64,000 bases of DNA from the NCBI GenBank assembly GCA_914767715.1, contig OU612071.1:3410001-3474000 (forward strand), given 5' to 3'. The position numbers and the translations under genes are program-made. This document shows positions 1-64,000 of this stretch, piece by piece. Positions within the stretch are counted from its first letter, which is position 1. Each line of letters begins with the position of its first letter. Source of the stretch: Membranipora membranacea (taxonomy: Eukaryota > Bryozoa > Gymnolaemata > Cheilostomatida > Membraniporidae). Below the pieces are notes generated by a model. The model was not told the origin of the DNA, did not search any database, and saw only the letters and a program-made list of their open reading frames with translations.

Positions 1-816
1 GTTTGACCATTTTGGTTGTTGTTACAAAACTTTTGTAGTCTTGCATGTGACAAAATGATCTATATTTTACACGATTCTCTGACCATCACTACATATAAGT
101 GACGTCTTTGGCACTTGGTTTGGAGCTGCAAGGCTTTCTCTATGTGAAAATTACCCCCTACCAAGTCCAAAGTTGTTCGTTAAAGTCTAAAATTGAAAAT
201 GCCTAATTTTGTTCTCGATGGTTCTCACTGAAGCCTGTTGTGAGAATATCGACAGATCTGGATTGAACCAGAATGGTACTGGCTCAGTATCTGGTGGAAT
301 ATTTTGAACTACTTGGTTGGCGTTAAGAGTTGCAACATATAGGCTACATTATGGTGTCAAAATTAAGACAATATAGTTTACTTCTCCTGTGGGGTAAGAT
401 GTGGTCATGTGCACTAATAGAGGATGTAGTGACTACCACAGAGGGCTGGTTAGAGGTGTGCACAGAGCCCATATTTTCCTTTTGACCCAGATTGAGGTAG
501 TTATGTCACCACTTTGTGTTTTGGATTATTCATTGCAGAAAAACCATGACCTGAAAGGGTTACAACCTTAAGTTGATTCTAATGCTTGTCCTCACTGCCT
601 GATGTGGAGGTGATGCAGTTCGTTGTGAAGATGGTGCAAGGTGGCCCTTTCTCTCCCTAAGGTGACATTTCAGAACTATGCTCCAAGACACGGAGATAGC
701 AAAGGGCAAATGTGGAAGTGCAAATGTCATGCATAGAAAGTAGGCCTATATGATATTTTTTCTGTCTTGACATTGGAGGCCTATTTATTGACAGTTGAGT
801 TTTGTTTATTTTACAG
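1..816 (+). other. Intron of glutamine synthetase (5' part cut by window)
   Basis: No coding similarity to the missing N-terminal part of glutamine synthetase is seen. It ends in a TTTACAG acceptor before 817. No other feature is recognised. Confidence 0.7.
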
Positions 817-3800
817 ATTGCCCCGAATGGAACTTTGATGGATCATCTACCGGACAAGCCGAGGGAAGTAATTCCGACGTTTACCTCAAACCAGCAGCTC
901 TATTCGCCGATCCATTCAGGAAAGGAAACCACAGGCTTCTACTGTGTGAGACCCTCAACTATAAGAGGAAACCCACAGGTATGTTACAGTTCTACTGTGT
1001 GTGACTTACCTACAGGTACATCACATTACCCACATGACATGTAACAGTTACAGTGTTACTGTGTAAGTCTTACCTACAGGTACTTTGTGTTACTGTGTCA
1101 GACTTATAACTCAAACAAATCCTCATAAATCAAACTAAATTCAGACGTCCTGTGCTGGCACAGATACCATAATAGCAAAATCTCAGAACAACATCATTAT
1201 AGTCTAGTATTTGGTCCACAATTTAATACGCCAAGGGTTATATTTAATTTGAGGGATTTTGGGAATGTATAAGGTGTGCAGTTATTCACTGTGGGAAATA
1301 TAAATGACTGGCTAGATTTTCCAGTACCATTCCACCATCAAGTACAATATTCTGATCACGGACTCCCAACTCCTTGGGCTGATAAGTGCCCTTTTACGTC
1401 ATCAAAATTTGGCTCAACGAACCAAGATACAAAAAAAAAGTGAGACATATGCAGATAAGATAGCATGTAGGTCGAGGGTTATCGGTGGGTCATTTGAGGG
1501 TTTTCCGGGTGCAGAGTCTGTCCTACATGTAAAATCTACACATGCATTAAATGCATGCTGTCCTTCTGCCTAAACTACACACGCATCAGCCTCATGATAT
1601 GTATACTTGGCAGCAGCTTATATTATCCCTCAGAGTACTCTTACTTATCACTAGCGAGACATGCGGCTGACATTGAGTTCCTTATCCCATTGAATTTGAC
1701 ATGAATAACGAGTCAAAGATTCATCAATTGAATCTTTATAGTACTTAATCCCATCATGTGGTTGGAGCGTGAACACTAAATGTTCACATTCCAACCCCAT
1801 GATGGGATTAAGTACTATAAAGATTCAAGCGATGAATCTTTGCTAACCAAAATAAAGATGGAAAAACCAACCATGATTAATTTCAGTTTTGGCTAACCAC
1901 AACCCATGAATATGGTGGCTACTTGTTTTTGAAGCAGGATTTTGAAAAATTTGACCTGAAATTTTGTGGTTGTCAAGCACACTTCGATCTCAATTTTAAA
2001 ACCATGAAATGGGCTCGTTATTTTTTTGGAAGTGCATACTCTATACTAGTTCTACAATCCCTGGATGTAATTTAACGCTTTACATGAAAGGGTCCTATCA
2101 ATCAACTTTTCCTCTCAATTTTATTTATCGATGATTTTCTGTTGTTGTTGCAGACACCAACAAAAGACAGACCTGTAACGCAGTGATGGAGAGAGCGAAG
2201 GCTACACACCCCTGGTTTGGTATCGAGCAGGAGTATACACTCCTAGATAGGGATGGTCACCCCTGGGGATGGCCTAAGGGTGGATACCCCGGACCACAGG
2301 GACCCTACTACTGTGGAGTCGGAGCAGATAAGGTGAGGATGGCGTGTTTACTCTCTCGTGTTTACTCTCTCCGTGTTTACTCTCTCGTGTTTACTCTCTC
2401 CGGTCACTGATGGGATACTAGCAGGATGAAAACAGTGCCACTGTTCAGTTGAGGCAAAACATTAGTGGTTTCTATGTTTGCAAAACCCCTACAAAATATC
2501 TCATTATTAGAGCAAAACTTAGTTTGAGCTACTAACCTGAGATTGCGATACTCTGTCCATACTCTGTCGTCAGGTCAATAATATGATACATGTCCAGCTT
2601 TTACAACTGGATGAATATACATTAGCAATTAACTTTTCACAAAACATTGGTGGTCACTATGTTATCATTGTGAGGTTTACAAAATTTATTCTAAATTAGA
2701 GCAAAATTTAACTTTCTGAGCTGCATGCATCATTTATGATCTGTGTGGCTTACATAGTTACCAGGTCCAGGACATGACCGATGTACACACCATTATCACA
2801 ACCACATCCTGATTGCGATTTCCAGCATATCACATTTATAATTGAGTCATAGACTTTGTATTTGACCCACAATTACCAGAACTAGTACAATATTTGAACA
2901 CTATCTTGTATAAACCCTCAAAATGTAAACATTGATGAGGGCAATTTGGGTGAACCTCAGGTCACCTTGTTATCAAGGCTGATTTATGACCTGAGGACAC
3001 AGTCCCGCTCCCGCGGTAATAAATTATAACACAAGGCGTGATATTTGTATAGCCCATGATTAACTGGCTGCCTGTCCATGCTTTTATAGCGTGACCTGAG
3101 CAGTGCATGTTATCGATTTTCTTCACTCAATCAACTCTTTGTTGTTTGTAATGTTTGATAAATGGAAAACTGAATTTACTACTGACTCTGTATAGAGTGA
3201 TGGAAAATTTTCTTAGTTAATTGTTTACATGCATTAAATAGATACTGGAGTACGAAGAGTAGAGTGAAAAGGATTTTAGCATGTAATGACATTACTCTAG
3301 GTAATGTAAGGAAAGTTTTACTGAGCTGTGAGAGCAGCACCTTTAGATTGTATGATAAAAGTGTTTATCTCACAAGGGTAGTCAACTTTTGACTAGTACT
3401 GTTATGAATTTTAAGAAGTGAATAAACCCAGCCTTGCAGCATTAACCCAACAGTATACATGAAATGATGGGCATGCATCTTAATCCTGCAGGCTGAGCTG
3501 TCAATGACTGCCTTTTTGTCTAGAGCAGGTTTATCTAGGGTAGGGTGTTTGTAATATTGATAAAGATGGCGCTCCTTTTAATAGACTGAGAAGTGAAAAC
3601 AGAAACCTTCCATATGAGGAATTGGCAGAAACTTCGCCGGTGACTGAAAGTTTCGATTGTGTGACTGAATTCTTTGTGTGCCACATGTCAAAATTGTCAT
3701 CTTAAAACTCTATTAATTAACATCAAGAAAACTGGGGGAATTTTATTCTATCAGATGAGGCAGAAATTATAAATAGATTATCTAGAATTAGTGGTAACAG

Positions 3801-6800
3801 CAATGCTGACACTTTGTCAACTGTTTCCTGTATGGCACAATGCATCGCGTTGCGCCGAACCAGAATACTGTCCTTTAGTTGAGGTTATAAATATATATGC
3901 TATGAAACTTCAAATCGCAATTCAACAATTTTGTTGACACCATGACAAAATATTTAAAAAAATTTAATTTCATTTTTTCACCGAACTTGGTAGGATAAAT
4001 TTAGCAATCGGAGACCTTGACATGTTGCTATTTCTGGTTTGGTGTAGAAGAATTTGACATCCAGCTGGTATTTATAATGCATTCAGTCAGTGTCAATATT
4101 AAGGCCTGTAAATGAGGCTCAAGATCGTTTGATAATGAAATGTCTCTATTACGATTGCATCATATTTGTTATATAATGCCTGTATTATATTTATATATTA
4201 TTTTTCTTGTAGGTATTTGGACGAGACATCGTAGAAGCTCACTACAAAGCTTGTCTCTATGCAGGAGTAAAAATCTCAGGTAGCAACGCAGAGGTCATGC
4301 CCGGCCAATGGGAATACCAGGTTAGTTTTCTCAGACGAATTCCTTCAAAAAAAATGGGTGTGAAACTCTGCTTGATTATTTCGGGAGTTTCAGAAGATTT
4401 GAATACAAAAAGACGTCTACAATCACAGTCTTCTCTCTCATAAATCCAAGCCAGAGAGATTTGCATCAGGCGCCACTTCCATTCCATTGATAATGGGTTG
4501 CTAACTATATTCAGATAGTTATCAGCAATATAATGGATAGTCTTTGTTAGATATAAGGATAGAATTATTGTTGAGAACATCTTCACTAATTTATTACTGT
4601 TAGTACCATAAACATACAATTAAATTAAATGAATAAAAAGTATTTATATGTTTATGGTTAGTATGGGATTATAAAGTACACATTGTGGTGACAACTCTGT
4701 AATATTTCTCCGCTCCTTCTCCGCTCCTTCTCACCTCCCGCCCTCTTCTACTCTTACAGGTTGGACCATGTGAAGGTATAGATATGGGAGATCATCTCTG
4801 GATGTCGAGGTTTATATTACACAGAGTAGCCGAAGATTTCGGAGTTATCGTCTCTTTAGATCCTAAACCAATGCAGGGAGACTGGAACGGTGCAGGAGCT
4901 CATACTAACTACTCTACTGAAGAGATGAGGAACGAGGGAGGTCTCAAGTAAGTCTCCTCATATAATCTCACAGAATCTCATATAATCTCACAGAATCTCA
5001 TATAATCTCACCAATCTCATATAATCTCACAATGTTTCATGTACTCTCATCAAATATCAGCTATTCGCACTGTGCAGATTCAATAATTATGAGCTACCAA
5101 GCAGCTTCTCCACTTGTCTTGTGCCATATTATCAATGCAATTTACAAGTAGATGCTGATGCAATTATTTTCTCACAGAAGTTTTTGGTATCCGGCAAAGC
5201 CCCGACCACTCTTGTAGTTGACGCTATCTTCATAGGTCTAGTGTGATCTAGTTATCCACTCCTGCTATAAATGATTACTATCCATCACACATCTACTCAT
5301 ATCTAATAATAAATAATATAATAACACACATCTTACCTTTGTATCTCACAGACACATAGAGTCAGCCATACAGAAGATGGCTAAGCGACACGCAGAGCAC
5401 ATAAAGGATTACGATCCTCGGGGAGGTAAGGATAATGAGAGACGACTTACAGGACTACACGAGACGAGCTCGATAAACGACTTCAGCTCAGGAGTCGCTA
5501 ACAGAGCAGCTAGTATCAGGATACCTAGACATGTAAGTAATATACATCTACTGTGTACTTATTCCTTATATAACTTACCATCCAGTACTATATCTACCGC
5601 GTACTTACCTTATAGACAAGTTAATGTAGCTATCTTATACTTACCCACACAAACTTACCTTATCCTGCTTACCATCCAGATAGGTTAACATAACAACTAA
5701 ACTTACCTAAGAAGAGTTGCACACTGTTCTATTATAATTAAGATCTAACATGCAGAGAGTTGTACAATTTAGCTGAGTGTCTCAGCACATGAGATGACTC
5801 TGCTCTGGTATCTTAGTTGTGGTGAAGATGAAAGGCAGGCTGTAATTATTCTAAGTGCATGTGCACCACAAACAGGATTAACTGAGAGATGGAAGCTATC
5901 AATCATATTACCTCCTTTTAGTATTTAGTTATGCAACTATAGATAAAAGGAGGGAGAAGCATAGTAAATAGCCGGGTCTGAGGTCTGCCACATACAATCA
6001 AGCTCCGGTTCTGCTGGCTTCCTTTGATTGTGCAGAGTGACAGGGAAGAGGAGTAGAAGAAAAGTAGGGCTTGGTTGGTGGCAACCCACAATTATTTCTG
6101 CCTTTTAAAATTTGCAGCTGCAACCATTAATTTAAGTGCAAATTGCCTGTTAGAGTTTGAGATAATCTGCGCAAATGCCTCATGAAGTTGTAAACAACGC
6201 TACTACGGGTATTTGAAGTTTGTTACACTCAAACCTCTAAGCATGTTATGAGCGTGATCAGCTCATTGTGAGGTTGTGTACGTGATGAGAATTATAGTAA
6301 AAAACAAGCCTTGATTTACCACATCAAGGTCGGGCTTAATCACATAGCTGACATGTCTAGACATTTTGTGGTTGCAGTTTTTACCAATAAATCATCCCAG
6401 ATTCTTCACCAATCTAGTAGTATTACTGAAACCACAAAGTTAGATCTGTGACAGAAAAGTTTGTCCTCAATCCCCCTGGTAGTATTAGACTAACAGAACA
6501 TAAAATCTCAGGATCAAGCTAATGGAACAAGAGCCAGTTTTGGCAGCCTTGCTCAAATATCTCAGGTGTTGAGACCTTGAGATCTGTGAAAACCTACTTG
6601 TGCAGAGCAGTGGTATAAATGTTGTGATCATGGTTTTGGCGTGTGTGCGGAACAATCGGGATAAGATTTATGTTGATTTGGAAAAATTTATTTAATCTTG
6701 TTAGCTTAACAGTGAGAGCCAGATAAAAATTATATCATGCACAGGCTGCATGACAGAATTCCCATCATGCCTAGACTCCTAAATATATCAATCAGTAAAA

Positions 6801-7618
6801 TAAATCATGCAATCCATCCAAAAATGTCTATCGTTCGATTTTTGTCTAGATACTAACGGGTTCATAATTCACTGTGAAGATCATGTTATCTGAGGTTGTT
6901 CATTGAATTTTCAGTGTCACAGCCCTGCTCAGTACAATAAATAGGTCATTTGAAGCATCAATGTAGCCCATTCTCTCAGGTAATCCTGAACAGTTTGGGA
7001 CATTATCAGTAAAATTTGGCAGACTAATTAGGGCTTAGCTGGTCATAAAGGAAGCAACAAACTGTCAAAATGGAAGGTGACGACTGGGACATATATATAA
7101 CTATGGTGTCGCAATCAGTAGGCCTACCCTCTGAGGGATCTGTAGTAAAATGGGTTTGAATTGAGATTGTCAGTAGTAGGACAACTCCTAATTGTATTGG
7201 TTATCTTACACCTTAACGTAGATTAACAAATTACAAGAAGATGATAATTATTTATGGTTATATTTCATAGTGAGGCTCAATTGAGTCGTGGGGTCTTACC
7301 AGAGACTATAGATAATATCGATAGTCTCTGGTCTTACTCCTTAATCAAGTACACCAGTGTGAAAGCGTTGTGGCCTCATAAATATGCACAAATAACTTTC
7401 TGAAACAGAATCGTTTTGACCAATTTTAGATTTGATGCATTACTATCAGCGTTGCATGACAAACTAAAAAAATATTTATTAAATGATCTATAATTGTTTG
7501 TTTTTATCAGGTCGGTGCTGAAGGCAAGGGATATTTGGAGGACAGACGACCATCAAGTAACTGTGATCCTTACAGTGTGACGGAGCGTATCATCAAAACC
7601 ACAATCCTAGACGAATAG
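817..7618 (+). CDS. GLUL: Glutamine synthetase, type II (5'-partial, last six exons)
   Basis: Joins glutamate and ammonia to glutamine using ATP; cytosolic (or mitochondrial) homo-oligomer. Coding exons 817-978, 2154-2332, 4213-4320, 4760-4947, 5352-5532 and 7511-7618 have GT-AG borders and matching phase, ending in TAG at 7616-7618. Visible motifs, in order: [12 protein letters not shown] (beta-grasp signature), GIEQEYTLL (metal-binding glutamates), [13 protein letters not shown] (nucleotide side), [13 protein letters not shown] (metal/glutamate binding), [31 protein letters not shown] and [14 protein letters not shown] (phosphate and substrate arginines). All expected active-site segments from the second half of the N-domain onward are intact. 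About the first 60 residues of a normal ~370-residue enzyme are missing, because those exons lie left of base 1; bases 1-816 read as intron. The C-terminus is short, ending TTILDE without the longer vertebrate tail. Very secure identification. Confidence 0.98.
1715..1841. repeat. 127-bp near-perfect inverted repeat (hairpin) in GS intron
   Basis: Left arm 1715-1774 and right arm 1782-1841 are reverse complements with about 5 mismatches in 60, separated by a 7-nt loop. It is a foldback/MITE relic or a structured RNA hairpin; no clear target-site duplication is seen. Confidence 0.85.
2343..2402. repeat. Tandem repeat, four copies of ~15 bp just after a splice donor
   Basis: Units of cgtgtttactctct(c) are repeated four times starting 10 bp after the donor of glutamine synthetase exon 2154-2332. 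Confidence 0.85.
4955..5030. repeat. Tandem repeat, ~20-bp unit, just after a splice donor
   Basis: About four copies of tctcatataatctcacagaa, the last slightly shortened, begin a few bases after the donor of exon 4760-4947. Confidence 0.85.
7298..7332. repeat. 35-bp palindrome
   Basis: ACCAGAGACTAT at one end pairs with its reverse complement ATAGTCTCTGGT at the other. It lies in the last glutamine synthetase intron. Function unknown. Confidence 0.7.
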
Positions 7619-7804
7619 ATCACAGGCTATTCATCAGTATTTATCCGCATCTCCACCAAGGAGACTCAGCTCAGGCAGGATGATTGTTTGGGTGAGGATG
7701 TCAGGGTGCCCCCCTTCCTTCACCCGGATACAAGGACAAAGCCAGGCTAAGGATGGGACTTTTTAGGGACGAAAGTTTTAAATGACACAAAGGCATAATC
7801 TCCT

Positions 7805-7827
7805 AATAAAAATGCCCTAAATAAATA
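7805..7827 (+). promoter_or_regulatory. Probable poly(A) signals of glutamine synthetase
   Basis: AATAAA at 7805-7810 and again in the run aataaataaaa around 7819-7829, about 190-210 bp after the stop codon, followed by T-rich sequence. These are plausible 3'-end signals. Confidence 0.5.
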
Positions 7828-7829
7828 AA

Positions 7830-10509
7830 ATCAATTTTCTCTTTTTTTTGCTTATTTTATAGCGCAAGTCCATCGCATGGTCTAAAAATAATGCTTTTTT
7901 AAAAGTAATATTAACAACTTTTTCCGAACTTTTTATGGTCATTTTTTTACAGACCCTTTTTTGTGTGCAGAAAGTGCAAGCTACATTGGCCCACTAACAG
8001 CCTGATAAACGTCGAAGAGTTCAATTAAATTGACTCTTTCTTTATTTTACTAAAATATCGGGTTGCGTTGCGACGAGGCAGCTAATGACACGCAGCAGCT
8101 GCTATCATCAAACATCAGACGTGTTCAGACAAAACAGCGACTGCGAATCTTTTTTTTTCTAATTTCACAGCATTCCTCAATATTGAGCATTTTAATTTAT
8201 CAGAACTTTTCTCTTGTCAATAATGCTAAAAAAATATGTGTAAATAATTGATATCATTGTACTAACATTTTGAATTCATCGGTAGCTAGTCGAATTAAAT
8301 TTTTGTATTCAAAGAACAGCAATGCCCGCAGTACAATTATAATCGTATCATATCTCCTCATTATAGAGGTTTTGTAAAAGTTATATATTTTATCTTCATG
8401 TTCTTTTATTGGTCATCGACCTACCCAATACAAGCAAGGTCAAGGTCAAACACTGACACCACCTTATCTTGTTAATCATCACTCTGCGAACGGCGCAACT
8501 TTGTTGTGTAACTGCGAATGTGTAAATTTGTTTTGTAACTGCGGATGTGCGAACTGTTAAGGCATCCATTCGTTTCTGCAGCATAGGGCTTGAATAAATT
8601 TGCATAGATCGAGTATTTAAAGAATTTGGAATTTTGGAGAAATAATGGAAACCAATAATTTGGACATATTTGGACCTAAATGGAACACTGGCCTTGCTAT
8701 CTCATAACCTTGAGTTGCCTCCCTTGATGAGAGTACGCCCCATCATCGCTGTGCTGCAGAGATAGACTATGTCACAATGTTATCCTGCAGGCAGAAGGGT
8801 TAATTATATCACAGAGTAAGGATATACTCTGTGATTATATACTGTATATAAAAGTCTAATCAGATCACAGCCTTGGTGATGGTGATTGAGGGAGGGTATG
8901 GCTAGCGAGTTTTGCTAGAGAACTCTAGCAGAGGGCTAAAACCCTTGACCTCAGTCTATGCAGCAGCTCACAAAGTTGTGTCTTTGGCTCAATTTTTAAC
9001 TCAATGGAGAAATTTACTAAAACTACTGTAGAGGTATGGGACCATTCTCTGCAGAATATCTGTGATTTATATCTTTGGTTTTATTTGGTGGCCCTGGGCA
9101 GATTTTATTGTTTCTGACAGAACACATCCCCTACCAGAATGCCAAGGAATATCCTTATACATATTCCCGAACTGTTTAGGTGTTATGATGTGCAAGGTGC
9201 TTTGTCGAGTTCAATCTCAAGGACAGCAATAATAAATAATTGTTACTGATGAGAAATCCACTAGCCTACAGATCTGAATTATCCGGCCATGACAAGCAAA
9301 ATAACAATAATGTGTTCTGCGCCTTGAATGGGTCATTGAGAAAAGAGTTTTATATTTTCTTCCCAACAGGTTTTCAAGATTTTACCCTGCATGTGTTTAC
9401 ACTGCATTCACCAACTTATACAAGCTAACTCAACAATATTCCTGCAAACAAAGGTATTTTTTCTCCTTTGTCTTAATGTAAATAAATAGAGTACTTCTAC
9501 GACGGAAATACGCTGCTACGGTACTGTACTGATCAAAGTGTGTTGGGTTGGCATACACTAATGGACTAAACCTCAGGTTAATTGCCCAAACAACCATCAG
9601 AACCAGCTCACTGATTAGAACACTAGAGGGGAGAAGGAAGCTCTAGACAAAAACCACCCACCGCACCTTCCCTGCTGACAGCTAACCCTCCCTATAAAAT
9701 AAGAGTTGTCCTCTATATATAACAGGTTGTTGTTCGAGAGTTGTCTGACCAAATTTAGTACTCTCTTGATGAGGAGATACAAATATGCAGTTTCATAGTA
9801 ATTTTTGTAAACAAAATAGATTTTCACAAAGAAAGAAAAACGATTTGACTACTTTTGCCCCAGTCCTATCCATACATTCATGACCAATATAACAGTCACA
9901 TCGATTCATGTAGTTGGTTGATCTAGAGCAGTGCTCCAGCATCAGACTTCCCATTTAGCCTTTATTGTGAAAAAGTGAGTATTGAACTTCAATATTATTG
10001 AACCCAAGGCACCCCTCCTGATTCACTCCTGAGGACTCACTCCACCGTCAATCAATGAGGGAGTAGGTGGTGTATTAAATGCAAAAGGATGGGTCAATCG
10101 CTTGTTTTTCAAAGGCCAGCCAATCAGTCTACAGTGGGCTCCTTTGACCAGGGAGAATGGGGAGCATTCTCCCTGCTTTAACTCTGTAACATGTTTGGTG
10201 ATATGGGCAGAACAAGTAGAGGCTACTGGTCATCAAATGCCACCAGTGAGTCTTCTTGTTCTCCAGTCAGTAACTATTTATTCTAATGCCTATATATATA
10301 TATAGATATCAGTATCTCATGCTCTTATTTACTCTTTGGGTATGACAAAAAAACTGTTTTATAGGCTAACCGCTGGACCAAAAGGATTGATTAATCCCAG
10401 AATAGAAAGCCTACTTCAAAAATGTGACGCAGAGGACGTGCTGCTGACGACATCCATTGTAATATATTACTGTGGTGCTACTGTCAGGTCAGACTGTTAC
10501 TGAGATTTT
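7830..10509. other. Intergenic stretch between GS and the Crumbs-like gene
   Basis: No convincing gene on either strand. The short open frames here have no recognisable motifs and no splice context. It holds an AT palindrome at 8806-8840 and a short (TA)n run near 10288-10302. The promoter of the downstream gene must lie here or start close to 10510; no clear TATA box is seen. Confidence 0.6.
8806..8840. repeat. Short palindrome shared with a second site at 32970-32998
   Basis: ATCACAGAGTAAGGATATA at 8808-8826 folds with ACTCTGTGAT just after it. The same 19-mer occurs in reverse complement at 32980-32998, where it forms another palindrome with GTAAGGATATAT. Confidence 0.7.
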
Positions 10510-10582
10510 ATGATGCAATACGGAAGAATGAGAATTGAGAGCTATGCGGTGCTAATGGCAGCTCTCTTATTGTCATTCTCAG
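10510..10582 (+). CDS. Crumbs-like gene exon 1: signal peptide
   Basis: Two consecutive ATGs (10510 and 10513) open a frame with basic residues followed by a hydrophobic core [12 protein letters not shown], ending at donor CAG|GTCAGT in phase 1. The next exon (11376-11453) continues directly into the first EGF, with a probable cleavage site near SFSG-AC. The start choice rests on this signal peptide. Confidence 0.8.
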
Positions 10583-13500
10583 GTCAGTGGAAATTAACTG
10601 TAAAGTAGTCTACAATTTAGTGATGATTATGTTGCAACATGTGTTGTCGAAGACCTGGATGGAACTAGTTTGTCTAATCCCCAAAGGACTTAGGTCTTCT
10701 TTGAATAGTATGTATTGCCTGGCTCCTCGGAGAACTGGTCCGCTTAAAAGTCTGAAGAATTGTCGCATTGTAGTTTAAACGTCACTTACGCTATAAATTT
10801 TCGTCTAAGTAAATTCCAATGAGACGCTACAAAACATACTGGTGTCTATTGATAAAAAACTGCCAAAATCTCTCTCTGATTGCTCATAGCTAAATGAGCG
10901 AGATCTGCTAAGGATCTCGTTTCCAAATCACTCACTTATTGATGGAACTACATACATTGTGAGTGAACAATTTGGGAACAAAATTGTTTAATAATAATAA
11001 TAATAATATGAACTTTTATTTCCTATTCAATGCCCCTAAGTTCGGGGCCAATGAGAATATGGTTACATTAGATTGATGATCCATGATACATGATACATAA
11101 GATTGATGATACATGATACATAAGTCATAATACATCTCATCTAATTAGCGCACCCTTGTACAATGTAGAGGTGGGTTAATTGAGACACCAAAATTGTTAT
11201 GATCTTGGGCGAAGTGATTGTGATAACTTGCTTTAAAAAGCAATCCATAATTTAATTGAAAGAGCCCCCTGTTTATCCCACAAATATTTTGTATACTGCC
11301 TCTGGTAGAGCAGCCAATAGTTATACTGAGTACTGATGATTCATGAGTAACCTTTTATCGGTATTTATTTTCCAGCCTGTAGCGGACAGTTAGGATGTGA
11401 TGTATCTCCGTGTAAATTTGGTGGATCGTGTGTAAACCTAGCTACAGAACCATGTAAGACATCTATACTCAGTGATACCACCTCAATTATTATTTGTGCA
11501 CTATGGGTGGCACAGACAAACTATGAATCCTAGCCAATCTTAACAAGCTTTGTTGTGGGGGAAAGTTGGAACAAAGCCTAATCCTCCACAAACAGAGCCC
11601 GTTAGGACAGACTCTAATCCTCCACCTACAGAGCCCGTTAGGACAGACTCTAATCCTCCACCTACAGAGCCCGTCAGGACAGACTATAATCCTCCACCTA
11701 CAGAGCCCGTTAGGACAGACTCTAATCCTCCACCTACAAAGCCCGTTAGTACAGACTATAATCCTCCACCTACAGAGCCCGTTAGGACAGACTATAATCC
11801 TCCACCTACAGAGCCCGTTAGGACAGACTATAATCCTCCACCTACAGAGCCCGTTAGGACAGACTCTAATCCTCCACCTACAGAGCCCGTTAGGACAGAC
11901 TCTAATCCTCCACCTACAGAGCCCGTTAGGACAGACTCCAATCCTCCACCTACAGAGCCCGTTAGGACAGACTCTAATCCTCCACCTACAGAGCCCGTTA
12001 GGACAGACTATAATCCTCGACCTACAGAGCCCGTTAGGACAGACTCTAATCCTCCACCTACAGAGCCCGTTAGGACAGACTATAATCCTCCACCTACAGA
12101 GCCCGATTGTACAGACTATAATCCTCCACCTACAGAGCCCGTTAGGACAGACTCTAATCCTCCACCTACAGAGCCCGTTAGGACAGACTCTAATCCTCCA
12201 CCTACAGAGCCCGTTAGGACAGACTATAATCCTCCACCTACAAAGCCCGTTAGGACAGACTCTAATCCTCCACCTACAGAGCCCGTTAGGACAGACTCTA
12301 ATGTAATGTAGTAGGGAGGAAAGAATATGTATACACCCGAGGGTGCTGGGGGTGGGGCGGAACAATCAACAATGAAAGCTCTCCCAGTGGGACTCGAACC
12401 CACAACTCCTGCGGCACTAATCACCTGGCAGTAAATAGCAAGCGTGCTAACCGGTTTGCCATCTCACCATCCCCGAAAAAATAATGGGTTGATGGCGCTA
12501 ATTAGCGTGCCCGCTATTCACTACTCAGAGTTGTGTTCTCTTCTCCCATAGCTCATTCCACTCCACCGTCGCCACCCTATGCAACACAGTATATAATGTA
12601 GTAGGGAGAAAAATATTATATAAACTCCCAACAATAAGCAAAAAAATTGTACTACCTAACCTTACCTCACCCACTAACTAGCCAAAATAAAGCCTAGATG
12701 ATGTTTACTCCTCTAAGCATGTATACTCAACTCATTATAAGATAATGAACTGTACTGCAGTTATGAATTTGGTTGTAAGTAAACTTTAGTGACACATTTG
12801 GTTATTAGTGTTAGCAAGGAGTAATAGCTCCTTGGTGTTAGTGAATGTAATTTAGGGGGTAGTTATTTTCTCTTCGACATTGATTGGGCAACTCCAAACT
12901 AAAAATACGATTGCTTAGAAAAGTTTATGTTGGCCATCAAACCACCCTCCCTGATCAATCATGATCGTGACATCACCTGTATTGTATTATAAAATTATTA
13001 CCAGTCAATAGGCTTTAGCTCAAGTTCATAGTATAACAAGATCTCACAACATCAGCTCACTCAGTTTAGTCGATAAGGATGTGCAACTTATTAATACTGG
13101 AGTGATCACTGATTTTAAGATTAATTAACAGTATTTATGAAAATGAAAAATTGAAAACTGCAAAAGTTGATTATGAAGATATATGATATGTGAGAGTGAG
13201 ATTGTTATATGCAAATTTTTGATTTAAATGGTTATGTTATTATTTTATTAGGTATAATGATATGATTGAATTTTTGCTATCATATATGTGAATGTGAATG
13301 TTATACTATAATTGTAATGGTATATAATATACTATGATATTGTTTGTACACAGATTACCGATGTGAGTGCCTATCAGAGTACACAGGCTCTACATGTGAG
13401 GACGATTACGATGAGTGTCTCTTACAATCTCCCTGTAGAAACGGAGGATTCTGTGTCAATATCTTCGGAAGTGAGTGATATAAGTTTGAACAACCATAGT

Positions 13501-16500
13501 GGAACCATTTGCAACTCATGAAATACAGTGCAGTTCACTTAATTCAAACCTCTGGGGACCAGAGAAATCTGTCCTAATTAAGCAGAGTCTGAATTAAGTG
13601 ACCTTAGAATGTATTGAGATCTGGCTGAAGAGACCAAATGTCCTTGCCTGAACTAGCAGGAGTTCTGAATTATAAAGCCTGAATAAACCAGCTTACACTG
13701 TAACTTTCTCAAATTAGCTTATATATAGACGTAATGTTCAACCTGGATTACGCTGGGGCCTTTTTCCTATATTTGGAGTTCCTCCCCCTCTGATGGAATG
13801 TAGACAAACTGGTCCAAACTTGATCTAAGTTCAACTCTGTGTGCGATTTAATATGGGTTATCAAAATTGTGGAAGCTGTTAGTCCTGCTTAGCTTCTGTT
13901 AAATTGAGAATAAACTCAGTATTGAACATTAGCTTCTGATTCCTATTCTGCGCTGAAATGATATTGGAAGAATCAGGTTTTTGGCATATTTCTAGGGTTC
14001 TCAGTCTGTTCTAGGCTCATAAACAGACTCTGGTCCGGCTTCAGTTGATTTTAACTCAAATTTGACATAATGAAGTATAAAACAGGTACTATTTATCACA
14101 TATTTAAACTAATGTGAAGGACAAACAGGTATATTTACACTGATTCCGCTATGAGTGTAGATGAGTGTAGATGAGTGTAGATGAGTGTATATGATGTGTT
14201 GTATTGTCTATTTCAGGTTATGAATGTCACTGCGGACCCTCATGGGAAGGTAAACAATGTGAGATATTGGTAAAGAAATGTGCCGCGTACCCATGTAATA
14301 ACGGAGCTACCTGTACGGACGTGGGGGACGATTACTTCTGTACCTGCTCTGATGGTATGAAAGAGGCAGAGTTTATAACATAAAGTTTGGTTTGAAAGCT
14401 TACAGATTTCAGATGATGCGAGCTAGCCTAGCCATTGTGCTGATGATGCTTGGTGGGGTTGAGATGAGACCTCTCAACTAATCAGAGCCGATACATTGGC
14501 AAATGCTAGCACAGAAACGAAACATGGTATTCTCTCGTGTGAAGCACCATTCATTAACAACCAAATTTCAGTACTGAAACTAGATCACGGCTCTATACAG
14601 TACATAATTGGAATTTCCCCCCAATCCGATCACAATGGAAATATTGAGCAGCTTCCTACGATGAAATGGACAAAAATTGCAGCTCTCCAAAGCCAGACTC
14701 ATATCTGAGATTTCCCTTTTCCCAATCTTTTGTTGACCACTCTCCTTATCTACTTTCCAGGTTTCACAGGGAACAATTGTCAGTCAGATGTAGATGAGTG
14801 TTTGGAGTTGTCTCCCTGTCAGAATGGAGCTGCATGTAGTAATAACCTGGGTTCTTATACCTGTCAGTGTATCTCAGGCTATCAAGGTTTGTTAAAGTAA
14901 TATGCATACAGAGAACACAGAAATCAAACTGAAAATATGTGCTTTATAGTGGAATGCCACAAAATCCAATGCCCATACTCACTTACAACGAGTTGAAGCT
15001 ATTGGTATGTGGATCATTCAATTTCTAACATGTGCCCCGCCCCTCTAAATTTTTTTACCTGCAGTACCAAATTCCTTGTGAAGAGGCTAAGATCCATCGA
15101 CCAGAGGAGAAGATAAAGGTACTCGTACTGTCTGCAACATCGAAAAGTGGATCAACTAGGTCACATACACTGATTAACATAAATGATTGACTCTCATAAT
15201 TATTATAATACTCTGTTCTCAGGATCTGATTGTGAGGAGGAGATAGATGAATGTACTGTACTGTCCCCATGTAATAACAACTCTACCTGCTCTGATCTTA
15301 TTAATGGATACGCCTGTATATGTCGGCCTGGGTTCACTGGTCAGTAGTATATTATATTCCTGTCTGTATCTGGTGATCGCCAACTTTTCATATTAGAATC
15401 TGATAAACTTTCCATGGTATGTTCTGGAAGCCTAACCAGCTTGCCTGAGGATATATATTGTAAGTTTCTTCTTGGCCGCTCATGCTACAATACTCCCTGC
15501 TACAATCGACTATTAAGTCATGTACGCAATGTTATCCTCTCCTATGCTAACATCCGTTTGTTTTGTTCGGAGTCACTCAGAAGCGCTGTTCAGTTGCTAT
15601 CATAACTTCAGTTTTTCAATACATCAATTTACTTATAAACATCTACCTAATGTATTTGGGGGGGGGGGGGGTAAATTTGGTGATGAAGAGCAAAATGTAA
15701 TATAATGTTTAGCAGTTGTCCCCATAGTTAACATGGGCACACAACTTCAATTTATATGAGTATAAACAAAATTAGTGAGTGGGTTCTTTTAAATCTAGTT
15801 ACAGTCCTGGTTTTATTATGGGTTTAGATTACACCAAGGGCATAGTAGTCATATATACTCGTTTTAGTTGTCTCCCCAGGTATAGCATACTGTACATTGC
15901 ACAGAAGGCCTGAACTATCTGGCGAATGATCTCAACAAAATAACATAAGCTGTACAAAACTTTATTTTTTGTTTAATACATGATAAAAGATCTGACACTT
16001 GTGACATTTATTCTCTCTTATCCTATGACAGGTGTGACATGTGACACACCCAGTAGTGAGTGTAATGGTGTACGCTGTGTATACGGGTCGTGTGTCAGAG
16101 AAGGTGACAGTGAGGACTATACCTGCAGATGTTCTCCTGGATATACAGGTAACCTCATAATATCTCAGCGTGTCTTATCCTGAATGGTAGACATAACTTC
16201 ACAATAATTTCTGATCATAGAAAATTGTTGTATTAATATTAAGTTTGAGTTGTGGTTACCACTTTCAAAGCAGTGACAAAAGTAAACTGTAAAAAATAAA
16301 ATAAAAAAGATTTGCAATCACTAAAAGTGATGGTGAAATCTGGGTTGACGCTGAAGGTGCTTACCATGCGATCCTAACGGTGTGCTGTAGTGAAATACCC
16401 ACATTTTGATGCTAGAAATAAAGTAATAAAGTAGTCCATGAGTTGTCATTATGTTAGATACATAAGGCACTCTAGCTCTAGGTATATACTGTGACACTTT

Positions 16501-19500
16501 TTTTTCGATCCCAGTATATAATGTAACCATTTTATTTTATAACCCAGGTGTACACTGTGACAGTGATATACAGGAGTGTGACTCCTCTCCCTGTATATCT
16601 GGTGATTGTGTAGATAGGATCTCAGGCTATGAATGTTACTGCTGGAGAGGTTATACAGGAGATCGCTGTGAGATTAATATAGACGACTGTACTGATCATA
16701 TATGTGTACAGGGATCGACATGTGTGGACGGTGTCGGCAGGTTAGTCACAAGGGTTGATCATGTTGACTGGTATCTTATGATAATAGTTTGAATATCTTG
16801 GACAGCTGCAGTGTCTCAAACAGAGAACTTCATCTCTTATCCATTGTTTTGATACTTAACTACTTGTTTTTCATATTTCTGGCTTCAATAACTCTTTCTG
16901 AAAGAGTCCTACTGTGTAATGGCAGTAGATAGCGCTGGCATTAGGGGATCAGTAAACAGTGTATCGCGCACTTGTTTTACAATTTTAAGCTGATAACTCA
17001 CCACTCATTGACCATAAGCTCTATAAATAGTGTATTAGCCCTTATTTTGACACAATAGAATGCAATCCTCTTATCCTGTCACACAAACCAAACCAACAGT
17101 TAGCATTACTCATCACTAGCCATTTAGTTTCCAAACTAAAGAGCACTCAACTCAGTACCATACCAAACTATTTTGGATACTGAATAAAGTCACAGGGAAT
17201 CAGATGTGTATATATCCATTGATGTGTATACCAAACTGGAATGGCGTAGATACCTGCACAGACAGACTTATAAGTGGATGGAGGGGGAGGGGGAGCGGTA
17301 GGAGTTACATTGTTTCCTCTCTATTGGTAAGGTATAAGTTATCGTTATCGTTCACTATAACTTTATTCTTGGTTTACAGTTACACCTGTGACTGCCCGGC
17401 TGGATATACAGGAGTTGACTGTAGTGAGGAGATAGATGAGTGTTTACTGTACTCTCCATGTCGGAATGGAGCCACATGTAGTCATGGTAATGTGGAGATC
17501 AGATAGTTCTCTCTTTTTACCAATGATGAAGCCTTGGCCAAAGTTTTTCCTCTCCTAATATCCTTTGAATATCTCGGAATTCTCTTTCAGAATATCTTAG
17601 ACTCCTTCGATGGTTTAATTCAGGTAGCAGCACACACATGAGAAGAATAAGTTGCGTTTATCTCCACCATCGGCGGTCATTGATCAACTATAAACTGCTG
17701 TCACGTTTTCTTGTTCGTCCATATTCACTTGGGCAATGGTATTGGCTCTGGTCTCATTAGCTGTTAAGTGTGACAACAACCAATGCAAAGTCACTGAAAG
17801 TACCTACTGCTTTTAGGGAAGTACCATATAACCTGGCATTGGCTCTCTGCCTCCTACCAGCCAATCAATGGGTAACTATAATTATGATCAGAAAAGCAAA
17901 GGAAGCTTATTTTACCTAAACAGATTATCAAATTTTTAACTTTCCCTGTACAGGTATAGATACATACAACTGTCGGTGTGTGACTGGATATGAAGGAGTT
18001 AACTGTACTATAGATACAGACGACTGTCAGACTACTCCTTGTATACACGGTGACTGTGTGGATAGATTATCAGGCTTCCACTGTAACTGTCTACCTGGGT
18101 GGTCTGGTATGTACAAACTGAATAACGCTGAATACAAGTAAGGTTGTGAAATCTTTCCCAGAATGTGAAACAATACGAGGCACAACATCTTCTCAGTCTT
18201 AAGGAAACATCACATTTTACATTCAATTTGGTGGTACAACAACTACTACTTCCGTGTATCTGGGTACATTACAATCATAAACATATAAACACTCTAGTAT
18301 TTACTTAAGTTTATGACTATAATTTATTATATGAAGCTGTCTTTTCTATAGTCTTGAGGGTGTAACTCTGAATCACATAGCAACGATTTCACATCACAGG
18401 AAAAGAGAACTACGATTTTTGCAACCTTTCTACCTAACAGACTTAAACTTTTGCTGCCACTCATGGATACGTGTGCCCATTGATTTCTGTGTAGCTCAAT
18501 GGAAATGTTATTTGCAGAAACTGATGCCAAAAATAAGGAGTAGATTATTGTTAGATAATAACGCTGTAAAAAGATGCTATTTCAACTAGTTCATTGATTC
18601 CTTACCCTGATTTTCACAATCAGTTCGTACAACTCAATTGCTCATTAGGTGACAATTCAGAGATAAAAGTTTCAATGAGTCATCTCTCAATAATACAGCA
18701 ATCAGTGGGCACACATTTCCCGGAGTTGCAACAGCAATAAGGTTAAATCTTTATCAGCTATTAAGTCTCTCGATAATTATCCCTCGTATTATTTATGTTA
18801 CAGGAGATTTGTGTGACCTTGACATAGATGAGTGTGAGTCGTCTCCCTGTCAGAACTCAGCTACATGTACAGGAGGAGAAAACTCTTATACATGTCTGTG
18901 TGTGCAGGGATTTACTGGTGAGTAATTAAGAGTTATGTGGTGAGCGTGCGCTGTATATAAGTGTTATGTAGTGTGTACACTCAGTATATAACTTGATACT
19001 TTATGGTAAGATTCATTCTGCCTTGCAAGATAGATCATCTCTGCAGCACTGCAATGGTGGCGCTGCCTTCATTCAAGAAAAGTTATGAGATACCAAGACC
19101 AGTGTTCCATTGAGGCCCATTATCTGCAAATTATAAGCTTCCAATGTTCTCCCAATGTAGTTACTCAGTCAATGTGATTTTATTCAGGCCCTTTGCGTAT
19201 ACCTCAACAGTTGGTTAGATTTATAATCACATCAACATATAAGTGGTATGGCTATAAGGTCCACTATTGTTTCTCACTAGAAATTGAACAGATCCAAACT
19301 CGTACGGATCCCACCAATTAAATTAATGTGGATAAAGGCAGACGCTCTAGTAGGCAGGAGGATTCAATTTTTTAATAGGCTGATTAACCCAGATAAACAC
19401 AAGGTTGCATGAATTGTGATATCCAAGCCTCACTCTCTCTATGAAAGCTCATGAACCATAAAAATGATTTATTAACTCAATTAAAATGATTAATGTGTAG

Positions 19501-22500
19501 TATATGGATATGTCTTCCGAACCTATAGAATATTGAGATGAATAAAATATGATTAATGATCTCTTCAGGGATGAGCGGTGATGATAATTTGGTTATCTCT
19601 TATCGTGCTCTTCTTTTCTGCAGGAGACGACTGTGATGTGAATATAGATGACTGTTTAGGGATTGACTGTAATAATGGGCAGTGTATAGATAATATAGCG
19701 AGTTACACCTGTCTCTGCTCTGATGGATTTACTGGTAAAGTATTAAATATTGTGTTGCCCAAGATTATTATAAACATAATGGAAATTAAAACTATTTCCC
19801 TTTTTTGCAAAAAAAACTAAGGCAAGACAGTCATAAAATCGGATGCTAAACGACTTTAAAGTATGTCTATTGTTTCCAACAGGGAGTTTGGGACAGTTTC
19901 TGTCCGAGACCATTGGAAATTTGCTTTCCAACAGATTTTTCTTCGGAATTGGGAGTTGTGCTCCCACAAATAGCTACATACAATGAGAGGATAACTCAAA
20001 CGAGGAATCCTGTAGTTTAACCGTTATAACAGCGCCACCTTTCCTGATATCAGCTCTGACGTAGATGATGTCTCTCATGTCTTTTTTGATATTACAGGGC
20101 AGCACTGTGACCAGGATATAGATGAATGCCAGGTACTCTCTCCCTGTCAGAATAATGCTACATGTGTAGACTTGGTAAACTCATACACCTGTCATTGTGT
20201 GTCAGGTTATACTGGAGACACCTGTCAGCATATCATAAACCCCTGTTTATCAGAGCGACAGGAAGGGGCGGAGCTAGAGCAGGAAGAGGTGGAGCTATGT
20301 AAGAATGGAGGGCGGTGTGAGCTATCATCCCCTGGAGAATATCAGTGCGTCTGTCCTGATGGGTGGTCTGGTAAGTGCTAATAAGGCGGGCTGTCTTTTT
20401 ATACAAAAACAAGCGAATAATTGAAAATCCAACTTTCCTTTGTTTTCCGCAAATCTAGGGAACTTGGACAGTTACTTGTGTAGCTAGTGATTAAACAAGT
20501 GAGACGTAACTCAGCCTGCTAAGTGATGCGGGTTTTTCAGTCCATACTTCAGTTAATTTGATTCGGATAACTCTGCATGTTGGCTTATGCTGTACACATA
20601 TATTATGCTAATCCTTTGATAAATGCCTCTGGGTTAGCTGGTCATGCACAGCAGATAAAACATTTTTATATTTATAAACCCTGTACACGTCCTCTACCAT
20701 ACTACACCTTCTTTGTTACAGGCCGACATTGTGAGGATGGGATTAATGAATGTTTGGAGTTTTCTCCCTGTTATAATGGAGCTACTTGTGTAGACCTAAT
20801 CGCAGACTACAGATGTGTCTGTGCTCCTGGGTTCAATGGTGGGTATATCCAATTACTATCAAGAATAAACTCGTCCTTGTATATGATTTTCCAAATGTAA
20901 TTTTCGGAACGTGAAATTTGATATCATTGCAGTAGCCCCAATTCATTCATTCATTCGGACACCAATAACTGCTCAAAAGTGATGTCCCATAAGCAATATT
21001 TTATGACAAGACCGCCACCTTGTGATATCACCTGGGAGACATTGAAAACTTTCTCTGTGCTGGCCTGCATATGTTTTTGTTTGTTTCAATGTTAATGTGT
21101 TGTTTTGATGGGTTAACAGCTGAGCAGATGTGACCAAGGTAAGCGCCTGTCAATGTTGATTTCGCTGCTTATTTAAATGTTAGTTTGATAATCCTTTGTA
21201 CCTTTCTCTAAGACAGATTACTATTGCCAGCTTAAAAACTGGTTGCATTGATTTAACTTCTGTAGTTATTATGAGCTTTAGAACATTCCTCATAGGTGCA
21301 TATTTTGCTCAACAAATTGGGCCAAATATATCAACATCAGTCATCAATGGACATAACGTGTCTCACTTTCAATGTTGTCAAGAAGATTTGATAAACTGCT
21401 GACAACCCAATAACGTGGAGATTTGACTGACCCAGAGAATGAAAGGCTCTACGTGGGAGTAAAAGACACAATGCTTGTAGCTAGAGAGGCTTGGTGACTT
21501 GACCCTTGACCTTGCATGTTTAACAGTGGTATCTGATTCCGTTAATTGCTTTGTTTAAAATGTGTAAGTGAGAGACTGGGTTTAATAACAAATTATATTA
21601 TTTTAGTTACGTCAGCGTTTATGAACAGGCAATACGTTCCGGCGTGATCATGCTGTATTGTGTCTTCCTCCACTCAAACTATTGAGTGCTGTATGAAAAT
21701 GAAACCGTGGCTTATTAAATGCTCAGAAATCTTTTCCGAAAACCTGAGTTTTTTTTATCAACGCTTTTACGTAGACTAGATGCTCCCATTCTGAGGGGTA
21801 TTGCTTCTATAATGTAATGTAATGTAAATATTTGTGTTTGTAGGAAGTCGGTGTGAGATTAACACAAATGAATGTAGCTCATCACCTTGTTACCACCTGG
21901 CCACATGTGTAGATCTACAGAATGATTATCTATGTCTGTGTGCTCCTGGATATACAGGTATGGATTAAATGGGATTTAAACTTCAATCTGAGACCGTAAA
22001 CTCTTAGGCTGATTACCAATGTCCTTATGGAGATGTGAATCAATTACATGCTGATATTGAAGTTTCAAGTCAGAATCGTTTTACAGTCACAACCCACACA
22101 ATGCGGGATGGGTGGCGGTAACCCACACAATGCAATGAACACTTGATATCTGATGTTGGAATCGACGGCGATAATAATGTGTTGCTCTGTTTTCAGGAGT
22201 TGACTGCTCTGTGGATATTGATGAATGTTCAGAGATGCCATGTCTCAACAATGGTTGGTACTCTTATGGGTATTTGTGTTAATGTATTGGATTAAAAGGA
22301 AACGTTTACCTAACACTTGGTATGAAGAAGGCACTTTGTTAGGTTGTTTCTGCTGCTTTTTTCTGATATGACTGATACAACTATGATTAGCTAACAACAG
22401 GTCTCAGGGCATGGTAAAACATGGTCAAAAACTTGATTTGTGTAACTCTCTAATATAATCTATAAACATTGAAGTAGGTATTCTGCCTTCCCTTGGTTTC

Positions 22501-25500
22501 TAGCCTGCCAGCCAGATTGAATATATGACACCACAGTTATGTTAAGGCATGCAGTCGAGAATGAGAGTAAACTATTCACTTGCATTGATACAGGTTCTAT
22601 TTATTTTTTATGACATTATGATGTTAACGCTCTATTTTTACAGGTAACTGCTCACAGCCAGTGCCTGGAGAATTGAGCTGTGACTGTCCAGATGGGATAT
22701 CTGGCCTTAACTGTGAACAGGTGAACTCAGTCTATCTAATCCCCGGGGGTTACATGACTGTCCCAGTATCAGCAGGAGCAGAGGCCACACAGGATATGAT
22801 GTCATTATCATTTACATACAAAACATTCAGACACAGCGGAGTACTACTCTCTATATCTGAGGTCAGTATGATTGTCATGTATTGTATGGAGAGGGTTCTG
22901 ACTGAGTCTTGAAAGTTTGTCTCAAAATAGCAAATATGGCTTGCTAACCGCCGCGCAACATAGTTAATTCATTAAAAAATATCTAAGCCTTGCCTCAAGG
23001 GATATCAATATTTTTTTGTCAATGCAGTAACTTACATAGGTCTGAAATGTCCTAAGGATAAAGAAAGGAACCTAAATATTGAATTAGTGAAAAGGTAGAT
23101 ATGAATCATGGGTAAAGAAAAAGAATTTTGGTTTGTCAGTCTAACAACGTAAGGTGTTACAGAGTGTTCAGTGAAGTTGTCCACTAAACAAGTCTATTGT
23201 AAGTGAAAAACTTCTAAGAAGTTCAACAAGCAACCAAGTGCAGTATTCCAATAAAATGCTGAAGAGCAAGCACAGACCTTTGTTGATTACCCAACTTTGA
23301 CGTATAGGCCTTTATAGAAGCATTTAAAGTTTGTGGTAATATTGTACTGTTATTTATTACTTAAATATCAATAACTTTCTCGTCAAAAGCTTTCACACAA
23401 AAGGTTGGATTAGAAAAAACCTCAAAACAAAACAGGCAGTGACTAGAATGTATCTAATTGTAACCAGCTGGTTTTATCAGTAAAGTTGAGTATTTTCAAA
23501 GTTAGTCTCTCGGTTAACTATATTAGATGAGCATTGGTATCAGGTGTGGATGGTGTTTTATATTTGGTCGATGTTCGGTGGATGTCTCTGGTAGTTTGGT
23601 GGATGTCTCTGGTAGTTCCGTGTTGTGGTTGTAGTTCTGTGTCGTGGTGAGGAGGGGGGAGGGGTGTCGATATATTACCAAGGCTGACAAGGAGACTCAG
23701 GTAAATCTCTACTGGTGTCACATCTACGGTCTGAGGTACTACAAGAGAACTCTGCCTCAGCAATCGCTCCATTCTCAGAGCTGGAACATTTACACTTCAT
23801 CAGCTAAAAAAAGATGAAAAAAACATGAATTTAGGTGGAAATAAAAATGCAAGAATGTGTTGATCATCCCTGAGAAGTGGATTTAGTTGACTATTCCACT
23901 TTGTTTGTGAAGCCAACGCATCGAAACAATAGCCTATAAATCTGATTTATTTGCCCCTGAAAGAATCTGGAATCTCCATGTCATGTGATACAAAAATACA
24001 GAGAGTGGGGGGGGGGGGGTAGCAGACAAATATATTGTGTGGTTCTAAGTTTCTTAAAGTTATGGTTATTTTATCATAAGGAATATGATTAAAATCAGGT
24101 AGCGATTACTTTTGCATAGACAAGAGATTTAAATTTAATGACCAAACAACTACGTAATATGCCATCCATTAAAGCCACATTGAATTTACTAATTCGCTAT
24201 ACACATCCACTAATATAACATTTATGATAGTAACTTACGATTCCGATGCCACTGACAGTTTTCCACTCAGAGAGACAGCTTCCCCAGGCTGCCTCTGTAG
24301 GAGTTGACTGTAATAGGACAGCTACAGCAAGCACTGCGCACATGAGAATTACTTTGCTGTTCATTCTACAATCATTCGAAAATAATAATAATAAATAAAA
24401 AGATATTATGAAAAAAGGTTATCTCACATTCACAGGCTCGATTTTACAATAATGATATCTTCATTTATAGAGTTGAAGGACTTATACACTCACATTGAGC
24501 AACTTACCTGTGATGTCAAATTTGCGAACGCCTTGATATAATATTGTTATGGGTTTCATAGCCCTTACATAAAGTGAAATAAAATAATTCACATAATAAT
24601 CGTATTTAGGAATCTAACTGAGAAGTCTATCCGAAACAAAAGAGTTTAATCTTACCTGTTTGTTGATGGAATCCTCAGAGGAAATGTGAGCTGGTCGGCT
24701 TGTAGAATGGTTGTGTTGATTCCGGTATACACGTCTGCCCTATTTATACCCTCCAAATCAGGGCCATTATGATTAATAACTTTACGTAGAATCACAAACC
24801 TTAAATTATCCATCAGTGAAAGTCAGACAAGCATAAATAACACAATATGAGATACCATGGGACACTTTCACATTTCAAAGTACTCTATGTTGATAACCCA
24901 TCAGCATGTCATCAGCAAGTTATAATTTTTATTCATGTGTTTAATGATGGCCCTAAAGGTATTTATGTTCGAGTACCTTTAGTTCTTCAGCAGCTTTCAT
25001 GCATAGAAAGAGCCTGCAAAAGGTACACTCTCCATATAGTGTGATGTTAGATCATAATTACATTTTATAAGAGGATAATTAATACATAGTGAAAGTGCAG
25101 ACAACCAGTAATCTATATTTACATGGAACATGAGAGGATAATTACTGTTGTCTGTTAACATATCGTAGGGTGGACAATTACAACTCTGCATTTGTTGAAA
25201 TCACAAGTATGCTTAATGACTACTGTTTATTTGAGGCTGCTCAAGTACCTGCCCACATGGCTCCTTGGATAGTCTACTTGAGGATGTATGTATTCACTCT
25301 CATCATATGATAATTATTTCCACCAGCTAAACCATAAGATAAACAGATAGAGCTATTATTGTGATGTTCATCTAGTGCCCCCAAACAAAACAACTATGTC
25401 TGGCTGCTAAATGGTACCACAGTGACAGCGAGTGATATCCCTCAGTGATGTCATGAGGAGATTATTTTAACATCCATTCCCTGTGTTTATCATGAAAGCT

Positions 25501-28500
25501 GTTGCAGGTACTATGAAAATCAGAGTATGAACACTTGATGATGTTGTGGGATTGAATCATGATTTATAATCATGTTTGGAATGGTTTGAAAAATTTTTGT
25601 GTTTTCTTTAAAATCCTGTCATTACTCGCGAGACAGTGTTTACAATTGTGAAAACAAACAGCTAACATATGATCGATGGTAATATTGATGACAAAATTTC
25701 ATGTTCATTTATTGATCTAAGCTCCGCCACTTTTATTCGCAGGCTGCCATAATTACTCATTCAAAAGCTGATTCAAATGGGTCAATCTTACCCAGCGAGA
25801 AAATGATCTCATTGGTTAATTAATCAACAATGACAGGATTTTTATCGCGGGAAACTTTGAAAGGCTTTGCTTATGGAATATCATTGGTTGATAGCTACCC
25901 CGATAACATCTTCCTGCGTTTATACACGCTTTGTGTGCAATGACAAATCGAGATATAATAAGCAAAGCAAGAATTTCAAGCTGTATTTTCTCCTCACTAA
26001 CTTGAGGCTTAATAATGGGGCTCAATCTGCAACTATTAAGAATTATCATTCCAATCTTTTTCGAGTTAAAAAAAGAGACATTTCGCCCTGACTGACAAAC
26101 TGAGAGGTGTAGAACTAAGAAATAGTATTAAGGCAACCTATCTATCATTTAATTGCTGTCAAAGTATTGCTTTTGGTGTCTCCTGGACTAACAAGGCCCA
26201 GAGGTTTGTGTTTTGGTCAACATACCATAAACCCTATCTTAGACTGTCCTGGAACATATCATATCTGACTTTATCTGCCTTTCAATAATTTCCGCTCATA
26301 TCAGATTTATTAACCATAGAGATCATTTTATTGCTGGACAAGATTCAGCATGTTGAATCTGTTGTTGAACGAGGAACTATAGCAGCCTGCGATTAACAGG
26401 GGCCGAGATTAGACCACAAAGTAAACAACTCTTCTTGTGATGGGCTTATTGCTAGTCCATTTGCATACCGCTTAAGGTAGAGACACGGGGGTCAGCAAAT
26501 ATCCACTTTCTGATATACATCGTTGGAAAGCTGCCGAGCTTCTGATCGCTAAGAGCTCGTCAGAAATGTGATTGGATGACGTTGCGCCATTTTATCAAGG
26601 GAATGAGGCCAAAAAGGCTGTTTTTAGCAAAGCGTATGGCTGAGCTAATTTGATTGCTAGAAATTTCAAAACAGGTTATAATTATTCTTAGAGGTATAGT
26701 TCATCCTTATTTTTGGTTGAAATAATATATGATGCGCCCAAAGTTGCTTTTTACGTCATATCATGTGAGTGATTTTTTTAAATTTGAGGAAATAATGTGA
26801 AATTTTAAGCAACGATTTGAGAAAGATTGAAAAAGTAATATCCAATTTTTTTGCTAATTTCCATTGAAGGACTAATTAAATAACACACACCCAAATGTTC
26901 AGCAGTATAAAAAATTTATCAAGGTCGGCAAAGACCATCAAAGGTAGATACATTTTGCGTCATTTTTCCATACCGCCAAACATGCCGTCAAAATGACCAT
27001 TACTTAGGCCAGAAATTTATTTTTGAAAATTCTCACGTACGAAGCCGCTTTGATTAAGCATAGTAAAAACAGGGAATGCCAACAGAAAATGGCCCTGCCT
27101 ACCAGTTTTCCCCGAATTGCGCGCGACAGAATGCCCAAAAAGGCCAATTGAAGGGGCTGTTTTAGGTGTTTTTTTGGCATTCTGTGGTGCGCAAAACTGA
27201 CACGCAGTGCAATTTTCTGTTGGCATTTCCTGTTTTGACCATGCTTAATCAAAGCGGCTTCATATGTGAGAATTTTCAAAAATAATTTTTCTGGCCTAAG
27301 TAATGGTCATTTTGACGGCATGTTTGGCGTTATGGAAATATGACGCAAAATGTATCTACCTTTGACGGTCTGTGCTGATCTTGATAATTTTTTTATACTG
27401 CTGAAAATTTGAGTGTGTGTCATTTAATCAGTCCTTTGGTGGAAAATAGCAAACAATTTGGTTGTTACTTATTTGATCTATCTCAAATCGTTGCTTTAAA
27501 TTCCATGTTATTTCCTCAAATTGAAAAACACACATCATGACGTGACGTAAAAAGCCATTTTGGGCGCATTATATATTATTTTTAACCAAAAATAAGGATG
27601 AACTATACCTTTAAGAATAAATATAACCTATTTTGAAGTTTAATTTTTAAAACCAAATAAGCGCAACCATACACTTTGCTAAAAACATTTCCTTGATGAA
27701 ATGGCGCAACGTCATCCGATCACATTTCTGACAAGCTCTTAGCGATCAGAAGCTCGGCAGCTTTCAAACGATGTATATCAGAAAGTTGATATTTGCTGAC
27801 CCCGTGTCTCTACCTTAAGGCTAATTAATAATGAGATTCAATTGGCAACTACTAAGAATGAACACCTCCAATATTTATTTGCGTTAAACAACATTTTCTC
27901 CCCAACTGGAAACTGAGAGGTGTAGAGATAAGAAATAGTATTGAGGCAATCTATCTTCACATATGTTTTGATGTTTTGATGTTTGTTTATTTAGACATTT
28001 GCGGTATCACTCCTAAAAAGGTTGACAAAATTGAAATGTTTACATAAAAATTGATGGAAAAATATTGCACTAGTTGAAAAATCTCATATAGAATTCAAAA
28101 AAGCTGTTCTGCCGTTTTACAGTGCGGCATTTGCTGGGTCGGTATTTGTCGATTACTGCTTCACGGGCGGATTTTCTTTGAGTGTTAGGTGTGATTCTAT
28201 TGTTCAGCGGATGGGTATTATCGGTTGAAATATAAATGCTGTCAAATTGTTGCCCTCCTGAAAGACAGTTTTTGGTGTCTACTGCACTGAGAGGACTCAG
28301 AACAAAAACAAATTTAGGTATTGGTGAGGCTAAGAATGTTAAAGGTTACAAAGTTTTCAGTGGTGTTGTCTTCTCAACAAGTCCGTTGTAAATGGATAAC
28401 CTCCCAGTAATCTTCCATTTAGTATGACAATAGGAACTAACAAACAATAAGTTGTTGAGTCCGAATGGTAAGAATCTGTGTGTATCAAGTCCAATAGCTT

Positions 28501-31500
28501 TCCTCATTGGTTAGTTAACATAGACATATAGGCCTATGTTTCCAAGTATTAGAAGTATTTCAATTTGAAGTGTATTCAACTCACTCGGTTGTAAGATTGA
28601 AATATTATTTATTGCATAAAAATTGAGAAGTTTCACTACAGAAAATAATTATCACAGAAGTTTGTGTTAGAAAAACCTCTTTAACAAAACAGGCTAGAAT
28701 ATGTCTGATTATAATCTGCTGCTTTTTATGACTAGATATGAGTATTTTCAGAGTTAGTCGTTTATTTAAAGTAATCACTAATTACATTATGTGAGCATTT
28801 ATATCAGGTATGAATGGTTGGTTATGTTGTGTCGATGTTCGGTGTATGTCTCCGGTAGTTCCTTGCCATGGTGGGGTGTAGATTTTATTAGCGAGGTTGA
28901 CAGGGGGATTCTGGTAGATTCTTACTGGTGTCACATCTACGATCTGAGGTACTGCAGGAGAACTCTGCCTCTCCATTCTCTGAGCTTGAACATTTACACT
29001 TCATCAGCTGCAACAAAAAGGTAAAAAAAACCTGAGCAAAGGTGGAAATAAAACTGTAAAAATGGATCGATAATAGCTGAGGAGTGGTTTTACTTAACTA
29101 TATCATTAGATTTTGTTTGTGGAGGCCAACGAATTGAAAGAGTAACATATAAATATAAACTTGAATGTTTAATCGTGTTTCATAATTCTTATGATCGAAT
29201 AGTATGATCACTAGCATTCTCTTGCTTTTGCTTGATATGAGAGTTGCACTATAAATGATCATGAAAATGTGGATATGAGATGAACATTGGAAACGCGACT
29301 TGAAATATTTATGATAATAACTTACGATGCCGATGCCACTGATAGTTTTCCACTCAGAGAGACAGCTTCCCCAGGCAGCCTCTGTAGGGGTTGACTGTAA
29401 TAGGACAGCTACAGCAAGCACTGCGCACATGAGAATTACCTTGCTGTTCATTCTACCATAGAAAGGGGCAATAATCACCAACAACAGGTTTATTTTATAA
29501 TATGTTTATGACAATAATGATCTATACAATGACAATAAAATGAAAAAAAAACAATTAAAAACATAAATAACAAAGGTAATTTTACCTCCACAGGCCCAAA
29601 TTTTAAATATTGATACCTGCATTGATAAAACTCATGGCTATAGGACTTGTCAAAGTCAAAATCAAGACTCTATTTTGATGTACACAATAGGAAGAGTTTT
29701 ACACTTACTTGTTTGTTGATTGAATCCTCAGAGGAGATGTGAGCTGGTTGGTCTGTAGAACGGATGTGATGAGTCTTGACTAGGCGTCAGCCCTATTTAT
29801 ACCCTTGGGGTTGTCACATAATGATGAAGTATTTCACGCAGAATCACAAAACTCAAATTATCAAACATTGAAAATCAGACCCCATGATTTAAATAACAAG
29901 ACACAACATGAGGGGCTATGGTTTTTATTATCATAACTTCAAGTTCTCTACCATAATAACTCGATTGAAGTACTCTATTAAAAGAACCCATCAGCATGTT
30001 GTCAGGGAGCTGTAATTTTGTTTAATGTGTTTAATGATGGCCCTCAAATTATGTATGTTTGAGTACCTTTAGTTGTTCAGCAGCTGGAAAAGGTACTCTC
30101 TCCGTACAGTGTGATATTAGATCATGATTACATTTTATAAGAGGATAATTAATACATAGTGAAAGGGCAGACAACCAGTAATCTATATTTACGTGGACCA
30201 TGAGATGATAATTACTACTGTCTGTTACCATAATGTAGGGTGGACAATTACAACTCTGCATCCATGGAAATCGTAAGTGTGCCTAATGACCACCTGTTTA
30301 TTTAAGGATGCTCAAGTACCTGCCCACATGACAGTAGGGAGTAGCTCCTTGGGAAGACTACTTGATGTTGCTTTCACTCGAATCATATGGAAGTGATTCC
30401 TATGTGTAATTATTTCCACCAACTATGAATTGTTAGCTCTAGACCTAAACCGATTGCATAGAGCTATTTTTGGGAGGTTCTTCTAACACTTCAAACAAAA
30501 CAATAGATTACTGCCTGGCTGCTAAATGGTACCGGCATGACATAGAGTGATGTCATGCAGAGAGTATTTAAACATCCATACTCCAAACCTTGTATTTATC
30601 ATGTAGGTTGTTGTGGGTACTATAATTTCAAGAGTGTATAAACACTTGAATTTTGTGTTTACTTTAATATCATGTCAGTACTTGTGTGACAGTGTTTACG
30701 ATTGGAAAAAGAATCTGCTAGCATATGCTCGATGGTATTATTGATGACATTAGTAAACAAATTTTTGCTACTAACTACAGTTCTGGTATGGCAACTTCTT
30801 GACATTTACTAGGTTCAGGTCTTTGGAGGTGAAGGTTTGTTTTGCCGATTGACATACTGGCCATATGATGTTAAATTTAAGAAAGTTTCATTGAAATTCT
30901 CTATGACACGGTTAATGTTGCTGTAACATAGAGATTGGTGCCAGTCAACATTGCTGAAATATTGGTGTATATTTTCATCGGTAAATTTGCTATAATCGTT
31001 GAAATTTATCTTAATTCTTTTCTCTGATTTTACAACACCCTTTTTTCGTATTGCCATAACCAAAAAATGATCACTTAAAGAGTATTTCAGAACTAAGCTA
31101 GAACGAACATTGGCTGGTTGGTTGGTGTATATGTGATCTATGCTAGATTCAGAATTTTCTGCAATTCTTGTAAAATCCTATATTAGTTGTGTAAGTCCAA
31201 GTGGTTTTATGACATTTCTAAACCACCTGACCAATGTGCTGTTATGACTGAGGTCAACATTAAAATCACCCAAAATGATTACTTTTCTGCAAATTGAGAC
31301 AATGTTCTCGATGTAATGAGTGAAGACATGGTTCCAATCAACAAGTGCGCTAGGTGTGGCCGATAAACGAAGCATGTTAAAAAAGATTGTGAGTGGGTTT
31401 GGGAGATTTTCAAAGTAATTGACTCAGGCATTGAGTGGTTCGCAACATTGACCTCTTCAAATGAAATACCAACACGTATGTAGCATAGCAAACCCCCTCC

Positions 31501-34500
31501 TTGACCAGTAATTCCTATCCTGTCTTACAATATTATAGTTTGATATATGAAAAAAACAATTTGATTTAGACTCATTTAGAAAAGTCTCGGATAAACAAAA
31601 AATATCAAGATCATTTTCATGTAAGCCTACAGTATATGTAATTTTAGTGTTCAATAGTTTCATGCAGACTTTCCCAATTTGTTTCTAAACCCAATGAAAC
31701 ATTCATTGTAAAATAACCAAGGAAACTGTATAGAGAGGCTCAATGAAGAAGCGGTGACTGACATAAATTTGCTGGTTTGCCAAGCCCTTTTTTAATTTGA
31801 ACCATTAAAGTTATCCAGACAAACACATGATCATAGCACTTAAACTACATAACATCATGACAAGTCATGTGACTTGCAGGGAGGGTTCAAAATTGCACGT
31901 TTTTATTTGTAGGGAATTTTCTCCCCAAACTAATATCTAACCTTATCTTATGATTATAGTGACCCACAAAAACATGCATCAAACCAAGCAAAAGACAAAA
32001 TTGAAAGGAACATACGGCTATATCTCAGCAAGGAGTTAGCATGTACCTCCAAAGGCAGAGAGGAGTTAAAACGAGTTATCCTCTCATGTTAATTTAGTTT
32101 CGACCAATCATATTGGGGAAATTCGACACATCCCTATTTATGCAAATGAGGAAACAGTCTGAACATAAAATGCTTATTGTCACGTGACCACCCTCCTTCC
32201 CTCTAACTCCTTGTTCTCAGCGATTTATGAGAATCCACCCCTGACTTCACAGTATATAATAACAGACATTGATGTTTATAAAGAGAAAGCATAAAAAGGC
32301 TGAGTAATTAACCCCTATATATGATTGAAACACTTGCTGAAAAGCATTTGTGGGCTATTTAGTTAAGAGTGAAAAATAATGCCCAAGATGACATCAGTTT
32401 TGATTGTCTGATAGCATTATCATAGTGGGACATTATGACTCCTGTATGATGCAGTATTATGTTATCACATGCACACTATTTTACTCTGCAAGTATGATAA
32501 TACCATCGGAAATGCTGTTTGTAACTGTTGACCTGAGATTGTCAAATTTAATAAACTTAAAAATGGCTACTAGCACACTGCTGACTTAGGCCAACCTTAA
32601 AATAAATAGAAACAAACATCATCAGGCGGTAGACTAAGCAGGTGGCTACAAAGTTTAAATTTTGCATAACTGTGATAACAACCATGAAATCTTGTTACTG
32701 ATTTCCACCCATGGAAATCTATTAAATTGATCACATAGTTGTGAATCAAAAGCAACTGCTCAGATTAGGAATAATTATCAGATGAATTACCTTACAAATC
32801 TCCGTTCCTTGATAAGGAGTTAACCCTGAAGCCTATAGAGACCAAACCGTCTGGAATTTATTGATCTGAATTCTATTTAGTTGCACTTGAAGGTGAATGC
32901 TGCTGCTGCTACATTAGCAAATTGTCATACAATGATAACCCTCTAATTTGTTTAGTATAATATGCTATCAGTAAGGATATATATCCTTACTCTGTGATGC
33001 TATCATGGAGAATGTAAGTGCTGTATTGAGGGCACAACTCCAAAACGAAATTAAGATCTTTTTACAAAAAGAGGCGTGACCTATAGAGCGCAGGCTCCTC
33101 CTTCTTCCATTCTCCCTGATGCTATTGGACACACCAGATCACTGACAGTTTCTGATAGTACTCATTTAATGAGTGCATGGGCAAATACCACTGGTAAAGA
33201 TTTCTAATAACATGATTAATTAATTATGATCTCATAATCATTGCAAATATAGGATGCAATACTGCTATTTAATGCACATCTTTGTGGCCTGGCTTGTATT
33301 TTACATGGGTTCAGGGTTAAATACTGGTATGAAGAAGGATACTTGAGCTGCCCAACTTTGTCACACTATGAAAGTAGACAGCAATATTTAAACATGATCA
33401 TCGCCGCTTTGCTGCAGATTGGGGGGGGGGGGGAAAGAAACAGGAACTGATAGTTGATACCGTATATTTAAAAGTCTTAAGATATTCTAATTGATACCTC
33501 TATCGTCTACAAACAAGTACTTGTTTATAACCCAGTAGTGTCAGCGACTGTATTATTTTCAAATCAGCATGTTGGGTTAAAGTTGAAGATTTTAGCATGA
33601 TTTGATTTGGCGAGCTGACTTATCAGCCACTACCTTACAAATGTAATCTGATTTATCATGCAAAATTCATGTTGTATCGACCAGACTACAAAGCAATGAT
33701 GACTTCATGCATGAAAAACAACTGATTTCAATAAACTGCCAAGATATTTTATTCCTGCAAAATTGACAAAAAGTTAAGAATCAGGTGAAGCAATTAAATC
33801 ATCTAAAAGCAAAATGATGCCAAGTGTTATTATTAAATGAATGACTAGATTAGAAAAATATGATGTCTCCTTCAAAATCTCGAGGATATGTAGGTTTCTG
33901 TGAGTTCCCTGTATTATCGGGTGAAAATATTCATGAGTGTGGTGTGTCATATCTTCGAGGTTGACATATTAGCGAGATTGACAGGGGGATTCTGGGAGGT
34001 CTTTGCTTGTATCACATCGTCTGTCGTTTGCTCCACATTCAAAAATAGCCTCTGTTCCATCATTGGAGCTGCACCGACATCCCTGCAGCTGTAATTAGAC
34101 ACAATGGTTCTTGCAACATTTTTGCTGTCTTTGTCACAAAATTTTCCAGTGATATGTCTGATGATCTCAATGAGTCTGAATCATTTATGGTGTTGCGAGA
34201 TTTGGGTGGACCTACACTTTGTAAAGGATACCTCAGAAGGCGTTACTTGATTTGTTTCATGCAAAATAATTAGCCCTATCACAATACCAATTAGCAAAGA
34301 AAATTGAAAGGAGTAAGTTGTCAGTAAGGTGGACCAGGATTTTAAAACTTAATCATCACAAAGGTCAGGGTGAATCAACTGGGCGAACTGTTAACTGTAA
34401 ACGAGAGCTTGAATATGATCAAATCACATTAATTATGGTTTAGCATTGAACTAATAGGGCCTTCTAAATTTTAATGCCGTTCTATCGGTCACCAAGGGCG

Positions 34501-37500
34501 GCCAAAGATTTGCAGATATCTGTTCTAATAAAAGGCCTTCTACTGATTATAAGGACTCAAGACATTAAATGCCAGTAATTTGTTCTGCCTGTCAGAAAAG
34601 CATCAAGTGGATCATCAGTTAATTTGTAGACACTCACTCATCAAGATGATGATATCATGTTTTCAGCTTATAATTTTAATGCGAATGAATAACCATATCA
34701 TCATTCCCAAATATTAGACACCATTACTGGTGTATTGGACCAAAAAATACACACATGTCAGCAAATATAACATTGATGTTGATAACTTACGATTCCGATT
34801 CCATTGACAGTTTTCCACTCAGAGAGACAGCTTCCCCAGGCTGCCTGTGTAGGGGTTGACTGTAATAGGACAGCTACAGCAAGCACTGCGCACATGAGAA
34901 TTACTTTGCTGTTCATTCTACAATAAAAGTATCGAAATTCTTATGAATGAAAAAATAATTCTAGCTGTTAATAATGATCCATACACACTTATGAAATGAT
35001 AATAACATAAAAGAAATGGCTATAATAGCGAAAATCACTAAAATGATACAGATCTTAGTCCTTTGCCCTGTACAGCATTAGTAGGAAATACATGTTGAAG
35101 TGTTTCTCACTTTTACTGAGCAAGCAAAACAGATCTTTTGAAATCTGTCAGCAGCCACTGAATACGTTGATGGAAACAGCGAGTTGATCGCAGATTTTAA
35201 ATGACAAAAAATGTTAGTAACCAAGCCTACCTGAGGGTGGTGTAGTGAAATCCTTAGAGGGAGTGAAGATGTTCTGTTTAAATCCTGAGAGGTGGTTGTG
35301 ATGATACTGATCCCGACCTGACTCTATATATACCCCCGTGGTAGAATATGGGGAGGTGGAAACACTCGAGTACTCAACAATCGTTACCCTATAGGTGTGC
35401 CCCAAAATGCTCAAGATCATAGCCTAGGTACCAGGATCGTTAAAAGGATTGAAGAGGAAGGATCGCCTCCACACGCTCCCTAAAGTTTGTGTGCCTTGCA
35501 CACTAAAGAAATGCGCATTTTGCTGTCAAACGTAATGAAGTGTTATATGGATTATGATTATATAGTTGAGTCCTGACAATTCAACTTGTTCACTTTGTAT
35601 ACCTCACAAATAATGACCCACCTTCCTCACGAGTCAATAATTACTGTTTTGTAAACCTGAGGATTTCACACCATGTAATTTATTGTTATATCCAGATTAA
35701 TAGGACACCATTAGGACAGAGAATCTTTCCCCTATCCAAACCAAACTAAGCATGCAGTCATGACATAAATCCCCTCAGATAATTACCCCTAGTTAGATGG
35801 ACAACATTCTTTACAGGCTTTACTTTACCTTCATCTGATGGGTTAAAGTATCATAGTTTGACAGGATCTGTGGTTGGCTCAATAAGTGTTGAGATTATAG
35901 TAATTGTAGCAAGGCATATTTCAGTTGTTGACAAGTACAAGATGCGAATTGAAACGACAGTATGCTCTCTGCATGTATAGGTCTGGTAGCTACACAATTG
36001 AAAGCTGAAAATGAACCCGATTCGGGTGTGTCATCAAGTTTATGTAATATTTTGATTTACCCAATTAACCCACTTGCTGTGTATCAATTGTGGTTCTACC
36101 AATATCACAACAGATTAAACAACGATCCTGCTCTTTAGTCTATGAGATAATCTATCACTGCAGGTGATTACTCGATGGAAAGATCTAACTTTGCCCTAAA
36201 CGTTAATAGAAGATAGAGGAAACAAATTGAATAACAACTTCAAAGGAACAACTGGCTTCATGTTTTGCTTTGCGAAGTGAATATAGTTTTATTGTCGAAA
36301 ATACCAACAGTGTAGTGAAAATCAGCCAGATGAAGAGAAATCTTTTGGTGATGTCACAAAAGTAGCAACACGTTATGCCACAGAAATATACATCAGTAGT
36401 GCTCTAATAGATTGTGTTTGTTTGTTTGCAAGTATATAAAAAAGACTTCTTAATGATCACATGACGGCATGTTGTGGCTTCGACCACATTCAGTTAGTGC
36501 TGTTTGGTCTCGAAAATGTTAAACTCCATCCCGTAATGCAACCTTACATAGACAAAGAAATTGAATTCTCAGCAGAACATAGTTCACTGATGACTCAGCA
36601 AATCACCTATGGTATTGCATTATGGGATAGTAGCTAACAAATCCTGATTTCACTACATGTTAGTACAGTGTTAGAGGGTTGTGAATATAATATCATGTTG
36701 TTAGAGTTTTGTAGTTAGAATTTTGTTGTAAGAGTTTGTTGGTTGTTAGAGCTTTGTCTTTGGGGTTTGTTGTTTTGTCGTGAATTGTTCGGTGGTAGGT
36801 CGGTGTGTTAGGGTTGCTTATTGACATGGAGACTGAGGAGGGCTCTTGGTCACATCACATCTCATATGAAAACTCTCACATGTGAATATACTCGTCTCTG
36901 ATCCAGAGGTACACTGGCAACTTCTCAGCTAGAAAATAATAGTACATCAAATAATAGATACTGTATAATTAGCTCATAGCTCCATCTAATGTTCGGAATA
37001 AAGAAATGTGTTGTGAAATGTAAGATGGTGCTTTTACTAGACCATTACGAGATTGCACTGATAGCCAAGCATGATAATAAGTTGCATTACCCTGCAGTTA
37101 TTTGCGACAGCTAAAATTCATAATACGACAGGCATGTTTGTCAAAGTCTACAGAAGACAGTGTTATCCTTTCCAAGGGAGAGGATAATAAGAAGGCCATT
37201 TTGTTTATCTGCAGTTATCACAAACAAACTATAAAACAGTTTCTGTCGTTTGTTCTCTCGTAACCTCAATTGCAACAAATAACCGAATCGTGACAATTAA
37301 CTGACCGGATCAGGAAAGCATAATTATTTATTTACATCTTACAATGGAAACGCCTTCTATAGTCTCCCAGTTAGAGAGGCAGGTACCAAAAGCTGCGTCT
37401 GCGCCTCCAGATTGGTACATGACCACCAGGACTACGAGTAGAGCTGACAATACGGCTATCTTCATCCTGTCTAAACATAATAAAAAAATTACCATCCTGA

Positions 37501-40500
37501 TCCTCAAAATCTTCAGCCTCGTCACAACGAAAGTACCATATCAGTAAAACATTTATCGGTATTTATGCCAGAAAAATCAGATTGAACATTCTAGTAGAAA
37601 GTTTAGTGGTATTGATATTCTGAAGACTGCCAAAGCCAAACATTACATGTCAAGCCCTCAGCATAGAAGTATAAGTTGACATTGAGATTGCCCTATATTG
37701 GCTGGCTGTAGGCGAAAAATAAGACCCCTAATAAAATTTCATACCAGGTTAAAATGATTAAATGTTCTACCATTCTTTTTAGCAATATTATGCACCCGGT
37801 TAAAAAATTTTGTTGCATATGAACATCTCTGGAGAGAGGGTTTTAAAACTAGACAAAAAAACGTATTGAAATACTCACTTTATTTAGTGGTGCAGAGTAT
37901 AGTACACAGTCTGTGATGGTCTAAGTCAGGTTTGGTGCTGTGGTCACTGACAGACATGCCTTATATACCAGTCTGGATGTTTTTACCTCTTGAGACATAT
38001 CGGCTGAACACTCTTCAGTCTGGACAGCGCGCTCAGACATGACAGGAGACATCACCTAAGTCAATGGCATAAAAATAAATCAATCGTAATATTATTATTC
38101 AAGTGTGGGTGGTGTAAAATTGGTATTATGCAGCTAAGTTGTTTTCTAAGTATTTTGTTTTCTTCACATAAAAATTTCAACATGCCACTTTAACGAGACT
38201 TTTGGAGGTTTAAATGCATAATGATTCGCGCATGCCAAATTAAAAACATCAAAATTTAGACCCAGAATCAGCGCCAGTCTGCTCTATTTCATTGATCAAT
38301 TCAAATTTGATCACCATATAGGCCTATAAGCTGTTGATGCTAGTACCATAGTCCCTCAGAGTTTAAAACTAAAGTGAAGTAGCATTATTTATGCTCTTAT
38401 TTATCTCATGCTCTATCTGTTTTACTGTGCGTTTGTATTGTTTATCAACGGAATTTCATAAGGATTAAGATTTCAGAACTATGTCCATTGGGTTTTCATC
38501 TTGGATCAACTATATGGTGTGACTTGTGATGGTCATGTTAAATTATGGAGAATGTTCTTCTACATGTATTCGAGTAAAAAGCATTTTATTAAAAAATACG
38601 TACGTACATTTATGATGATGACCGGTGATAAAGCACGTCATTAATCTTATAACAGGGAAGATAGCATACTCTTGTCCCGTCAAGACCCTGCGTTTCACAC
38701 TTTGAAATTGGTTATATCATTCAAATAAGTCTTTGTGCAAGCAAATTTAATTTTCTTGTACATTGCTATGAGGATACTTTGATATGGGCAATGGTTGATT
38801 TTTGCTTTCCCAAACACTTTAAATTCAGAGTGCCGAACTCTAAAACACTTGTCTATAAGGATGAAATGGCGCGTCAGCCTGGCTGAGCTGTCACATCTTC
38901 ATTATAGGCAAGATAAGAACTTCAAGTCTCTCAGTATGAGTGGACCCCACTTCTACTACTGAAGAGTCTAAGTGGTGATGTCTGCAGCTCTATGGTAGAG
39001 AAAGCCTAAATTTTAACCTGGGAATAGCGCAGCCAGTTCCATCATGGTTCATTACTCTCATGCAAATTTTGTTTATGGTTGCAAGGCACCCTTTGTATTA
39101 TAATTTTTCTCCCATATCATATCCCATATCCTATATCATTAGACCTTTTACCCAATGATATCACAAAAGCGACCAATCACAAAATAGGCTTCGTAGTAAA
39201 ATGCAAAATATCTGATTGAGATCGCAAATATACAATTATAACTCTGGCACATGCAGCCTGTTGTTCTGCGTAAAATTTCAGACTTCTTCATCTCCATGGC
39301 TTCAATACATAATTAAAATCTCGAGTCATAGCTTGGGTCTCTTGGTGTTACTCACAGGAGTCCATACATAAGAGACACCTGCATGGCTCATTAGAGGTGC
39401 CAGCTTAATCAGGCAGCTTAATCAGGCCAGTTTGACATCCCTTATTGTCTTCTCAAAACCTCTCCATGCTGAGTGCATGGTAGACTGGTTTAAAGTTAAT
39501 AATGGCGTCACACGTCTATACTGTCCTCACAAAAGATTATATAGTAGATCTTTTGCTCATTTCTCCCTTAGATGTTATAACTAGAATAATGAAGGTTTTT
39601 CTTCAATGAGTGGATCATTCCGATTGTCTTTAAAAAATTTAAAAAACATGCGCCACTGTTATCTAGCTGAGTAAGATGAATATGTTGAGGAAATCTTCTG
39701 TCTATTGGGGGGAGGGGGAGGTGTAGCGGTAGTTTGTTTATAACCTACAGTTTTTGCATAGAATTTAAACCCAGAACTATAGCTGTATAATTTTGCTACT
39801 TGCAACAATTAGCAAAGTAAACACACCAATAAATTGATCGTCTAGAAGGCGGTAGTTTATAGGAAGGACTACACATGTTTGCTCCCAAGCCCATACCACA
39901 TTCTGTGAATCAGCCCGTATATCATTCCTGTGCAGAGATAAAACTGATATCCACAGCAAGCGCATTGATATTTAACTCAACATGGTCCATGGATACAAGT
40001 GTCAGAAACTATAATTAAATAAACAAAACTAAATTTTCTATATTATAGATAGTCTATATTTTTTTTAATCTCTTTTAATTTTTTGTATTCATATTATAGA
40101 TGATGGAGACAGGGCAGCCAAGACTACTTCTAGTTGAGCTGATCGATGCTAATAGTGTGAGAGTATTTATCGAAACGGGATCTGGACAAGCGTCCCTCAT
40201 TCAACGCAGAGCTGGTAACAGAATTCAGGTTACTATAGGAAACAACGGGATAGCCTTGACACAGCCTCCTAGTGTGTTTACCGAAGATAGCTCTGTAAAT
40301 GGTGAGAGATTAATTGCTGAGTTTTTGTATCAGTCAGCTTTGACTATTAAATGGTAGTAACTGAGGGAAGAGAGTCTATTCTTATATCATCCGTCCAAGT
40401 TGGTACTTCTATAAAACGCTATGCCCTCTGTGGATGTATTATTCAGTTCAGTTAGGTTATGTAACTCACCAGTGGTCCCTAGTTAGTATTGCATAATTTG

Positions 40501-43500
40501 ATGGTCTAGATGATCGAAGTTTGACAAATTATGATTGATAGGGCGATTAGCAAGACACTATCTGGATCGGCAATAAGTTTGTTGTCATTATTCCATTCAG
40601 TTTCAAGTCTCTCTTTTCCTATATTAACTCACTATGACGTCATTTATTGATATTTTCCAGTGGGCCAACCCACTTGGGATTCCCAAGAATGTTCACAAAC
40701 AATACACACAGGACACACAACTCTTAGACACAATTTATCTTAATCTTAAAATCTATGCAGACAGGCCATGTGTGTATACCTAGGCCTATAACTCAGTGTT
40801 TCCTCCAATAATTTACAATCAGGAGTTCTGAGGGTTATTAGTCAATCCCAATTGTCCAGTCTTGTGTATACTTTTATTATTTTTATATGATGTGGCAACT
40901 TTCGTTGAACCTATGATTTAAATGATATTAGACACTAATTAATTTATAATGCAAGACTTTTTTCCCCATATTATCATGTACGACTACTTTGTTTACTGTA
41001 GATACTGCTGGGTTTTTGAGATGGATGACTCAAGTCTCTCTTGGTAGTATTCCAATTATTACATCATTCACGGCTCATCACACGGAAAGTACAGAGGGAT
41101 TCCAGGGCTGCCTGGGAAATCTAACTGTCAATGATGAGAGGATAAATCTTAATTCAACCGCTTATAACGGAGAGCTAGGTAACTTTTATCATTCTCATTC
41201 ACTTTGATGTCAATACTTCAAATTGTGTCCTCGAATACAGTTTATTTGCACCAATTCATGAGCGCGACTTCCCCAAAAGTACAAACAAATTCGTTTTTGT
41301 CTTGATGGATACTAGTCATAAACTATCAACAGGATTATTTTCAATCGTGTGGTTGAGGTTTCCCAGGTGCCACTCGTACCAACCCAAAGCCTGTCAATTT
41401 TTTCCCTAGACTGCATCTCAGTGCTAGTCTAAGCCTTGGACAGATTTCCATCCAACACAATCTGTAAACATGGTGAGATAGTAGTATTTTATAGTGGATT
41501 ATCCCCTCTCTGTTTCAGGATGTAGACAGACTAGTGGATGTGCCTCTGATATTTGTTATAACGATGGAGTTTGTGCGGAGAGCTGGGATAGAGCGCCTAA
41601 GTGCCGATGTACTCCAGCCTATACAGGACAGCAGTGTCAGGTAAGATCAAGGGTCATACATATAAGTAGGCGTGTCTTCTGTATAAGCTAGGTAAGAGGC
41701 GGTACTTGTGTTTGAATTCTGCTTCCATTAGGCCAAGATTGAGAGTTTGTAACTTGAAGCTTTGTTGAAACTAGGAAACTCTCCTGAGTTTGACATGATG
41801 TACCCACAGTACGCTTCATAATTTCCATGGGCATAAGGTCAAAGTTCGCACTACACTATAAACTCATGACAGCATACTACTGTTTCCTTTGAAGGTTTTG
41901 CTGTCGTCAGAGTTTAGCTCAGATCACATGTTACACATACCCTCAGCTGGTGATATCGCAGGAGGAGAGGAGGATGTGACATCACTTACATTTATACTAT
42001 CTGTGAGGAGTCTCACTCAGCGAGCTGTTATACTGTATACTAACAATGATAATAAGCTAGCTCTGTATACTGATAATGGTATGTATTATCAGCTGAACTG
42101 CTTCATTTGTCAATCGGAAAATCATTATGTGTTCTGAGACTAGAGTCATTTGCGTCTAGCAGATTTGGTTTAATAAATTTTGAGTTGTTTCCCATACTCA
42201 TAAACTCACAACTGCACGGTAGAAAAGAAGTATCAGCTTTGCTCAATTTGATCTGCTTTGTTGCTAGGGATTGGGAATTTCCATCACACCACAGTTAAAA
42301 TGCAAAATTAAAACAATGGTCTGAAGCTAGCAGATTAAAACTGGCAACTGGTGTGTTAATTTTTATGCAAGTGTTCTGTCTTTTTTTTCAATACTTTTAT
42401 TTGGCATCATAATCATTTAGAAAAAAAATGTTTTTCGGTATGTGCCAAAAGAAGAAAGAAAAAAAGATGCAGTTTGTAAATGTATGTGACTTGAGCTAAT
42501 AATTGTTGGAGAAATCTCTACACACATCATCCATGTTCATCATCATATACATCCATATACATACATCATGATACATCATCAATATTCTGTAGCTTAGTGT
42601 AGGAGACAAGTATTTCTTGTTAAAGGGCAACCAAGGTTTCGCAGCAATGCATTAATGGGTAGCAAATAATGTGCTGGGCAGCATCAGCTTTGTGCATTAC
42701 GTGATGCAAGACTCAAAGTAGTTGCTGACTCTAAGCTGGGTAACACTTCAGTTTAGGGGAGGTTCCAAGACTTTGCTGTAATAATTATAGAGCACAGGCT
42801 AAATAATAACAGGAACAGGAAACTGCTATGTGGTATTCTCTTTTAGCTGAGTTTGTGTACCTGATGGAAGAAATGTTTCACAAGAATTCTGGCTGAATAA
42901 TCATCCGAATTATATTTTGTATTTTTCCCCATGCAGAAGGTGCAATCTGCTATTAATCAATGGCCATCAATGAAAAGTTGTTTGAAACCTTGGTTGCCCT
43001 TTAAATCAAACTGGTAGCAACGAAAAATTTTACTTAGGGTGAGCCTCGTTTTCGTGGATTATGATTAAATTTTACAGCTACTTCTCAATGGTTTGTTTAT
43101 TTCTCCAGGTACAGTGACTGCCACTTTACTAGGAGTTGGTTTCTCTCTCACATGTACAGTAGATCTGTCACATCAGCTGTCGGTAGTGTCTCTGCAGATG
43201 ACTCCTTACTCTGTGACTGTGAGTTCGGCAGCACTGCTTAACTACACTACTGGGGGTAAGTAACACTGAAATTGTGATATGACAGTAGATTAAACCTAAA
43301 GGCAACTAATGATCAAGAATGCGAGATTAACTTGATAGCAGCAAGACCCCAAGATTAAACGAACCAGATGGAAATTGGAAGTAAAAGTGATGTTATCATA
43401 AAATTAGGGATATAAGTAAGAAACAGACAGGCTTTCTTTTCGGTTATTGGAAAGATGACGATCCATTTCTGTAATCACACAGAATCAATTCTCACAACAA

Positions 43501-46500
43501 CAGCACCTTTATTAATCATAGTTAATGGATTATAGTTACTGCCCTTATTTGGGGTTCAAGTCTACCATCTGCTTCCTTATTTATTTTAGGTGTGTCGTCA
43601 TGTACGCAAAGCACTACATCACGTCTCAGTGTCAGAGCTCCTCTCTATATAGGTGCTCTGCATATCAATCCAGTGATGAATATATGGAGGGATCTGATTG
43701 GCTTCTCACAGAGCTTCATTGGTTGTATAAGGTGAGTGAGGGGCAGGGAGCTACAACGGTAGAAGTAAGTATCTTAATCAAGAATTTTATTTTTTCTCGA
43801 CCTTTATTCTATTGAATTCTCCAATTGAGTCAAGTTTTTATGTATGCTGCAGGTTTCGTACAAAATTACTAACAAGACACTTTCAACTTAGAGGCTCAAG
43901 GTAGAATTTCAAACAATCCTAGTGTCTGGCTGTCTTGATGTCAGAAAACCTTTACAATGTTGATCTGCATGCGCTGAATACAAAGCAAATAGTTTGATAT
44001 ATCAGATAGTTTACAGGAATCATTTGCTTTGTACCACTTAGATTCAGATACAACAAAGTAAATATATTATCCACCATGACGTTCTTTGTCTCTTATTTTC
44101 TGAAGTAACCTGACAATGAACAGCAGGCTGATTTCTCTCTCAAACCACACCCCCTCAGGACTAGGACTGGACCCACCACAGCCCACCCCTGGATGTAGTA
44201 GGAATGACATATGCACTCCTGATAGCTGTATGAATGATGGACTGTGTGAAGGATTATGGGATAAATTTGAGTGCACATGTACTGAGACCTATTCAGGCGC
44301 TAACTGCTCTGAGGGTGAGCTGGTCACTATTCTGTTTTTTAAACACATCCCTTTACTTTGCTGTTCCAAAGTTTGTTTTCTGGATCTGACCAGTTTTGTC
44401 TCATTTATACCATGCTGGTGTTTAGAACAATCCATCAAGAACGTAGGGATAACCCATGACACAATTTGGTCAAATTGCCTGGAAATGAAAAGATAACCTG
44501 TTGCTTACCATTTCAATATTTCCACAAATGAATGGCATGCTTTTCACTATTCATGTTCCACTCAGATCCTACAATTTCACCTCTGCAACTCACAAACAGA
44601 GTTGTAGTAGTAGTTAAATCTAAGTGCTGCTTTATAATTTGGTTGCGTAGAGTAATCACTTGATGTTATCATCTCTGTCATTGATGCGTGTTTATGTATA
44701 TTTCTGTTTCAGCTCAATCTGTCACATTAGATGGTAGGGTCAGTGCAATCACTCTGCAGATCAACCCTCTCCTATATGATGCTGTGTATGAGGGTAGTGT
44801 TAGCTTGAGGACAAGAGCTGTGAGCTCTACTATTTTACATGCCATGTACGGGACGGGGTCATCCGTAGAAGTAAGGGTGAATGATAGAGGACTGGTAGAA
44901 CTGAGGATACATAGTGTGGAAAGTCCAGGTGAGATATTGTCTTTGTCATATTACGTTATGTTATAATTAGGATCTAGTATGTCAATATATATATTTACTA
45001 TTGTTAATGAGGACAGACAACTCTGATCATATAGAATAACAATTGCATTGTGGGATTGATTATCTCAACATTCGATCCCAGGTATTTATTAGTTTAGTTG
45101 TGAAAGGCTACCTTGGTAAATTGCGGAGTGAGATATTGACTTACTGTAGCATTGAACTGTTCTCTTTCAGACTTCACCCTGACACACCCGACACCTATCA
45201 GCACTGGCCTGTGGGCTGACGTGAGCTGGAATATCGATAGACAAGTATCTCTAACTGTGAACACTATCACAGTAACTGATGTCTGGAGAAGATATCAATG
45301 GCTGCACATCGATACAGTGGATATCTATATCGGAGCCAAGCATTATCAAACTGGTATGATTCCAGACTGTGGTATCAATATGCTATGAGTCTAATGGATC
45401 ATTACCAATTTTATTTAAATAGAGAGTTCCGTAGTGCGTGCCCAGTAGTCATTGTTTGTCATGGCTTTCAACCTTGAACTTTTGGGCTTCATGATATTTA
45501 ATATTTGGACATTCATGAGCTTCTAACGTGGTCCATCAATATATGCACATCCATATGCTTTCACCAGCCCAACTTTACGCATTACGCTGTTTTACCGAAA
45601 GAATAATTAATTGGCAATTGATGTTTTCATCACCCTAATGCAAACTCTTTCCTATTAAATGAACCAATGGACATATAAATAGAGTTTTCTCATGATAATG
45701 ACTACTATAAAAACGCATATGCCCACTCTCGCTGTATTATTCAGTATAGTTAGGTTATGCAACCCACCAGTGGTCCCTAGTTAGTATAAGCATTATCGTC
45801 AATGCCTACCATTTCACTATTTGTTGGTTTAGATGATCGATGTTTGACACATTGTGATTGATAGGGCGATTAGCAAGACACTATCTTGATTGACCATAAA
45901 TCTGTTGTCATAATCGTGTGCAGTTTCAATTCTCGTCATTTCACAAATAATCTCACTATGAAGTCATTGTTGACATTTTTGATTGGGCTAACTTACTTGG
46001 GATTCCCAAGATTTTTCACAAGCATAACACACAGGATACACAACTCTTATAGACAAATTATCATAATATTAATTCCAATGCAGACAGGCCATATGTGCGC
46101 ACCTATAGACATTGGTGCTGTTTTAGAGATTCTTTGAGATCGCTCGTTCCTCTCACACCTACATTGTGTCATTTGTTTCAAAGCCTGCTTTATTGTGACC
46201 CTACGATATATTTTACAGGTTCAGCTGAGACTCTAGTAGATCATTTTATGGGCTGTATACGATCTCTGAGGTTTTCACACAAAGAAATCAACCTACTTGA
46301 CCCCCAATCTGAGCCTGCGATCTCAGGCTATACTCATGATATTAGATCTGGTTGCCACGGTGACCAAGTGTGCACTGATAACACTTGTCCTATTAATAGC
46401 TTCTGTGTTGATGGGTGGAACCTGTTCACGTGTCTATGTGAAGATGGTTGGGAGGTGAGAGCTTAGAAACATGCTCACGATCAACTTTTTTTGTAGTTTT

Positions 46501-49500
46501 CTAGTTTATTTGATCCTCAGGGTAAAATTGTAGGACTGAATAGCATTTTTTACACAGTCATAACTTCGCATGGATAATTATCACTCTAAATAGAGTACCA
46601 TCTACCTTTCAGCATGTCAAATGACTATTATTTGTGGTTCAATGATTCAGTCCCCCTTTCTTGAGATGCCCAAACCTGTAATAGTATCTAAATACTGACC
46701 TGTTTGTGGTTTTATAGGGAGTTGACTGTATCGACAGTATAGATGACTGTATAGGAGTTGACTGTAATCGTGGATCTTGTGAGGATGAGCATATTGGCTT
46801 CCGCTGTGACTGTCAGATCGGATATACAGGTATGTATGACTTGTAATATATAAATATGTGATATGGGGAGTGGAGGTATGAGAAGTGCTAACATATGACA
46901 GCTTGCTGAACTAAATGACTGTTGAAATGTGTTTAATAATACAGACACTTCAGACATATATTTTGAGGAAGGGGATTGGGCCCATGTTTCTGATGGAGGA
47001 TTGACTGACTTTCTAAATAATATATGGAACAAATTAAAGATCTGTCGTACGGGAAATAACAATATGGTGGGAAAGCTAACCCTTAGCCGGCCAGGGTTTG
47101 GACTTCAGGCTAACAATCCCAAGCGAAACAAACTCGCCTTAAATGAGCAGACAGAGAAAGGGTAACTCCTGGATAATGAACTTCTGCAGACTAGCAACTG
47201 TCAGAGCTTAGGCATACAAGCTGGAACTAGAGCCAGACCTTGTAGCGGATGCATTTATATCTGATAGAATACTTTGTTTAGCGGGATGATTTTGCCCTCC
47301 AAGAAGATTAAGAGGGATGCGACCGGACCTTGAACTGTTTGAGAGGTGTATATCCTATTTAAGGCACGCCAGAACATTGACAAAAAATGGTCTATAAAGC
47401 CTCTATGTCATCAAACTTATGATAATCAGGACGACGTTTCAACCAGAAAATTGAAAAAAATGGGGATTGGACCCAAAGCGCCCTCTTCAACTGTCTACTG
47501 AGCAACGGGAATAATATTTGCATAGAGTGGAGGGAATAATGGTGAAATGAGATTTGATTTAGGTTTGTGTACGGTATAAGATTATGTTAGGTGTGCTGTG
47601 ACACCACAAATTCTCATGAAGACAGTGTAGACAGGCTCACCAACGAGCTGGCAACAAAAAAAGATTTTGGTAGAGCATTGAGAGTTACTGCTGAGAGAAA
47701 AACCACGAGAGAAAAAAAAGGCCGAATCTCTCTGGATGCGGAAAGACCCACACTCACACGCAAATTACTCATTCTCTACGAAGATATTACTGTAAAAGGT
47801 TTTACAGCAGCACAAAAAGATATAATAATATTCAGATTGGACACTGAAATGCACTTAGTGAGATTTATACAACAAATGTGATACAGTGTCTGTGACAATA
47901 ACATAAGATGGTGTGGCCGTCTTAATATTTGATTAGATGCTGATATTTTCCATGATTAAATGCGGATATGATAAATATTGATGATGTCCATGGTATTGAT
48001 TGGACAAAATATATGTACTTTTGAAGCCCTTTATAATATAATGAGTATTTGCTCCACAGGGTTGAAGGCAGGAGGGATAATCACTGACTTTGATGTTTAT
48101 GTAAATATGATTTAATGGGCTTATTAGATAACCATGTTCTGAAGCATCAAATACTAGCAGCCTAGCAGACTGCCTTAAATATTAGCCTCAAAACTATCTC
48201 AAGAATACAAATATTTGATGGGAGTTGTTTCCTCCCTTGTTTTCCAGCAAAATTATATCAAGTTGTTGTCTTTTCTTAGGTGATTACTGTGATGCTGAAG
48301 TATTAGCCTGCGAATCCTCACCTTGTCGTCACAATCAGACTTCGGAGTGTATAAGTACCCCACCCCTCAAGTATACATGTGTATGCTTGGCTGGTTACCA
48401 TGGTGACATATGCGGCCTTGACATAGATGAGTGTGACTCCGCCCCTTGTCTCAATGACGGAGTCTGTACAAACCTTGTGAACAGGTATGATAGCCCTCTG
48501 TACGGTCTGAGAATTGATACCAATATGAGTGAAAATTCATCCAATGTTTCCTCACAATTTGGTCGGAAGAGAGAGGCACTATGCTTACCTAAACCCTTCC
48601 TTGTTTTGGCAAATCTAGTGTACAGGTTCGGCTGTTCATAGTTACTCTTGAGTAGAGATTACACTTCATTATCACTTCATTTAGAATACAACAGGACCAG
48701 GTCTCGGTTAGTATAACTGCGAATGTGAAAGTCTCATACTGTATTAGGTTGTTTAGGCATCTGTACTGTGTTATAATTATTAATCATTTGGTCGCAGCGT
48801 TTGTAATGAGTAGTTTCCTTTATTCCATTGCGGCTGCACTGATTTTGATTTTCAGATTTGCATGTGACTGTAAACCTGGATGGGAGGGTGTTACCTGTCA
48901 GATTAATACTAACGAGTGCCTGATTAACCCATGTGCAGGTAACTCTCAGTGTTTAGATGAAGTGAACGGATATACCTGTATCTGCTCTCCAGGGCTAATT
49001 GGTGAGTTTTATGTTGTCTCGGTTAGTACTGAGTTTACCGCTTGTTGGCTCGCTTTGTAAAAAATTCAGTTATCAGTTTGCCATACCTATCACAAAAAAT
49101 ATCTTGTTATTTAACTGATTCTGAAACCAATAGCTGAAACAGTAAGGTGAATAAATATAGCTCAGATTTGGATTTTGTTACCTTGTTTTGCGAGTAATTA
49201 TCGCTGACAACCAAACTTTAAGATTAAGTCTAAGGACTTGGCCAATGTATTGAGTGAACTCCACTTCTCTTGAGATGGTATCTGATGAATAATAAGTACA
49301 AAATTTAAATCAATGACTGACATGTAAATTTCAGGTGATGACTGTAGTATAGATATACAGGAGTGCAGTGAAGAACCGTGTTTATTTGACTCGCTGTGTA
49401 CAGAGCCTGAACCTGGTGAGTGTGCTTACTTTACTGTATCTAACGTCATGTAGGTGCTGGTTACAGTCGCTAGTATTAACTGTACTTAGCCCAAACTTAA

Positions 49501-52500
49501 GTATGTAGAAAGTTATATTTTGCTCGCTCTAAAAGCTGTTGCAAGCTGAATATGTCAGATCATAATGGGTTTAATACTAGTTTATGTACAATCAAACAAA
49601 CTGGTATGTATTAGACTGAGATACTGTTCAATCCGTTAAACTATGAGGATGGTAAGGGTGATGAGCTGTGACCTCATGTTTTAAATATGAAAACGAGAAC
49701 ACAACAAAAAAATTACAGCAGCAAAAATAGATAGGAGAACTTATTGTGCATGACTGTAAAGTTTTTCAGACTCAAGCAAGAATGCCGATTTTGGTTAATG
49801 TAGCTTAATAATTTAGTCTCTATATTGTGGGGGAACAACTATAGTCCGTTAATAAAGATTTTTATTTATTATGCTCGTGCGATGAAATATTATCCAAAGC
49901 ATAATATTTGAATTGGCTATTAATAAAGTTGCAATATACCAATGCTTCCTCTCTCCGTAGGTAAATATGAATGTCAGTGCCCAGACTATCTTGATGGGAC
50001 TCACTGTGATCATGTGAAGGCGGTTACTTTATTAGGCTCTGCCCACCTCTCACTTGAGCCAATCGCAGCCTTACTGAATGGAGGCGGGACTAGTGACACT
50101 CTTGTTATTCAGTTCAGCATTACAACAATGGATGTATTTAAGTCCCAAGTTTTACTTTATGCGATGGTAAGTACTTAGCAGTAAGTACCTCCCAAAGGAT
50201 CCAGTAGTCTGATGTCCTATTCTATCTAAGTAGTGGTAAGTACTTAGCAATACCTCCCAAAGGATCCAGTTGTCTGATGTCCTATTCTATCTAAGTAGTG
50301 GTAAGTACTTAGCAATACCTCCCAAAGGATCCAGTTGTCTGATGTCCTATTCTATCTAAGTAGTGGTAAGTACTTAGCAATACCTCCCAAAGGATCCAGT
50401 AGTCTGATGTCCTATTCTATCTAAGTAGTGGTAAGTACTTAGCAATACCTCCCAAAGGATCCAGTTGTCTGATGTCCTACTCTATCTAAGTAGTGGTAAG
50501 TACTTAGCAATACCTCCCAAAGGATCCAGTTGTCTGATGTCCTATTCTATCTAAGTAGTGGTAAGTACTTAGCAGTACCTCCCCAAAGGATCCAGTTGTC
50601 TGATGTCCTATTCTATCTAAGTAGATGAAAGTAAATCCGATCTGAGTGAAGTACAAAGTCTGTACACTTGCTGGAAATACCCACTCTGATCTCATTTACA
50701 AAGTAGTGTAAATATTCTCTGGTAAGATTCAAAGTTTTGACCGTACCTCAATCACCGCAGGCCACAGCGTCTAATATATCCTGGTATCATCATTCACCTG
50801 ATTGGTGTTTGCCAGATAAGTTTTATTACACATGTGATGACCGTAATGCATCTGTGTTGTGATGTTTGTTACAGAATGAAGCACTTTATCAGAGCGTTAC
50901 GCTAGAAATCGTTGACAGCAAACTGAGACTGAATGTAAACACAGGGCATGATGTCGCTGATATAACAATACCGCTGCAACCCAGATCTTCGGGGATTGTT
51001 CAGGACCAGGTATGACATTGACAGAAACAAAATGAAGTTAAATAAAATCACAAATCAATCAGATGAAAACAAGAATAAGAGTGGGAGTGACACACATTAC
51101 AAGGTTGCATTATGCATCCTTACAATACATGAGATATATTGGTAGATAGCCATGACTATTTGTTCTCTTCAACACCACAATGTTGTCACTTTGCTTTAGG
51201 AGAAATCAGGCTGTAAAATCCCTAAATATGACCATGTTTATATCAAGCTAACAGATACATCGGTTGGGACTTTAGGGTCTTGTTGGCATTATCAAGGTCT
51301 CAAAACATAACTTTTCTTTAGCTGTGATACCCTTTGTCGCTGAAAGACAGTTGATGCTTTACAAAAGCATAGGAAAGACCTGACTCACTAATTGCCGAAT
51401 ATGATAAGATAAGATAAGATAATTTTCAGGTGACAGTGACCTTGAGCTCACAGTCTGATGTCATGAGGCTGGAGATGCCAAGACTTTCATTATCATCCAG
51501 TCAGCGTATCAGCAAGCTCGACGACCTTGACCTCAACTCTACTCTGTATATTGGAGGTATGTGAGGATCTACTTAGATATTCTCTTCTGTGTTGAGTCTT
51601 CAAAAAGTGGGCATGCAGGACAAACTATTGCTTCCACTACCACTACTCCACCCTTTATTGTCGAGACCTTATTAAGCCTAGCAGTTTAGATTTTTATCAT
51701 TTTAGTAATTATGTACTGTTACGATTCGAGCATAGGAATGGCTCTAATTTCTTCAAAACATTGTAGTTACTGTAAAACTATGTAAAAATTTTTGGAAATC
51801 ACACAGATTTTTTTCGAGGTCCACATGTTGGTGTGGGACTGAATTGGCTATGAGTATCTCAAAAAAATTACATTTACTCTGATTTTTAGGTCTTCCCTTC
51901 CATACATCCTTCACACGTTCACAGATTCTATCCAGCTCTAATTTCATTGGCTGCTTGTCTGATTTAATAATCAATGAGCAGCCAATCAACTTGTTGAGAG
52001 CACCTATTAGTAATGACAGTAGTATAGCTCTAGGCTGTCAGAGTGACACCTCACAGTGTCAGAGTGACAGCTGTAACTTCCACGGTGTCTGTGTGGATCT
52101 GTGGAGAGAGTTCAGCTGCAGGTGTGACGATGGATACCAGGGAGAGAGGTGGGGTATTAACTCATTCAGGTCATTCTGACTATGGGTGGATCGGACGTAT
52201 CCTAATCCATTTTGATTGTTGAGTGTTGTCTAATATCTTCATGAACTGAAAGGTATAATTTAGCTCTTGGTTAGGCACAATGTTGACAATCTACTTATAA
52301 AAAAAAAGAGATTTTTTAATAGATTCACATCAATCTTCTGCCAAGTAAGGCTTGCCACCAGTGCCCTGACACCGAATTATATCGTATTTGTTATCTCATA
52401 TGTCTCTAGCAGTTTTTTCATTGCTTTGAGATTATCTTGACTTACTAATGAATTAACAATATTGTATTTATCCCTTGTAGATGTGAGGAGTTGTCGGTTA

Positions 52501-55500
52501 TTGAATTTGCACCTGAAAACCTACTGTATATTCCTGACCACGATACTTCTTTTAGAAAAATAGAGATTGAGTTTAGTATGGATCCATCAAGTAGCTCTGA
52601 TATCGGGGTTTTACTTTATACTCTACCAGTAAGTTGTCGAAATGTTCAGAGTTATCAGTCACTGATAATATGACCATCTGTTGATTGTGGTTCACATTTG
52701 ACTTCTGAACAACTAAGATAGACGTGATAGTTTCGAAACATTAACAATAATAATAATAATAATCAAATTGAAATAGTAGCAACATATCAATGTAATTGGA
52801 ATTTAGAGGAACTTGCTCTCAAGATATAGGACAAAAAATACCAATTATTTGACTTTAAAATTGTCTTTTGGTGAAAACAGAATATTGCGCAAATTCTGTG
52901 TTTGTAAATTATGGTTTATTCTCTAGGTGACCAGCTCCTCTGCTGTAGCTCTACATATCAATGATTCCACAATCACAGCGATATTCCTGTTAGTTGGTGG
53001 TAGCCTAGTCACAGAAGTAAACAATGTCAAGGTCACTGAAGGGGCGTGGTGTACTTTATCTCTAGAGATCTCCCAGCTTAGTCATGAACTTAGTGGTGAG
53101 TGCTTAGTTATATGATAGCCTGTATATGATGTAAATACCGAGTTAACTGTTACACCACAATCCCCACATAACCCACATGCTCCAGGGGCAGAGTCTGATA
53201 CCTTTGAGTGGACACAGGATAACATTCGGATCAGATTTATATACTTTTGATTCAGGAGCTCAAATATTGATTTACAGTTTGGGAGAATAAACGCCAGAAG
53301 AAAATATCAACTTAAACCAATCTTCCATTCAGTCTGAATGGTCTCTCCTGGTACAAGGTGGACACAACATGTATACCTGTCCTGCATAACAACAGTGCAA
53401 TTTTGTTTGTCGCTTTTTCATTGTCTTCCCTTCAGTTCCTGATTTTCATTTCAGTAGCTCTAACTAGTATTGTTACTGTATCCCTTTTTTAGTACAGTGT
53501 GATGGAGATGAGGGAGCAGTGAGCTCTACATCATCTCACAGCCAGCCAGTAGAGATCAGCGGCCCTCTATTTATTGGTGCTTTACACTCAGATAACTCAG
53601 CCTCAGTTTGGAGACTGAGCTTAGGTGATACGTCTGGTGCTATCACAGGCTGCCTCAGGTAATCTGGAGTGGAAATATTCATCAGACTTGAGGTTGTAGT
53701 ATTTTACCTCGAGAACAAACTTACTCTTGGCTAGTGTTCAATATGAATTCGATCATTCATCAGTACTTCACTTAATGTCATTGTTAGTTTGATACGGAGG
53801 CGGTTTATCAATATATTCTATTCTATACCAATGATGACAATATGCAGGTCAAAGCTCTTCTTTAAAAGTTACGGGAGTCCTGTGTCTGACAGTGATGGCT
53901 AAGATGTTGAGAAAGATGTTATCATTTTTTAAATGTTAACAATTAATACAGATCTTTCTCTTCAATATTCTGCAGAAACCTGAGGATCAATGAAAATACA
54001 GTGAATTTCTCAGCGGCCCGCTCTACACCCTTCAGTTCTGACCCGCCACAGCCACTTCCTGGGTGTTCTCGAGGTGATCACTGTAATGACAACAATAACA
54101 GGTGCTCGGACCTCTATGGGGAGTGCATGTCAAACTGGACCTCCTCAGAGTGTCACTGTATGCAGGGATTCTCTGGTGACACATGCGAGCAAGGTGAGTG
54201 GTCTGCTTATTTAAAGCTGAGTCAAAACTGTGACACTGATAATGAAATATGAGTAAGCCACTTTTCATTAAGGCTAATAACAGATTTTTTAAATTAAACT
54301 TGCGATAGGAGGTACCTCTTAATGTTCACGATTCTATAGGTGGCTAGTAAGCTGGTAACGGACAGCTGCTGGATTAGAACCTTGCCAGTTGATACTGAGT
54401 GAATGACCAGTTGAGACCTTATTTTCATAATCAGCCAATTGACGGCATGTTTCTCCCCCAATAACCATGTAACTCTGATTTATGTTTCAGCTGAGCCGCT
54501 GTCATTTGATGGTAACTCAGACTCTGTGACTATCACAGCTGACCAGACGAAGTTCTCTCTGAACACAGGAGGGAGTTTCTCATTCCGTACCAGACAGCAG
54601 CAGGATACACTACTGTATTTGGTGTCTGAGAACCGGTATTTAGGTGGGTGTTTGTCTTTATTGAAATTTATGTGACAGTCTGTACCTAGGTGGGGGCCTC
54701 TATTGAATTGTGTCTGACCGCTAATATCTTGGGAGGTTTTCTTTATGGATTTCAAATATGTTTGACATTCAGTATCTAGGTAGTTGGTATTTATTGAAAT
54801 ACATGGCAAATTCTAATTATAGTGACTATATTCTTAACCTGGCCCTGACACATAAGAGAGATGTAGATAGACGGTTGACAATGTAAAATAAAACTGAGTT
54901 TGAGTGATAACCATTCCTGAATTATTGGGCAACCTGATTTTTATTACAGAGTTCTCCATAGTTGAAAGCGGACTGCTACAGGTCAGAACACCGGATCTAA
55001 CACTTACAACCACAGCCTCCCCACTTGACGACGCTTCCTGGCATTTCATAAGATGGGAGTTAGCTCCCTTAACTGTGTATATCAATGATACACTCGCCCT
55101 TCAGTTCACTCAGGATAATATAGAGTGGTATAGAGATGACAGCGTTATCATCTACCTGGGGGCAAAGGTGTCAAGCACAGGTGAGTGGTTGTGAGACAAC
55201 ATTACTATTGCTATATTTGACAGTTTGTGAGTTGGAGCATTACGGAGCTAACTTTGTAACTGTTCATGCACATGAATTTGCTATCAAAACAAATATTTTT
55301 TTATAATTTGGAGTTGCCTTCCAGACAATAATCAGAACACAACTTCTTTATATATTCACTAACTGATTTTTACCTCTGCAATATTCGCAAAATGCACTTT
55401 GGCATAATTTTACCACAATCCCGACTAAATTGATCAAACGCATTTTAAAGAATCACATAAAAGTCGTTCTAATTAGCTTTGTCTCCTTCCTCATAGTGAT

Positions 55501-58500
55501 TAATTTATCTATATTGTTAATATTTTTGAAGGAATCAAAGAATATCATAGCGATAGAATTTTTTAGATATATTACCACTAAACATAAAAGCAATGATAAT
55601 AGATGTAAACACGAACAGCACTCTAACCATCATAGTAACATATTTGCAGTAAAATAATATCGATTTGTCATTTTATCTTACAGGATCACGACCTACAAAT
55701 TATTTTAAAGGCTGCCTAACCCCTCTAAGACTTGGTACACAATATATAACACCTGCTGTGCTACCAGAAGGTGTAACCTACATCAGTCAGGGTGTTGTTA
55801 GTGGTTGTCATAGTGACAGCCGGTGTCAATCTGCAGAGGTTTGTCCTGAAAATGCAGCTTGTGTGGATCTATGGAATGATTTTGACTGTCAATGCGAGAG
55901 CGGTAAGCTACATCAGCACTGAAGTAACATCTATCTTTAAATAACTGTCGGCATTTATGTACATCTTGCTTCTAAATGAGTACCACGGCCCAAACAAGTG
56001 ACAATGGTTTTCTTGCGTGTAAAGGTAACTTCGGAGGTGGTTTCTTTTTACATTCAAGAATTCTCTTTAACACCATCACATTAGAGCTTTGGAGTTTTTC
56101 CCTATGCAAATCTCACATAACTCTATCATAAGCTGCCTGACTAGACGGTGGATTGATCTGTGTATAATTAATTGTAATCTAATTTGTGAATTGTAGTTAA
56201 TTATCACCCCATTGCTATTTTTAACCGTCATATTTGTGTTTGTAGGATGGGCTGGATTGCTTTGTGATGTCGGTGTAGATGACTGCATAGACAACAGTTG
56301 TGTCAACGGTCAGTGTGTAGATGGACATCAGAATTACACATGTCAATGTGAGACAGGCTATGAAGGTAAAAATTATGATAACATTAGTTAAATGACGTTG
56401 TGTGAGACCTGTGAGTCAAAAATTTAATTGCAGCTGCCCAGCAGTACTCAGTGAAGCTTGGATTTAGCACGTTTTATCAACTTTCGCTGACACAATTCCT
56501 ACCTTTTTCTGTAACTAATAGAATATTTTTTCCAGGTGCATACTGTGACGTGGAGATCTCAATGTGTGATAACGAGGTCAATATATGTCTCCCAGCCAAC
56601 ACAGAGCAGTGCACTGATGTCTTCCCGTTAGATTACACATGTGAATGTAAATCAGGCTGGACTGGGAGGAGCTGTTCTGAAGAGATCAATGAATGCTCTA
56701 GTGATCCTTGTCAGAATCAGGCTCAATGTGTAGATCAGATTAATGGGTGTGTATAATTTAGTTTTATTAGAGAAGAAATAAATCATTGCTTATTATTGAG
56801 TTGATTTGGTTTCATCCAATTGTATCTCATCCAACGCTACCGAACCCGACTGATAACGCAACTCAACTAGGCTCAATATTGAGCTGGCCAACGTCGGACC
56901 CCTAACTGCTATTTCATACATTGCTCTTCCATAATGCAAAGATTGAATGCTTCAAACCAAATTAAAGGCTGTTATGAAAATGATGCTGGTGTGTGGATTC
57001 GCAATTTTTATCAGTGTCCTAAACTTCAAAAATGATCCGCAGACAGTGTAGGTCCGAGTTTTCTTAATTTTCTTCAAATTTTATTTTAGCTTTTCCTGTG
57101 TTTGTACGGAGGACTACTTTGGACCTTTGTGTGAGACATTGCGTATCTGTGCCTTGTCCCCATGTAACAACGGAGCTACTTGTGTACCAAGTGATGATAA
57201 CTCCCTGTTTGTGTGTCGCTGTACTGAGGAATATTTTGGAGAGTGGTGTGATATCTACAACTCATGTTACCAGGTAAAAGTGAAGGCTTACTACTGAAAG
57301 CCTTGACTGTACACTTAAAATTGTGTATGACCCTCTGATTAATTTGCGGACGAGTCTTTACAAAAGAGTATACTGACAATCCGTCAGCTCCTTAGGTGGT
57401 CAACCTTTTTCCCTAGATCAGGCATCTGCACAGATTTATCTTGTTGAGTTGTTTGTCAGTAAACGCCAGTGACTTGCTGCCCCAGTGCAGTTTTAGGAAT
57501 TCCCAGAATGATCCGGTAGATCTGTTATGGAAATATTGACGCTCTTATTTTTTCCAATTAAGTTGCAATTGTGAACAAAACTTCTTATCAACTTACCTGT
57601 AATTTCTGCATTGCCTTACTTAGATCATTAGCCAAACTCGAATTTCAATCTCTCCTTTTACAACGTATTATTGAGAATTTTTGCCAATGTGTAATCATTA
57701 GCAGATTATTTTTTTTAATTTTCCGTTAGCAATATAGGAAATTTTGATTATTTCATGTTTATAGAACGATTGCGAGCATGGTAGCACATGTCTCAGCGAC
57801 TCAGTGAACAGAGTATACAGCTGTATGTGTCCTGAAGGTTACTATGGTAACCTATGTCAACAAACAGACTACTGCTATCAGCATAGATGTCAGAATGGTG
57901 CTGATTGTGTGAACCTGGATAACAGTTATAGATGTCTATGCAATCAGCATTACTCAGGTTAGAAAACAAGAACAATGATAGTTCTTAACGCTCCATTGAT
58001 TTAACGGTCTGATGATCTGGAGCTAGGTCCACTGATCTTCACTTTCCTTTGAATCATGCATTGGCCAATCGAAGAATTTGTCCCAGTTTCATCCAACTCT
58101 AAATTTGCACCCTAAAATTTATGTGTTTAGCTTTATTTTCGTTGGTCATGAACTGCTTGTAGAAACTAAAAATCTCTTGGTTTTATTTAATTTATAATAA
58201 TATGTATTTTACCAGGAGAATTTTGTTCTAATGTGAGAGATAAATGCCTAAACAACTCATGTACTAACAGAGCCACATGCTACTTTGATCCAAGAAAACC
58301 AGAGTCTGAATATACATGCAGATGTCAGCCAGGTCAGTTAACCCCGGATCATAGAGATATTAGAACATTCTTTATGTATAAGCAATGCTTGCTTAAGGAG
58401 TCATACTGTTCAGATCTCTCCTAGTGAACCAATCATGACAATCTCACAGTGCTAAATAACAATAATTGTGAAATTATTCGATTCGGAATGTTGCCCTGAA

Positions 58501-61500
58501 TATACAGCCAGTTTTCTTATACAAAAGGCCCAATTTTATTCGAAAATTTAGAGTGATCCTCCATCAATAGCACAGCTACGAAAGAAAAGTTCTCTTATGA
58601 AGCTGTGTTGTTCAAGGTCATCCATGAAAGGTCCGTGTATTTGATCTCTTCTCATTTCTTATGTTATCCAGGGTATGGAGGAGCATTATGTGAGGAAGAG
58701 ATCAATGAATGCCTCTCATCACCCTGCTCTAATGGAGAATGTGTAGACTTAGTATCCAGATATGAGTGTCGGTGTGAGGCGGGGTGGGACGGCACAAACT
58801 GTGATAATAATGTAAATGAATGTTTCAGCAATCCTTGTCAAAATGGAGGTAAGTGTATGAATCGAATATATGAAAGATTTTACCCTAGAAATGCCACAAT
58901 CATAAATGCCACAGGCATGGAATTCCATATCTGGAATAGCATCATTAGCTTTCTTTTGCCAAACAAAGGTCTCACAAAAAAGGCAGTTGAAGTTATGTTG
59001 CTACTGTTTACGGTTTTGTACACCAGTCAATTTCTCAGGCTCTTGATTCATGTTGTAGGGACAGCCAATCAGATCATTGTCAGATGAGTCCCTGTGTTGA
59101 GTGTCTTAACTATAAATGATGTTATGAATATATTCCCATTCCATGAGAAGAATTTAATTCAGTGGCCACAGGGCTTCAGGGTAATGGACATTTTGTCTTG
59201 ACCTCTTGTTCATACAGACATGCTGGAAAATTGTATCTGGTTGTCAACAAAGTTTTTCAGATGAAACCAAAAATTTCCATCTATTCATCCTGGCCACCAC
59301 TAACTGCCCACATTGTCATAGAGAAAGCTTGCAAAACAAATTCAACAGAACACATTAAATTGAAATTGTGAAGTGCTATAGTCGGTACAGCTTTCTTCTT
59401 CTGTCATCTTTTCTAAAACTATTGGCAACCACGTTTTTTTTGTATCACATATGCGTTACAGAGTTTCATTGTGAACAGTTCTAAAATACATTTATCACTT
59501 TTCTCTCTCGCAGCAGGATGCATCGATCAGGTTAATGGTTTCGTGTGCTCATGTAGACCTGGATATGAAGGAGAGCTCTGTGACCTAGATAGGCGAGGAT
59601 GTAGGTCAAGTCCTTGTCTCAATGGTGCTGTCTGTCAGTCTGAGGGAGGGAGCTCATACTCCTGTCTCTGCTCTGAAGGTATGTTGAGAGATAATTTGGG
59701 AAACATTAATGTCGTCAGCACTTTCAATACAAGGAAAACTGAGGCTCTCCTACTACAAGACATTAATCCCATCCCTATTGCTGATTAAGCGAGTTTTGTG
59801 GAGGTCAAAGTCTGAAATAAAATTAAATCTGTTACAAGTAGCTGAACCTTTCATTGAGGTATTAGGATGAGTAGCTATATTTGCCCTCTAACATGTAAGA
59901 CCTTATGACTTGAACCAATGGTTTATCCGACTAGTTTGAAAGTGGAAAGAGGCGCCATAAAACAGAATCACTAGTTCCACAATTTAGTAGAGGCCAATCA
60001 GAAATATTAGTTATTTTGGTGCCAATGAAAGCTTGTGTAGGTAAATCAGTTTAGTTGTCTTCCCTTCTAGAGCAGTAAGCAGCCTCCATCATAATGTACA
60101 CTTGATTCCTTACTCACTCATTGATTACAGGTTTTGCTGGCCCACTCTGTGAGCGTAATATCGATGATTGTGTTAATAACTTGTGTCAGTTTGGTTCTAC
60201 CTGCGTGGACGGAATACAAGACTATACATGTGACTGTCTCCCAGGCTACACTGGGGAATACTGTACTGAGAAACAAGGTATGTTATCAATTCTACCCAAT
60301 TCAGACCTACACAGACCAACGTATATAAGACCTGCGTACAAAAGTTGTGAATCATAAGAGACTTGGAATACATTAAGATTAAGATTAACTTTCCATATCT
60401 GTATCCGAATTAATAAGAGTTCTGAATATTTATTCATTTATTCAAAGCTTGTATGTCATGATAAGTGTTTGGTCAAACTTCACATAACATCATAGCTCAC
60501 GATCATAGTTTACAAACTGGGCCTGCTGTTAGCTTTTCACAGATGAGTTCTGATCTGATGATTGAGATAATTTAAAGCTTGAGAATTATTCAATAATCAG
60601 CCCTATGACTTGTCTCTGAATAAATTGATTAAAATAATGAATGCAGTATAGCTGAGATTAATTGACTCGCTATTTCCTGACCTGCAGATTCCTGTTACAC
60701 TTCTCCATGTTCTAACGGAGGTCACTGTTCTTATATCGGTCTCTGCAGCTGCTCAGATGTCAACCAGATCTGTGGATTCCACGACGAATCGTGTCAGCGA
60801 TCCAGGTGAGAATCATGATGATCATCGAGGCTTCACAATGTGCTTGTGCGCCTCTGGTGGATAGAGGTTGTGTTATTTCGTGTACCATTGGTATGTTTTC
60901 TACCTTTACCCACCCTCAATTGGATAGAATCGATGATAAGGCTATATGATTAATTCTAGCTACTTGATTGGTCAGAGATTCGTACACTATAGTGAATCTT
61001 TGAATTAGTGCAATTGTTCTGTTGTTGATATGTTTGAATGCTGCAATACACAATTCAATGCCAAATCATTATTGGCAGCAGGGGTTTATCCGATGTGGAT
61101 TCAGCAAGGCTGGCAATTCAGTCGTCTCCACAAATTATAGCTCTGTGTAAAATCTGCCCATAATACAGCCGGCACATAAAACAATGCTCACACACCTGCC
61201 AACAATACAACCTGCAGAATCATTATTCTTTCCTCAAATTCACCAGTTTCGAGTAAATTAAAGTTGAATGTACAGCAGTGCTGTTAACCAGGTGATAGGC
61301 CGCCCTCTCAGGGGAGGACCATGCTCAGTCCTAACTTGTCCTGTTATTATTCTACAGATGTAGCGCTCTGATTGGGTGCTCACTCCGAGATGTATCCTAT
61401 CAGTGTGATTGTACTAATACAGGATATCAGGGTCAGCAGTGTCAATCAGATAACAATGAGTGTGAGGATAATAGTCACTCCTGTCAGCACATGTCAAGGT

Positions 61501-63911
61501 ATGCTTATGTTATCTCATCGTAACATATGAACCACTTTGTTGTCTCTGATTGGCTGTTAGTGTAAGGTCCTTGACCTAACAGGCAATCAGAGCTAAAACA
61601 TTGGCTGATGTAAAATTATAATTAATTGGTTCAATTCCATGAAAAGGCTATGGTTAAAAGTCCCTTGTAAGTAATTGGACATGTGAACTGAGGTTTAATA
61701 AGTTGTAACAGAAAAGAGTTAAATCACCATGATAGAAAGTTGGTGATTGTGCCAGCTTCTGTCAGAAAAACAGTCAATTTATATTAAACTTACTCTTCAC
61801 TGTCAAACTTATGGGATTTTACCCTATCTTCAATAAGATTATCCAGAATAAAATTTAGCCCAATTCATATTCAGGCCCGCATCAGTTCTGGCCAAGCGGT
61901 AAGTGGGGCGACACATATTCATACCTTGCTATGTCATCTTTGGTTAAAGTAACTGCCGAATCTGGCTGCATTAATTCAATCTGTGCTTGAAATTGACATT
62001 TGCTCTGATCTTGCAGATGTGTGAACGAGCCCGGAGGGTACAGTTGTGACTGCGAGGGTACTGGTTTTTCAGGAGTTTACTGTACCACAGATATTGATGA
62101 GTGTAGAGGAGCTGTGGGACAGACGAGGTGTAAAAATGGAGGTAGGGCGATAACAGCACTAATAATCAGAGCTCAGGTTTTTGTATGACTATGAGCTTCT
62201 CAGCGGTACAACTTCTAATAAGCCTTTTTGTCCAGATACCTCCCTCGGCAGAAGTACAATCTTTATTATTGTCATGTTGAAAATTGTATTATTTTAAAGC
62301 TCTAAAACTCTTAACACCCAGTTAATCAATTCACCAACTGATTATCGCGACGTCCTTTGGAATATCTCTTTCACTTATTTCTGACCCTGATTGCTTTGCT
62401 AATATGACAACTATTTGCAGCACTAAACACTGAGGGCTGAACACATCTGCATAGCTATACCGTAAACTAAGTTCTTATATATCTCTTTGATAGGTACTTG
62501 TGTGAATCACCTAGGATCTTATGTCTGTATATGTCTGGATGGATGGACAGGAGTTGACTGTATCGCTGATATATCTGAATGTGACAGTAATCCATGTGCA
62601 CACAACTCCATGTGTGTAGAGGGAGTAAATGGGTATGATCTTACTTATTAAGTCAGCACACCTATACAACAGAGCTTATTTTACTTTACCTGAGCATGCT
62701 TCACTAAATGAAATAAGCCTGACATTCATGCATTTTTGTAAGATATGTAGACCAGTATAGACATAAAAAGGTCAATGAAATGTTCTATGTCCAATCTATC
62801 CTGTATTTCTAAATCTATGATGGACCCCAATTCAGAATACAGAGGCTATATGTGAAGTATGTAAATACTATTACCAGCAGTGACCAATGTGAGGGCACTG
62901 GGCTACAAGGATACTGTAGTGATTGAGAACATGGGGGGTCTTTGTAGATCCGCACCTAATCAGTAGGGCGGCATCAGAAAGTCAAGTCCAAAAAAAGGAT
63001 AGGACACATTTTATCCTAGCACTCTTGCAGAATCAACCTAGCTTCTTCTACCAATCATTAACTCTTTACACCAGTATTTCCTCTGGTTTTAGATTTATTT
63101 GCCTCTGTTCAGCTGGATATGAGGGTAGCCTCTGTACAGATAATATAGATGAATGTATGATAAGCTTACAGGCAGACCAAAGATCTCCTATATGTGGTAT
63201 CTCTGGTACCTGTGTGGACACTGAAGGATCCTACTACTGCTCCTGTCCTGACGGCACTTCAGGTATGGATCATGCACTATGTATCTAACTGCAAAACTAG
63301 CAGAAGCCATAAGAAACTTCGACCAATCACAAGCTATCAATCGATGGTGGTATCATAATTACAGTGTTATCTTAAAACTACATTTATGTTGATGTTTAAT
63401 TTACTAGTCATTGCATCTATAATATCTAATAAAAAACTCCTGGCAATAAAAGTCCTGGCGCAGTCAAGGACTGAAGAAAATCCGTCCACTTTTTCCACTA
63501 GGTCCTGAAATAAGTTTTATCTAGCAGTCACTAAAAGATACTCTCAGACCAAGAGCTTAGATTTAATTGGCTGTTGAGATTTTGACCATGTACAGCAGAA
63601 CTTACAACCTGACTATAAAATGCTTTGGTCTGTGGCTATGTTCCAAGTCATTCACACTAATTTTATCATGGCAAGTATTGATAGGAATATTCATGCTTCT
63701 AATACAAAAGCTATAGATCATTCAATACTGTCTCTTCCTCTTCTCAGGGTTATCCTGTAACACAGAGATTACATCTACAGAAGATCACACCACAGACCTG
63801 ACCTCACACATGAGCTCCACCTCTACAGAGGGAGGGACAGCTGGTAGTACAGAGCCTCAGGTGGCTGGTACTAAGTATAATGTGGCTCTAGTAGTGACCA
63901 TGACCTTACTG
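10510..63911 (+). CDS. Crumbs-like giant EGF/laminin-G transmembrane protein (3'-partial)
   Basis: Predicted type I membrane or cell-surface protein. Fifty-six coding exons join with unbroken phase and GT-AG borders, giving about 2,928 residues before the window ends. Order: signal peptide; EGF1-17; LamG1; EGF18; LamG2; EGF19; LamG3; EGF20-25; LamG4; EGF26; LamG5; EGF27; LamG6; EGF28-45; Ser/Thr stalk; start of a hydrophobic helix ([11 protein letters not shown]). Many EGFs carry the calcium-binding D-I/V-D-E/D-C start. EGF repeats with LamG domains separated by single EGFs, followed by EGFs and a membrane helix, is the Crumbs architecture; Crumbs proteins set apical polarity through a short cytoplasmic tail. 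Known Crumbs proteins usually have 3-4 LamG and up to about 30 EGFs, so this one is larger. The diagnostic tail is not visible, so another EGF/LamG receptor remains possible. One intron (22862-40099) hosts four antisense genes. Confidence 0.85.
11376..22742 (+). CDS. Crumbs-like gene exons 2-17: EGF repeats 1-17
   Basis: Exons 11376-11453, 13354-13470, 14217-14354, 14761-14886, 15223-15339, 16032-16148, 16548-16740, 17380-17486, 17954-18106, 18804-18917, 19624-19734, 20098-20370, 20722-20838, 21844-21957, 22197-22253 and the first part of 22644-22861 encode 17 six-cysteine EGF repeats. Introns mostly cut in phase 1 just before the final GxxC segment of an EGF, so one exon carries the end of one repeat and most of the next. 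Calcium-binding forms such as DVDEC, EEIDEC, LDIDEC and VNIDDC are common. EGF6 and EGF14 have widened loops; EGF14 has an acidic insertion rich in Glu around 20255-20297. Likely an extended extracellular rod for protein-protein contact. Confidence 0.92.
11580..12299. repeat. Minisatellite, 20 exact-length copies of 36 bp
   Basis: The unit (aatcctccacctacagag at 5', cccgttaggacagactct at 3') is repeated 20 times with only point changes and no length changes. Because 36 is a multiple of 3 it stays open in several frames, for example a Pro/Thr-rich 12-residue repeat [12 protein letters not shown] on the plus strand. It lies in intron 2 of the Crumbs-like gene; there is no convincing acceptor before it, so it is called non-coding. 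Confidence 0.97.
12305..12608 (-). mobile_element. tRNA-derived SINE with 14-bp target-site duplication
   Basis: The direct repeats AATGTAGTAGGGAG at 12305-12318 and 12595-12608 flank about 276 bp. On the minus strand this contains a Pol III A box (TGGCAAACCGG, 12451-12461) and a perfect B box (GGTTCGAGTCC, 12390-12400) 50 nt apart, with a T-arm stem GTGGG/CCCAC. The tRNA-like part spans roughly 12377-12474. Spacing suggests a Ser/Leu-type tRNA with a long variable arm, but the acceptor stem does not pair, so it is a retroposon rather than a tRNA gene. The sequence between 12475 and 12594 is of unknown origin. Confidence 0.75.
13526..13700. mobile_element. pogo/Tigger-like MITE
   Basis: A 175-bp segment begins CAGTGCAGTTCACTTAATTCA and ends, in reverse complement, CAGTGTAAGCTGGTTTATTCA. 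It is flanked on both sides by TA (13524-13525, 13701-13702). CAGT termini with a TA target duplication are typical of Tc1/mariner-pogo elements. No transposase is present. Confidence 0.7.
14151..14190. repeat. 10-bp tandem repeat atgagtgtag, four copies
   Basis: Lies 26 bp upstream of an EGF exon (14217). The unit matches the DNA that encodes the EGF start Asp-Glu-Cys. Confidence 0.85.
15658..15671. repeat. Poly(G) tract
   Basis: A run of about 13-14 G in an intron. Similar runs occur at 24008-24019 and 33421-33433. Confidence 0.9.
22719..46314 (+). CDS. Crumbs-like gene exons 17-27: first LamG triad (LamG1-EGF18-LamG2-EGF19-LamG3)
   Basis: Exons: rest of 22644-22861, then 40100-40301, 41002-41178 (LamG1); 41519-41640 (EGF18); 41895-42078, 43109-43255, 43590-43731, start of 44106-44314 (LamG2); rest of 44106-44314 (EGF19); 44713-44928, 45171-45353, start of 46219-46454 (LamG3). 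LamG features include the closing [17 protein letters not shown] and [11 protein letters not shown] strands and the preceding LYIGAL or DIYIGA strand. EGF19 follows the linker [11 protein letters not shown]. LamG1 is split by the 17.2 kb intron: exon 22644-22861 ends phase 0 after SGVLLSISE and exon 40100 resumes with [14 protein letters not shown], a normal LamG continuation, so no exon seems to be missing. Confidence 0.9.
23675..24364 (-). CDS. Nested secreted six-cysteine peptide gene 1
   Basis: Coding exons on the minus strand: 24364-24239 (42 codons) and 23803-23675 (42 codons plus TAA), intron in phase 0 with GTAAGT donor and TTTTTAG acceptor. A non-coding first exon ends at 24656 (donor CAG|GTAAGA) and the acceptor TGTAG sits one base before the ATG, which fixes the start. 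The precursor is 84 residues: signal peptide (core [15 protein letters not shown], probable cleavage after TEA or TEAA), then a mature region starting [11 protein letters not shown]. Cysteine spacing is C-x15-C-x-C-x14-C-x6-C-x10-C. It has a three-residue insertion in the C3-C4 loop compared with copies 2 and 3. Family not recognised; secreted disulfide-rich peptide, function unknown. Confidence 0.85.
24741..24748 (-). promoter_or_regulatory. TATA box of nested peptide gene 1
   Basis: TATAAATA on the minus strand. The predicted non-coding first exon runs from about 24715 to 24656. The sequence around it is shared with gene 2. Confidence 0.7.
25999..26143. repeat. Direct repeat with 27827-27970 flanking the foldback element
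   Basis: Both copies contain aactgagaggtgtagaact/gat, agaaatagtatt and aggcaa followed by tctatc, in the same order. The copies lie on either side of the TTAA element. Confidence 0.7.
26476..27814. mobile_element. 1.34-kb foldback element flanked by TTAA (piggyBac-type MITE)
   Basis: Nearly the whole segment is one inverted repeat: it starts GGTAGAGACACGGGGGTCAG and ends in its reverse complement. Further pairs can be followed inward (for example aaggtagatacattttgcgt near 26941 against its complement near 27345) to a centre around 27146. TTAA is present immediately outside both ends (26472-26475 and 27815-27818), the target duplication of piggyBac-type elements. No transposase reading frame; the frames inside are palindrome by-products. 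The arms have drifted by point changes. Confidence 0.85.
27827..27970. repeat. Direct repeat with 25999-26143
   Basis: Second copy; see the partner. It lies just to the right of the foldback element. Confidence 0.7.
28888..29451 (-). CDS. Nested secreted six-cysteine peptide gene 2
   Basis: Coding exons 29451-29326 (42 codons) and 29007-28888 (39 codons plus TAA), phase-0 intron with GTAAGT donor and GTTGCAG acceptor. The precursor is 81 residues. The signal-peptide exon is almost identical to gene 1, and the mature part keeps [11 protein letters not shown], a KCKC pair, FSC, a DRRCD motif and a final SPC. Spacing is C-x15-C-x-C-x11-C-x6-C-x10-C. An upstream in-frame ATG further 5' is in the UTR intron and is not used, because the acceptor GGTAG lies one base before the chosen ATG. 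Non-coding first exon ends at 29709 with donor GTAAGT. It is part of a segmental duplication with gene 1. Confidence 0.85.
29794..29801 (-). promoter_or_regulatory. TATA box of nested peptide gene 2
   Basis: TATAAATA on the minus strand in a context (GGTATAAATAGGGC in gene 1, GGGTATAAATAGGGCTGA here) conserved with gene 1. Confidence 0.7.
30815..31663 (-). pseudogene. Decayed non-LTR retrotransposon (LINE) endonuclease fragment
   Basis: On the minus strand, broken frames carry the ordered motifs of the APE-type (EEP) endonuclease of LINE elements: [10 protein letters not shown] near 31600, a CYIR strand near 31480, ILGDFNVDL near 31265, then SSIDHIYTN near 31130 and [10 protein letters not shown] near 31070. 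At least two frameshifts (near 31500 and near 31365) and an in-frame TAG near 31178 break it. No reverse transcriptase follows; the fragment fades out near 30800, next to the segmental duplication. Confidence 0.8.
31664..33968. other. Intronic stretch with no recognised gene
   Basis: Between the LINE relic and nested gene 3. It contains a palindrome at 32970-32998 sharing a 19-mer with 8808-8826 and a poly(G) tract near 33421. Nothing else is recognised. Confidence 0.6.
33969..34916 (-). CDS. Nested secreted six-cysteine peptide gene 3
   Basis: Coding exons 34916-34791 (42 codons) and 34088-33969 (39 codons plus TAA), phase-0 intron with GTAAGT donor and TTACAG acceptor. The precursor is 81 residues. 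The signal exon differs from genes 1-2 by only a few residues, while the second exon is clearly diverged (begins LQGCRCSS; C4 sits in IFEC) but keeps the DRRCDTSK and LPESPC motifs and the same stop context. Spacing is C-x15-C-x-C-x11-C-x6-C-x10-C. The non-coding first exon ends at 35231 (donor CAG|GTAGGC). Family not recognised. Confidence 0.83.
35323..35332 (-). promoter_or_regulatory. TATA box of nested peptide gene 3
   Basis: TATATATAGA on the minus strand, about 90 bp upstream of the donor of the non-coding first exon. Confidence 0.65.
35400..36800. other. Spacer between nested genes 3 and 4
   Basis: AT-rich, no open frame with recognisable motifs, no splice-consistent exon seen. It presumably holds the 3' end of gene 4 and upstream sequence of gene 3. 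Confidence 0.5.
36818..37465 (-). CDS. Nested secreted six-cysteine peptide gene 4 (most diverged)
   Basis: Coding exons 37465-37343 (41 codons) and 36928-36818 (36 codons plus TAA), phase-0 intron with donor GTAAGA and acceptor TTTCTAG. The precursor is 77 residues. Its signal peptide is unrelated in detail (core [16 protein letters not shown], then GGADAA), but the mature start [17 protein letters not shown] aligns with the [11 protein letters not shown] segment of the other three. Spacing is C-x15-C-x-C-x10-C-x6-C-x10-C, so the framework is conserved with little identity left (RCDVTK, SPC). The ATG follows the acceptor TTTAG by five bases; an upstream in-frame ATG lies in the intron. Non-coding exon ends at 37879 (donor GTGAGT). 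Confidence 0.82.
37960..37967 (-). promoter_or_regulatory. TATA box of nested peptide gene 4
   Basis: TATATAAG on the minus strand, about 80 bp upstream of the donor of the non-coding first exon. Confidence 0.65.
37980..40099. other. Right end of the 17.2-kb host intron
   Basis: Upstream of nested gene 4 and ahead of host exon 40100. No gene, tRNA or clear transposon is seen. It ends with a T-rich stretch and the acceptor ATTATAG. Confidence 0.6.
40381..40790 (+). repeat. Intronic repeat copy 1 (paired with 45690-46100)
   Basis: Shares long similar blocks in the same order with the second copy: ccagtggtccctagttagta, gattgatagggcgattagca followed by agacactatct, cttgggattcccaaga, and gcagacaggccat. 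It lies in the intron before the last LamG1 exon. Confidence 0.85.
42624..43000. mobile_element. 377-bp TTAA-flanked MITE
   Basis: Terminal inverted repeat AGGGCAACCAAGGTTTC at the left and its exact reverse complement GAAACCTTGGTTGCCCT at the right. TTAA lies directly outside both ends (42620-42623, 43001-43004). Non-coding, in an intron of the Crumbs-like gene. Confidence 0.85.
45690..46100 (+). repeat. Intronic repeat copy 2 (paired with 40381-40790)
   Basis: Same blocks as copy 1, in the intron before the last LamG3 exon, i.e. at the equivalent position of a paralogous LamG domain. Confidence 0.85.
46315..50023 (+). CDS. Crumbs-like gene exons 27-32: EGF repeats 20-25
   Basis: Exons: rest of 46219-46454, then 46718-46829, 48280-48484, 48856-49001, 49335-49415 and the start of 49961-50166. 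They encode six EGFs between the two LamG triads. EGF22 has a long C3-C4 loop ([14 protein letters not shown]), matched by EGF30 after the second triad. EGF25 (ECSEEPCL...PEPG...CPD) closely parallels EGF17, which precedes the first triad. Confidence 0.9.
46830..48279. other. Long intron with an unassigned open frame (47591-47881)
   Basis: This 1.45-kb intron contains a plus-strand open frame of about 96 codons (47591-47881) with a Lys/Arg-rich centre. It has no recognised domain, no splice support and no obvious promoter. It may be a transposon-derived remnant or chance. Confidence 0.35.
50013..55812 (+). CDS. Crumbs-like gene exons 32-42: second LamG triad (LamG4-EGF26-LamG5-EGF27-LamG6)
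   Basis: Exons: rest of 49961-50166, then 50875-51009, 51430-51556, start of 51890-52148 (LamG4); rest of 51890-52148 (EGF26); 52481-52628, 52927-53095, 53493-53658, start of 53976-54193 (LamG5); rest of 53976-54193 (EGF27); 54491-54643, 54950-55180, start of 55684-55902 (LamG6). LamG hallmarks are [50 protein letters not shown] and [13 protein letters not shown]27 follows the linker [11 protein letters not shown], nearly identical to the one before EGF19, which pairs LamG5 with LamG2. Confidence 0.9.
50167..50625 (+). repeat. 65-bp tandem repeat (seven units) that starts with the splice donor
   Basis: Units begin at 50167, 50236, 50301, 50366, 50431, 50496 and 50561, each with GTAAGTACTTAGCA and ending in ctatctaagtagtg. 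The first unit is the genuine donor of exon 49961-50166 and has a small insertion (68-69 bp); the others are 65 bp and nearly identical. Confidence 0.97.
51403..51422. repeat. GATAA microsatellite
   Basis: About four copies of gataa just upstream of the acceptor at 51429. Confidence 0.85.
52744..52763. repeat. AAT microsatellite
   Basis: A run of six to seven aat triplets in an intron; a similar run lies at 10989-11007. Confidence 0.85.
55813..63767 (+). CDS. Crumbs-like gene exons 42-56: EGF repeats 28-45
   Basis: Exons: rest of 55684-55902, then 56246-56365, 56536-56746, 57090-57273, 57765-57957, 58216-58332, 58672-58848, 59517-59678 (or from 59514), 60131-60277, 60688-60805, 61358-61498, 62017-62141, 62494-62632, 63093-63262 and the start of 63748-63911. 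They carry 18 EGFs. EGF40 and EGF41 (60688-61498) are divergent: EGF40 has a compressed C3-C5 region ([15 protein letters not shown]) and EGF41 has a very short first half. The last repeat is a calcium-binding type ending [11 protein letters not shown]. Confidence 0.9.
59511..59516 (+). promoter_or_regulatory. NAGNAG tandem splice acceptor
   Basis: The sequence CAGCAG precedes exon 59517. Using the first AG would add one codon and change the EGF37 junction from Asn-Gly-Gly-Cys to Asn-Gly-Ala-Gly-Cys. Both keep the frame; the distal AG gives canonical EGF spacing. Confidence 0.7.
63768..63911 (+). CDS. Crumbs-like gene exon 56: Ser/Thr stalk and start of transmembrane helix
   Basis: After the last EGF cysteine comes about 35 residues rich in Thr, Ser and Glu, then [12 protein letters not shown] up to a GTAAGT donor at 63912. 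The hydrophobic run is interrupted by the intron in phase 0, so the rest of the helix and the cytoplasmic tail lie to the right of the window. Confidence 0.8.
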
Positions 63912-64000
63912 GTAAGTTGGCTGACAAATACTAATAAGGCTGTATATATGAGCTACAGTTTACTGTGTTTTAAGTCTTGTTAAGTGACAGCCTCGGAGGA

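Follow-up and report, generated by a model that had tools for sequence, protein, structure and literature searches.

Four predicted six-cysteine secreted peptide genes, probably of an undescribed family, in a putative long intron of an EGF/laminin-G gene of the bryozoan Membranipora membranacea

How a set of small, cysteine-rich secreted peptides might arise and diversify inside an intron of another gene, and what such peptides might do, are the questions raised by a locus on contig OU612071.1 of Membranipora membranacea. The window analyzed is a stretch of 64,000 nucleotides in which a first-pass annotation, made from the letters alone, had proposed four tandem minus-strand genes (here g1 to g4), each with a TATA box, a non-coding first exon and two coding exons. 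All four models are present, the untranslated exon being read by eye.

Gene models and their host

The features on which the argument depends are as follows.

22862..40099 (+), putative host EGF/laminin-G intron holding g1 to g4; GT donor at 22862, AG before 40100, frame continues
23675..24364 (-), g1 coding region, exon 2 24364-24239, exon 3 23803-23675, 84 aa
24743..24748 (-), g1 TATA box, one picked of three TATA-like matches
28888..29451 (-), g2 coding region, exon 2 29451-29326, exon 3 29007-28888, 81 aa
29796..29801 (-), g2 TATA box, one picked of three TATA-like matches
33969..34916 (-), g3 coding region, exon 2 34916-34791, exon 3 34088-33969, 81 aa
35327..35332 (-), g3 TATA box, one picked of two TATA-like matches
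36818..37465 (-), g4 coding region, the most diverged member, exon 2 37465-37343, exon 3 36928-36818, 77 aa
37962..37967 (-), g4 TATA box, from a sequence scan

Each gene has two coding exons separated by a GT-AG intron in phase 0, and all frames are intact on the minus strand. In g1, exon 2 encodes a signal-like peptide and the 17 initial residues of the mature part, while five cysteines and the stop codon fall in exon 3. The TATA boxes were picked by position upstream of the untranslated exon; that exon and its GT donor are by-eye readings, and no tool sets the exon's 5' end. Neither a strict nor a loose kB site occurs within 500 bases upstream of any of the four chosen TATA boxes, no 8-mer is common to all four promoters over about 300 bases, and Rfam at its gathering thresholds gives no match in the window. 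Six-frame searches of 2,914 window pieces, using HMMs whose training rows are g1 to g4 themselves, the same four that the searches return, give E values of at most 2.3e-25 for exon 2 (next best 0.39) and at most 7.1e-22 for exon 3 (next best 0.93). Because the searches return these four, and because the changes between g1 and g2 in exon 3 are mostly synonymous, the likeness is judged to be beyond chance; as predictions from DNA, g1 to g4 look like real genes.

The precursors, of 77-84 residues, consist of a signal-like peptide and a mature part of 53-59 residues with six cysteines, the signal peptide and its cleavage site being by-eye judgements. In the predicted peptides the cysteines follow the framework C-x15-C-x-C-x14/11/11/10-C-x6-C-x10-C for g1/g2/g3/g4, so that the framework originally described as common to all four holds, with the variable loop inside the claimed range of x(10-14). 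Inspection by eye finds neither a propeptide between the signal and the first cysteine nor a C-terminal Gly for amidation, and the sole dibasic pair, an RR in g1 to g3, adjoins a cysteine within the mature part. Calculated charges of the mature peptides at pH 7 are -2.25, -0.25, -2.25 and -2.17 for g1 to g4. This range, -0.25 to -2.25, speaks against antimicrobial peptides of the classical cationic kind, which would carry a net positive charge.

The surrounding gene had been called Crumbs-like, and its EGF and laminin-G content on one strand fits that description. EGF matches reach E values of 2.2e-16 at 20016-20378 and 1.9e-6 at 48219-48638, and Laminin_G_2 scores 23.2 and 24.0 bits on two joined pieces (cut-off 22.9) and 16.6 on a third; three of seven host pieces have no Pfam match at E <= 0.1. 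The cytoplasmic tail of Crumbs proteins is short and carries FERM- and PDZ-binding motifs; such a tail is not found in the window, whose end (base 64000) nears a hydrophobic stretch, and would lie beyond it. That the host is one continuous EGF/laminin-G gene across the gap is what we infer from a boundary at 22862/40100 set by eye on the basis of consensus and in-frame splicing only, as joining the exon pair over the 17-kb gap yields neither a Pfam laminin-G match nor a PDB match, and no domain model spans it. The consensus in-frame splice favors the claim that the peptide genes lie within one long host intron, but the length first given, roughly ten times that of most others, does not stand. 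When coding pieces are picked by hand, with approximate limits, the 46 gaps between them have a median length of 359 bases; the host gap, at 17,238 bases, is about fifty times as long, and the second longest measures 2,725.

Nested antisense placement is ordinary in itself; about 6% of Drosophila melanogaster genes are intronic (PMC3786989). Like g1 to g4, nested intronic genes of animals encode proteins and lie within an intron, antisense to the host. The present locus differs in holding four paralogues in one intron, with no extra copy found when the species' own 339-Mb genome was searched with the g1 exon 2 protein, whose four matches among the best candidates scored are g1 to g4.

Relatives and comparison with known modules

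The first-pass annotation knew of no family with this six-cysteine framework and proposed that a profile search might reveal a well-known one. Searches of Pfam, NCBIfam and PDB give no credible match and bear out the original statement, as no match at E <= 1e-3 was found in Pfam-A, NCBIfam or PDB sequences. For the four proteins, Pfam returns one row at E 0.18 and NCBIfam none; g3 alone has no match to PDB sequences, and the best PDB row for a profile of g1 to g4 has E 0.63. A search of 5.8 billion proteins finds four matches on other contigs, all of them exon-2 pieces only; the exon 3 protein search yields no candidate, and 40 pattern-matching stretches on viral contigs include none encoding a relative. 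Term searches of open-access titles and abstract starts, which are weak evidence of absence, found no account of such a family, and those for Bryozoa showed no peptide family of such kind. Thus, g1 to g4 probably constitute a new and apparently undescribed family. Such orphan families of small peptides are common.

In the order Trp, C-x-C, aromatic-x-C, g1 to g4 match the second half of fibronectin type I (FN1) modules and could be read as an FN1-like domain reduced at its N-terminus (W-x11-C-x-C-...-F-x-C), serving as a small module that binds matrix or proteins. An FN1 entry, 2ec3, appears in the PDB profile search (E 2.1, third of three rows, weak), hhalign against a single FN1 template gives a P-value of 0.01, and, with a local FN1 HMM built from nine modules, cysteine-preserving shuffles rarely reach the score of g2 (15 and 14 times in 1000 in two runs). 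The same test, however, gives 48 and 63 for g1, 426 and 450 for g3, and 222 and 221 for g4 (full shuffles: 16, 3, 226 and 73 for g1 to g4), the hhalign probability is 4%, and Pfam FN1 has no match. As three families were tried (FN1, the resistin-like family or RELM, and von Willebrand C or VWC), the g2 result alone is not convincing. FN1 modules pair four cysteines as C1-C3 and C2-C4; in g1 to g4 the first cysteine is displaced, lying three residues from the Trp rather than the 12-14 or so in the FN1 modules compared, and there are two extra cysteines. Without consistent statistical support over the four members, FN1 homology is not supported by profile or cysteine-preserving shuffles, and we consider an FN1 origin improbable.

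Like g1 to g4, the RELM and VWC modules place a Trp close to a C-x-C within a small, disulfide-rich secreted protein, but the scores are indistinguishable from those of cysteine-preserving shuffles, 622, 504, 109 and 480 of 1000 reaching the RELM score for g1 to g4 and 674, 683, 623 and 528 the VWC score (profiles of three rows and one row, respectively). Homology to either is not supported.

Unequal divergence of the two coding exons

Between g1 and g2, exon 3 has a dS of 0.91 and a dN of 0.04, corresponding to 12.5 synonymous changes in 23.7 sites versus 3.5 nonsynonymous changes in 93.3 sites, and its length difference of 9 bases is one of whole codons, in frame. Judged from these counts, the predicted exon 3 protein of this pair is under purifying selection. 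That the four genes are pseudogenes or artefacts of gene prediction is accordingly very improbable: the frames are intact and the splice sites match, dN lies far under dS, the one indel keeps frame, and relatives exist elsewhere. For g1-g3, g2-g3 and every pair that includes g4, exon 3 dS is undefined and dN is 0.44-0.69; exon 3 identity to g1 is 62% for g3 and 39% for g4.

Exon 2 presents a quite different pattern, in which the copy of g3 is nearly identical to those of g1 and g2, synonymous sites included. The homogenized blocks are these.

34753..34924 (-), block round exon 2, g3 copy, 172 bases
24201-24372 (-), g1 partner, 92% identical to the g3 copy
29288-29459 (-), g2 partner, 88% identical to the g1 copy

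For g1-g3, exon 2 has 2 synonymous changes in 30 sites and exon 3 has 21 in 24 (Fisher p 8e-10); for g2-g3 the counts are 4 in 29 and 20 in 25 (p 1.3e-6), and the contrast is weaker for g1-g2 (4 in 29 and 12 in 24; p 0.007). These Fisher values are indicative only, the counts being rounded and the sites not independent samples. The identity of g1 to g3 in exon 2 begins at the ATG and fades about 15-35 bases beyond the donor. Against g3, exon 3 and the introns are near background, second-intron identity being 0.48-0.49 compared with 0.64 for g1-g2. With the exon-2 block of g3 as a DNA query, the whole genome gives three matches among the best candidates scored, all within the host gap.

Exon-sized gene conversion that homogenizes exon 2 of g1 to g3 is suggested by this pattern. 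The protein sequence of exon 2 is not itself invariant, because the four external exon-2 pieces differ from g1 to g3 at 8-14 of 42 residues, versus at most 3 of 42 within g1 to g3. Constraint at the nucleotide level could mimic conversion.

Proposed origin and role

The explanation that we consider likely is that g1 to g4 make up a small family of secreted peptides, probably confined to one lineage, with their own promoters, expanded in tandem and subject to conversion of exon 2. Transcription of each gene would start from a TATA promoter of its own and run antisense to the host, and the transcript would then be spliced; a public PolyA RNA-seq run of the species is ERR6464929 (PMC10290214). 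Signal peptidase would cut each precursor once, at or adjoining A|[AT][WF]G[ST]C, and the mature 53-59 residues would fold with up to three disulfides into a neutral-to-acidic extracellular effector lacking a propeptide. The cluster would have grown by tandem duplication within the host intron, g4 being the most diverged member and g1/g2 the youngest pair, with a repeat unit that spans about 5 kb. Gene conversion would then hold the signal exon of g1 to g3 nearly identical while exon 3, which encodes most of the mature part, diverges.

With respect to role, a protective secretion, at the surface or in a gland or body fluid, is favored over a signaling ligand and a venom-type peptide, at somewhat short of an even chance. 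Secreted ligands, hormone- or growth-factor-like and with a conserved receptor, would fit the strong purifying selection on exon 3 of g1 and g2 and the non-cationic mature peptides. They would also recall the echinoderm six-cysteine orphans Arnp11 and Arnp15a/b, proposed neuropeptides of similar size (47-57 residues) that are likewise predicted to be secreted (PMC4772807). This likeness is by description, and the Arnp precursors contain probable acidic spacer peptides (PMC4772807) of which g1 to g4 have none. A ligand role is nonetheless rather unlikely, given the missing propeptide and amidation Gly, the position of the RR, and the low identity of g3 and g4 to g1 in exon 3, which is unusual for one ligand.

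Venom-type or chemical-defense peptides are also improbable, and less likely than ligands. Concerted evolution of sea anemone neurotoxins was reportedly the subject of an earlier study, and the tandem duplication and homogenized parts seen here recall sea anemone toxin clusters (PMC10210398). The SA8 putative toxins, likened by description, similarly form a tandem cluster of small cysteine-rich secreted genes, with ShK-like spacing (PMC10210398). Unlike the anemone clusters, g1 to g4 are nested in another gene, and it is their signal exon that is homogenized. The database searches offer no match in favor of a venom, and no sign of diversifying selection is seen in g1-g2, the sole pair with measurable rates. 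We know of no delivery organ for venom in Membranipora membranacea.

A broader proposal, less likely than not, is that the family is restricted to bryozoans, has its own disulfide fold and lies as a whole complement in one intron, with a uniform signal exon and a freely diverging exon 3, a single secretion module thereby serving several effectors. Such a peptide family would be an addition to the phylum Bryozoa, and the cluster, in which exons of near-identity adjoin strongly diverged ones, offers a tidy case for measuring gene conversion at the scale of an exon.

Peptide genes and selection on the last exon of g1 and g2

Sequence reading and computed gene models together give four complete genes, g1 to g4, for small six-cysteine peptides, clustered within a long gap between coding pieces of a putative EGF/laminin-G host gene:

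22000-40500, minus strand: stretch read, with g1-g4 inside it
22862-40099, plus strand: putative host intron

Each has a TATA box and an untranslated first exon ending, by eye, in a GT donor. Exon 2 encodes a signal-like peptide and the initial 17 mature residues, and a phase 0 intron of 318-702 bases separates it from a final exon (exon 3) of 36-42 codons and a stop, giving precursors of 84, 81, 81, and 77 amino acids for g1, g2, g3, and g4. The first-pass annotation had described four tandem genes of this layout with a common six-cysteine framework and an aromatic-Gly-x-Cys-Leu-Ser-x-Trp start, and the models agree in full. The cysteine spacing is C-x15-C-x-C-x(10-14)-C-x6-C-x10-C, the start is A-[WF]-G-[ST]-C-L-S-x-W, and both fall within 32 invariant columns, the six mature cysteines among them. 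Exon-wise HMMs, for which g1-g4 are themselves the training rows, recover the four when the window is cut into 2,914 six-frame pieces; no other piece scores better than an E-value of 0.39.

Exon 3 of g1 and g2 is under selection as protein, since nonsynonymous changes (3.5 in 93.3 sites, dN 0.04) fall far below synonymous ones (12.5 in 23.7 sites, dS 0.91) and a 9-base length difference preserves the frame; exon-3 dS is saturated and undefined for the remaining five pairs, so that selection is measured in g1-g2 alone. The predicted mature peptides, with the cut site placed by eye, comprise 53-59 amino acids with calculated charges of -0.25 to -2.25. This acidic charge and the purifying selection speak against a stock antimicrobial or venom role. 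We infer transcription, secretion, disulfides, cell type, and role for g1-g4; as to role, a protective secretion would be a tentative first choice, and a ligand, the second, seems rather unlikely.

Relatives and fold comparisons

The suggestion that the family may be undescribed held up under a profile check. Searches of Pfam, NCBIfam, and the PDB with g1-g4 returned chance-level rows only, and a profile of the four, run against 5.77 billion proteins, found two relatives among 59 candidates and, when widened by those two, four (P0001-P0004) among 26. All four, located on contigs of 1.1-2.0 kb, contain exon 2 and directly after it V-S-T; in two of them additional residues precede the Met. This would fit translation through a GT donor. 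Exon 3 had no candidate relative in this search, which requires shared 5-residue words, so that distant relatives could escape it. Within the animal's own genome (339,339,785 bases in 18 contigs), the g3 exon-2 DNA finds three places and the g1 exon-2 protein four at E <= 10, all inside the putative host-intron gap. The protein query recovers g4 at 44% identity (E 2.8e-4), and another exon-2 copy as similar as g4 would probably have surfaced.

One weak PDB row was for the fibronectin type I (FN1) module (E 2.1). Because of this row and because the module's order of Trp, C-x-C, and aromatic-x-C also occurs in g1-g4, g1-g4 were scored for FN1 similarity with nine modules from PDB rows, and the scores were set against those of cysteine-preserving shuffles. 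Only g2 exceeds the shuffles; g1 is marginal, g3 and g4 are indistinct, and hhalign gives a probability of 4% (P-value 0.01). Resistin-like (RELM) and von Willebrand C (VWC) modules fail against shuffles, the best RELM case being g3 at 109/1000. The family is not assigned to FN1, RELM, or VWC, the profile tests giving no consistent support. It is real and apparently undescribed; it is of an ordinary kind, as is its nested position. Added interest comes from the exon-confined homogenisation and the lack of further exon-2 copies in the genome search.

Homogenisation of exon 2

g1 and g2 belong to a repeat whose unit spans about 5.1 kb; their identity is 80% over 600 bases ahead of the TATA box and drops to 64% in the second intron. 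The flanks of g3 and g4, upstream and downstream, show identities of 0.37-0.46 in every pair, taken as background. Exon 2 of g1, g2, and g3 is almost identical from the ATG to +140 (17-20 of 20 bases per 20-base bin); the two bins preceding the ATG match at just 3-14 of 20. By rounded counts, synonymous differences between g1 and g3 number 2 in 30 sites in exon 2 versus 21 in 24 in exon 3 (Fisher p 8e-10), and the same contrast gives p 1.3e-6 for g2-g3 and 0.007 for g1-g2. The protein encoded by exon 2 is free to change, since its external relatives show 8-14 differences from g1-g3 over 42 residues (counts slightly inflated for P0003, which apparently carries a one-residue insertion). The simplest reading would be exon-sized gene conversion among g1-g3, the alternative for the same near-identity being constraint at the nucleotide level. 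No such homogenisation is seen in g4.

Two features occupy the intergenic intervals:

26488-27803, g1/g2 interval: large imperfect inverted repeat (87% complementarity between arms of at most 255 bases) that looks like a palindromic transposable element
30815-31684, minus strand, g2/g3 interval: decayed endonuclease-like region with broken frames, probably a non-LTR retrotransposon remnant (Exo_endo_phos E 0.012; 15.8 bits, under the 24.5 cut-off)

The host gene and its surroundings

Around g1-g4, the plus strand carries EGF domains on two pieces (E 2.2e-16 and 1.9e-6) and laminin-G on two joined pieces (23.2 and 24.0 bits; cut-off 22.9), with a third scoring 16.6 bits; three of seven host pieces have no domain match at E <= 0.1. 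The first-pass annotation placed g1-g4 antisense in an intron of a Crumbs-like gene. A GT donor at 22862 and an exon at 40100, across which the reading frame continues, are consistent with such nesting, with EGF and laminin-G pieces on both sides. As the joined exons have no laminin-G match in Pfam and none whatever in the PDB, the putative intron rests on splice sites, frame, and flanking domain pieces. Crumbs is no more than a plausible name for the host. The intron was also said to be roughly ten times longer than most others; it is far longer, but the ratio does not hold, the gap being 17,238 bases against a median of 359 and a next largest of 2,725 for the gaps between 46 neighbouring hand-picked coding pieces with approximate limits. 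The tail of the host gene falls outside the window, which also contains:

792-5400, plus strand, preceding the host gene: a glutamine-synthetase-like gene in separate frame pieces, by eye except for the one at 4703-4948 (PF00120, E 2.9e-5, 23.7 bits versus a cut-off of 24)
11578-12302: 36-base minisatellite (20.1 copies, 95% matches), from which long open frames on both strands arise
50165-50624: 65-base tandem repeat (7.0 copies, 97% matches) amid host coding pieces
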